From Pseudorhodobacter antarcticus (GTDB lineage Bacteria; Pseudomonadota; Alphaproteobacteria; Rhodobacterales; Rhodobacteraceae), in the NCBI GenBank assembly GCA_945862465.1, contig CAMAYO010000016.1, positions 1 to 40,952 of the forward strand: a stretch of DNA of 40,952 bases, in the 5' to 3' direction. The translations under genes and the position numbers were made by a program. The notes beneath the pieces were generated by a model, which did not search any database, was not told the origin of the DNA, and was given only the letters and a program-made list of their open reading frames with translations. Below, piece after piece: positions 1-40,952 of the stretch. Numbering within the stretch: position 1 is the stretch's first letter; every line of letters begins with the position of its first letter.

Positions 1-140
1 CGATCCAAGGGATCATGCTGGAAGGTCAAGATTGGAACGCAGGCGCGGCTTTTGCCTTTATGCTGCTGTTGTTCTGCACGATCGCAGTGTCTGTGGCGAT
101 GCGGGTGTTCCGCGTCAGCCTGTCTGATATTGCGAAATAA
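1..140 (+). CDS. ABC transporter permease, C-terminal fragment (PotB-like)
   Basis: The reading frame is open from the left edge (codons begin at base 3) to a TAA at 138-140, giving about 45 residues. These include one hydrophobic segment (AFAFMLLLFCTIAVSVAMRV) and a short basic cytoplasmic tail. That is how the first permease of a spermidine/putrescine-type importer normally ends. The next gene starts 14 bases later and is a PotC-like permease, so this is very probably the paired inner-membrane permease. Most of the gene lies outside the window, so the substrate cannot be judged; opine, putrescine or other 2-component permease pairs look alike here. Confidence 0.65.
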   Translation, partial: IQGIMLEGQDWNAGAAFAFMLLLFCTIAVSVAMRVFRVSLSDIAK

Positions 141-154
141 GGGAGGCTCGATCC

Positions 155-997
155 ATGCAAATCAACCGCAAGTTTCTGGGCCATCTGTATATGGTGCTGT
201 TCTTGGTCTATCTGCTGGTGCCACTGGCTGTCATGTCAGGGGCGGCGTTTAACGCCAGCAAGCTGCCCACGGTCATTCCGTGGAAGGGCTTCACCGATCA
301 GTGGTTCATCGCCCTTTACAACGACACCCGCATTTGGGTGGCCGTGCGCAACACGGTCTTGGTTGCCATCGCCGTGGTGATCATCGCGGTGCCGGTGGGC
401 GCTGCGGGGGCTATCTTGGTCAACTCAATCAGCGGTCGGGTGCGCGCCATTTTGTACGGCATGATGGTGGCCCCCATTTTGGTGCCCGGCGTGGTGATCG
501 GCATTTCGACGCTGCTCTTCTGGCATCAATTCTCGGTGGGTTCCGGCCTGCATCTGTCGGTGCTGGGGCAGGTCAGCTACATCGCGTCTTTTGTGATGCT
601 TTTGGTGCTGGCCCGTTTGCAAAGCTTTGACCAAGGTCTGGAAGAAGCCGCCCTTGATCTTGGCGCAAGCCACGGCCAAGTGATGCGCCGCATTTTGCTG
701 CCGCATCTTTACCCCGCGTTGGGGGCAGGGGCCGCTATCTCGTTCTTCCAATCGATCGAGAATTTCAACGTCACGCTCTTCACGCGCGGTGGGGCCGATA
801 CTTTGACGGTCTATGTCTTCTCCAAGGTGCGTTCGGGCATCACCCCCACGATCAACGCGCTGGCTTTGCTGTTGATCATGGTGACGCTGGTTCTGGCGGT
901 GATCTACGAAATCAACCGCCGCCGCAAAGCCCGCATTGAAGCCGCGCGTGAGGCCGAAGGCCGCCGTGCCGAAGATGCCGAACTGATCGCGTCCTAA
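155..997 (+). CDS. ABC transporter permease, PotC-like
   Basis: Inner-membrane permease of 280 residues, the usual size for the second permease of spermidine/putrescine-type ABC importers. It has about six hydrophobic segments. Near residue 165 it carries the cytoplasmic EAA loop (EEAALDLGASHGQVMRRILLP), which docks the ATPase. The ATG at 155 is preceded by GGGAGG (141-146) at good spacing. It lies 14 bases after the partial upstream permease, so they form one operon. The tail after residue 250 is highly charged. A strong terminator follows at 1026, so the ATPase and binding protein must lie upstream, outside the window. Substrate is inferred only at family level (polyamine or a related cationic or organic solute). 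Confidence 0.85.
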   Translation: MQINRKFLGHLYMVLFLVYLLVPLAVMSGAAFNASKLPTVIPWKGFTDQWFIALYNDTRIWVAVRNTVLVAIAVVIIAVPVGAAGAILVNSISGRVRAILYGMMVAPILVPGVVIGISTLLFWHQFSVGSGLHLSVLGQVSYIASFVMLLVLARLQSFDQGLEEAALDLGASHGQVMRRILLPHLYPALGAGAAISFFQSIENFNVTLFTRGGADTLTVYVFSKVRSGITPTINALALLLIMVTLVLAVIYEINRRRKARIEAAREAEGRRAEDAELIAS

Positions 998-1025
998 CAC
1001 GCGCTCCACATCGGCACCACAAAAC

Positions 1026-1055
1026 AAAGGGGGGCCCCAAAGCCCTCCTTTTTTT
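1026..1055 (+). terminator. intrinsic terminator after the PotC-like gene
   Basis: AAAGGGGGGC (1026-1035) pairs with GCCCTCCTTT (1042-1051) with one G-U wobble around a six-base loop. The stem runs straight into seven Ts (1049-1055). It lies 29 bases after the permease stop codon and ends that operon before the convergent one. Confidence 0.85.
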
Positions 1056-1059
1056 GTGA

Positions 1060-1100
1060 TTTCACATGTGAAAAAATATCCCCGCCGGAGGCTCCGACCC
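1060..1100 (-). repeat. dispersed palindromic intergenic element, copy 1
   Basis: Read on the minus strand, this stretch holds CGGAGCCTCCG, then GCGGGGATATTTTTT, then the perfect 12-base palindrome TTCACATGTGAA (plus strand 1061-1072). A 23-base core (1060-1082, minus strand) matches the plus-strand copy at 10819-10841 in 20 of 23 positions by hand alignment. It lies between two convergent operons. The CGGAG/CTCCG stem followed by the T run may also terminate the minus-strand ABC operon. Confidence 0.55.
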
Positions 1101-1105
1101 CAATC

Positions 1106-1882
1106 TTACGCGGTGCGGGTTGGTGTTCGCCCTTCAAACCAGCGAAACAGCAGCACGATCAGGCCTGTCAGGCACATATAGACCACGGCCAGCAAAAGCA
1201 GCGGTTCGTAGATGATGAACGTATCTTGCCGGATGCGGCTGGTGACGGCGTAGATTTCCACGATGGTGATGGTTGACACCAACGGCGTCGATTTCAACTG
1301 GCTTACAGTTTCACCGCCCAAGGTGGGCAACACGCGCTGCAAGGCTTGCGGCAGCCAGATGCGCCGCAGCAGAGTGAAGGGTGACATGCCCATGGCCTTG
1401 GCGGCTTCTAGCTGGCCGTGCGGTACGCCTTTAAAGGCGCCGCGCATCACCTCGCCCTCGTAGCCCGCGACCGACAGCGACAGCGCCACCACCGCATAGG
1501 GCCACGCTTGGCGCAGATAGGGCCACAGGTCCGATTGCTTGATCCAAGGGATTGACGGAAACAGCGACCCCAGCCCGTAATACAGCAACCAGATTTGCAT
1601 CAGCAAAGGCGTGCCGCGGATCACCGTGCAAAAGACCCGCGCTGGGGCCGAGACATACCAAGGCCCCGCTGCCTGCGCCAAGCCGATGGGCACGGCCAAG
1701 ATCATGCCGATCACCATGGTGACCACCACGAGCCAGATCGTGCGCCAGATGCCTTGCACGATCAGCAGTTGGTATTTCGGATTGGCCAGCCATGTCCAAT
1801 TCAGCGACAAGGCGCACCATGCCACCAAGGCCAAAGCCAGCACGATCAGAACAACGCGGTGCGGTTTCAAAAAGTCCTTCAT
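1106..1882 (-). CDS. polar amino acid-type ABC permease (HisM-like)
   Basis: A 258-residue inner-membrane permease of the histidine/lysine/arginine/ornithine (PAAT) type. Hydrophobic segments begin at about residue 12. The region around residues 55-75 is the typical start of the permease fold. The EAA loop (EAAKAMGMSPFTLLRRIWLP) lies in the C-terminal half. The chosen ATG (1880-1882) overlaps the stop of the upstream permease as ATGA, which points to translational coupling. A much longer open frame reaching to 2557 is the same frame running antisense-free through the partner gene and is not the true start. It is the last gene of the minus-strand run. Substrate is unknown; see the binding protein and the operon context. 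Confidence 0.88.
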   Translation of the reverse strand: MKDFLKPHRVVLIVLALALVAWCALSLNWTWLANPKYQLLIVQGIWRTIWLVVVTMVIGMILAVPIGLAQAAGPWYVSAPARVFCTVIRGTPLLMQIWLLYYGLGSLFPSIPWIKQSDLWPYLRQAWPYAVVALSLSVAGYEGEVMRGAFKGVPHGQLEAAKAMGMSPFTLLRRIWLPQALQRVLPTLGGETVSQLKSTPLVSTITIVEIYAVTSRIRQDTFIIYEPLLLLAVVYMCLTGLIVLLFRWFEGRTPTRTA

Positions 1883-2622
1883 AGCCCCCGCACATCCCTT
1901 TGCCCACGCCGCGCCCATTTCTCCAAACGCCCGATCAGAACGGTCGAGGTCAGCGAGATCAGCAGATACAGCGCCATGGCTGCTGGGTAGAAAACGAAAA
2001 ACGCCTTGGTCGTGGCGCTGGCCTGATAGGTGGCCTTGGTCAGTTCCGAAAAGCCAATTACCGCCAGCAGGGCCGTGTCCTTGGTGGCGTTCAGCCACAG
2101 GTTTGCCATGCCGGGCAAAGCGTTCGCTGTCATCAGCGGCAGGGTGATCCGCCGCGCCAATAAGACGCTGGGCATTCCCATAGCGCGGGCCGCTTCGATC
2201 TGGCCCGCAGGCACGGCCAGAATGCCGCCGCGCAGCACTTCGGTTTGATAAGCGCCCTGCACCACGCCCAAAACCACAATGCCGGTGATGATGGGCGAAA
2301 TTTGCACCCGCTCCATCCCCCAAGACAGCAGCATTTGGTTCAACAGGCCAGTGAAGGCGTAAAAAAGGATCAAGATCAGCACCAGTTCGGGCACGGCCCG
2401 CACAATGGTGGTGTAAACGGCCAGCAGGTCTTTCAGCACAGGCCCGCCGTAAAGCTTGCCAAATGCCCCACACAGGCCGATGGCAAAGCCCAAGCCATAA
2501 GCGCCCAAGGCGATGATGACCGAATTGCCCAAGCCCGCAAGCAAAGTCGCCCCCCAACCGGGGGGCGACAAGGCCAGAAGATCCAGCGCAGAGGCCGCGG
2601 CTATGGCCTCAAGTCCGTTCAT
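1879..2622 (-). CDS. polar amino acid-type ABC permease (HisQ-like)
   Basis: A 247-residue PAAT-family permease with an EAA loop (EAARAMGMPSVLLARRITLP) in the middle. Its start codon overlaps the stop of the binding-protein gene by one base (TAATG), and its stop overlaps the start of the HisM-like gene (ATGA). The two permeases should form the heterodimeric channel in the inner membrane. Compared with ordinary HisQ the N-terminus is slightly longer and hydrophobic (LDLLALSPPGWGATLLAGL). Family assignment is firm; transported compound is not. Confidence 0.88.
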   Translation of the reverse strand: MNGLEAIAAASALDLLALSPPGWGATLLAGLGNSVIIALGAYGLGFAIGLCGAFGKLYGGPVLKDLLAVYTTIVRAVPELVLILILFYAFTGLLNQMLLSWGMERVQISPIITGIVVLGVVQGAYQTEVLRGGILAVPAGQIEAARAMGMPSVLLARRITLPLMTANALPGMANLWLNATKDTALLAVIGFSELTKATYQASATTKAFFVFYPAAMALYLLISLTSTVLIGRLEKWARRGQRDVRGL

Positions 2623-3392
2623 TATTCACCGTAGACGTCGAAGGCGAAGTAGTTCGCGGTGATGGCCGCATAGGTGCCATCGGCGCGGATCGCAGCAATC
2701 GCGGCGTTCAGCTTGTCTTTCAGCGGATCGCCCTGGCGCAGACCAAAGCCCACACCTGCACCCAGGATTTCCGGGTCATTGGCGACCATGCCTGCCGACT
2801 TGCAGCACGCCTTGCCAGCATCGCTGTCCAAGAAGGCTTGCAGGGCAATGCTGTCAGCCATGACGGCATCCACACGGCCCGCTGCCAGATCTTGGTTGGC
2901 TTCGTCTTGGGTCTGGTAAATCTTCACTTCGGACGCAACAGGGCCAAAGTACTTTTGGGTATAGGCTTCGTGTGTGGTCGAGATCTGCACGCCCACGATC
3001 TTGCCCGTCAGGCCAGCCGCATCCGGCGTGATGGCGGAATCTGCCGCGACCATAACCATGGCGGGCGTGTTGTAATACTTGTCCGAGAAGTCGATCGTTT
3101 TGGCGCGTTCTGCCGTGATCGACATCGACGACATGATCACGTCAATCTGCCCCGAGGTCAGCGCCGGAATGATGCCGTCCCAAGCGGTGGGGGTGATCAC
3201 GCAGTCCAGTTCGGCCTGCTTGCAGATCGCCACCATAAAGTCGACTTCCCAGCCAACCCAGTTGCCTGCCGCATCGGGCGAGGTGAAGGGCGGATAGGGT
3301 TCAGCGGCCACACCGATTTTCAGCGGTTCGGCGATGGCTGTGGTGCCAAGCGATAGGGCTGCCACGGCAGCGAGGACGAGTTTTTTCATCAT
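2622..3392 (-). CDS. periplasmic solute-binding protein, family 3 (polar amino acid type)
   Basis: A 256-residue family-3 extracellular binding protein. It has a clear signal peptide (KKLVLAAVAALSLGTTAIA, cleavage expected after AIA) and then the usual opening LKIGVAAEPYPPF. The motifs GWEVDF, PTAWDGIIPALTSGQIDVI and a second-lobe GRVDAVMAD are those of lysine/arginine/ornithine-, histidine- or opine-binding proteins. Two tandem ATGs (3390-3392 and 3387-3389) follow AAGGAG; the second has the better spacing, so the protein may be one residue shorter. CC at 'GKACCKS' is unusual. It delivers substrate to the HisQ/HisM-like permeases. Its position behind galactoside genes hints at a charged, sugar-containing ligand, which is inference. 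Confidence 0.88.
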   Translation of the reverse strand: MMKKLVLAAVAALSLGTTAIAEPLKIGVAAEPYPPFTSPDAAGNWVGWEVDFMVAICKQAELDCVITPTAWDGIIPALTSGQIDVIMSSMSITAERAKTIDFSDKYYNTPAMVMVAADSAITPDAAGLTGKIVGVQISTTHEAYTQKYFGPVASEVKIYQTQDEANQDLAAGRVDAVMADSIALQAFLDSDAGKACCKSAGMVANDPEILGAGVGFGLRQGDPLKDKLNAAIAAIRADGTYAAITANYFAFDVYGE

Positions 3393-3442
3393 AATCTCCT
3401 TGTGGGTCTTGTGGTGGTTGGTGTGGTTCCGTGGATCGATTG

Positions 3443-4225
3443 TCAGCCCACGGTTTTCAGAAATTGTTTCAAACGGTCTGACTTCGGCGCGCCGAACAGG
3501 TCTTCGGGCGGGCCTTCTTCTTCGATCACCCCGTTGTGCAGGTAGATCACATGGCTTGCCACTTCACGGGCAAAGCGCATCTCATGGGTGACCAAAATCA
3601 TGGTGCGGCCTTCGTCGGCCAAGCCTTTGATCACTTGCAACACCTCACCCACCAGTTCGGGGTCAAGGGCTGAGGTCGGTTCATCAAACAACATCGCCTT
3701 GGGGTTCATGCACAAGGCGCGTGCAATGGCGGCCCGCTGTTGCTGGCCGCCCGAAAGAAAGGCCGGATAGGCGGCTTCCTTTTCTTCCAACCCAACACGC
3801 GCCAGCAAAGCGCGCGCACGGGCGATGGCTTCGGCTTTGGGGGTTTTTAGCACATGAACCGGAACCTCGATCAGGTTTTCCAGCACGGTCATATGGGTCC
3901 ACAGGTTAAAGTTCTGAAACACCATGCCCAGACTTTGACGCGCCTTTTCCAGCTGCTTTTTGTCTTTGGCGCTGCCATCCGCCTTCATGTCGATGGGTTC
4001 ACCGCCCACTTCGATTGACCCACCCGAAGGTGTTTCAAGAAAGTTGATACAGCGCAGCAGGGTCGATTTGCCCGAGCCTGAGCCGCCGATGATCGCCACG
4101 ACATCGCCTTGACGTGCAGTCATCGAGACGCCCTTTAGGACCTCATGCTCCCCAAAGGACTTGCGCAGACCGCTGATTTTTATGGCGATGGGGGCTGTGG
4201 CCCCGCTGGATTCAAGGTTTGGCAT
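3443..4225 (-). CDS. polar amino acid-type ABC transporter ATPase (HisP-like)
   Basis: Cytoplasmic ATPase of 260 residues, normal for HisP/GlnQ. Walker A is GGSGSGKST (residues 47-55). The signature is [15 protein letters not shown], Walker B is [13 protein letters not shown], and the switch region is [12 protein letters not shown]. It heads the transporter part of the minus-strand run (ATPase, binding protein, two permeases), with 50 bases to the binding-protein gene. The gap to the preceding SIS gene is 85 bases, so it could share the catabolic operon's transcript or have its own promoter. The ATG at 4223-4225 has only a weak GGAA ribosome site. Confidence 0.92.
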
Positions 4226-4310
4226 TAGATTCCGGTTTAAGTTTGGATGATCTGACCCAGCGCAGCGCTGTTGTGCAAGCGAATTATTTTAAGACAGCGG
4301 GACTTAGCGC
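4226..4310 (-). other. intergenic gap inside the galactoside/ABC run
   Basis: This is the only sizeable gap (85 bases) between the catabolic genes and the ABC genes. It contains an odd-centred perfect palindrome CAGCGC-A-GCGCTG (4258-4270) and an A/T-rich patch (4282-4294). No convincing -35/-10 pair or T-tract is visible, so neither a terminator nor a new promoter can be claimed. Read-through from the galactonate genes is the simpler reading. Confidence 0.3.
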
Positions 4311-4868
4311 CTATTCCAAGTTGGTATGACGCGCGCGCATCGTCTCTAGGCTTTCGCCCAAGCGGGGCCGCAGGGCCTGAACTAGGAGTTCAAAGATCAA
4401 GAACATCGCCCCTTCAAACACTGATCCCATGGGCAGAACCGAGGTGGGGGCAGATTGATCCCGCGCCATGGTTTGCACGGGGATCACAAGGCACAGATCA
4501 GACGCCTGAGGATCAGGTCCTGAGGGTTCGGCGGTGATGCAAGCCACTTTTGCCCCACCCGCCCGCGCTTGGCCGATCAAAGCCGCCACCGTTGAAAGCC
4601 GTCCGGGGCCCGAGGAGATCAGCAGCAAATCCCCCGCACCCAGCGGCGGGCAAGACATATCGCCCTGCATATGCACATCGCACCCAAGGTGATAAAGCCG
4701 CATCGCCAAGGCCCGCATCATCAACCCTTCGCGCCCGCAGCCATAGGCCACGATGCGGCGCGCGGAAGCTATGGCTTCGACCAACGCTGCAAACTCTGCT
4801 TCTGACACGGCAGCGCATCCGGCGCGCAACTCATCGGAAGCGCTTTTGGCAAGGTCGGCAAGGGTCAT
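4311..4868 (-). CDS. single-SIS-domain protein, 6-phospho-3-hexuloisomerase (HxlB)-like
   Basis: A 185-residue one-domain SIS protein. The nucleotide/sugar-phosphate loop YGCGREGLMMRALAMRLYHLG, the segment GDLLLISSGPGRLST, the later PMGSVFE and the C-terminal ARHTNLE all match the layout of archaeal and methylotroph 6-phospho-3-hexuloisomerases, as does the length. The ATG at 4866-4868 overlaps the GH42 stop as ATGA, which favours it over a TTG at 4878-4880. No hexulose-phosphate synthase (HxlA) is nearby, so the formaldehyde-fixing RuMP role is unlikely. The protein probably isomerises, or removes a group from, a phosphosugar in the galactoside route. The exact reaction is unknown. Confidence 0.75.
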   Translation of the reverse strand: MTLADLAKSASDELRAGCAAVSEAEFAALVEAIASARRIVAYGCGREGLMMRALAMRLYHLGCDVHMQGDMSCPPLGAGDLLLISSGPGRLSTVAALIGQARAGGAKVACITAEPSGPDPQASDLCLVIPVQTMARDQSAPTSVLPMGSVFEGAMFLIFELLVQALRPRLGESLETMRARHTNLE

Positions 4869-6766
4869 GGGATGCTCCAATGCACATCGGCGGCTTTGAG
4901 GGTGTTGCCGTTAAAGGTCACCTCATGCGGGTTATAATTGAAGAGAAAGGTCACATCCCCCGCACGTCTGCGGCGCAGGCCGTGGGGCATGGGGTGGGTG
5001 GGCAGGTCTGCGCCGTGGCACAGTTGGGTCAAGATACGATCCAGCGCCGCCGCATCCGGCCAGCCGCACAGATAGTGCAAGCCCCCCGCGCGCAGCAGAG
5101 CGGGCAAGCCGTCTTGGGTGCTTTCCACCACATCAGCCGCCCCTTCCAGCTTTTCGCGCCAACGGTGGAACGCTCCGCCGCCTTGCAGCGGAACGGTCAC
5201 ATCGGGCGGCAGGCTTTCCACCCGCGCCACCACGGCATCCAAGCCGGGCAGGGAGGGTGGCAGGGGGAGGGGAATGGCAAACTCGGCCGTTTTGGCATTG
5301 GTGCGGGGGCCTAGCAAAGCTGTGCCCTGAAAGGCCGTCAAAGCCGCCATAAGCGGGGCCGAGATTGTGGCAATCCCCGGTGCCAACACCAGCGCATAAC
5401 CGGAAAGATCGGCGGTGTCGGGCGGCAAGATATCCACATCCAGCCCCAAGCGGCGCAGGCCACGGTACATATCAAACGCCAGCCCGAAATAGCTGAAATC
5501 GCGGCCCTGTGGCTGGGTGGCCCATGCCCAATCTGAGGCATAGTCAAACACCAGACCAACCTTGGCTTGCGCGCGCGTCACATCCGGCATCTCCGCCAAT
5601 TCGCGCGCCACTTGGGTTGCCTCAGCATAAGCAGGGGCAGGGGCGCTATCGGGGCGCAGAAGGCCTGCGTGCATCGCCTCTTGCGCAAAGGGGGCCTGAC
5701 GCCAGCGGAAATAGCACACGGCCTCGGCCCCATGGGCAAAGGCCTCCCACGCCCAAAGGCGGGCCATGCCGGGCAGCGGGTCGGGGTTCCACGGCGCCCA
5801 GTTCACGGGGCCGGGTTGCTGTTCCATCACCCACCAGCGGCCACGGCCCACGGCGCGGTACAGGTCATGGTGGAAGGCTTGGAAATCGGGGTCGCCTTGG
5901 CGCAGAAAGTGGCGCTTGTCGGCTTGGCTGGCCTGCACGCGGTCAGACAGAAAGCCGATAGGGTAGGCATCCCAAGCGGCAATGTCTAAATCGGCACCTG
6001 TGGCGAAATGGTCAAAATCGGTGACTTGGCCCATGTAGTTGTGCGAAATCGGCGCGGTTGAGTGTTTGCGCAAAATATCGGTTTGCAGCTTGTTGAAACT
6101 CACCACCTCGTCACTGGCAAAGCGGCGAAAGGCGAGGGTGTGGGCGGGGTTCGCCTCGGTCACGGTTAGGTTGGGCAGGGCTACTTGGTCAAAAGAGGTG
6201 TATTCCATCGACCAAAACACATTGCCCCAAGCGCGGTTCAGCGCGTCGATCGACTGGTAGCGCTGTGCGAGCCAGTTTTGAAAGGCGGTGCGGGCGGCGG
6301 GAGAATAGCTGTGCACGGTGTTATGGCAGGCATATTCATTGTCAGTTTGCCAAGCACAGACATGGGGGTTTTTGCCGTAGCGCACAGCCAGTTGCGTCAC
6401 GATCTTTGCGCATTCCGCACGGTAGCCCTGATGGCTAAAGTCGTAATGCCTGCGCGATCCAAAGCCGCGCGTTTGGCCCTTGGCATCCACGGCCAGCATA
6501 TCGGGGTGGCGGTCTAGCATCCAGCGCGGCGGGGTGGCGGTGGGGGTGCCCAACACCACCTTCAGCCCCTGCGCGCCCAAGGTTGCAATGGCGCGGTCCA
6601 GCCAGCCCCAATCGTACTGGCCCGGCTGCGGTTCCATCCGGCTCCACGCGAATTCGCCAATGCGCACCCATGTCAGGCCGATTTCGGCCATGCGGGCTGC
6701 ATCGCTGGCCCAAAGGGAGTCATCCCACTGTTCAGGATAATAACAAACCCCAAGCCCGCGCTTCAT
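4865..6766 (-). CDS. beta-galactosidase, glycoside hydrolase family 42
   Basis: 633 residues, typical for GH42. The TIM barrel opens with GLGVCYYPEQWD, and WVRIGEFAWSRMEP is characteristic. The acid/base Glu is E144 in WQTDNEYACH and the nucleophile is E315 in WWVMEQQPG. The trimerisation (Rossmann-like) domain follows at about residues 390-580, then a small beta domain. There is no signal peptide, so it acts in the cytoplasm and the galactoside must enter intact. It hydrolyses terminal beta-galactosides, giving galactose for the lactonase/kinase/aldolase genes upstream. It overlaps both neighbours by four bases (ATGA), so the operon is tightly coupled. Natural substrate could be a small galactoside or galactosyl conjugate rather than lactose. 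Confidence 0.92.
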   Translation of the reverse strand: MKRGLGVCYYPEQWDDSLWASDAARMAEIGLTWVRIGEFAWSRMEPQPGQYDWGWLDRAIATLGAQGLKVVLGTPTATPPRWMLDRHPDMLAVDAKGQTRGFGSRRHYDFSHQGYRAECAKIVTQLAVRYGKNPHVCAWQTDNEYACHNTVHSYSPAARTAFQNWLAQRYQSIDALNRAWGNVFWSMEYTSFDQVALPNLTVTEANPAHTLAFRRFASDEVVSFNKLQTDILRKHSTAPISHNYMGQVTDFDHFATGADLDIAAWDAYPIGFLSDRVQASQADKRHFLRQGDPDFQAFHHDLYRAVGRGRWWVMEQQPGPVNWAPWNPDPLPGMARLWAWEAFAHGAEAVCYFRWRQAPFAQEAMHAGLLRPDSAPAPAYAEATQVARELAEMPDVTRAQAKVGLVFDYASDWAWATQPQGRDFSYFGLAFDMYRGLRRLGLDVDILPPDTADLSGYALVLAPGIATISAPLMAALTAFQGTALLGPRTNAKTAEFAIPLPLPPSLPGLDAVVARVESLPPDVTVPLQGGGAFHRWREKLEGAADVVESTQDGLPALLRAGGLHYLCGWPDAAALDRILTQLCHGADLPTHPMPHGLRRRRAGDVTFLFNYNPHEVTFNGNTLKAADVHWSIP

Positions 6767-7620
6767 AGCGCCACCAAGTCTTCCACCAGCCCCTTGGCCA
6801 CGCCGTCAAAGGCAAAGACCTTGCCAGAGTGCGGGAAGGCCGCTTTCGCCGCGTCGGACATTTCTTCCAGCGCGGTTGTGACGAACAAAGTGTCCATCGC
6901 AGCGCCGCCAAAAGCGGGGCAAGAGGTGTGGGGGGCGTCAACCTTCACTTCGCTTAGAAAGCGGCCATCGGGCGCATAGCACGCCACCCGTGCGGACCCC
7001 CATTGCGCGTTCCAGACATTGCCTGAGGCATCGACGGTCGAGCCATCGGGGTAAATCTCGGTTCCGGTGAAGTCGAGGTAGACCACAGGTTCCCCCACCG
7101 GCCACCCCGCCGCATCCAAGGCCACGCGCCAGATCTTTTGCTGGGCGGTGTCGCCGAAATAGGCGGCTTTGCCATCGGGGGTGAAGCAAATGGCATTTGG
7201 GATGGAGATATTGGGATAAAGCAGGCGCAATTCGCCCTTGAACCAGCGATAGATAGCCCCCTTGGCGTGCAGATCGCTGCTGTCTTTGCCCATGGTGCTG
7301 ACCCAAAAGCCGCCCTGACGATCAACCTTGCCGTCATTGCTGCGGGTGTCGGGCTTATCTGGTTCAAGCGCTGTGACAGGGGTTGAGACGGCGGTTTCCA
7401 AGTTAAAGCGGAACAGACCGTTTTCGCCGCAGATCAACAACTCGTCCAGGCTGATGACGCCGGCTGCCGAGACTGACTGTGGGAATTGCCACATTTGTTC
7501 GCGCACGCCGTCGTTTGACAAAAGTCGCCATTCGCTGATGTCAAACCAAAACAACGCCTGTCGCAGCGGGTGCCAGAAAATACCCTCGCCAAGGGTGCAG
7601 GGGCGGGTGTCATAGATCAT
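6763..7620 (-). CDS. SMP-30/gluconolactonase family sugar lactonase
   Basis: 285 residues, the normal size of the SMP-30/Gnl/LRE family beta-propeller. Metal-binding and catalytic positions are visible: E12 in LGEGIFW, the Asn in TRSNDGKVD with GGFWVSTM after it, the Asn in SIPNAICF, and the Asp in [14 protein letters not shown]. It should hydrolyse an aldonolactone; beside galactonate genes this is most likely galactono-1,4(or 1,5)-lactone, made by a galactose dehydrogenase that is not in this window. It overlaps the aldolase stop and the GH42 start by four bases each. A related arabinonolactonase activity cannot be excluded. Confidence 0.88.
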
Positions 7621-8237
7621 GTGCGCTCTCCTTGGGCGGCTGTGTCATAGGCTGCGACGATTTGGGCGGCGCGGCTGGCGATTTCGCCCAAGGGCAAGGC
7701 GGGGGTGTAAAGCGCTGTGCCGATGCCAAAGCCGTCTGCCCCAGCGGCCAGCCATTGGGCGAAGTTCGACGCCCCAGCACCGCCCACGGCGTAAACCTGC
7801 GTGCCTTTGGGCAAAACGGCGCGGATGGCTTTGACCCCTTCAGGGCCAATCAGGCTGGCGGGGAAGATTTTCAACCCATCCGCCCCAGCTTTTAGCGCGG
7901 TAAAACACTCAGTCGGGGTCATCACCCCCGGCCAAGAGGCCATGCCCCGCGCTTTGGTGGCGGCGATCACCTCGGGGTCGCAGTGGGGGGAGACGATCAA
8001 GGTTCCGCCCGCCTGTTGCACGGCGTTCACATCTTGCACCGACAGCACCGTGCCCGCGCCGATTTGCGCCACATGACCGCAAGCTTTGGCGATGGCCGCG
8101 ATAGAGTCCAACGGATCGGGCGAGTTCAGCGGCACTTCGATCCGCGTGATCCCCGCCGCAATCAGGGCATGGGCTGCGGCAACAGCCTCGGGCGGGGTGA
8201 TGCCGCGCAGAATGGCGATGATCGGGCGGTGGTGCAT
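7617..8237 (-). CDS. dgoA: 2-dehydro-3-deoxy-6-phosphogalactonate (KDPGal) aldolase
   Basis: 206 residues, class I KDPG/KDPGal aldolase fold. Active-site features are R11 in ILRGI, E34 in RIEVPLNSP, the phosphate/turn motif IGAGTVL, and Schiff-base Lys K123 in GLKIFPAS. The EVPLNSP and LKIFPAS variants are those of the galactonate enzyme (DgoA) rather than the KDPG enzyme Eda (EVTLRTP, FKFFPA). It cleaves 2-dehydro-3-deoxy-6-phosphogalactonate to pyruvate and glyceraldehyde 3-phosphate. It starts four bases after the kinase stop and overlaps the lactonase start, consistent with successive steps. Confidence 0.92.
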
Positions 8238-8241
8238 GGGA

Positions 8242-9132
8242 TCAGTCTTTCAATTGGGCATGAAGTGCCGACAACCCCGCAAGGGTGCAAGCGGTGGCAT
8301 CCAGGCTTTCGGCCTGCAAACCTTGCAGGGCAAGGGCGCGGGCATAAAGGGCTGACAGTTTGGTGGCCCCGATCAGCTTAACACTTTGGCCCAGCCAATA
8401 GGGCTTGGCCCCCGCCAGTTCGATGCCGATTAAAAGGCCGGACAGGCGCGCGCGGGCTTGGGGCGCTGTCATGCCATGCAGCAACCCTTCGGCGCGCAGG
8501 GAAAACAGGCGGGCGGCGATGCGCTCGGGGCGGGATAGGGCGTCTGACAGGCCAGCGCCAAACTCGGCGTCATCCCAGCCTTCGGCTGTCAGTGAGTGGC
8601 GCAGGACCGATTGGGTGGAAAGAAGCGCGAACATCTCACCCGTCATGAAGGTTTGAAACGACACGACCTCTCCGGCGCTGATATGCACCCATTTGGAATG
8701 TGTGCCGGGTAGGCAAAAGACGCCGTCAAAGCCGGGGTAAAGCGCCAAAGCCCCCGCCAGTTGGGTTTCTTCGCCGCGCATGACATCGGCGGGTTTGGCT
8801 TGGGAAAGGCCCGGTGCAATGCGCACATCAAGGCGGGGGTCTTGGGTTTGCACCCGCATCAGGGCTGCGGGATCGGTGGGGGTGCAGGGCACAGAGCGAT
8901 AGCGCGCCTCGACCCAGCCTTGGCGGGCGCCCACCATGCCACAGGCCAGCACAAGGGTGCGGTTGCCAAGCCACGGGGCCACCACGTCAAGCAGGGCCGC
9001 TTCAAACTGATCAGGCTTCAGCGCCCCCATGCCCTTATCGCTAGAGCCATGGGCCAGAATGCCGTCGGTCCCCATGGCCCAAGCCCGCAGGTTTGATGTG
9101 CCCCAATCCACCGCGATCCAACTGGCCTGCAT
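8242..9132 (-). CDS. dgoK: 2-dehydro-3-deoxygalactonokinase
   Basis: 296 residues from the ATG at 9130-9132. This start has a GGGGGG ribosome site six bases upstream and leads directly into the family's opening [14 protein letters not shown]; an upstream open frame to 9252 is not needed. Further DgoK signs are the [15 protein letters not shown] segment, [10 protein letters not shown] with the phosphate-binding Thr/Ser, and [10 protein letters not shown]. It phosphorylates 2-dehydro-3-deoxygalactonate at C6 using ATP, supplying the aldolase encoded next. It is the first gene of the minus-strand run and is divergent from tpa. Confidence 0.92.
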
Positions 9133-9156
9133 ATTTCCCCCCATTTGCCCCCAGTT

Positions 9157-9199
9157 TTGCGCTTTCCCAAGCGCAAGAGCAATTGCCAGTTTGGCCAAA
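9157..9199. promoter_or_regulatory. two palindromes upstream of dgoK, candidate operators
   Basis: TTGCGCTT (9157-9164) and AAGCGCAA (9169-9176) form a perfect 8+8 inverted repeat with a 4-base spacer, 24 bases before the dgoK start. A second perfect palindrome, TTTGGCCAAA, lies at 9190-9199. Both are the size and position expected for repressor sites controlling the galactoside operon. No regulator gene for them is in the window, so the binding protein is unknown. The first could also simply be an RNA hairpin in the dgoK leader. Confidence 0.4.
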
Positions 9200-9233
9200 T
9201 CCCTTCCGGCTTTTGCACAAAGCAGCAGGCTTT

Positions 9234-9266
9234 CTGGCGCTATCGCCAGCAAGGCTCTGGACCTAA
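9234..9266 (+). promoter_or_regulatory. TauR-type direct repeats upstream of tpa
   Basis: CTGGACCTAA at 9257-9266 is an exact match to the CTGGACYTAA repeat that I recall being described for TauR of Rhodobacter capsulatus. A weaker partner, CTGGCGCTAT (7 of 10), starts exactly 23 bases upstream (9234-9243). The same 23-base phasing is seen before xsc. The pair lies 106 bases before the tpa start. The weak copy overlaps a perfect inverted repeat CTGGCG/CGCCAG (9234-9249), so it may have another reading. A clear -35/-10 could not be placed. Confidence 0.65.
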
Positions 9267-9372
9267 GAGCTTGCAGGCGATGGGCAGAAGATACACCATG
9301 TCAACCACCAAGGCTTGGGTCGCGCCCTTGCCTGATTCGGGCTTAGCGCGTGGCGCTTATGAGGAGACCTTG

Positions 9373-10746
9373 ATGAACACGATGACCAATGACCTGAGCG
9401 GCGTCGTCGCTGCCGACCGCGCCCATGTGTGGCACCACCTAAGCCAGCATAAGCAATACGAAACCGTTGACCCCCGCGTGATCGTGGAAGGCAAGGGCCT
9501 GCGGGTCTGGGATGCCAAGGGCAAGGAATATATCGACGCCGTGTCAGGCGCGGTGTGGACAGTGAACGTGGGCTATGGCCGCGAAAGCATCGCCAAGGCT
9601 GTGGCGGACCAACTGGTCAAGATGAACTACTTTGCAGGCTCGAACGGCACGGTTCCCGGCGCTTTGTTTGCCGAAAAGCTGATCACCAAGATGCCGGGGT
9701 TGAGCCGTGTGTATTATTCCAACTCGGGCTCGGAAGCCAATGAGAAGGTCTATAAGATGGTGCGCCAGATCTCGCACCGTCATCACGGTGGGATGAAGAA
9801 CAAGATCCTCTACCGCGAGCGCGACTATCACGGCACCACGATTGGCACGCTCGCCACGTCGGGCCAAGCCGAACGCGCCAAGCAATACGGGCCCTATCCC
9901 GACGGCTTTGTGATGGTGCCGCACTGCTTGGAGTATCGTAAGCAATGGGATGTCGCGAACTACGGCGAGCGCGCGGCGGATGCGATTGAAGAGGTGATCC
10001 TGCGCGAAGGGGCCGATACCATCGGCTGCTTGGTGCTGGAACCTGTGACCGCTGGTGGCGGTGTGATCGTGCCACCGAAAGGCTATTGGGAGCGCGTTCA
10101 AGAGATCTGCAAGAAGTACAACATCCTGCTGCACATCGACGAAGTGGTCTGCGGTGTGGGCCGCACAGGCGTGTGGTTTGGCTATCAGAACTACGGCATC
10201 AAGCCTGACTTTGTGACGATGGCTAAGGGTGTGGCTTCGGGCTATGCAGCGATTTCTTGCACAGTGACGACCGAAGAAGTCTTTGGCATGTTCAAAGACG
10301 ATGCCGCCGATACGCTCAGCTATTTCCGCGACATCTCGACCTTTGGCGGTTGCACGGCAGGGCCTGCGGCGGCTTTGGAGAATATGCGGATTATCGAAGA
10401 CGAGAACCTGCTGGACAACACCCTGCGCATGGGGGCGCGCACGATTGCGAACCTGAACGCGCTGATGGAAAAGCACAAGGTGATCGGCGATGTGCGCGGC
10501 GCTGGCCTGTTCTGCGGGGCCGAACTGGTGGCAGACCGTGTGACCAAAGAGCCTATGGATGAAAAACGCGTCGCCGCAGTGGTGGCCGATTGCAACGCCC
10601 ATGGCGTGATCATCGGCATGACCAACCGCTCGATCCCCGGTTTGAACAACACGCTGTGCCTGTCGCCCGCGCTGATTGCTACGGCCGATGACATTGATGC
10701 GATCACCGATGCGATCGACAATGCCCTGACGCGGGTGTTCGGCTGA
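9373..10746 (+). CDS. tpa: taurine--pyruvate aminotransferase
   Basis: 457 residues, class III PLP aminotransferase. The opening HVWHHLSQHKQYE and the segment SGAVWTVNVGYGRESIA are typical of bacterial Tpa. The motifs SNSGSEANEK, ERDYHGTT, HIDEVVCGVGRTG and MAKGVASGY follow, with the Schiff-base Lys at K285. It transfers the amino group of taurine to pyruvate, giving sulfoacetaldehyde and alanine. The ATG at 9373 has GAGGAG (9361-9366) in front; the long upstream open frame from 9145 crosses the promoter and is not coding. It is followed by its regulator and by xsc, the next step. Use of 2-aminoethylphosphonate as a second substrate is conceivable given phnX downstream but is not shown. Confidence 0.93.
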   Translation: MNTMTNDLSGVVAADRAHVWHHLSQHKQYETVDPRVIVEGKGLRVWDAKGKEYIDAVSGAVWTVNVGYGRESIAKAVADQLVKMNYFAGSNGTVPGALFAEKLITKMPGLSRVYYSNSGSEANEKVYKMVRQISHRHHGGMKNKILYRERDYHGTTIGTLATSGQAERAKQYGPYPDGFVMVPHCLEYRKQWDVANYGERAADAIEEVILREGADTIGCLVLEPVTAGGGVIVPPKGYWERVQEICKKYNILLHIDEVVCGVGRTGVWFGYQNYGIKPDFVTMAKGVASGYAAISCTVTTEEVFGMFKDDAADTLSYFRDISTFGGCTAGPAAALENMRIIEDENLLDNTLRMGARTIANLNALMEKHKVIGDVRGAGLFCGAELVADRVTKEPMDEKRVAAVVADCNAHGVIIGMTNRSIPGLNNTLCLSPALIATADDIDAITDAIDNALTRVFG

Positions 10747-10754
10747 CACCAAAA

Positions 10755-10810
10755 GCGGGGGGTTCACACCCCCGCACCCGCACCAAAAAGCGGGGGTTTC
10801 ACACCCCCGC
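10755..10810 (+). repeat. tandem hairpin repeat between tpa and tauR
   Basis: Two near-identical 34-35 base units (10747-10780 and 10781-10815) each hold a perfect 7-bp hairpin, GCGGGGG/CCCCCGC, with a 7-base loop (10755-10775 and 10790-10810). Neither is followed by a T tract on the plus strand. They may weaken read-through from tpa into tauR or protect the tpa 3' end. The second unit runs directly into the dispersed element at 10819. Confidence 0.6.
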
Positions 10811-10818
10811 ACCCCCGT

Positions 10819-10841
10819 GGGATATTTGTACACATATGAAA
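10819..10841 (+). repeat. dispersed palindromic intergenic element, copy 2 core
   Basis: The core reads GGGATATTT followed by GTACACATATGAAA. It matches copy 1 (1060-1082, minus strand) at 20 of 23 positions. In both copies a C/G-rich stem lies on the GGGATATTT side. The element lies between tpa and tauR, 64 bases before the tauR start. Confidence 0.55.
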
Positions 10842-10904
10842 GGGGGGCGCGGCTGCAAGGCTGGGCCCCTTTGCTTTGAAGGGCCCTTTGGTCCGGAGGA
10901 TGTG

Positions 10905-12407
10905 ATGGCCACGATCCCGCCCGAAGCTTTTGTGCTGCCCGCAGCCGAGCGGGGCAGTTTGCAACAGCGCATAAGGCAGATGGTAACCGAAGGCGTTTTG
11001 TCGGGCCGGTTTCGGCCCGGGGCAAAGATGCCCTCATCGCGCGGCCTTGCGGCACATTTGCAAATCTCGCGGCTGACGGTGACGCTGGCCTATGCCGAAC
11101 TGGTGGCACAGGATTATTTGGCCCCGCAAGGGCGGTCGGGCTATTACATTTCCGACAACGCGCCTTTGGCCAGTGAATTGCCCGCCCAAGCTGCGCGGGC
11201 CGAGGCGGTGGAGTTTGGCCGCATAGCGGGGCGCTTCACAGGTGGGCGCGGCGTGGAACGGCCCGAGGATTGGGAGCGCTATCCCTTTCCCTTTATCTAC
11301 GGCCAAGCTGATCCCAGCCTGTTTGATCACCACAACTGGCGGCAATGTGCCGTGCGCGCCCTTGGGCGGCGCGATTTTGCCGCGATGACGGCGGATTACT
11401 ACGAACGCGACGATCCTTTGCTGATCGAACACCTGCTCCGTCATATCCTGCCTCGCCGAGGCATTGCCGCGCGTGAGGAGGAGGTGCTTTTGACCATGGG
11501 CGCGCAAAACGCCCTGTGGCTGGCCGCCGCTTGCTTGCTTGGCCCCGACCGCAGGGCTGTGATGGAAAACCCCGGCTACCCCGGTCTGCGCGCGGTTTTG
11601 GATGCATCTGGCACGCAGGTAAGCGCGGTGGATGTGGATGCCGATGGTCTGCCGCCCGACGGCATCCCCAAGGGCGTGGACGTGGTGTTCACCACCGCCA
11701 GCCACCAATGCCCAACCAATGCCACCATGCCCATAGACCGCCGCCGCGCCTTGCTAGAGGCGGCAGAGAGTGACGGCTTTGTAATTGTTGAGGATGATTA
11801 CGAGTTTGAGATGTCGTTCCTAAAGCCCGTCTCGCCCGCGCTGAAATCTTTGGATGCGGGGGGGCGGGTGGTTTATGCGGGGTCGTTTTCCAAATCGGTC
11901 TTTCCGGGGATGCGCCTTGGCTACCTTGTCGGCCCCCCCGGCTTTATCCGCGAGGCCCGCGCCCTGCGCCTGATGACGCTGCGCCATCCGCCCGGGCATA
12001 TCCAGCGCACCATGGCCTACTTCCTAAGCCTTGGGCATTATGACACGCTGATCAACCGGATGCGCGCGGCCTTTCGCAAGCGGCGTCAGGTGATGCAAGA
12101 CGCCATTGATGCCCACGGATTGACAGTGGCGGGGCAGGGCGGCTTTGGGGGATCAAGCTTTTGGATGCAAGCCCCCGTCGACACCGAAGCCTTGGCCACC
12201 CGTCTGCGCGGCGAAGGTGTCTTGATCGAACCGGGCCGCCCCTTCTTTGACCCATTGCGCGAAGATCGCACCTTTTACCGTTTGGGCTATGGGTCCATCC
12301 CGCAAACCCGCATTGCCGAAGGCATTGCCAAGATCGCCTGTGCCATCAAGGCCGAAACTGGCCTTACGGCGGGATCATCACTGGACCTAAGCGCCCACAG
12401 GCCCTAA
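10905..12407 (+). CDS. tauR: MocR-type (GntR/aminotransferase) regulator of taurine genes
   Basis: 500 residues with an N-terminal winged-helix GntR domain (about residues 15-85; SGRFRPGAKMPSSRGLA, then SRLTVTLAYAEL). A fold-type I aminotransferase-like domain fills the rest, with PLP Lys K330 in AGSFSKSVFPGMRLGY. This is the MocR architecture and the known arrangement of TauR, which activates tpa/xsc in response to taurine. The ATG at 10905 follows GGAGG at good spacing. The gene sits between tpa and xsc, and its last codons carry the direct repeats that probably control xsc. It starts 158 bases after tpa across the hairpin repeats. Activator rather than repressor action is taken from the family. 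Confidence 0.9.
   Translation: MATIPPEAFVLPAAERGSLQQRIRQMVTEGVLSGRFRPGAKMPSSRGLAAHLQISRLTVTLAYAELVAQDYLAPQGRSGYYISDNAPLASELPAQAARAEAVEFGRIAGRFTGGRGVERPEDWERYPFPFIYGQADPSLFDHHNWRQCAVRALGRRDFAAMTADYYERDDPLLIEHLLRHILPRRGIAAREEEVLLTMGAQNALWLAAACLLGPDRRAVMENPGYPGLRAVLDASGTQVSAVDVDADGLPPDGIPKGVDVVFTTASHQCPTNATMPIDRRRALLEAAESDGFVIVEDDYEFEMSFLKPVSPALKSLDAGGRVVYAGSFSKSVFPGMRLGYLVGPPGFIREARALRLMTLRHPPGHIQRTMAYFLSLGHYDTLINRMRAAFRKRRQVMQDAIDAHGLTVAGQGGFGGSSFWMQAPVDTEALATRLRGEGVLIEPGRPFFDPLREDRTFYRLGYGSIPQTRIAEGIAKIACAIKAETGLTAGSSLDLSAHRP
12358..12390 (+). promoter_or_regulatory. TauR-type direct repeats upstream of xsc, inside the tauR 3' end
   Basis: CTGGACCTAA at 12381-12390 is identical to the tpa copy. 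CTGGCCTTAC at 12358-12367 matches CTGGACYTAA at 8 of 10 positions and lies exactly 23 bases upstream, the same phasing as before tpa. Both lie within the tauR coding sequence, where they encode part of its C-terminus. The downstream copy ends 55 bases before the xsc start. Confidence 0.68.
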
Positions 12408-12410
12408 GGT
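12382..12410 (+). promoter_or_regulatory. possible sigma70-type promoter of xsc overlapping the TauR site
   Basis: TGGACC (12382-12387) and TAAGGT (12405-12410) are 17 bases apart, leaving room for a short leader before the GAAGGAG ribosome site (12431-12437). Both hexamers are poor matches, as expected for an activator-dependent promoter, so this is only a suggestion. No equivalent pair is present at the tpa site, which weakens it. Confidence 0.25.
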
Positions 12411-12445
12411 TAGAACCGACCAAACGTCTTGAAGGAGCACAACCC

Positions 12446-14221
12446 ATGCGCATGACCACCGAAGAAGCCTTTGTCAAAACCCTGCAAATCCACGGCATCG
12501 AGCATGTGTTCGGGATCATCGGGTCGGCCTTTATGCCAATCTCGGATATTTTCCCCAAGGCCGGCATCCATTTTTGGGACTGCGCGCATGAAGGCTCGGG
12601 CGGGATGATGGCCGATGGCTTCACCCGCGCGTCGGGCAAGATGTGCATGATGATTGCGCAAAACGGGCCGGGGATTACGAACTTTGTCACCGCCGTTAAA
12701 ACCGCCTATTGGAACCACACGCCCTTGTTGCTGGTGACCCCGCAAGCGGCCAACAAAACCATTGGGCAGGGCGGCTTCCAAGAGGTCGAGCAGATGGCGC
12801 TGTTCAAGGACATGGTCTGCTATCAAGAAGAGGTCCGCGACCCGACCCGTATGGCCGAAGTGCTGAACCGCGTGATCTTGAACGCCAAGCGCATGTCAGC
12901 GCCCGCGCAGATCAACGTGCCGCGCGATTACTTCACCCAAGTCATCGACATTGACCTGCCCCGCATTGTGGAATTCGAACGCCCCACGGGCGGCGATCAT
13001 GCTTTGTCGGAAGCCGCAGCCTTGCTGTCGTCGGCCAAGTTCCCCGTGATCCTCAATGGTGCTGGCGTGGTTTTGGCGGGCGGTATCGCAGCCTCGATGG
13101 CTTTGGCCGAGCGGTTGGATGCCCCCGTTTGCGTGGGCTATCAGCACAATGACGCTTTCCCCGGCAGCCACCCGCTGTTTGCCGGCCCCTTGGGCTATAA
13201 CGGCAACAAGGCGGGGATGCAGTTGATTGCCCAAGCCGATGTGGTGCTGGCCCTTGGCACGCGCCTCAACCCCTTCTCGACCTTGCCCGGCTATGGGTTG
13301 GACTATTGGCCCAAAGACGCCAAGATCATTCAGGTTGATATCAACCCCGCTCGCATTGGCCTGACCAAGAAGGTCACCGTGGGCATCATCGGTGATGCCA
13401 AGGCCGTGGCCGAAGGCATTCTGGCGCGTCTGACCAAATCGGCTGGCGATGCGGGCCGCGCAGATCGCAAGACGCTGATCAGCACGACCAAAAGCCGTTG
13501 GGCGCAAGAGCTGTCTTCGATGGACCACGAGCAAGACGATGTGGGCACCACCTGGAACCAGCGCGCCCGTGCCGCCAAGCCCGATTGGATGAGCCCGCGC
13601 ATGGCATGGCGCGCCATTCAATCCGCTTTGCCGAAAGAGGCGATTATCTCGTCCGACATTGGCAACAACTGCGCCATCGGCAATGCCTACCCCACCTTTG
13701 AAACGGGCCGTAAGTATCTGGCTCCGGGCCTGTTTGGGCCTTGTGGCTATGGCTTGCCTTCGGTCGTTGGGGCCAAGATCGCGTGTCCTGACACGCCGGT
13801 TGTGGGCTTTTCGGGCGACGGGGCCTTTGGCATTGCTGTCACCGAACTGACGGCCATTGGTCGCGGCGAATGGCCTGCTGTCACGCAGGTGGTGTTCCGC
13901 AACTACCAATGGGGCGCTGAAAAGCGCAACTCGACCCTGTGGTATGATGACAACTTTGTGGGCACAGAACTGGACGAAGGTGTTTCCTACGCGGGCATTG
14001 CCAAGGCCTGCGGTTTACAAGGTGTTGTGGCCCGCACCCAAGAAGAGCTGACCGCCGCCCTGCACAAGGCGATTGACGATCAGATGAACCATGGCAAGAC
14101 CACCTTGATCGAGGCGATGATCAACCAAGAGCTGGGCGAACCCTTCCGCCGCGATGCCATGAAGAAACCGGTTGAAGTCGCCGGGATCTCTGCCGCCGAT
14201 ATGCGCCCGCAGCTGGTGTAA
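12446..14221 (+). CDS. xsc: sulfoacetaldehyde acetyltransferase
   Basis: 591 residues, a ThDP-dependent enzyme of the expected length. The catalytic Glu E49 is in DCAHEGSGGMMADG, the diphosphate/Mg motif is SGDGAFG (GDG at 457-459) with NYQWGAEKRN behind it, and IAQNGPGITNFVTAV is typical of Xsc. It converts sulfoacetaldehyde plus phosphate into sulfite and acetyl phosphate in the cytoplasm, directly after Tpa. GAAGGAG precedes the ATG. The next gene starts two bases after the stop codon, so xsc is co-transcribed with the phosphonate-type genes. Its products are the inputs for AckA and SoeABC/TauE encoded downstream. Confidence 0.95.
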   Translation: MRMTTEEAFVKTLQIHGIEHVFGIIGSAFMPISDIFPKAGIHFWDCAHEGSGGMMADGFTRASGKMCMMIAQNGPGITNFVTAVKTAYWNHTPLLLVTPQAANKTIGQGGFQEVEQMALFKDMVCYQEEVRDPTRMAEVLNRVILNAKRMSAPAQINVPRDYFTQVIDIDLPRIVEFERPTGGDHALSEAAALLSSAKFPVILNGAGVVLAGGIAASMALAERLDAPVCVGYQHNDAFPGSHPLFAGPLGYNGNKAGMQLIAQADVVLALGTRLNPFSTLPGYGLDYWPKDAKIIQVDINPARIGLTKKVTVGIIGDAKAVAEGILARLTKSAGDAGRADRKTLISTTKSRWAQELSSMDHEQDDVGTTWNQRARAAKPDWMSPRMAWRAIQSALPKEAIISSDIGNNCAIGNAYPTFETGRKYLAPGLFGPCGYGLPSVVGAKIACPDTPVVGFSGDGAFGIAVTELTAIGRGEWPAVTQVVFRNYQWGAEKRNSTLWYDDNFVGTELDEGVSYAGIAKACGLQGVVARTQEELTAALHKAIDDQMNHGKTTLIEAMINQELGEPFRRDAMKKPVEVAGISAADMRPQLV

Positions 14222-14222
14222 G

Positions 14223-15344
14223 ATGCGCTACGACCTAGCCATTGTTGGCGCGGGCATACTGGGGCTGGGCCATGCCTTGGCCGCCTCCCGACGTGGCCTG
14301 AAGGTCGTGGTGATTGATCGTGAGACCGAGGCGGTTGGCGCCTCGGTCCGCAATTTTGGCTTTGTCACGGTGACGGGCCAGCAGCAGGGCGATTGCTACC
14401 GGCGTGCGATGCGCTCACGCGATGTGTGGGAAGAGGTTGCCCCCAAGGCGGGCATTCCGGTGGAACATCAGGGCTTGCTGGTTGTGGCCCAGCGGCCCGA
14501 GGCGATGGACTGTCTGGAAGCCTTTGCGCGCACCGAAATGGGGCAGGGGTGCCATGTGCTGACGGCCGCGCAAACCATGGCCCAGCACGGCGCTGTGCTG
14601 TCGGGCAAGCCCATTCAAGGCGCTTTGTGGTCCAGCCACGAACGCCGTGTGGAAAGCCGCTTTGCCATCCCGAAACTCGCTGCTTGGATCCAAAGCCTTG
14701 GCGTGACCTTTTTGCGCAAGACCTTGGTCAAAGAGGTGCAAAAGGGCAGGGTGCTGACAACATCGGGCGTGATCGAGGCGACACAGGTCGTGGTCTGCCC
14801 CGGCGATGATATGCTGACCCTTTACCCCGAGGTGATCGCCCGCCACCAGATCACCCGCTGCCGCTTGCATATGATGAAGGTGATGCCCGCCAAGCCGATC
14901 AAGCTGCCCGGTTCCATCATGTCAGACCAAAGTCTGGTGCGCTATTTGGGCTATGCCGAACTGCCTGAATCTGAACCCATCAAAGCGCGCCTGCGCGCCG
15001 AACAGCCGCGCACTTTGGCGGAAGGTATTCATTTGATCGTCGTGCAAGGGTCAGACGGCGGTTTGATTGTGGGCGACAGCCACCATTACGACTGGTCGCC
15101 CTCGCCCTTCCAACGGGCCGAGGTGGATGATCTGATCATGGACGAGTTGCACCAAGTGCTGAACGTGCCGGGTGCGCAAATTACCGAACGGTGGAATGGC
15201 ACTTACGCCTCTGGCCCTGAAACCATGATGCGCGAAACGATAGACGACCAAACCCGCTTGGTGATCGTTACCAGCGGCACAGGGGCCAGCACTTCCTTCG
15301 CCATCGGCGAGGAAACCATTGCAGAGATTTACGGGAGAGCGTGA
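14223..15344 (+). CDS. FAD-dependent amine oxidoreductase, phosphonate-cluster type
   Basis: 373 residues, DAO-type flavoprotein. It has an N-terminal FAD motif (IVGAGILGLGHALAASRRGLK, then VVIDRE) and a C-terminal second FAD contact (IVTSGTGASTSF). It resembles the small group of oxidoreductases (TIGR03364-like) that occur next to phosphonatase genes and are thought to deaminate aminophosphonates oxidatively. Here it is immediately followed by phnX with a TGATG overlap, so the likely product is phosphonoacetaldehyde. The amine could be 2-aminoethylphosphonate or an N-methylated form. A role on a sulfonate amine, such as N-methyltaurine, is the main alternative because xsc is just upstream. 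No transmembrane or signal segment is seen. Confidence 0.78.
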   Translation: MRYDLAIVGAGILGLGHALAASRRGLKVVVIDRETEAVGASVRNFGFVTVTGQQQGDCYRRAMRSRDVWEEVAPKAGIPVEHQGLLVVAQRPEAMDCLEAFARTEMGQGCHVLTAAQTMAQHGAVLSGKPIQGALWSSHERRVESRFAIPKLAAWIQSLGVTFLRKTLVKEVQKGRVLTTSGVIEATQVVVCPGDDMLTLYPEVIARHQITRCRLHMMKVMPAKPIKLPGSIMSDQSLVRYLGYAELPESEPIKARLRAEQPRTLAEGIHLIVVQGSDGGLIVGDSHHYDWSPSPFQRAEVDDLIMDELHQVLNVPGAQITERWNGTYASGPETMMRETIDDQTRLVIVTSGTGASTSFAIGEETIAEIYGRA

Positions 15345-16141
15345 TGCTGAAAGCGGCGGTATTTGATTGGGCGGGCACGGTGATTGACCACGGCAGCCAA
15401 GCGCCGATGGGGGTTTTTGTGAAGACCTTCAAGCAGTTTGGCGTCGATATTACAGTGGCCGAAGCCCGTGGCCCGATGGGCATGGCCAAGCGCGATCACA
15501 TCAAAACGCTGATGGCCGTGCCCCGTATCGCGGCGGCTTGGGAACAGGCGCAGGGCGGTGCCCCAGATGAAGCGGCGATTGACCGGGTTTATGAGGTCTT
15601 TGTGCCGATGAACGTGGAAGCCGTGACCGACTATTGCACCATGATCGAAGGCGCTGTGCCTGCCATCAACCGGATGCGCGCGCGGGGCATGAAGATCGGC
15701 TCTACCACGGGTTACACGCGCTCCATCATGGCCAAAGTGCTGCCCTTGGCGGCAGCGCAGGGGTATGAGCCTGACAATCTGGTCTGCGGCGGCGATCTGG
15801 CCGAAGCGCGGCCTTCGGCGATGATGATGTACCGCACCTTTCTGGATTTGGGCGTTTGGCCCGCCCATATGGTTGTCAAAGTCGATGACACGGGTGTGGG
15901 CATTGGCGAGGGCTTGAATGCGGGTTGCTGGACCGTTGGGGTTGCCGTTTCGGGCAATGCCTTTGGCCTGAACCCTGCGGAAACGGCAGCGCTGAGCAAG
16001 GCCGAATTTGCCAAAATGCGGGACGCCGCCTATGCCGACCTGCGCCGCACCGGCGCGCATTATGTCATTGATTCTGTGGCAGATATGGATGCCGTTTTGG
16101 ATGATATCGAAGGTCGGTTGGCGCGCGGCGAGCGTCCGTGA
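15344..16141 (+). CDS. phnX: phosphonoacetaldehyde hydrolase (phosphonatase)
   Basis: 265 residues, a HAD-superfamily C-P bond hydrolase. The nucleophile is D8 in FDWAGT, with Ala in place of the second Asp (A10), a PhnX hallmark. The Schiff-base Lys is K49 in GPMGMAKRDH. IGSTTGYTR supplies the conserved Thr/Ser loop, and the acidic loop VKVDDTGVGIGEG follows. It hydrolyses phosphonoacetaldehyde to acetaldehyde and phosphate. The ATG at 15344 overlaps the previous stop by one base; a GTG three bases upstream is less likely. No 2-aminoethylphosphonate transaminase (phnW) is nearby, so the aldehyde is probably made by the FAD enzyme upstream. Confidence 0.93.
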   Translation: MLKAAVFDWAGTVIDHGSQAPMGVFVKTFKQFGVDITVAEARGPMGMAKRDHIKTLMAVPRIAAAWEQAQGGAPDEAAIDRVYEVFVPMNVEAVTDYCTMIEGAVPAINRMRARGMKIGSTTGYTRSIMAKVLPLAAAQGYEPDNLVCGGDLAEARPSAMMMYRTFLDLGVWPAHMVVKVDDTGVGIGEGLNAGCWTVGVAVSGNAFGLNPAETAALSKAEFAKMRDAAYADLRRTGAHYVIDSVADMDAVLDDIEGRLARGERP

Positions 16142-16881
16142 TCCCGTTTGATCTATCGCCCATCGGCTTGGGCTGGATGGCCGTTACCATATTGGTCGCG
16201 GGCTTTGTGCGTGGCTATTCCGGCTTTGGCTTTTCGGCGCTGACGATTGCATCCTCGGCCCTTGTCACCAACCCGCTGCACTTTGTGGCGGTGGTGGTGG
16301 TGTGGGAAACGGTGATGACGGGGCAAGCGCTGTCTGGCATCTGGAACGATATTGATTGGCGCCGTGTAGGCTTGCTGCTGGTGGGCGCGATGGTGGGCAT
16401 GCCCATTGGCATTTGGGCGCTGACCTCAATCTCGGAAGATGCTGCGCGGGCGGTTATTTCGGCCTATGTGCTGACGATGAGCTTGATTTTGTTGGCGGGC
16501 TGGAAACTGCGTGGCAAGGTTGGCCCCATCGCCAATCTGGGCGCGGGCTTGGTGTCGGGCCTTGCCAATGCGCCGGGGATGGGGGGCTTGCCGGTGGCGG
16601 CGTTCTTTGCTGCCCAAGCCATGTCGCCTGCGGTGTTTCGCGCGACCTTGGTGGCCTACTTTCCGCTGCTCGACCTCTATTCCGCGCCGATCTATTGGTG
16701 GAGCGGCATGGTAACATGGGACACGCTGTGGATATCCCTCATCGGGTTGCCCTTGGTGTTCTTGTCGAACTGGCTGGGCAGCCGCCATTTTCTGCGCACC
16801 GATCCGCAAGATTTTCGCCGGTTTGCGATTTTGCTTTTGGCGGGGCTTGCGGCCCTTGGCCTTTTGAAATCGGTGCTGTGA
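16138..16881 (+). CDS. tauE: TauE/SafE family anion exporter
   Basis: 247 residues with about seven to eight hydrophobic segments. The family repeat appears early as AGFVRGYSGFGFSALTIA and again as AGLVSGLANAPGMGGLPVAAFF. The GTG start at 16138 overlaps the phnX stop as GTGA, so translation is coupled. TauE/SafE proteins are inner-membrane permeases, and those in taurine clusters are thought to export sulfite, or other small organic or inorganic anions, released by Xsc. Here a full sulfite dehydrogenase lies downstream, so the cell could both export and oxidise sulfite. Transport of a phosphonate-pathway product cannot be ruled out. Confidence 0.85.
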   Translation: MIPFDLSPIGLGWMAVTILVAGFVRGYSGFGFSALTIASSALVTNPLHFVAVVVVWETVMTGQALSGIWNDIDWRRVGLLLVGAMVGMPIGIWALTSISEDAARAVISAYVLTMSLILLAGWKLRGKVGPIANLGAGLVSGLANAPGMGGLPVAAFFAAQAMSPAVFRATLVAYFPLLDLYSAPIYWWSGMVTWDTLWISLIGLPLVFLSNWLGSRHFLRTDPQDFRRFAILLLAGLAALGLLKSVL

Positions 16882-17901
16882 ATGCTGCTTGTGGTCAATG
16901 CCGGATCGTCCTCGCTGAAACTGGCGGTCTTTGACGCAAGTTTGACGCAAGTCGCGCAGGCGCGGGCCGAACGGATTGGCACGGGCGGGGCGGCGACGCA
17001 TCTGGACGCTTTGCAGCAGGGGTTGGCCGAGATGGCCATCACCCCCGCTCAACTGGCAGGTGCGGCCCACCGTGTGGTGCATGGCGGTCGCGATTTGACG
17101 CATACGCTGCGCGTTACCCCTGCCGTTCTAGACGGCATCCGTGCTTGCATCCCGCTTGCCCCCCTGCACAATCCCGCCAACTTGACGGGGATAGAGGCTT
17201 TGGCGCGATTAGCGCCCGATTTGCCGCAATATGCCAGCTTTGACACCGGCTTTCACGCCACCAACCCCGATGTCGCTACAAGCTACGCCATACCCGCAGC
17301 GGCCAGCGATCTGGGCCTGCGCCGCTATGGCTTTCACGGGATCAGTTACGCCAGCCTAGTGCGCAACCTAAGCGCGCAAGGCGGCGTGCCCAAGCGCGTG
17401 CTGGGGCTGCATTTGGGCAACGGGGCGTCACTGTGTGCCATCCTGAACGGGCAATCTGTCGCGACAACCATGGGCTATTCGCCCGTCTCTGGCCTCACGA
17501 TGGGCACGCGCAGCGGGGATATGGACGCGAACGCCGTGCTGAAACTGGCCGAGGTCCATGGGCTGGAAGGGGCGGCGCAAATCTTGAACCGCGCTTCGGG
17601 TCTGCTGGGTTTGGGCGGTGTGGCCGATATGCGCGCTTTGCACGAAGCTAAAACGCTGCAAGCGGGCTTTGCGATTGACCACTTTATCTATTGGGCGATC
17701 CGCCATGCGGGCTCGATGATTGCGGCTATGGGTGGGGTGGATTTGTTGGCTTTCACCGGCGGCATTGGGGAGAATGACACCTTGGTGCGTGACCGCATCA
17801 CGCAGGGGCTTGCTTGGGCCGGTGGGCCCCGCGCCGTGGTTGTGCCTGCGGAAGAAGAAAAGCAAATCGCCCTTGATGCGCTGGCGCTGAAGGCGGGTTA
17901 A
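16882..17901 (+). CDS. ackA: acetate kinase, compact form
   Basis: 339 residues, some 60 shorter than the E. coli enzyme through smaller loops; the key segments remain. These are NAGSSSLK (residues 6-13), AHRVVHGG, the FDTGFH motif, RRYGFHG with the active-site His, LGNGAS, TMGTRSGDMD with the active-site Arg, and FTGGIGEND. It should turn the acetyl phosphate made by Xsc into acetate with ATP formation. No phosphotransacetylase gene is in the window, so acetate activation by the acs gene near 28 kb may complete the route to acetyl-CoA. The ATG directly follows the tauE stop (TGAATG). It ends the tightly coupled xsc-ackA unit, 98 bases before soeA. Confidence 0.92.
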   Translation: MLLVVNAGSSSLKLAVFDASLTQVAQARAERIGTGGAATHLDALQQGLAEMAITPAQLAGAAHRVVHGGRDLTHTLRVTPAVLDGIRACIPLAPLHNPANLTGIEALARLAPDLPQYASFDTGFHATNPDVATSYAIPAAASDLGLRRYGFHGISYASLVRNLSAQGGVPKRVLGLHLGNGASLCAILNGQSVATTMGYSPVSGLTMGTRSGDMDANAVLKLAEVHGLEGAAQILNRASGLLGLGGVADMRALHEAKTLQAGFAIDHFIYWAIRHAGSMIAAMGGVDLLAFTGGIGENDTLVRDRITQGLAWAGGPRAVVVPAEEEKQIALDALALKAG

Positions 17902-17922
17902 GGAAGTTCCATAGACGGGGCA

Positions 17923-17968
17923 ATTATCGGGAAATTGGCCTAGCAAAGCGGCGAAATCTCACGATAAT
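17923..17968. promoter_or_regulatory. inverted repeat upstream of soeA
   Basis: ATTATCG (17923-17929) and CGATAAT (17962-17968) are perfect inverted repeats separated by 32 bases in the gap before soeA. The flanks extend the match imperfectly (GGGG on the left, TTCCC on the right). The right arm overlaps TAATAT (17965-17970), which could serve as a -10. It may be an operator or the arms of a regulator's distant half-sites. AAAGGA before the ATG at 18000 is the ribosome site. Confidence 0.3.
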
Positions 17969-17999
17969 ATTCCCAAAGAGCAGATCGTAAAGGACGGCC

Positions 18000-20786
18000 A
18001 TGAATGCGCCTCTGATGAACACCAGCCCCGCCGTCTCGGACGAGGTGCGCAAGACGACCTGTTACATGTGCGCCTGCCGCTGCGGCATCAACGTGCATAT
18101 GAAATCGGGCAAAGTGTCGTATATCGAAGGCAACCGCGACCATCCGGTCAACAAGGGCGTGCTGTGTGCCAAGGGTGCCTCGGGCATCATGCAGGTGACA
18201 GCCCCCAGCCGCTTGCAGCAGCCGCTGAGACGGGTAGGCCCGCGCGGGTCGGGCGCATTTGAGCCCATATCATGGGACGAGGCGCTAGACCTAGCCGTGT
18301 CGTGGATGAAACCCCTGCGCGAAACGGCCCCTGAAAAGCTGGCCTTCTTCACGGGGCGCGATCAAAGCCAATCCTTCACCGGATGGTGGGCGCAGGCCTT
18401 TGGCACGCCCAACTACGCCGCCCATGGTGGCTTTTGCAGCGTGAACATGGCGGCGGGCGGGATTTACACCATCGGCGGGGCGTTTTGGGAATTTGGCCAG
18501 CCCGATTGGGAGCGCACCAAGCTGTTCGTGATGTTCGGCGTGGCCGAAGATCACGATTCCAACCCGATCAAGATGGGTCTGGGCAAGCTGAAAGGGCGCG
18601 GGGCGCGGGTGATTGGGGTGAACCCGATCAGAACCGGCTATAACGCCATTGCCGACGATTGGTATGGCATCACCCCGGGCACCGATGGCCTGCTGATCCT
18701 GTCGCTGCTGCATTGCTTGTTGCAGGCGGGCAAGGTTGATTTGGAGTATCTGGCGCGGTGGACCAACGCGCCTTTGTTGGTGAACGAGGCCGAAGGCCCC
18801 GAAAAGGGCCTGATCCTGAAGAACGCCGAAAGCCAGCCCTTTGTGATTGATAAGCGCACAGGCGCGCCGGCCCCTTGGGATGGCAAAGGCGTGCAGCCTG
18901 ATTTGGGGGCCACATGGCAGGGGCACCGCACCGTGTTTCAGCACATGGCCGAACGCTACCTTGCCCCCGAATACGCGCCCGAGGCTGTGGCCGAGCGATG
19001 TGGCATCCCCGCCGCACGCATCCGCGCACTGGCGGCGGAACTGGCGGATGTGGCCTTTAACCAAGCGATTGAAATCAAACAGGCTTGGACAGACTTTCGC
19101 GGTGATACCCACGACACCATGCTGGGCCGCCCCGTGTCTTTCCACGCCATGCGTGGCATTTCGGCCCATTCCAACGGCTTTCAAACCGCCCGCGCGCTGC
19201 ATTTGTTGCAGATCGTGCTGGGCACGGTGGAAACCCCCGGTGGCTACCGCTTCAAACCGCCCTATCCCAAACCGGTCGAGGCGCACCCGACGCCCCATTT
19301 TGTCACCGCCCCCGGCAAACCCCTGTCAGGCCCGCATTTGGGCTATGTGCGCGGGCCGGAACAACTGGCGCTGAAAGACGATGGCTCACCCGCGCGCATC
19401 GACAAGGCCTTTACGTGGGAGAACCCGTTTTCCGCCCACGGCCTGATGCATATGCTGATCCCCAACGCTCATGCGGGCGACCCCTACCGCATCGACACGC
19501 TGTTTTTGTATATGGCGAACATGGCGTGGAACTCGTCGATGAACACCACCAAAGTGATGGAGATGTTGACCGACAAAGACGAACGTGGCGACTACATCAT
19601 CCCGCGCATCATCTATTCCGATGCCTATGCATCCGAAATGGTGGCCTATGCCGACCTGATCCTGCCCGATACGACCTATCTGGAACGCCACGATTGCATC
19701 AGTCTGCTGGATCGCCCGATCAGCGAACCTGATGCTGCCGGTGACAGCATCCGCTGGCCCGTGTCTGAACCCGACCGCGACGTGCGCGGCTTTCAGTCGG
19801 TGCTGCTAGACTTGGGCGCAAGGCTGGGGCTGGCCCCGATGGTCAACGCCGATGGCGGCCCCAAGTTCAAAGACTACGCCGACTATATCCAAAACCACAT
19901 CCGCCGCCCTGGCGTTGGCCCCTTGATCGGCTTTCGCGGCGCGGACGGCGATAAAGAGGGCAGGGGCGATGCCAACCCCGACCAAATCGCCGCCTATATC
20001 GAAAACGGCGGGTTTTATCAGGCCCATGTGCCAGAGGAAGGGCGCTTCTTTAAGCCGTGGAACATGGCTTATCAGAACTGGGCGGTGCAAACCTCGTTCT
20101 ACGAAAGCCCGCAGCCCTATTTGTTCAACATCTGGTCCGAACCGATGCGCAAGTTTCAACTGGCCGCCGAAGGACACGGGGCGATCCAACCGCCCGACCA
20201 TCTGCGCGCAAGACTGATCCAAGCGATGGACCCTTTGCCGATCTGGTATCCACCCTTTGGCGATTTGGAAGCCTCGGGCTGGGGTTATCCGGTGCACGCG
20301 CTGACCCAAAGGCCCATGGATATGTACCATTCTTGGGGCAGCCAGAACGCTTGGCTACGCCAGATCAGGGGGCGCAACTTCCTGTATGTGCCGACCAAGA
20401 TTTGGGAAGCAGAAGGGTTCAAGGACGGCGACTATGCGCGCGTCTCTTCCCCCAACGGTGGCATCACCGTGCCCGTGGCCCATATGGCGGCGCTGAACGA
20501 AAACACGGTGTGGACATGGAATGCCATCGGCAAGCGCAAGGGTGCTTGGGCCTTGGATGACGATGCGCCCGAGGCCAATCAGGGTTTCTTGCTCAACCAC
20601 CTGATTTCCGAACTTCTGCCTGAAAAGGGTGATGGGATGCGTTATTCCAATTCCGATCCTGTCACAGGTCAGGCCGCTTGGTTTGATCTGCGGGTGCGGA
20701 TCGAAAATGTCGGGCCGATGGAACACGCCTCGCCCGATTTCGCGCCGATCCCCCGTGTGGTGCCGCAGGGAAAGGACCGCGCATGA
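18000..20786 (+). CDS. soeA: sulfite dehydrogenase SoeABC, molybdopterin catalytic subunit
   Basis: 928 residues, a DMSO-reductase-family (CISM) molybdoprotein. The N-terminal [4Fe-4S] ligands are C21, C24, C28 and C56. The likely Mo ligand is C146 in GGFCSVNMAAGG. The C-terminal molybdopterin-binding domain contains SPNGGITVPV. No twin-arginine signal is present, so the enzyme faces the cytoplasm, as described for SoeABC and unlike periplasmic SorA. Together with SoeB and SoeC it would oxidise the sulfite released by Xsc and pass electrons to quinone. The assignment rests on the subunit set and the taurine context; a polysulfide- or thiosulfate-type oxidoreductase is the alternative. It overlaps soeB as ATGA. 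Confidence 0.85.
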   Translation: MNAPLMNTSPAVSDEVRKTTCYMCACRCGINVHMKSGKVSYIEGNRDHPVNKGVLCAKGASGIMQVTAPSRLQQPLRRVGPRGSGAFEPISWDEALDLAVSWMKPLRETAPEKLAFFTGRDQSQSFTGWWAQAFGTPNYAAHGGFCSVNMAAGGIYTIGGAFWEFGQPDWERTKLFVMFGVAEDHDSNPIKMGLGKLKGRGARVIGVNPIRTGYNAIADDWYGITPGTDGLLILSLLHCLLQAGKVDLEYLARWTNAPLLVNEAEGPEKGLILKNAESQPFVIDKRTGAPAPWDGKGVQPDLGATWQGHRTVFQHMAERYLAPEYAPEAVAERCGIPAARIRALAAELADVAFNQAIEIKQAWTDFRGDTHDTMLGRPVSFHAMRGISAHSNGFQTARALHLLQIVLGTVETPGGYRFKPPYPKPVEAHPTPHFVTAPGKPLSGPHLGYVRGPEQLALKDDGSPARIDKAFTWENPFSAHGLMHMLIPNAHAGDPYRIDTLFLYMANMAWNSSMNTTKVMEMLTDKDERGDYIIPRIIYSDAYASEMVAYADLILPDTTYLERHDCISLLDRPISEPDAAGDSIRWPVSEPDRDVRGFQSVLLDLGARLGLAPMVNADGGPKFKDYADYIQNHIRRPGVGPLIGFRGADGDKEGRGDANPDQIAAYIENGGFYQAHVPEEGRFFKPWNMAYQNWAVQTSFYESPQPYLFNIWSEPMRKFQLAAEGHGAIQPPDHLRARLIQAMDPLPIWYPPFGDLEASGWGYPVHALTQRPMDMYHSWGSQNAWLRQIRGRNFLYVPTKIWEAEGFKDGDYARVSSPNGGITVPVAHMAALNENTVWTWNAIGKRKGAWALDDDAPEANQGFLLNHLISELLPEKGDGMRYSNSDPVTGQAAWFDLRVRIENVGPMEHASPDFAPIPRVVPQGKDRA

Positions 20787-21523
20787 CCCAACTTCCCACC
20801 CATACCGACAAGAAACTGGGTCTGGTGATTGACCTTGACACTTGCGTGGGCTGTCAGGCCTGTGTCACCGCCTGTAAGGGCTGGAACGATCAGGGATATG
20901 GCGCGGCACTTTCCGACCAAAACCCCTATGGATCAGACCCTTCGGGCACGTTCTTAAACCGCGTTCACAGCTATCAGGTGCAACCTGATGTGGGTGCAGC
21001 ACAGATTGTCAACTTCCCGCGGTCCTGCCTGCATTGTGAAGATGCGCCCTGCGTGACTGTCTGCCCCACGGGCGCCAGTTACAAGCGCACGGAAGATGGC
21101 ATTGTTCTGGTGAACGAAGACGCCTGCATTGGCTGTGGCCTATGCGCGTGGGCCTGCCCTTACGGTGCGCGCGAATTGGATCAGGCGGTGGGGGTGATGA
21201 AGAAATGCACCCTATGCGTTGACCGCATCTATAACGAAAACCTGCCCGAAGAAGACCGCGAACCCGCCTGCGTGCGCACCTGCCCCACAGGCGCGCGCCA
21301 CTTTGGCGACTTTGCCGACCCAGAAAGCCACGTGTCCAAACTGGTGGCCGAACGGGGCGGTTATGATCTGATGCCCGATTTGAAAACCAAGCCGACCAAC
21401 AAATACCTCGCCCCGCGCAAGAAAGACGTTCCACAAGAGACCAGCCTTTTGGCCCCCTTGCTAGACATTCAAACCACGGGCTTTGCGGGATGGCTGGACA
21501 AAGTATTGGGGAAATTGGGATGA
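20783..21523 (+). CDS. soeB: sulfite dehydrogenase SoeABC, iron-sulfur subunit
   Basis: 246 residues with sixteen Cys in four ferredoxin-type sets, hence four [4Fe-4S] clusters. These are C21-x2-C24-x2-C27-x3-C31, the CLHCEDAPCVTVCP set, the CIGCGLCAWACPYG set, and CTLCVD with CVRTCP. This is the DmsB/PhsB type of electron-transfer subunit. It links the molybdenum subunit to the membrane anchor. No signal peptide is seen, matching a cytoplasmic complex. It overlaps soeA and soeC by four bases each (ATGA), which suggests equimolar, coupled synthesis. Confidence 0.88.
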   Translation: MTQLPTHTDKKLGLVIDLDTCVGCQACVTACKGWNDQGYGAALSDQNPYGSDPSGTFLNRVHSYQVQPDVGAAQIVNFPRSCLHCEDAPCVTVCPTGASYKRTEDGIVLVNEDACIGCGLCAWACPYGARELDQAVGVMKKCTLCVDRIYNENLPEEDREPACVRTCPTGARHFGDFADPESHVSKLVAERGGYDLMPDLKTKPTNKYLAPRKKDVPQETSLLAPLLDIQTTGFAGWLDKVLGKLG

Positions 21524-22401
21524 ATCCGGCACCCTCTGTTATCTTATTCACCGTTCTATCTGGCATGGGCTTTGGCCTTTTGGCCTTTTTGGGCGCGGGC
21601 TTTGTGCAGCCTGCGGGCTGGCTTGCCTTTGCCCATTGGGGGCTTGGCTACGGTTTGGCGGTGGGCGGGCTTACGGCTTCGACCTTTCACCTTGGCAACC
21701 CGCAACGCGCTTTGCGGGCCTTTACCCAATGGAAAACCTCGTGGCTCAGCCGCGAGGCTTGGGCGGCAGTGCTGACCTTGCTGCTTTTGGCCCCTGTCGC
21801 CCTGTCAGACTGGCTGGGCCTTGGCTGGCCGCGCCAAATTGGCTTGGTGGGCGCTGTGGCGTGTTTCGGCACGGTCTTCACCACCTCGATGATCTATGCC
21901 CAGATCGCCGCCGTGCCGCGTTGGAACAATTGGACTGTGCCTGCCATGTTCCTGTCGTTTGAACTGACAGGGGGCGCGCTGTTGTCGGGCCAAACCCTGC
22001 CCGCGCTGATCGGTTGTGCTGCTTTGATCGGCGCGCTTTACGCCCATAAAACCAAGGGCGATGTGGCCTTTGCCAAGCGCGGCCAAACCTTGGGCAAGGC
22101 CACAGGGCTTGACATCGTGGGGGCGGCAAGCGTGTTTGAACAGCCCCACACCTCGCCCAATTACCTGATGCGTGAGATGATCTATGTGGTGGCGCGCAAA
22201 CATGTGTTGCGCCTGTGGCCCATCGCCTTTGGCGCTGCGGCGATTGTCCCTGCGGTGCTGGTAACCGTTTTGCCCAGCCATCCGCTGACCTTTGCGCTGG
22301 CGGGCGTGATCCACCTGAGCGGGGCTGCCGCCTCGCGCTGGTTGTTCTTTGCGCAGGCCGAACATGTTGTGGGGCTGTATTATGGACAGCGGCAGCTTTA
22401 A
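21520..22401 (+). CDS. soeC: sulfite dehydrogenase SoeABC, DmsC-type membrane anchor
   Basis: 293 residues from the ATG at 21520, which overlaps the soeB stop as ATGA; an in-frame upstream ATG at 21490 lies inside soeB. About eight hydrophobic segments are visible. Family landmarks of DmsC-like anchors include GGLTASTFHLGNPQRALRAF near the second helix and SMIYAQIAAVPRWNNW in the middle. It anchors SoeAB at the inner membrane and should transfer electrons to ubiquinone. A 77-base gap with no obvious terminator separates it from the next gene. Confidence 0.85.
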   Translation: MNPAPSVILFTVLSGMGFGLLAFLGAGFVQPAGWLAFAHWGLGYGLAVGGLTASTFHLGNPQRALRAFTQWKTSWLSREAWAAVLTLLLLAPVALSDWLGLGWPRQIGLVGAVACFGTVFTTSMIYAQIAAVPRWNNWTVPAMFLSFELTGGALLSGQTLPALIGCAALIGALYAHKTKGDVAFAKRGQTLGKATGLDIVGAASVFEQPHTSPNYLMREMIYVVARKHVLRLWPIAFGAAAIVPAVLVTVLPSHPLTFALAGVIHLSGAAASRWLFFAQAEHVVGLYYGQRQL

Positions 22402-22478
22402 ATCGGCGCGGTTTGCTGTAGGTCAAGGCTTAGGGGCCACGTCTGCGCGATGAGGGTCCAAGCCTAGAGGAGCGTGCC

Positions 22479-24782
22479 ATGGACAAACTCGCCGAGATTC
22501 CAACCGGAATAGACCCTGTCTGTGGCATGACGGTAAAGATCACCGAGACCAGCCGCAAACACGACCATCAGGGCACGACCTATCACTTCTGCGGGGAAAA
22601 GTGCCGAACGCGGTTCAAGGCGGACCCCTATTTCTACCTGTCAGGCAATGCGAAAATTCGCGGCAAGCTGGCGGTGAAAGGGGTAAGCTACACCTGCCCG
22701 ATGGATCCCGAAGTGGTGCAAGACACTCCCGGCACCTGCCCCAAATGCGGCATGGCGCTAGAGCCTATGACCCCCTCGACCGCGCCCTCGCCCGAACTGG
22801 TCGATTTCACCCGCCGCATGGGGATTTCGGGGGCCTTATCCGTGCCCTTGGTGATCCTGACCATGGGGCCGATGCTGGGGCTTTCTCTGCCTATGGCGTG
22901 GCATCCGTATCTGAACTATGCCCAAGCCACCCTTGCCAGCCCCGTTGTGCTGTGGGCCGCCTTGCCTTTCTTCCAGCGTGCCCGCGACAGCTTGCTGAAC
23001 CGCAGCCCCAATATGTGGACGCTGATCGGGCTTGGGGTGGCGGCAGCTTACACCTATTCGCTACTTGCCACCTTTGCCCCTTGGGTCTTTCCGCCCGCCT
23101 ATCAAGGTGCGATGGGGGTTGAGACGTATTTTGAAGCCTCGGCCGTCATCATCACCTTGGTCTTTCTGGGCCAAGTGCTGGAACTGCGGGCCCGTGCGCG
23201 CACGGGTGATGCGATCCGCGCGCTGATGGATCTGGCCCCCGCCACTGCCTTGCGCGTGCAGCCCGATGGCACGTTTGAGGTGCCCTTGGAAAACATCATC
23301 GCGGGCGATCTGGTGCGGGTGCGGGCCGGTGACAAAGTGCCGGTCGATGGCGTGGTGGTCGAAGGCGCATCTTCTGTTGATGAAAGCTTGCTGACGGGTG
23401 AGGCGCTGCCCGTGGAAAAGACGCTGGCTGCAGCGCTGACAGGCGGCACGCTGAACGGATCGGGCACGCTGGTGATGCGCGCCACACGGGTGGGTGCTGC
23501 GACCGTCTTGGCGCAGATCATCGACATGGTGGCCGCCGCCCGCCGTTCGCGCGCGCCCATTCAGGCACTGGCCGACAGGGTGGCGGCGTGGTTTGTGCCC
23601 ACGGTGGTTGGGGTGGCGCTGGCCTCTTTCGCCGGATGGATGGCCTTTGGGCCAACGCCCGGATTTCTTTATGCCATGGCGGCGGCCGTGTCCGTGCTGA
23701 TCATCGCCTGCCCCTGCGCGCTTGGCCTTGCCACGCCCATTTCCATCACCACGGCGGCGGGGCGGGGGGCCTCGGTCGGGGTGCTGATCAAAGACGCCGC
23801 AGCGCTAGAGGCTTTGGCCAAAGTAGATACGCTGGTGATTGACAAGACTGGCACGTTGACGCTGGGCCGGCCTGTGGTCAGCGACGTGGTTGATCTGGGT
23901 GCTGGCAGCGCTGACGACGTGCTGAGGCTGGCCGCAGCCCTGGAACAAGGCGCAAGCCATCCCTTGGCCAAAGCCATAACGGGTGCGGCAAGCAACAAGG
24001 GCCTTACCCTTCCTGCCGTCACCCAATTTGAAACTGTCGCAGGGCAGGGTGTTAGGGCCGATCTGGGCGCAACCCGACTGGGCTTGGGCAACGCTGCCCT
24101 GCTGGCAACGCTTGGCGTGGCGCTGCCGCCCGAGGTTGCAGCCCAAGCGCAGGCTTTGCGCGAAAGGGGCAAAACGGTGATGTTCTTAACGCAAGGGAGC
24201 ACGTTGTCTGGCCTGATCGCCGCGGTTGATCCTCTCAAACCCAACACCGTCCAAGCGCTGGCCAAACTGCACGCGCAGGGCCTGACCATTGTGATGGCGA
24301 CGGGTGATGCGCAAGCGACGGCGCAAGCCGTGGCGCAAAGCTTGGGGCTCATGCAAATCAAAGCGGGTCTGCTGCCCGAAGGTAAGGCGGCGCTGATTGC
24401 TCAGATGCGCACCAAGGGCCATGTCGTCGCCATGGCTGGCGACGGTGTGAACGACGCGCCCGCTTTGGCCTTGGCCGATGTGGGCATCGCCATGGGCCCC
24501 GGATCGGATGTGGCGGTGGAAAGTGCGGGCATCACGCTGCTCAGCGGCGACCTTTTGGGCATCTCCCGCGCCGTTACCCTGTCGCGCGCCACGATGCGCA
24601 ACATCCGGCAAAACCTGCTCTTCGCCTTTGGCTACAACGCCGTCTGCATCCCCGTGGCCGCAGGCCTACTTTACCCCGTAACGGGCCTTGTCCTATCGCC
24701 CATGATCGCCGCCGCCGCGATGAGCTTATCGTCGGTGTCGGTCATCACCAACGCCCTGCGTCTGCGCGCTCTTAAACTCTAA
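22479..24782 (+). CDS. copA: copper-type P1B ATPase with YHS and HMBD N-terminus
   Basis: 767 residues. A YHS-like metal domain (about residues 12-60: DPVCGM, then YHFCGEKC) is followed by a heavy-metal-binding segment (about 72-98: YTCPMDPEVV, CPKCGM). The P1B core has six to eight membrane helices, the CPC motif at 411-413, the phosphorylated Asp D455 in DKTGT, SLLTGEALPVEK in the actuator domain, and GDGVNDAPALA. There is no classical GMTCxxC heavy-metal domain. It should export Cu(I) or a similar soft metal from the cytoplasm. GAGGAG precedes the ATG. Relation to the preceding sulfite genes is unclear; it may have its own promoter in the 77-base gap. Confidence 0.88.
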   Translation: MDKLAEIPTGIDPVCGMTVKITETSRKHDHQGTTYHFCGEKCRTRFKADPYFYLSGNAKIRGKLAVKGVSYTCPMDPEVVQDTPGTCPKCGMALEPMTPSTAPSPELVDFTRRMGISGALSVPLVILTMGPMLGLSLPMAWHPYLNYAQATLASPVVLWAALPFFQRARDSLLNRSPNMWTLIGLGVAAAYTYSLLATFAPWVFPPAYQGAMGVETYFEASAVIITLVFLGQVLELRARARTGDAIRALMDLAPATALRVQPDGTFEVPLENIIAGDLVRVRAGDKVPVDGVVVEGASSVDESLLTGEALPVEKTLAAALTGGTLNGSGTLVMRATRVGAATVLAQIIDMVAAARRSRAPIQALADRVAAWFVPTVVGVALASFAGWMAFGPTPGFLYAMAAAVSVLIIACPCALGLATPISITTAAGRGASVGVLIKDAAALEALAKVDTLVIDKTGTLTLGRPVVSDVVDLGAGSADDVLRLAAALEQGASHPLAKAITGAASNKGLTLPAVTQFETVAGQGVRADLGATRLGLGNAALLATLGVALPPEVAAQAQALRERGKTVMFLTQGSTLSGLIAAVDPLKPNTVQALAKLHAQGLTIVMATGDAQATAQAVAQSLGLMQIKAGLLPEGKAALIAQMRTKGHVVAMAGDGVNDAPALALADVGIAMGPGSDVAVESAGITLLSGDLLGISRAVTLSRATMRNIRQNLLFAFGYNAVCIPVAAGLLYPVTGLVLSPMIAAAAMSLSSVSVITNALRLRALKL

Positions 24783-24840
24783 CCTGCGTCATTTGGGCTA
24801 AAACCTACCCCAGCTTTGGGCCTTTGGGGCCAAAAGCAAC

Positions 24841-24864
24841 GGGCCGAGGATCTCTCCTCGGCCC
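24841..24864. terminator. bidirectional-looking hairpin between copA and the MHS transporter
   Basis: GGGCCGAGGA (24841-24850) and TCCTCGGCCC (24855-24864) form a perfect 10-bp stem with a TCTC loop. On the minus strand it is followed by GTTGCTTTTGG, a modest T run, so it mainly serves the transporter gene that ends at 24893. It also lies 58 bases after the copA stop and may block read-through both ways. Confidence 0.65.
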
Positions 24865-24892
24865 GCGCCATGTCACATTTTGTTAGAGTGGA

Positions 24893-26968
24893 TCACTCTT
24901 CGAAGATCGACTTTTTATGTGTGCCGTTGGGCACAAACAGAACACCGATCACAACGGTCATCAGCGCCACCACGATCGCGTACCAAAGACCAGCATAGAT
25001 GTCGCCGGATTGGGCCGAGATGGCGAAGGCCGTGGCGGGCAGCAAGCCGCCAAACCAGCCGTTGCCGATGTGGTAGGGCAGCGACAGGCCAGAATAGCGG
25101 ATGCGTGTCGGGAACAGTTCGACCAGCATGGCCGCAATCGGGCCGTACACCATGGTCACCAGCACGATCAGATAGGTCAGGATCGCGATGATCGTGATCT
25201 TTTGTGCGGTGAACACGTCTAGGATGTTCTCGGCTTTGGCAACGGTCAGATTGTCCTTGGCCACCAGCGGATAGCCCGCTGCCGTCAAGGCATCTGCCAC
25301 GCCTTTGTCAAACGCGCCTTTGATGCCGCCAACTTTGGCCGCCTCGGCTTTGGCGGCGTCCAACGGGGCCAGCAAAGCTGCCGGAACCGCCGCACGCGCC
25401 GCCGCAAGGGCCGCCTCTGCCGGAGCGACGGCAGCATTTGCCGCATCCAGTGCCGTTTGCGCCGTTGCCTTGGCCGCGTCGTCGGCTGCGGCTTTCAGCG
25501 CCTTCTCAGCCGCTGCAACGCCTGTTTTGGCTGCCGATGCGGCTTTATCTGCTTCGTCCAAGGCCGTCATCAGGCCTTGATCAATGGCAGCCTTAGCGGT
25601 GTCGACCACGGCTTTGGCCGCAGCGATATCGGCTGTGTTCTTGGCCACGTCATAGGCTGCAATCTCGGTCTCGCCCACTTTGATCACAGCCGGTTCGCCC
25701 GCTGCGCCATCCACAGTCACCGAATTGACCGAGAAGCCGTAAAGTTTGGCCTTCGCGATGTCACAGGAATTGGTGAACTTCACCGTGCCTGTCGGGTTGA
25801 ACTGGAACGAGCAATCCGCCGGGTCTGCCGTCACGGTGACAGGGGTTTGTTGGGCGGCGTGCAGCATCGGGTTGGCGGTCTGGGTCAGCAGCGTGAACAC
25901 CGGGAAATAGGTGACCGCCGCAATCAAGCAACCCGCCAGAATGATCGGCTTGCGGCCGATACGGTCTGACATGCGACCAAAGATGATGAAACCGGCAGTT
26001 CCCAAAACCAGCGACCAAGCCACAAACACGTTGGCCGAGAAGCTGTCAACCTTGATCACGTTTTGCATGAAGAACAGGGCGTAGAACTGCCCCGAATACC
26101 AGACCACAGCCTGACCCGCTGTCAAACCCAGCAGGGCGATGAGGGCGATCTTGCCGTTTTTCCAGTTGCCGAAAGCTTCGCGCAGCGGCGCTTTCGAAGC
26201 TGCGCCTTCTTCCTTCATCTTCTTGAAGGCTGGGCTTTCGTTCATTTGCAGGCGGATATACAGCGAGATCAACAAAAGCACGATCGATCCCAAGAACGGG
26301 ATGCGCCAGCCCCAAGCGTTGAACGCTTTCATCATCGAAGGCGAGCCGTCGGCCAGCATCACGGCATTGCCCGCAGCGTCAAGCACCGGCATGTCGGGAT
26401 AGGCCCCGTTGATATATCCCTGAACCGAGATGATCACGATCAGCGACAGCAACAGGCCCAGCGTGGCCGTGGTTTGGATGAAGCTGGTGAAATAGCCACG
26501 TTGGCCCGCTGGAGCGTGTTCAGCCACATAAACGGCAGCGCCGCCATATTCCCCGCCCAAAGCCAAGCCTTGCAACATCCGCAGCGCGATCAGGATGATC
26601 GGGGCTGCGATGCCCCAAGATTGGTAGCCGGGCAACAAGCCGACCAGAAAGGTCGATGCGCCCATGATCAAAATCGTGGCAAGGAAAGTGTATTTCCGCC
26701 CGATCAAGTCGCCCATCGCGCCAAAGAACAGCGCCCCAAACGGCCGCACGATAAAGCCTGCGGCAAAGGCCAGCAGGGCAAACACATTGCGTGTGGCTTC
26801 GGGGAAAGCGGTAAAGTAATTCGCCCCGATGATCGCTGCCAGCGACCCGTAAAGGTAGAAGTCATACCATTCAAAGATGGTGCCCGCCGAGGAGGCGATA
26901 ATAACTTTACGCTCCTCTTTGGTCATCGGACGCGAGCGATTGCTCACGTTTGACGGTTGTTTTGCCAT
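24893..26968 (-). CDS. MHS-family MFS transporter with a large Ala-rich periplasmic insertion
   Basis: 691 residues, against about 430-550 for metabolite:H+ symporters. The family frame is normal: IFEWYDFYLYGSLA in helix 1, GDLIGRKYTF between helices 2 and 3, RMLQGLALGGEYGGAAVYVAEHAP, GRMSDRIGRKP before helix 9, and ELFPTRIRYSGLSLPYHIGNG after helix 10. Between helices 9 and 10, in a loop that should be periplasmic, about 220 residues (roughly 365-585) are inserted. These contain two Cys and a long Ala/Lys/Asp-rich, probably helical stretch. It follows acs by 128 bases on the same strand, so uptake of acetate or another short carboxylate is a reasonable inference. GGGAG precedes the ATG at 26968. 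Confidence 0.85.
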   Translation of the reverse strand: MAKQPSNVSNRSRPMTKEERKVIIASSAGTIFEWYDFYLYGSLAAIIGANYFTAFPEATRNVFALLAFAAGFIVRPFGALFFGAMGDLIGRKYTFLATILIMGASTFLVGLLPGYQSWGIAAPIILIALRMLQGLALGGEYGGAAVYVAEHAPAGQRGYFTSFIQTTATLGLLLSLIVIISVQGYINGAYPDMPVLDAAGNAVMLADGSPSMMKAFNAWGWRIPFLGSIVLLLISLYIRLQMNESPAFKKMKEEGAASKAPLREAFGNWKNGKIALIALLGLTAGQAVVWYSGQFYALFFMQNVIKVDSFSANVFVAWSLVLGTAGFIIFGRMSDRIGRKPIILAGCLIAAVTYFPVFTLLTQTANPMLHAAQQTPVTVTADPADCSFQFNPTGTVKFTNSCDIAKAKLYGFSVNSVTVDGAAGEPAVIKVGETEIAAYDVAKNTADIAAAKAVVDTAKAAIDQGLMTALDEADKAASAAKTGVAAAEKALKAAADDAAKATAQTALDAANAAVAPAEAALAAARAAVPAALLAPLDAAKAEAAKVGGIKGAFDKGVADALTAAGYPLVAKDNLTVAKAENILDVFTAQKITIIAILTYLIVLVTMVYGPIAAMLVELFPTRIRYSGLSLPYHIGNGWFGGLLPATAFAISAQSGDIYAGLWYAIVVALMTVVIGVLFVPNGTHKKSIFEE

Positions 26969-27096
26969 TTTTTCTCTCCCAGTTTGCCCGCCTTTTGTGC
27001 CGGGCTTATAAAACAGTCGGTCCTAAGCGCCTGTCCCTCTCAATCCGGCCCATGACAGGCCAGATCTATTCTCCCAAACCTTGTTTTGGGTTCGGA

Positions 27097-29055
27097 TTAA
27101 ATCTTGTTCATGCGGTTGGCGATCAGGTCATCGACCACGGCAGGGTCTGCCAAGGTGGATGTGTCGCCCATTGCGGCAAAGTCGTTCTCGGCGATCTTGC
27201 GCAGAATGCGGCGCATGATTTTGCCAGAGCGGGTTTTGGGCAGTCCGGGGGCCCACTGGATCAGATCGGGCGTTGCGATCGGCCCAATCTCGGTGCGAAC
27301 CCATTTCACCAGTTCTTTGCGCAGGTCTTCCGAAGGCTCGATCCCGCGCATCAGGGTGACATAGGCATAGATGCCTTGACCCTTGATATCATGAGGGTAA
27401 CCCACCACGGCGCTTTCGGCGACCTTGGGGTGGGCCACAAGGGCGGATTCCACCTCTGCCGTGCCCAAGCGGTGGCCCGAGACGTTCAAGACGTCATCCA
27501 CACGCCCCGTGATCCAGTAATAGCCGTCGGCGTCGCGGCGGCAGCCGTCACCTGTGAAGTAATAGCCCGGGTATTGCGCGAAATACGCCTCTTCAAAGCG
27601 TTTGTGATCGCCCCAAAGCGTGCGCATCTGGCCAGGCCAGCTGTCAGCAATGCACAAAACGCCATCGGTTTCGGTCGCGGTTTGCACCTTGCCTGTGGCT
27701 GCGTCCAACACTTCTGGGCGCACACCGAAGAAGGGTTTGGTGGCCGATCCAGGCTTTTGTGCTATAGCGCCGGGCAAGGGCGTGATGATATGCCCGCCGG
27801 TTTCGGTTTGCCAAAACGTGTCGACGATGGGGCATTTGCCCTTGCCGATGTTGGTGAAATACCAGTTCCACGCTTCTGGATTGATAGGCTCACCCACCGA
27901 GCCGAGCAGGCGGAGAGAGGACAGATCATGTTTCTCGATCAGATCGGTTCCCATGGCCATCAAGCTGCGGATCGCGGTGGGGGCGGTGTAGAACTGGGTG
28001 ACTTTGTGCTTGGCAATCACCTCCCAAAAGCGGCCCGCGTCGGGGAAGGTGGGCACGCCTTCGAACATCACGGTTGTTGCCCCATTGGCCAAGGGGCCAT
28101 AGACGATATAGCTGTGGCCCGTCACCCAACCCACGTCAGCGGTGCACCAAAAGACATCGCCGTCTTTGTAATCAAAGGTCATCTCATGCGTCATGGCCGC
28201 ATAGACCAGATAGCCCGCCGTTGTATGGACAACGCCCTTGGGCTTACCGGTTGAGCCCGAGGTGTAAAGGATGAACAGCGGGTCTTCTGCGCCCATCTCG
28301 GTATAGGGGCAATAGGGGGCTGCTTGGGCCATTTCGGCCTTTAGGTCAAAATCGCGGCCTTCGGTCCAATGGGTTTCATCACCGGTGTGTTTGACGACCA
28401 AGCATTTGACCGAATCCTTGCAATGCAGCAGCGCCTGATCGGTGTTGGATTTGAGCGGCGTTTTCTTGCCCGCGCGGGGGCCGTAATCGGCGGTGATTAC
28501 CACCTTGGCCTCGGAATCGTTGATCCGGTTGGCCAAAGCATCGGGCGAGAAGCCGCCAAAGACGACCGAATGAATGGCCCCGATCCGCGCACAAGCCAGC
28601 ATCGCAAAGGCCGCTTCGGGGATCATCGGCATATAAAGCACGACGCGGTCGCCCTTGGTCACGCCATGGGATTTTAGAACATTGGCCAAGCGGCTGGTTT
28701 GTTCCAAAAGCTCGCCGTAGCTGATGTGGCGGGCAGGGGTTTTGGGATCATCGGGTTCCCAGATGATCGCCGTCTGATTGGCGCGCTTGCCCATATGGCG
28801 GTCGATGCAATTGGCCGAGACATTGGTGGTGCCATCTTCATACCATTTGATCGACACTTCACCCAGTTTGAAGGTGGCGTTCTTGACCTTGGTGAAGGGT
28901 TTGATCCAGTCAATCCGCCGACCTTCTGCCGCCCAGAACGTGTCTGGATCGGCCATCGAGGCCGCATAGCGCGCCACATAGCCTGCGGGCGTCACATTGG
29001 CCTTAGCGACAAAGTCTGCGGTGGCCGTGTAAAGAGCCGGCGCGCGATCATCCAT
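27097..29055 (-). CDS. acs: acetyl-CoA synthetase (AMP-forming)
   Basis: 652 residues, the standard length. Landmarks are the AMP-binding P-loop [11 protein letters not shown], the acetate pocket region [50 protein letters not shown] and the C-terminal hinge. The regulatory Lys lies in [11 protein letters not shown], the site usually controlled by acetylation. It converts acetate, ATP and CoA to acetyl-CoA. AGGGGGG precedes the ATG at 29055. Besides scavenging acetate it could recycle acetate formed by AckA from taurine-derived acetyl phosphate. It is followed on the same strand by the MHS transporter. Confidence 0.96.
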
Positions 29056-29176
29056 GGTATCCCCCCTAGGTCAGTTCCACAGCCCCGTTTTCCCGGCCAT
29101 GGTTTCGGTCTTCATATTCGACGTTTCAAATCTATCGCAAGGCCCAGCTTTCACAAAAAAGGCAAAGTGGCGGTCA

Positions 29177-29199
29177 TGTATACCATTGCATACAGTATA
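29177..29199 (-). promoter_or_regulatory. candidate operator and -10 region of acs
   Basis: In the 272-base gap between the SulP gene and acs, TGTAT (29177-29181) and ATACA (29190-29194) are the arms of an 18-base imperfect palindrome. The arms resemble half-sites of GntR-type repressors. On the minus strand TATACT (29199-29194) directly precedes it and matches a -10 box at 5 of 6 bases, so the palindrome would cover the transcription start of acs. No good -35 is visible at 16-18 bases. The rest of the gap shows no open frame or strong terminator. Confidence 0.4.
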
Positions 29200-29327
29200 G
29201 CAATCGCTGCTTTTTATGCGCAGCCTTTACAGTCCAACCCACCGTGAGCGCAAGAAAATATTGCAACGCCTTGCGTAGGCGACTGAATATTCTGCGCCCG
29301 ATCTTTGGCCCAAGGGGTGTTTTTCGG

Positions 29328-30953
29328 TCATGGTGCCGAATCAAGCTCTGCCAGCGTTTCAACATAACGCACCAAAGGCGGGGCGAGGCCGGCTTTTTCT
29401 AGCACGCGCCTTTGGCTGGGGCGCACGCCCAGCAAGACCATTTGCCCACCCTTGCGCTGGGTGCGCAACGCCAGCAGGTCCAAGGCCCGTGCGCCAGAGC
29501 TGTCGACATAGTCGAGCGCCGTCAGGTCCAGCACGAAATGGCGCGGATGTTCGGCGATTTGGTCCAGCACAGCGCCAGTTTGGGCGGCAGCGCCAAAGAA
29601 ATAGGGGCCAGAGAGGCGCACAACCACGCGGTCAGCGCGGTCGGCGTCTTCGCCTGTATCAATCACGGCGCTATGCGACATCCGCTGCAAAAAGACCAAT
29701 CCGGCCAGCGCAAAGCCCACCACGATGCCTTCGGTCAGGTCGCGGAAGACGACCAAAAGAAAAGTGACAATCACAATCACCGCATCGCTGCGCGAGGTGC
29801 GCAAGAGCATCCAGAACTGGGCTTTGCCCGCCATGTTCCATGCGACAACGCTTAAAAGCCCGGCAAAGACCGCCATGGGAACGAAAGACACCAAGGGGGC
29901 GAGGGCCAGCATAAACCCCAGCACAAAGACGGCGTGCAGCATCCCCGCCACGGGCCCCTTAGCCCCCGCGCTGTGGTTGGTGACGGTGCGGGCCACGGCG
30001 CCGGTGGCATAAACGCCGCCAAAGAAAGCCACCGCGATATTGGCGGCCCCTTCGGCGAAAAGCTCAATCGCGGGGCGGTGGTGGTTGCCTGAAAGGCCAT
30101 CGGCCACTTGGGCTGATAGCAACCCCGTGATCGCGCCCAGCAGGCTGAACTGCAAAGCAAAGGGCAGGCTGCGTTGGATCATCTCCCACGACAGATCGGG
30201 CCAAACGGGGGCGGGCAGAAAGCGGGGCAGGGTGCCAAAGCGGTTGCCCACAAGATCAATCGGCAGGCGCAGCGCCCAAACAGCTAGGCTGACCCCCACC
30301 ACAGCCATTGCCAAATTGGGCCAATGAGGGCGCAGTTTCTTGATGGTTTGCAGCGCCACAATCGTCACCAAGGCCACGGCCATGGCTTGGCCTGACAGGG
30401 TGTCTCTGGCCACCCACAGTGCCCCCAACTTGTCTAAAACGGCGGGCGGTTCGGCCCCCGCAAGGTGCAGGCCCAAAAGCTCTTTGATCTGGCTGGTAAA
30501 GATGATGACCGCGATGCCCGACGTGAAGCCGATTGTCACCGGATAGGGCAGGAATTTCACGTAACTGCCCAGCTTTAGCCCGCCTGCCGCCATCAGGATA
30601 AAGCCCGACAGAAAGGTCGCCACCATCAAGCCCGGCACACCAATCTGCGCCACGCAGGCCGAAACGCCCACGATAAACGCCCCCGCAGGCCCGCCGATCT
30701 GATAGCGTGACCCGCCCAAGGCTGACACTATGAACCCGCCGACAATCGCCGTGAACAAGCCCCGCTCTGGCCCAAGGCCCGAGGCTATGGCAATGGCCAT
30801 CGACAGGGGCAGCGCCACAATCGCCACCGACAGGCCAGCCATGGCATCGGCGCGCAGATCGGCAAAGTGATAACCCTCGCGCCAGACGGTTATGATCTTG
30901 GGCAGAAACTCTGCCGCGCGGTGCTGCGGGGCGGAATGGATTGGGTCGGCCAT
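29328..30953 (-). CDS. SulP family anion transporter with STAS domain
   Basis: 541 residues. The N-terminal membrane part carries the SulP signatures LSVAIVALPLSMAIAIASGLGPERGL and GGPAGAFIVGV. A cytoplasmic STAS domain occupies about residues 435-535, with FVLDLTALDYVDSSGARALDLL holding the conserved Asp/Ser region. SulP proteins carry sulfate, bicarbonate or dicarboxylates at the inner membrane. Sulfate is tempting because sulfite oxidation genes are close, but bicarbonate or C4-dicarboxylates fit equally well. The NHHRPAIELFAEGAAN segment is typical of bacterial members. It is on the same strand as acs but separated by a 272-base gap, so probably transcribed on its own. Confidence 0.88.
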   Translation of the reverse strand: MADPIHSAPQHRAAEFLPKIITVWREGYHFADLRADAMAGLSVAIVALPLSMAIAIASGLGPERGLFTAIVGGFIVSALGGSRYQIGGPAGAFIVGVSACVAQIGVPGLMVATFLSGFILMAAGGLKLGSYVKFLPYPVTIGFTSGIAVIIFTSQIKELLGLHLAGAEPPAVLDKLGALWVARDTLSGQAMAVALVTIVALQTIKKLRPHWPNLAMAVVGVSLAVWALRLPIDLVGNRFGTLPRFLPAPVWPDLSWEMIQRSLPFALQFSLLGAITGLLSAQVADGLSGNHHRPAIELFAEGAANIAVAFFGGVYATGAVARTVTNHSAGAKGPVAGMLHAVFVLGFMLALAPLVSFVPMAVFAGLLSVVAWNMAGKAQFWMLLRTSRSDAVIVIVTFLLVVFRDLTEGIVVGFALAGLVFLQRMSHSAVIDTGEDADRADRVVVRLSGPYFFGAAAQTGAVLDQIAEHPRHFVLDLTALDYVDSSGARALDLLALRTQRKGGQMVLLGVRPSQRRVLEKAGLAPPLVRYVETLAELDSAP

Positions 30954-31039
30954 AGGTTTGTCCCCATACTGGGGCTCCGGTCAGGGGGGCGGCTTGTTGG
31001 CGCAAAGGGGATGTGGCGGAAAATACTGAAACAATCGCC

Positions 31040-31810
31040 TTAGGCGAAAGGATCATCCAGATAACGCACCCCTGTCAAGCACAGCCCTTGCGGCGGGGCC
31101 ACGCTGCCACAGGCGGCGCGGTCGCGCGCGGCCAGTGCCTGACCCACCCGTTCTGGCGCCCAAGCGCCATTTCCCACGCGCACCAAGGTGCCCACCATTG
31201 AGCGGACCTGATTGTGCAAAAACGACCGCGCCCGCAGGGCAAAGCGGTATTCGGTGCCATGGGGCACGGGATGGGCGGTGATTGTCACCTCGTCCAGCGT
31301 TTTTATCGGGCTGTTGGCTTGGCATAGCGCCGAGCGGAAGGTGGTGAAATCATGGTGTCCGACCAAATGCGCAGCCCCCATCTGCATCGCGTCGAGATTG
31401 AGCGGGGTGAGCAGATGCCAAACTTGGCCCGCATCCAGCACGGGCGGCGCGCGGCGGGTCAGGATGCGGTAGAGGTAGCGCCGCTCTAAAGCGCTGAAGC
31501 GGGCGTGAAAATCGTCGGGCACTTGCGCACAGGCCAGAACGGCCACGGGTAGGGGGCGCAGGTGCTGGTTAAGCGCTTGCGACAGGCGAAACGGATCCCA
31601 AGGCTTGATCAAGTCGATATGGGCCACCTGTCCCCGCCCATGCACGCCCGTATCGGTGCGCCCTGCGGCGGCGATGGTGTGGGGGCCGGGTTCCAGCTTG
31701 GCCAAGGCCGCCTCAACCGCCGCTTGCACCGAAGGCCGGCCCTGCGCTTGCCTTTGCCACCCGTTGAAAGGCGCGCCATCATATTCGATCTTTAGGGCAA
31801 AGCGGGGCAT
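31040..31810 (-). CDS. truA: tRNA pseudouridine(38-40) synthase
   Basis: 256 residues when begun at [21 protein letters not shown], the usual family start. The catalytic Asp is D53 in GRTDTGVHG. Also present are [16 protein letters not shown] and [17 protein letters not shown]. It isomerises uridines at positions 38-40 in the anticodon arm of tRNAs. An in-frame ATG six codons upstream (31828) is possible; neither start has a strong ribosome site. The gene is divergent from the YcjX-like gene across 171 bases. Confidence 0.95.
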
Positions 31811-31981
31811 CGTGCGGGACCAAGCCATGTGGGTTCAAAGGCCCCGCACTCAAGCAAGCGCCGTTGGACCAAAAGGAAGATGTGCCCCATCCCCTAGCCG
31901 CTTGGGGCGGGTTTCGCAACGGGGGGCTACTTTTGACGGGCGGGAATGCCTATGTAACAAGCGTAAGGGCAGGGGGCCAAT

Positions 31982-33361
31982 GTGAGTGCAACCGAACTGA
32001 GACCAGGCGTTTTGCGCGGAAAGGTGCTGCCTGACCGCGTTGTGCGCCTTGGGGTGACGGGCCTGTCGCGGGCTGGCAAGACGGTGTTTATCACCAATCT
32101 GGTCGCCAACCTGCTGGCGCGGGGGCGTATGCCTGCTTTAAGCGCGGCAGATCGGATCGAGGCGGTCTATCTGCACCCCCAGCCCGACATGACCCTGCCG
32201 CGCTTTGCCTATGAAGAGCATTTGGCCGCCATGACGGGGGATGATCCGCATTGGCCGCACTCCACCCGTGCCGTGTCAGAACTGCGGTTAAGCTTTCGGA
32301 TGCGCGGGCGGGGGGTTTTGGGCCGCCTTCTGGGGCCGCAAGTGCTGCATCTGGATATTGTCGATTACCCCGGTGAGTGGCTGTTGGACCTTGGTCTGTT
32401 GGACAAAAGCTATGAGGACTGGTCTGACGCTGTCTTAGATCGGCTGTCAAAGCGCCCAGAAGGGGCGGGTTATCTGGCCCTTGCGCGGGCCGAGGATGGA
32501 TCGCTGCCGCTGGATGACCCCAAGGCCACAGCTTTGGCACAGGCCTTTACCGCCTATCTGCACGCCGCCCGTCAAGCGGGACTGGCTGACTGCACCCCGG
32601 GGCGCTTTTTGCTGCCCGGTGATTTGGCGGGCTCTCCCGCGCTGACCTTTGCGCCCTTGCCCAAGCCTGCAAGCCTGCCCAAGGGCTGCCAATGGGTCGC
32701 GATGCAAGCGCGGTTTGAGGCCTATAAGACGCACATCGTGCGCCCCTTCTTTCGCACCCATTTCGCCCGCATTGACCGCCAAATCGTGCTGGTCGATGTG
32801 ATGGAGGCCGTTCACCGTGGCCCTACAGCCCTGGAAGACCTGCGCCGCACCATGGCCGAGGTGCTTTTGGCCTTTCGCCATGGCAAGCGCGGCTGGCTTG
32901 ACCGGATCATGGGCACCAAGCGGGCCGAGCGGATTTTGTTCGCCGCGACCAAGGCCGATCACTTGCATCACCGCCAACACCCCAACCTAACTGCTCTGAC
33001 CGAGGCGCTGCTGGACGAGGCCAAGGCGCGGGCCGATTTCGCGGGGGCTGAAACGGCCGCCTTGTCCCTCGCCAGCTTGCGCTGCACGGTCGAGGACGAG
33101 ATCGCCCGCGACGGCATGGTGCTGGATGCCGTGCGTGGCCGTCTGGCCGATGGGCGGCGGATTGCGCTTTATCCTGGCGAATTACCCAGTGATCCCGCCC
33201 GCCTTCTGGCCCCCGCCCGCGCCGGGGCTCCGCGTTGGTTGAATGCCGACTTTGCGCTGATGGCCTTTGAACCTGCGCGCTTTGCCGCCCGCGCAGGCTC
33301 TGGCCCGCCGCATATGCGCCTTGACCGCGCGGCAGAGTTTTTGTTCGGCGATCTGTTGTGA
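31982..33361 (+). CDS. ycjX: YcjX-like P-loop ATPase/GTPase (DUF463)
   Basis: 459 residues, close to the family norm. Walker A is GLSRAGKT (27-34), and LDIVDYPGEWLLDL serves as the Walker B/switch region. It is a cytoplasmic P-loop protein of the YcjX/DUF463 family; in E. coli it sits in a stress-induced operon, but its reaction is not known to me. The GTG at 31982 follows AGGGGG at good spacing, and no ATG is available in frame nearby. It overlaps the next gene by one base (TGATG), and that partner is a YcjF/DUF697-type membrane protein, the usual companion. Confidence 0.88.
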   Translation: MSATELRPGVLRGKVLPDRVVRLGVTGLSRAGKTVFITNLVANLLARGRMPALSAADRIEAVYLHPQPDMTLPRFAYEEHLAAMTGDDPHWPHSTRAVSELRLSFRMRGRGVLGRLLGPQVLHLDIVDYPGEWLLDLGLLDKSYEDWSDAVLDRLSKRPEGAGYLALARAEDGSLPLDDPKATALAQAFTAYLHAARQAGLADCTPGRFLLPGDLAGSPALTFAPLPKPASLPKGCQWVAMQARFEAYKTHIVRPFFRTHFARIDRQIVLVDVMEAVHRGPTALEDLRRTMAEVLLAFRHGKRGWLDRIMGTKRAERILFAATKADHLHHRQHPNLTALTEALLDEAKARADFAGAETAALSLASLRCTVEDEIARDGMVLDAVRGRLADGRRIALYPGELPSDPARLLAPARAGAPRWLNADFALMAFEPARFAARAGSGPPHMRLDRAAEFLFGDLL

Positions 33362-34392
33362 TGCCCAAAAAGGAAAGCGCCATGGTGCCGCATCTGGAAG
33401 ACCCGCTCAAAGCCCCCGCCATGGTCGAGGTTGACGGCGCGTTTGACCCCGGAGCGGAGGTGTTCGCCGACCTGCCGGAAGCCTCGATGATGGAGGCTGT
33501 GGCCAAAGGGACGCACCGCAACTCGGCCTTTGGGCGCTTTGCGGCTTGGGTGTTTGGCCTGTTGTTCGCCTTGGTACTGGCGGTTCAGGCGTGGCGGTTT
33601 GTGACGGGCCTTTGGGCCGCGACACCTTGGCTGGGCTATGTGGCACTTGGTTTGCTGGTGCTGGCCCTTGGGGTGGCTGCGGTGCAGGCCGCGCGGGAAG
33701 GCTTGGCCTTTGTGCGGCTTTCCCAGTTGGACGGTATCCGCCAAGCCGCACTGCGGGCCCATGCCACGGCCGATCTGGCCCAAGCCCGCAACGTGGTGGC
33801 GCGGTTGGACAGGCTTTATGCCCCCCGCCCCACGATGGCTGCCGCGCGCGCAAGACTGGCGCAATCTCAGGCCGATATCTTCGACGCTGACACCTTGCTG
33901 CGCTTGACTGAGGAGGCTTTGATCTTGCCGCTCGACGCCCTTGCCCGCGCCGAGGTGATGGCCGCGAGCCGCCAAGTGGCCGTGGTCACAGCGCTGATCC
34001 CCTTGGCCTTGGCCGATGTGGTGGCAGCGCTTTTGGCCAACTTGCGCATGATCCGCCGCTTGGCTGAGATTTATGGCGGGCGGGCCGGAACCTTGGGATC
34101 GTGGCGTTTGTTGCGCAAGATCTTCGTGTCACTGCTGGCCACGGGGGCCGTGGCGCTGACCGATGATCTGATAGGCTCTTTCGCCGGGGGTGGGATATTG
34201 GCCCGTCTGTCGCGGCGCTTTGGCGAAGGGGTGGTCAATGGGGCGCTGACGGCACGGGTGGGCTTGGCCGCGATGGAAATTTGCCGCCCCTTGCCCTTTG
34301 TGGTGGCCAAACGTCCGGGGGTTTCGGCCACGGTGGCGCAAGCCTTGGCAGGGCTGGTCAGCCGCAAGCCAAAGGCCAGCGAGTTATCCTAG
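33361..34392 (+). CDS. YcjF-like inner-membrane protein (TIGR01620/DUF697)
   Basis: 343 residues. A charged N-terminus (about 1-65) precedes two hydrophobic helices (about 65-115: AAWVFGLLFALVLAVQAW and GYVALGLLVLALGVAAVQAA). A helical cytoplasmic region follows, then a DUF697-type C-terminal domain with further hydrophobic stretches (VAVVTALIPLALADVVAALLANLRMIRRLAEIYGGRAG). The start ATG overlaps the YcjX stop by one base, so the two probably act together at the membrane. Function is unknown. The start might instead be a GTG one codon earlier. Confidence 0.85.
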   Translation: MPKKESAMVPHLEDPLKAPAMVEVDGAFDPGAEVFADLPEASMMEAVAKGTHRNSAFGRFAAWVFGLLFALVLAVQAWRFVTGLWAATPWLGYVALGLLVLALGVAAVQAAREGLAFVRLSQLDGIRQAALRAHATADLAQARNVVARLDRLYAPRPTMAAARARLAQSQADIFDADTLLRLTEEALILPLDALARAEVMAASRQVAVVTALIPLALADVVAALLANLRMIRRLAEIYGGRAGTLGSWRLLRKIFVSLLATGAVALTDDLIGSFAGGGILARLSRRFGEGVVNGALTARVGLAAMEICRPLPFVVAKRPGVSATVAQALAGLVSRKPKASELS

Positions 34393-34400
34393 CCGCGCTC

Positions 34401-35090
34401 CTACGGGCGAAACCTCTGCGCGAGTTTCTGCAAGGCGCTAAAAGGGCTTGGCGCGGGATCTTCCAGCTGTTTGACGGGGGCAGGGGACACGGTTTCGGGC
34501 GCAGTCCGTGGCGTCTTGCGCGGGGGAGAGACGCGCAGCGCCACCAAGTTCAAAAAACCCGCCGTATCGCCAGACGCCAAAGCGGCTGCCCCGTCCGAGA
34601 TGCCATCCAACAGCGGGTCAAGCCACTCACGGTCGGCCTTGGAAAAGTCATGCAGAACAAAGCCCGCCACAGCGTCTTTATGACCGGGATGGCCGATGCC
34701 CAGCCGAACACGCCCATAAGCCTCGCCCAAATGGGCATGGATGGATCGCAGCCCATTATGCCCCGCATGGCCGCCGCCCAATTTGGTGCGCAGCTTGCCG
34801 GGGGCAAGATCGAGCTCGTCGTGAAACACCACCACATCGCCCAAGGGCAGTTTGTAAAAGGCCACCGCCGCATGAACAGATTGGCCCGACAGGTTCATGA
34901 AGGTTTCGGGCTTCAGCAGCGCCACCTTTTCCGCCCCCAAGCGCCCCTCGGCCAGCACCCCATGATGCGCCTTGCGCCACGGGCCAAAGCCGTGGTCGGC
35001 GGCAATGCGGTCCAGCGCCATAAAGCCGATGTTGTGGCGGTTGCCGGCATAGTCAGCCCCCGGATTGCCCAGACCAACGAAAAGTTTCAT
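34401..35090 (-). CDS. pth: peptidyl-tRNA hydrolase
   Basis: 229 residues from [20 protein letters not shown], the canonical start, with catalytic H19 and substrate-contact N9. [12 protein letters not shown] and the catalytic Asp in [11 protein letters not shown] follow, then [12 protein letters not shown]. It rescues peptidyl-tRNAs released prematurely from ribosomes. GGGGGG precedes the ATG; an open frame reaching 35138 is only an extension. The C-terminus has about 35 extra Pro/Ala-rich residues beyond the core. It lies downstream of rplY on the same strand, behind two hairpins that likely separate their expression. Confidence 0.95.
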
Positions 35091-35119
35091 GCAGCCCCCC
35101 GCCGTTCTTCCTTCGTAAG

Positions 35120-35139
35120 TTTGGCGCTCGGACGCCAAA
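35120..35139 (-). terminator. second hairpin between rplY and pth
   Basis: TTTGGCG (35120-35126) and CGCCAAA (35133-35139) form a 7-bp stem with a 6-base loop, directly after the main rplY terminator in the minus-strand direction. It lacks a good T tract on its far side and may be a back-up terminator or part of the pth leader. Confidence 0.4.
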
Positions 35140-35144
35140 AAGAC

Positions 35145-35174
35145 AAGCGGGCGGCAATCGCTTGCCGCCCGCTT
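35145..35174 (-). terminator. intrinsic terminator of rplY
   Basis: AAGCGGGCGGCAA (35145-35157) and TTGCCGCCCGCTT (35162-35174) make a perfect 13-bp stem around a 4-base loop. On the minus strand it is followed by GTCTTTTTGG. It begins 27 bases after the rplY stop. Confidence 0.88.
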
Positions 35175-35200
35175 TTAAACTTGCCTCAGATCGAGAACGA

Positions 35201-35791
35201 TCAGGCTTCAGCCGAAACCAAACCGGCAGGTGCCGCGATATTCGCGATCACAAAGTTGCGTGCGATCGTGGGCTTCACACCTTCGGGCAGGATAGCGTCG
35301 CTGATGTGGATCACATCGCCAATCACTTTGCCGGTCAGATCGACCGTGATGTGATCGGGAATGTCGCCTGCCATCACGTTCAGTTCCACTTCGGGGCGCA
35401 CAACAGTCAAAGTGCCGCCGCGCTTCAAGCCGGGGCTTGCCTCGTGGTTGATGAAGGTCACGTGCACATGCAGCACCACACGCGATTCGTCGTGCAGGCG
35501 CATGAAATCAACGTGGGTCGGCAAGTCGCGGACCACATCACGCTGAACGCCACGGCAAATGACGTGAACGTCAGGATGGCCGGGAACCTTCAGGTTGAAA
35601 AGGGTCTGCAAGAAGCGGCCGGCCTTCAGGTGCTTCAAAAGGTAGTTATAGGCTACATTGATGGCGATGGGCTCTTGCCCATCCCCGTAGACTATTCCGG
35701 GTACGTATCCCTCGCGACGAGCTTGGCGGGCGGCCCCCTTGCCTGTCCCCGTACGTACCTCGACGTTCAGATCGTTGATCTGGCGTGCCAT
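35201..35791 (-). CDS. rplY: 50S ribosomal protein L25/general stress protein Ctc
   Basis: 196 residues when begun at the ATG at 35789-35791, which follows AGGAGA. It is the long (CTC) form: an N-terminal 5S-rRNA-binding L25 domain (about residues 5-95, with [20 protein letters not shown]) and a C-terminal TL5-type beta domain (about 96-190, with [17 protein letters not shown]). It binds 5S rRNA in the large subunit. It is followed on the same strand by pth, a common pairing in alphaproteobacteria, though a strong terminator lies between. Confidence 0.95.
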
Positions 35792-36111
35792 AGGTGTTCT
35801 CCTGTTATAGTCCGCCATCCTCCAAGGGTGCATGGCGCGACTGGGGGGCTATAGCGGGGAAATTCCCCAAGGGGAAGCAGCATCGTTCAAGTTTTTGCAG
35901 CTTTTCCCCCAAAAATCGCCCTTTGTCCCTGCCCATGGCCGCAACACTCTCGCCCAAAGCACCTTGCGTCCGGTTGGCGGCGCGTCAAGGGCGAGACAAA
36001 ACAAACGCACCCCACGCGCTTCTTTGGGTCAAGGCAGGCCAAATATGCTGCGGCTTGCTTGAGTTTCCCGCCCCCTTTGCGTAGATAGGCTTAAGAATTA
36101 AGGGGACCTTC
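35792..36111. other. divergent intergenic region between rplY and the cysteine synthase gene
   Basis: 320 bases with no credible coding frame. It holds the rplY ribosome site (AGGAGA), an odd-centred perfect palindrome GGGGAA-A-TTCCCC at 35856-35868 next to a second CCCCAAGGGG stretch, and the likely promoter of the plus-strand operon near 36059-36087. The middle (about 35900-36040) shows nothing I can name. Confidence 0.5.
36059..36087 (+). promoter_or_regulatory. probable promoter of the cysteine synthase operon
   Basis: TTGAGT (36059-36064) and TAGATA (36082-36087) are 17 bases apart. Transcription would begin near 36094, just ahead of the AAGGGGA ribosome site (36100-36106). The -35 matches 4 of 6 and the -10 about 3 of 6 bases. 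Confidence 0.4.
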
Positions 36112-37146
36112 ATGCGCATTCACAGCGATCTGGCTGATACCATTGGCAACACGCCACTTCTCAAGCTTAAACGCGCGTCGCAGATGACTGGCTGCACGAT
36201 CTTGGGCAAGTGCGAGTTTCTGAACCCCGGCCAGTCGGTCAAGGACCGTGCTGCCTTGTATATCATCAAGGATGCCGTGGCCAAAGGGCTTCTCAAACCC
36301 GGTGGCACGATTGTCGAAGGGACGGCGGGCAATACGGGGATTGGCTTGGCTTTGGTGGGGGCCTCGATGGGGTTTCGCACCGTCATCGTCATTCCCGAAA
36401 CCCAGTCCCAAGAAAAGAAAGACATGATCCGTCTGGCGGGCGCGGAACTGGTGCAGGTTCCGGCTGTGCCCTATAAAAACCCCAACAATTACGTGCGCTA
36501 TTCTGGCCGCTTGGCCGAGGCGCTGGCGCGCACCGAACCCAACGGGGCGATCTGGGCCAATCAGTTCGACAATCTGGCCAACCGCACCGCTCATATCGAA
36601 ACCACTGGCCCCGAGATTTGGGAGCAAACTGGCGGCAAGGTTGACGGCTTTATCTGTGCCGTGGGGTCAGGTGGCACGATGGCGGGCGTGGGCATGGCCC
36701 TGCAGCCCAAGGGTGTGAAGATCGGCCTTGCCGATCCCGAAGGTGCGGCACTGCACGCCTATTATTCGACCGGCAAGTTTGAAAGCCCCGGCTCTTCGAT
36801 CACCGAAGGCATCGGCCAAGGCCGCATCACCGCCAATCTGGACGGCTTTACCCCCGATTTCAGCTACCGCATCCCCGATGCCGAGGCTTTGCCCTTGGTC
36901 TTTGAGATGCTGGAAGACGAAGGCATTTGCCTAGGTGGTTCTTCGGGTATCAACATCGCGGGGGCCATTCGCATGGCCCGCGATATGGGGCCGGGCAAGA
37001 CCATCGTCACCATCTTATGCGACTATGGCAACCGCTACCAATCCAAACTCTACAACCCGACCTTCCTGCGAGAAAAGGGCCTGCCCGTTCCCGCATGGCT
37101 GGAGCGGGCGCCGTCCAACATCCCAACGGTTTTCGAGGACGCATGA
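36112..37146 (+). CDS. cysK: cysteine synthase (O-acetylserine sulfhydrylase)
   Basis: 344 residues, a PLP enzyme of the beta-substituting type. The Schiff-base Lys is K44 in NPGQSVKDRAA. The substrate loop reads EGTAGNTGIGLAL (commonly EPTSGNTG in CysK), and the phosphate loop is GSGGTMAG. SSITEGIGQGRI and GGSSGINIAGA complete the fold. It makes cysteine from O-acetylserine and sulfide in the cytoplasm. It is about 20-30 residues longer than E. coli CysK. Its stop overlaps the next start as ATGA, which opens a three-gene coupled set. The EGTAGNTG variant leaves some doubt on the exact sulfur or carbon donor. Confidence 0.9.
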   Translation: MRIHSDLADTIGNTPLLKLKRASQMTGCTILGKCEFLNPGQSVKDRAALYIIKDAVAKGLLKPGGTIVEGTAGNTGIGLALVGASMGFRTVIVIPETQSQEKKDMIRLAGAELVQVPAVPYKNPNNYVRYSGRLAEALARTEPNGAIWANQFDNLANRTAHIETTGPEIWEQTGGKVDGFICAVGSGGTMAGVGMALQPKGVKIGLADPEGAALHAYYSTGKFESPGSSITEGIGQGRITANLDGFTPDFSYRIPDAEALPLVFEMLEDEGICLGGSSGINIAGAIRMARDMGPGKTIVTILCDYGNRYQSKLYNPTFLREKGLPVPAWLERAPSNIPTVFEDA

Positions 37147-39695
37147 CCCAAGCAGGCCAAAGGGTCTGCGATCTGCTTCGCCTTTTGGGGGCGATGGCCC
37201 TTGGGGTGAGTTTGGGTTTTGTGTCGCCCGTTCTTGCACAGGACACCGGTGGCAGTGCTGCTGAGCCTACAACCCAAGCCCCTGCTGCATCCCCTGTCAT
37301 TGCCACTGATGCGCCCGTCTCGGGCGGCTTTGCGCCGCAAAGTGGTGGGGCTAAGCCCAAGGTCGCGGTCAGCGGGGGGGCCAGTGGCGGGGCTTTGGAT
37401 TATCAGGGCTGGGCGCGCATGGCCGCGCGGGCCGAAACGGCACTGGCCAACGGCGCCATTCCGGATGCCGGATTGGAAACCATCCGGCTGGAACTGACCC
37501 GCTGGCGCGCCCAACTGTTGGACGCGCAAAGCGCCAACTCTACCCGCATTGCCACGCTGAAAGACCAGATTGCGGCTTTGGGCGAGGGTCCCGCCGACCC
37601 TGCGACTGAAGACGCCGAAATCGCCACCCGCCGCGCCGAATTGGCAGCCCAGATGACCCGCCTGCAAGCCCCGGGCTTGGCCGCAGACGAAGCCTATCGC
37701 CGCGCTGATGGTTTGATCCGCGAGATTGACCGTGTGTTGCGCGAAAGGCAGGCTGATGCGCTGCTAAAGCTGTGGCCCAACCCGCTGTATCCCGTGAACT
37801 GGAGCGACGCGCTTGGCGCGCTGACCACCACGGCCACCACCCTGTGGGACGAGACAACGCTGAAAGCCGCCGATCCCCGCGCAAGGGCCAAACTGGCCGA
37901 CACGCTGCCGCTTACGCTGCCCTTGCTGGCCTTTGCCCTTTTGGCGCTGTGGCGCGGGCGCTTTTGGGCCGAGCGTTTGGTGCTGCGTTTTAGGCCCCCT
38001 GTCACCGCCCGCGGTCAGCGCATTTTGGGCTTTGTCACCTCGCTTGGTCAGATCATCCTGCCGGTTCTGGCCTGCGCCGCCTTGGGCGAGACTTTGCGCC
38101 TTAGCGCCATGCTGGGCCCCATAGGCTTGCAGATTGCAGCCGCCTTGGCCCCGATGGGCACGGCGTTGTTCGCAGCGGCTTGGCTGGGCGCGCAGGTTTT
38201 TCCCGTTACGGCTTACCGCGGGTTGATGCTGGATCTGCCCGCCGACAGGCGCGCCTTGGGGCGCGATCTGACCACGGCTTTTGGCGCGCTTTTGGCGTTG
38301 GATATGCTGCGCCGCGTTGCTATGGCCGAGGTTGTGGTCAGCGATGCTGCCACCTCGGTTCTAAGCCTGCCTATCATCTTGGTGGGGGGCTTTATTCTGG
38401 TGCGTTTGGGGCAGTTGATGCGCCAAGCCCGCGCCAATGCTGGCGATCATGGCAACGTCACCTATCGCAACCGCTTGTTGGATCTTTTGGCGCGCGGCGT
38501 CATTCTTTTCGGCACGCTTGGTCCGCTTTTGGCGGTGCTGGGCTATATCTCGGCCGCAGCGCAATTGGTCTTTCCAACCGCCTTAACCTTGGGGCTGGTG
38601 GCGCTGTTGTATCTGATTCAACTGCTCATCAGCGAGGTTTATGGCCTGTTGATGCGGACCGAGGAAGAGCATGACACGCTGGTGCCCGTGCTGATCAGCT
38701 TTGCCTTGGCCTTGGCCATGCTGCCCGCCGTCGCGCTGATTTGGGGTGCGCGGGTGTCAGACCTGACCGAGCTTTGGACCCGCTTTACCGAAGGGTACCA
38801 ACTGGGCGATACCCGCATTTCGCCCACAGATTTCCTGCTGTTCGCCGTGATTTTTGCCATCGGCCTGTCTTTGACGCGGCTGCTGCAAGGGGCGCTGAAA
38901 TCGTCGATCCTGCCGCGCACCTCGCTGGATCAGGGGGGGCAGAACGCGGTGGTGTCGGTTCTGGGCTATGTGGGCATCTTTATCGCAGGCCTCGTTGCCA
39001 TCAACTCCAGCGGAATTGACCTGTCGGGGATTGCGATTGTCGCAGGTGCCCTGTCGGTCGGCATCGGTTTTGGTTTGCAGACTGTGGTGTCGAACTTTGT
39101 GTCGGGCATTATCCTTTTGATTGAACGCCCGATCAGCGAGGGTGACTGGATCGAAGTGGGGCCGGTGCAAGGGATTGTCACCTCGATCTCGGTCCGCTCC
39201 ACCCGCATCCAAACCTTTGACCGCTCTGACGTCATCGTCCCCAATTCCGACCTGATTTCGGGCCGTGTGACCAACTGGACACGCTTTTCGCTGACAGGCC
39301 GCGTGATTGTTGCCGTCAGCGTGCCCTATACCGAAGACAGCCGCCGCGTGGCCCAGATTTTGCGCGAGATTGCCGAGGCCCAGCCGATGGTGCTGCTGTC
39401 GCCGCCGCCCTTGGTGGCCTTTATGGGCTTTGCGGCAGAGATGATGCAGTTTGAACTGCGCGTGATCCTGCGCGATGTGAACTTTCAGGTCGAAGTGCGT
39501 AGCGAGATCAACCACCAAATCGCCGCCCGCTTCCGCGCCGAAGGTATCCCATTCACCTCTGCCCACCGCGACCATCTTAAACGCATGGCCGATGAACAGG
39601 CCGCCGAGGCCGAGGTGCAGGCGCAAGAAGCCGCCAATATCGCGGCAGTTGAGGCGATCTTGGCCCCCGCCATGCCCGCAGGAAAGCCCAAATGA
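37143..39695 (+). CDS. large MscS-family mechanosensitive channel with DUF3772-type periplasmic domain
   Basis: 850 residues from the ATG at 37143, which overlaps the cysK stop. There is a signal-like N-terminus (about 1-32, ending in VSPVLAQ) and a low-complexity linker. A helical periplasmic domain occupies about residues 85-230 and resembles DUF3772. About eight or more membrane helices follow (from about 255). The conserved MscS pore and beta domain has VAGALSVGIGFGLQTVVSNF and GDWIEVGPVQGIVTSISVRSTRIQTFDRSDVIVPNS split over about 630-700. The C-terminus is Ala/Glu-rich. It should act as an inner-membrane tension-gated channel, like MscK/YbiO. It overlaps the AlaX gene as ATGA. Confidence 0.88.
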   Translation: MTQAGQRVCDLLRLLGAMALGVSLGFVSPVLAQDTGGSAAEPTTQAPAASPVIATDAPVSGGFAPQSGGAKPKVAVSGGASGGALDYQGWARMAARAETALANGAIPDAGLETIRLELTRWRAQLLDAQSANSTRIATLKDQIAALGEGPADPATEDAEIATRRAELAAQMTRLQAPGLAADEAYRRADGLIREIDRVLRERQADALLKLWPNPLYPVNWSDALGALTTTATTLWDETTLKAADPRARAKLADTLPLTLPLLAFALLALWRGRFWAERLVLRFRPPVTARGQRILGFVTSLGQIILPVLACAALGETLRLSAMLGPIGLQIAAALAPMGTALFAAAWLGAQVFPVTAYRGLMLDLPADRRALGRDLTTAFGALLALDMLRRVAMAEVVVSDAATSVLSLPIILVGGFILVRLGQLMRQARANAGDHGNVTYRNRLLDLLARGVILFGTLGPLLAVLGYISAAAQLVFPTALTLGLVALLYLIQLLISEVYGLLMRTEEEHDTLVPVLISFALALAMLPAVALIWGARVSDLTELWTRFTEGYQLGDTRISPTDFLLFAVIFAIGLSLTRLLQGALKSSILPRTSLDQGGQNAVVSVLGYVGIFIAGLVAINSSGIDLSGIAIVAGALSVGIGFGLQTVVSNFVSGIILLIERPISEGDWIEVGPVQGIVTSISVRSTRIQTFDRSDVIVPNSDLISGRVTNWTRFSLTGRVIVAVSVPYTEDSRRVAQILREIAEAQPMVLLSPPPLVAFMGFAAEMMQFELRVILRDVNFQVEVRSEINHQIAARFRAEGIPFTSAHRDHLKRMADEQAAEAEVQAQEAANIAAVEAILAPAMPAGKPK

Positions 39696-40405
39696 CCGAA
39701 CTGCTGTTTCGTGACGATCCCTATTTGACCGATGCCGAAGCCGTGGTGCTGGCCCATACGCCCGAAGGCGGGATCGTCGTGTCAGCCTCCATCTTCTATC
39801 CCACGGGCGGCGGGCAACCCGGCGACAACGGGTGGATAGAGTGGGATGGTGGGCGCTTGGCCATTGCCACAGCGGTGAAGGTTGATGGCGGTGTGGCGCT
39901 GATCCCCGCTGAGGCGCGCGCCATGCCCGCCGTGGGCGCACCGGTGCGGCAACGCTTGGCGTGGGAGCGCCGCTTTTGCCATATGCGCGTGCACACCGCC
40001 CTGCATCTGCTGTCAGTCGTGATCCCCTTGCCCGTCACTGGCGGCCAGATTGGGGCGGAACGCGGCCGTTTGGATTTTGCCATGCCCGAAGTGCCCGCCG
40101 AGGCCGTGCATTGGGAAGAGGCGATCAACCGCCTGATCGACCGCGATCTGCCCGTGACGCAAGACTGGATCACCGACGACGATCTGGTCGCCAACCCCGC
40201 CTTGGTCAAAACCCTATCGGTGCGCCCGCCCACCGGGCAGGGCAGGGTGCGCCTGATCCGTATCGGGCAGGGCGAAGGCCAGATTGATCTGCAACCCTGC
40301 GGCGGCACCCATGTTGCGCGCACCGGCGAAATCGGGCGCGTGACATTGGGGCGGATCGAAAACAAAGGCCGCCAGAACCGCCGTGTGACCTTGGAACTTT
40401 CCTAA
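39692..40405 (+). CDS. alanyl-tRNA editing protein AlaX
   Basis: 237 residues, a free-standing version of the AlaRS editing domain. It has [11 protein letters not shown] at about 35-45 and zinc ligands H101 and H105 (HTALH) and C203 and H207 (CGGTH). The typical ending NKGRQNRRV is present. It hydrolyses Ser-tRNA(Ala), and possibly Gly-tRNA(Ala), in the cytoplasm. Its size fits AlaX-M. The ATG at 39692 overlaps the channel gene's stop as ATGA. It lies directly upstream of a tRNA-Ser gene. Confidence 0.93.
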
Positions 40406-40415
40406 CCCGTCCCCC

Positions 40416-40445
40416 TTGCGTTCCCGCAACACCCCCGTGTAAGAA
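40416..40445 (+). promoter_or_regulatory. probable promoter of tRNA-Ser
   Basis: TTGCGT (40416-40421) and TAAGAA (40440-40445) are 18 bases apart, and transcription would begin near 40452, just before the tRNA at 40455. The hexamers match the sigma70 consensus moderately. Confidence 0.4.
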
Positions 40446-40454
40446 CCGCCCCAC

Positions 40455-40544
40455 GGACAGGTGGCCGAGTGGTCGAAGGCGCACGCCTGGAAAGTGTGTA
40501 GGCGGGGAACCGTCTCGAGGGTTCGAATCCCTCTCTGTCCGCCA
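40455..40544 (+). tRNA. tRNA-Ser (anticodon GGA), CCA encoded
   Basis: 90 bases including the encoded 3' CCA (40542-40544). The acceptor stem GGACAGG (40455-40461) pairs with the 7 bases before the discriminator G (40541), which is G as required for serine tRNAs. The anticodon stem is 40482-40486 with 40494-40498. The loop is CTGGAAA with anticodon GGA at 40489-40491, reading UCC/UCU. A long class II variable arm (about 40499-40519) and the T arm with GTTCGAATC follow. Confidence 0.96.
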
Positions 40545-40553
40545 ATACTCCTT

Positions 40554-40612
40554 GAAATTATTATATAATTTCTAAGTTTTCAGGATATACCGACATCCAA
40601 ACTGAGTTTGGA
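40554..40612. repeat. A/T-rich stretch with two perfect inverted repeats after tRNA-Ser
   Basis: GAAATTAT (40554-40561) and ATAATTTC (40565-40572) form an 8-bp stem with a 3-base centre, followed by TAAGTTTT. TCCAAACT (40596-40603) and AGTTTGGA (40605-40612) form a second perfect repeat with a 1-base centre. The first may terminate the tRNA transcript and the second the convergent DCC gene. The whole 40545-40690 stretch is clearly more A/T-rich than the rest of the window. Confidence 0.45.
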
Positions 40613-40699
40613 CGCTCATGTTTGCGACAAGAAAACCACATATCTGATCATCACAAAACCAATTGTCTCTGACGATCACAGATGCGGGTGCCGCAGAAA

Positions 40700-40952
40700 T
40701 CAGCGCCTCCGCCCTGAGGCCGTTTTGCGCAATCGGCGCAGATGCAAGCGGTAGATCGCAGGGGCCAGAACAAAGTCATAGATCCAGCAGGCGCTCTGAA
40801 AGACCCCCGGCAAGCCAAAGGTCCAAGCCATCCACCTGTACCTTGGCATCTGTGCCCAAAGCACCAAAAACGCCGGAATACCTGAGGATAGCTTGCCCTC
40901 GTGCAACACATAAAGGCGCTTGGCAGCGGCGTCTGCATCCAGCCCCCAGTGC
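40700..40952 (-). CDS. DUF393 (DCC family) thiol-disulfide oxidoreductase-like protein, C-terminal part
   Basis: Open from the right edge of the window to a stop at 40700-40702, giving about 83 residues. The stretch LHEGKLSSGIPAFLVLWAQM and MPRYRWMAWTFGLPGVFQSA, followed by a YDFVLAPAIYRLHLRRLRK tail, has the layout of the C-terminal half of DUF393/DCC proteins. Those carry a DxxCxxC redox motif near their N-terminus, which here would lie beyond the window. Function is not established; a membrane-associated redox role is usually guessed. A slightly longer frame at 40651-40938 is a shadow. Confidence 0.7.
   Translation of the reverse strand, partial: HWGLDADAAAKRLYVLHEGKLSSGIPAFLVLWAQMPRYRWMAWTFGLPGVFQSACWIYDFVLAPAIYRLHLRRLRKTASGRRR

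Follow-up and report, generated by a model that had tools for sequence, protein, structure and literature searches.

A candidate PbfD-PhnX phosphonate cassette within the taurine operon of Pseudorhodobacter antarcticus

The taurine block and its two-gene insert

The taurine dissimilation block of P. antarcticus carries two additional genes between xsc and tauE, which encode a FAD oxidase of the PbfD family and the phosphonoacetaldehyde hydrolase PhnX. This pair is, in our judgment, probably a phosphonate cassette captured by the TauR regulon, with taurine co-inducing the breakdown of aminophosphonates. Gene content, packing, empty sites in relatives, operators, and purifying selection, all read from the sequence, point to this arrangement.

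Within the window (the whole analyzed stretch of 40,952 nucleotides), the ten reading frames of the block are all open and lie on one strand in the order tpa-tauR-xsc-FAD-phnX-tauE-ackA-soeA-soeB-soeC (Table 1). Spacers of 89 bases (tpa-tauR) and 38 bases (tauR-xsc) precede a head-to-tail core with gaps of +1 (xsc-oxidase), −1 (oxidase-phnX, a one-base overlap), −4 (phnX-tauE), and 0 bases (tauE-ackA). After 98 bases, ackA is followed by soeA, and the soe genes overlap by 4 (soeA-soeB) and 34 bases (soeB-soeC). The tight block with both pathways and a nearby soeABC, as given in the preliminary description, is thus confirmed to the base.

Table 1. Features of the taurine block and the evidence for their assignment
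Feature	Position	Strand	Evidence
Paired TauR operator upstream of tpa	9234..9266	+	exact box 9257-9266; upstream box 7 of 10
tpa, presumed taurine:pyruvate aminotransferase, class-III	9373..10746	+	PF00202; operator; neighbors
MocR/GntR-type regulator, presumed TauR	10836..12407	+	PF00392 and PF00155; true start possibly further downstream
Paired TauR operator inside 3' end of tauR, upstream of xsc	12358..12390	+	exact box 12381-12390; upstream box 8 of 10
xsc, sulfoacetaldehyde acetyltransferase	12446..14221	+	TIGR03457, 930 bits (cut-off 676)
FAD oxidase, TIGR03364 (PbfD) family, first insert gene	14223..15344	+	424.4 bits (cut-off 285.1)
phnX, phosphonoacetaldehyde hydrolase, second insert gene	15344..16141	+	TIGR01422, 322.7 bits (cut-off 220)
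tauE, sulfite/sulfonate exporter family	16138..16881	+	PF01925
ackA-like acetate kinase, 339 aa	16882..17901	+	PF00871
soeA-like molybdopterin oxidoreductase	18000..20786	+	PF00384, PF04879
soeB-like 4Fe-4S protein	20783..21523	+	PF13247
soeC-like DmsC membrane anchor	21490..22401	+	PF04976

The names tpa and TauR are less firm than the others. For the product of tpa, none of the 25 NCBIfam matches listed (of 69) exceeds its cut-off. The AckA-like protein scores 263.6 against TIGR00016 (cut-off 293.4), and SoeA, SoeB, and SoeC are identified by their Pfam domains only. The G+C content of the oxidase gene and phnX (0.609) resembles that of the neighbors (0.58-0.63), so that composition is uninformative.

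The block shares members and direct-repeat CTGGACYTAA operators with the TauR-controlled tpa and xsc-tauE-ackA system of taurine dissimilation, as described in the available part of PMC5320631. There, the Rhodobacterales TauR regulon comprises tpa, xsc, tauE, and ackA (the last never together with pta) and in some genomes also bisC/dmsC/hybA. In contrast to that system, the block of P. antarcticus holds the oxidase gene and phnX between xsc and tauE; the word phosphonate occurs 0 times in the main text of PMC5320631.

A predicted phosphonate route without PhnW

The first insert gene had been described preliminarily as FAD amine oxidase-like. A FAD oxidase it is, whereas a generic or unrelated amine oxidase is ruled out by the match to TIGR03364 over the cut-off. 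Its placement in the PbfD family rests on this match and on the adjacency to phnX. An Acinetobacter baumannii TIGR03364 protein, which scores 297.1 bits against the same model, is only 28% identical to the oxidase, and this distance counts against the cassette. The AlphaFold model (pLDDT 92.5) adopts the glycine/sarcosine oxidase fold, and no close relative was found among the solved structures searched (best E 2.5e-4).

Alignments of PhnX to PhnX chains of solved structure have E values from 7e-57 to 2e-64. Its FDWAGT motif, K49, R156, and KVDDT motif line up with positions of the solved enzyme that we take to be catalytic. On the other hand, one PhnX column that is conserved elsewhere is altered in all seven xsc-linked proteins, which counts against the proposed cassette.

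PbfD enzymes yield phosphonoacetaldehyde, the substrate of PhnX, from 2-aminoethylphosphonate or its N-methyl form (PMC10590968, available part). The FAD gene therefore likely encodes the first phosphonate step, which corrects its annotation. Since a TIGR03364 oxidase makes the substrate of PhnX, the insert would thus form a complete aminoethylphosphonate route without PhnW, and membership in the PbfD family means that neither PhnW nor an action of Tpa on aminoethylphosphonate would be needed. A PhnW encoded elsewhere was considered and rejected: no match passed the cut-off in this genome, which is 92% complete (best 84.1 versus 400.8 bits). The same two enzyme families are adjacent in pbfD-phnX clusters that lack phnW, for which the available part of PMC10590968 proposes a route by oxidative deamination. 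Whereas those are described as aminoethylphosphonate clusters, the pair here sits in a block without a phosphonate transporter or phosphonate regulator and under predicted TauR operators.

The pair might instead serve as a clean-up system, if taurine uptake and Tpa accidentally admitted and deaminated aminoethylphosphonate and the aldehyde and amines had to be cleared before they hindered Xsc. The analogy of the substrates and the location of the genes in the same block would fit, but removing phosphonoacetaldehyde would not need an oxidase that produces it, and we consider this explanation improbable.

We give similarly little credence to a switch of the oxidase to sulfonates (N-methyltaurine, for example), by which it would supply Xsc with sulfoacetaldehyde while PhnX is a passenger. 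The oxidase gene does lie directly behind xsc, some Rhodobacterales TauR regulons include a COG665 oxidoreductase (PMC5320631, available part), and at column 340, where 44 of 46 other oxidases have a proline, every one of the seven xsc-linked proteins has I, V, or L. However, among the 133 columns that are conserved across the other oxidases, no further one is altered in all seven. The dN/dS values of phnX (0.04-0.10) resemble those of the oxidase gene (0.02-0.10; four comparisons), indicating purifying selection on both. Moreover, none of the nine oxidase genes over the cut-off in a family sample adjoins xsc without phnX, and the PbfD enzymes assayed in the available part of PMC10590968 did not react with taurine.

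Predicted control by TauR

The regulator barely passes the PdxR model (320.9 versus 320), its best NCBIfam match among those listed, and the name TauR rests on operators and position. Using the direct-repeat consensus CTGGACYTAA from the available part of PMC5320631, we found that each predicted operator combines an exact box with a weaker box 23 bases upstream. This paired pattern, composed after the sites had been seen, matches exactly two sites in the 2.92-Mb genome, before tpa and before xsc, and its reversed control has no match in 16 genomes. These operators support the link to TauR made in the preliminary description. Taken singly, boxes with one mismatch are no scarcer than expected at random (four in the window, a number reached by 6 of 100 shuffles), which, like the late composition of the pattern, counts against the proposed reading. 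In three genomes (G242, G181, and G083), four starts of stand-alone genes were examined over 300 upstream bases, and no box of at least 8 of 10 was found. A promoter and terminator scan gave no excess over shuffles (1 versus a mean of 1.8 and 6 versus 6.8, respectively).

With TauR binding and the PbfD and PhnX reactions taken from work on relatives, we infer a single transcript, its induction by taurine, the substrates of these very enzymes, and their physiological use. TauR, active with taurine, would drive one message from the operator before xsc through xsc, the oxidase gene, phnX, tauE, and ackA. Xsc would convert sulfoacetaldehyde and phosphate to acetyl phosphate and sulfite, which AckA, TauE, and SoeABC would deal with. 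From the same message, the oxidase would act on 2-aminoethylphosphonate or its N-methyl form to give phosphonoacetaldehyde, which PhnX would cleave to acetaldehyde and phosphate. The cell could then use both C2 amines for carbon and nitrogen whatever the phosphate supply, beside the separate C-P lyase that this genome also has. More tentatively, TauR may act in a joint sulfonate-phosphonate operon as a common sensor of small amines that bear a strongly acidic group. Aminoethylphosphonate itself may then be a signal alongside taurine, and phosphate release from phosphonates would be under carbon/nitrogen rather than phosphate control.

Use outside phosphate-starvation control, proposed here, resembles the phosphate-insensitive mineralization of aminoethylphosphonate in the available part of PMC8316502. 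Whereas those systems possess LysR-type regulators and AepXVW, AepP, or AepSTU transporters, the present one has a presumed TauR and, by the search for PhnS2, no recognized dedicated importer. Across 16 genomes of the genus, PhnS2 was found over the cut-off in none and TauA in one, which is not the present genome. Neither substrate thus has a recognized route of uptake here, which counts against the cassette.

Occurrence in relatives and implications

In the 16 genus genomes, each of the seven full-length phnX genes is preceded by xsc and the oxidase gene, and six relatives, two of them incomplete, exhibit an empty site with xsc directly before tauE. Six further genus members and G068, of another genus, share the arrangement xsc-oxidase-phnX-tauE, which rules out an assembly accident in one genome. 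In G068, the contig stops inside xsc, and tauE is followed by a citrate-synthase reading frame instead of ackA, which counts against the cassette. Among 248 genomes of the family, 155 contain xsc and 19 phnX, and only 3 have both adjacent, in agreement with the earlier remark that phnX is unusually placed. The insertion was neither common nor already described in the genomes and literature searched, where we found no account of a PbfD-PhnX pair inside a taurine operon and apparently under a taurine regulator. The earlier interpretation, one TauR-driven transcript for both amines, is partly supported and sharpened.

The best 80 of 392 loci with oxidase relatives contain phnX in 71 cases; 12 carry a gene for a phnS2-like transporter of aminoethylphosphonate, as the family model confirmed in G242 and G083. 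Six of the 80 loci are linked to xsc and represent the same contigs as G253, G260, G258, G257, G077, and G068, adding no evidence of recurrence. In a quick tree of xsc, the eight phnX-bearing genus sequences, G259 included, form one clade (97), whereas G068 falls outside the genus and G034, from another genus, falls within it. The tree of the pair, also made by a quick method and with SH-aLRT support only, places G068 beside the phnX-bearing genus clade (99). Of 82 loci examined, 69 have phnX at most 400 bases from the oxidase gene; 52 of these entered the tree with the window, and 17 were omitted. The pair may have entered by one old insertion followed by losses or by transfer into the same slot.

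Because the pair occurs in many contexts in other Alphaproteobacteria and the host also has a C-P lyase, it could be a passive neighbor that came to lie downstream of a strong promoter and simply provides another way to use phosphonates, its co-expression with the taurine genes being physiologically meaningless. The order is, however, kept under purifying selection in the clade, and the same slot is occupied in a second genus; we regard a passive neighbor as unlikely.

Taurine closely resembles aminoethylphosphonate in structure, and the two compounds co-occur in animal and plankton matter. If the cassette is indeed under taurine control, sulfur and phosphorus cycling would be coupled in one cell, phosphate would be released whether or not the cell needs it, and the pair would illustrate how a foreign regulator can recruit a full phosphonate route of two genes. 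Surveys keyed to phnW or to dedicated phosphonate transporters could then miss this clade.

The coupled block and its TauR operators

The block follows the order of the preliminary description (tpa, tauR, xsc, a FAD oxidase gene, phnX, tauE, ackA, and soeABC), with all starts, stops, and reading frames intact. The gaps from xsc through the oxidase gene, phnX, and tauE to ackA are +1, −1, −4, and 0 bases, and soeA lies 98 bases behind ackA. Family models identify Xsc (930 bits, cut-off 676), PhnX (323 bits, cut-off 220), and the FAD gene, formerly termed amine oxidase-like, which can now be assigned more sharply to TIGR03364, the PbfD family (424 bits, cut-off 285). The remaining genes were identified by domains (TauE, acetate kinase, molybdopterin, iron-sulfur, and DmsC). 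No model was decisive for two members: the aminotransferase, presumed to be Tpa, exceeded no cut-off among the best 25 of 69 NCBIfam entries, and the presumed TauR barely passed the NCBIfam PdxR model (320.9 versus 320). Automatic annotation may misname the latter as PdxR, though TauR operators precede tpa and xsc.

Features of the window and of two loci of G242, a compared genome with stand-alone pairs
Positions	Strand	Feature	Observation
4865-9252	-	Sugar cluster	GH42 beta-galactosidase, SMP-30 lactonase family, KDPG-type aldolase, 2-keto-3-deoxy-galactonokinase
9373-22401	+	Gene block	tpa to soeC
10836-12407	+	Presumed tauR	
14223-15344	+	FAD oxidase gene	TIGR03364
15344-16141	+	phnX	
16882-17901	+	ackA	Only 339 aa; TIGR00016 263.6, under cut-off 293.4
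18000-22401	+	soeABC	
22479-24782		Heavy-metal/copper P-type ATPase gene	77 bases after soeC
24893-26968		691-aa protein	Sugar-transporter/MFS matches; long stretch without Pfam match shown
27097-29055	-	Acetyl-CoA synthetase domains	
29522-29567		Two single TauR boxes	At most one mismatch; outside block
L045 8614-9273		Isochorismatase-type gene	Behind one pair copy of G242
L046 3426-4085		Isochorismatase-type gene	Behind the other pair copy of G242

In Rhodobacter capsulatus, the sites bound by TauR are CTGGACYTAA direct repeats (PMC5320631). Two exact boxes start 116 bases before tpa and 65 bases before xsc. A second, weaker box lies 23 bases upstream of each, with 7/10 matches before tpa and 8/10 before xsc. 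Single boxes with at most one mismatch number four in the window, a count reached in 6 of 100 shuffles and not significant. The paired box occurs at exactly two places in the window's genome, before tpa and before xsc. Across 16 genomes of the genus, it occurs at 24 places in 14 genomes, all of which precede tpa or xsc as judged by position, spacing (G258), or identical sequence (G253), and a reversed control pattern occurs at none; the pattern was composed after the sites were seen and tests exclusiveness, not discovery. The 300 bases before four gene starts of stand-alone pairs, which lie away from xsc (G242, G181, and G083), contain no box with at least 8/10 matches. A consensus promoter/terminator scan gave nothing above shuffles, which is of little weight in such a genome.

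The oxidase–PhnX pair as a proposed phosphonate route

TIGR03364 is the annotation of the tested PbfD1 of A. baumannii (PMC10590968). In an A. baumannii stretch, not necessarily of the tested strain, the oxidase (297 bits), PhnW (586 bits), and PhnX (353 bits) are encoded consecutively, and the window oxidase shares 28% identity with the oxidase of that stretch. The structure model of the window oxidase (pLDDT 92.5) assumes a glycine/sarcosine oxidase fold, the best solved-structure match having a TM of 0.77 at 16% identity. Almost the entire length of the window PhnX could be aligned with PhnX chains of solved structure. No PhnW exceeded the cut-off in the window's genome (2.92 Mb, 92% complete). 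Because the oxidase falls into the PbfD family and PhnX is present, with no PhnW over the cut-off, the insert would on paper constitute a complete two-step phosphonate route, oxidase then PhnX.

Using the oxidase as query against named genomes yielded 392 relatives, and the best 80 of these were examined for neighbors by tblastn: 71 loci carried phnX, 6 carried xsc, and 12 carried a phnS2-like transporter gene. By their lengths, the contigs of the six loci with xsc correspond to those of G253, G260, G258, G257, G077, and G068, all of them MAGs, and they added no new cases. Two stand-alone pairs (G242 and G083) adjoin a phnS2 gene over the cut-off and a permease gene. On this evidence, the pair originated as a phosphonate unit. 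G242 carries two copies of the pair. Behind each copy lies an isochorismatase-type gene, similar to biuret amidohydrolase but scoring under the cut-off of that family; one copy lies near an FdrA-like gene.

Distribution and history of the insertion

In a family sample of 248 genomes (247 genera), PhnX exceeded the cut-off in 19, Xsc in 155, and TIGR03364 in 8. Two family genomes (G026 and G079) carry TIGR03364 oxidases over the cut-off without a PhnX over its own. For each of the 20 PhnX genes over the cut-off, the window's included, we inspected a neighborhood of at most 20 kb; contig ends shortened some of these. The adjacency of xsc and phnX, suggested as seemingly unusual, was found in three genomes: the window's, G077 of the same genus, and G068 of another genus, whose contig stops inside xsc and in which a citrate-synthase ORF takes the place of ackA behind tauE. 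Neither the family sample nor the literature searched revealed the insertion as a common and already described arrangement. Literature joining xsc and phnX, or taurine and 2-aminoethylphosphonate breakdown, in one operon was not found in a search mostly outside subscription papers. The only paper recovered that mentions both sulfoacetaldehyde and phosphonoacetaldehyde, a genome report (PMC6754898), places the two pathways in separate sections, and a term search of PMC8316502, PMC10574752, and PMC12366243 returned the word taurine 0 times in each. Some Rhodobacterales TauR regulons contain a COG665 oxidoreductase (PMC5320631).

Within the genus (n = 16), Xsc exceeded the cut-off in 13 genomes and PhnX in 7; an eighth phnX (G259) is interrupted by a contig end, its two halves being found at contig ends. 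All seven full-length genes sit behind xsc and the oxidase gene, with a variable distance to tauE (an overlap in the window, ∼20 bases in G077 and G257). Six genomes show the empty site, with xsc directly before tauE (G248, G250, G251, G261, and the incomplete G254 and G255).

Six phnX-bearing genomes of the genus have sequence downstream of ackA, and in all of them soeABC comes directly next (the window's, G077, G252, G253, G259, and G260). Among empty-site genomes, G248, G251, and G261 have no soeABC within the 8–9 kb fetched behind ackA, and G250 has soeA/soeB ∼4.4 kb away. G252, G253, and G260 also share the place of the P-type ATPase gene and an aligned ackA range of 339 residues. The acetyl-CoA synthetase could convert the acetate of AckA to acetyl-CoA, because the block is without pta.

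In the tree of oxidase and PhnX, the seven xsc-linked pairs form one clade (SH-aLRT 99, by a quick method). In the xsc tree, the phnX-bearing rows of the genus form one clade (97), and G068 lies outside the genus rows. Either a single early insertion with several later losses or a movement of the pair between lineages into this one slot would fit.

Four within-clade comparisons gave dN/dS values of 0.02–0.10 for the oxidase gene, 0.04–0.10 for phnX, and 0.02–0.05 for xsc, with dS of ∼1 in the two farther pairs. Among columns that are at least 90% conserved across 46 other rows, 1 of 133 in the oxidase and 1 of 84 in PhnX are altered in all seven xsc-linked rows: column 340 of the oxidase (proline in 44 of the 46) is I, V, or L, and P159 of PhnX (proline in 45) is alanine. 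Enzyme function appears to be kept in the clade, and the sequences give little sign of a change of the pair to sulfonate substrates.

Substrate uptake and C-P lyase

The observation of taurine genes and phnX in one coupled block was confirmed; its reading as one TauR-driven unit for both analogous compounds is in part supported and made more exact. PhnS2 exceeded the cut-off in none of the 16 genus genomes, and TauA in one (G077). The window's genome contains two PhnJ genes of C-P lyase, one of them on a contig with PhnC and two PhnE genes over the cut-off, where no PhnD was recognized. C-P lyase would meet the phosphate need of the cell, and the TauR-driven pair would serve the use of carbon and nitrogen.
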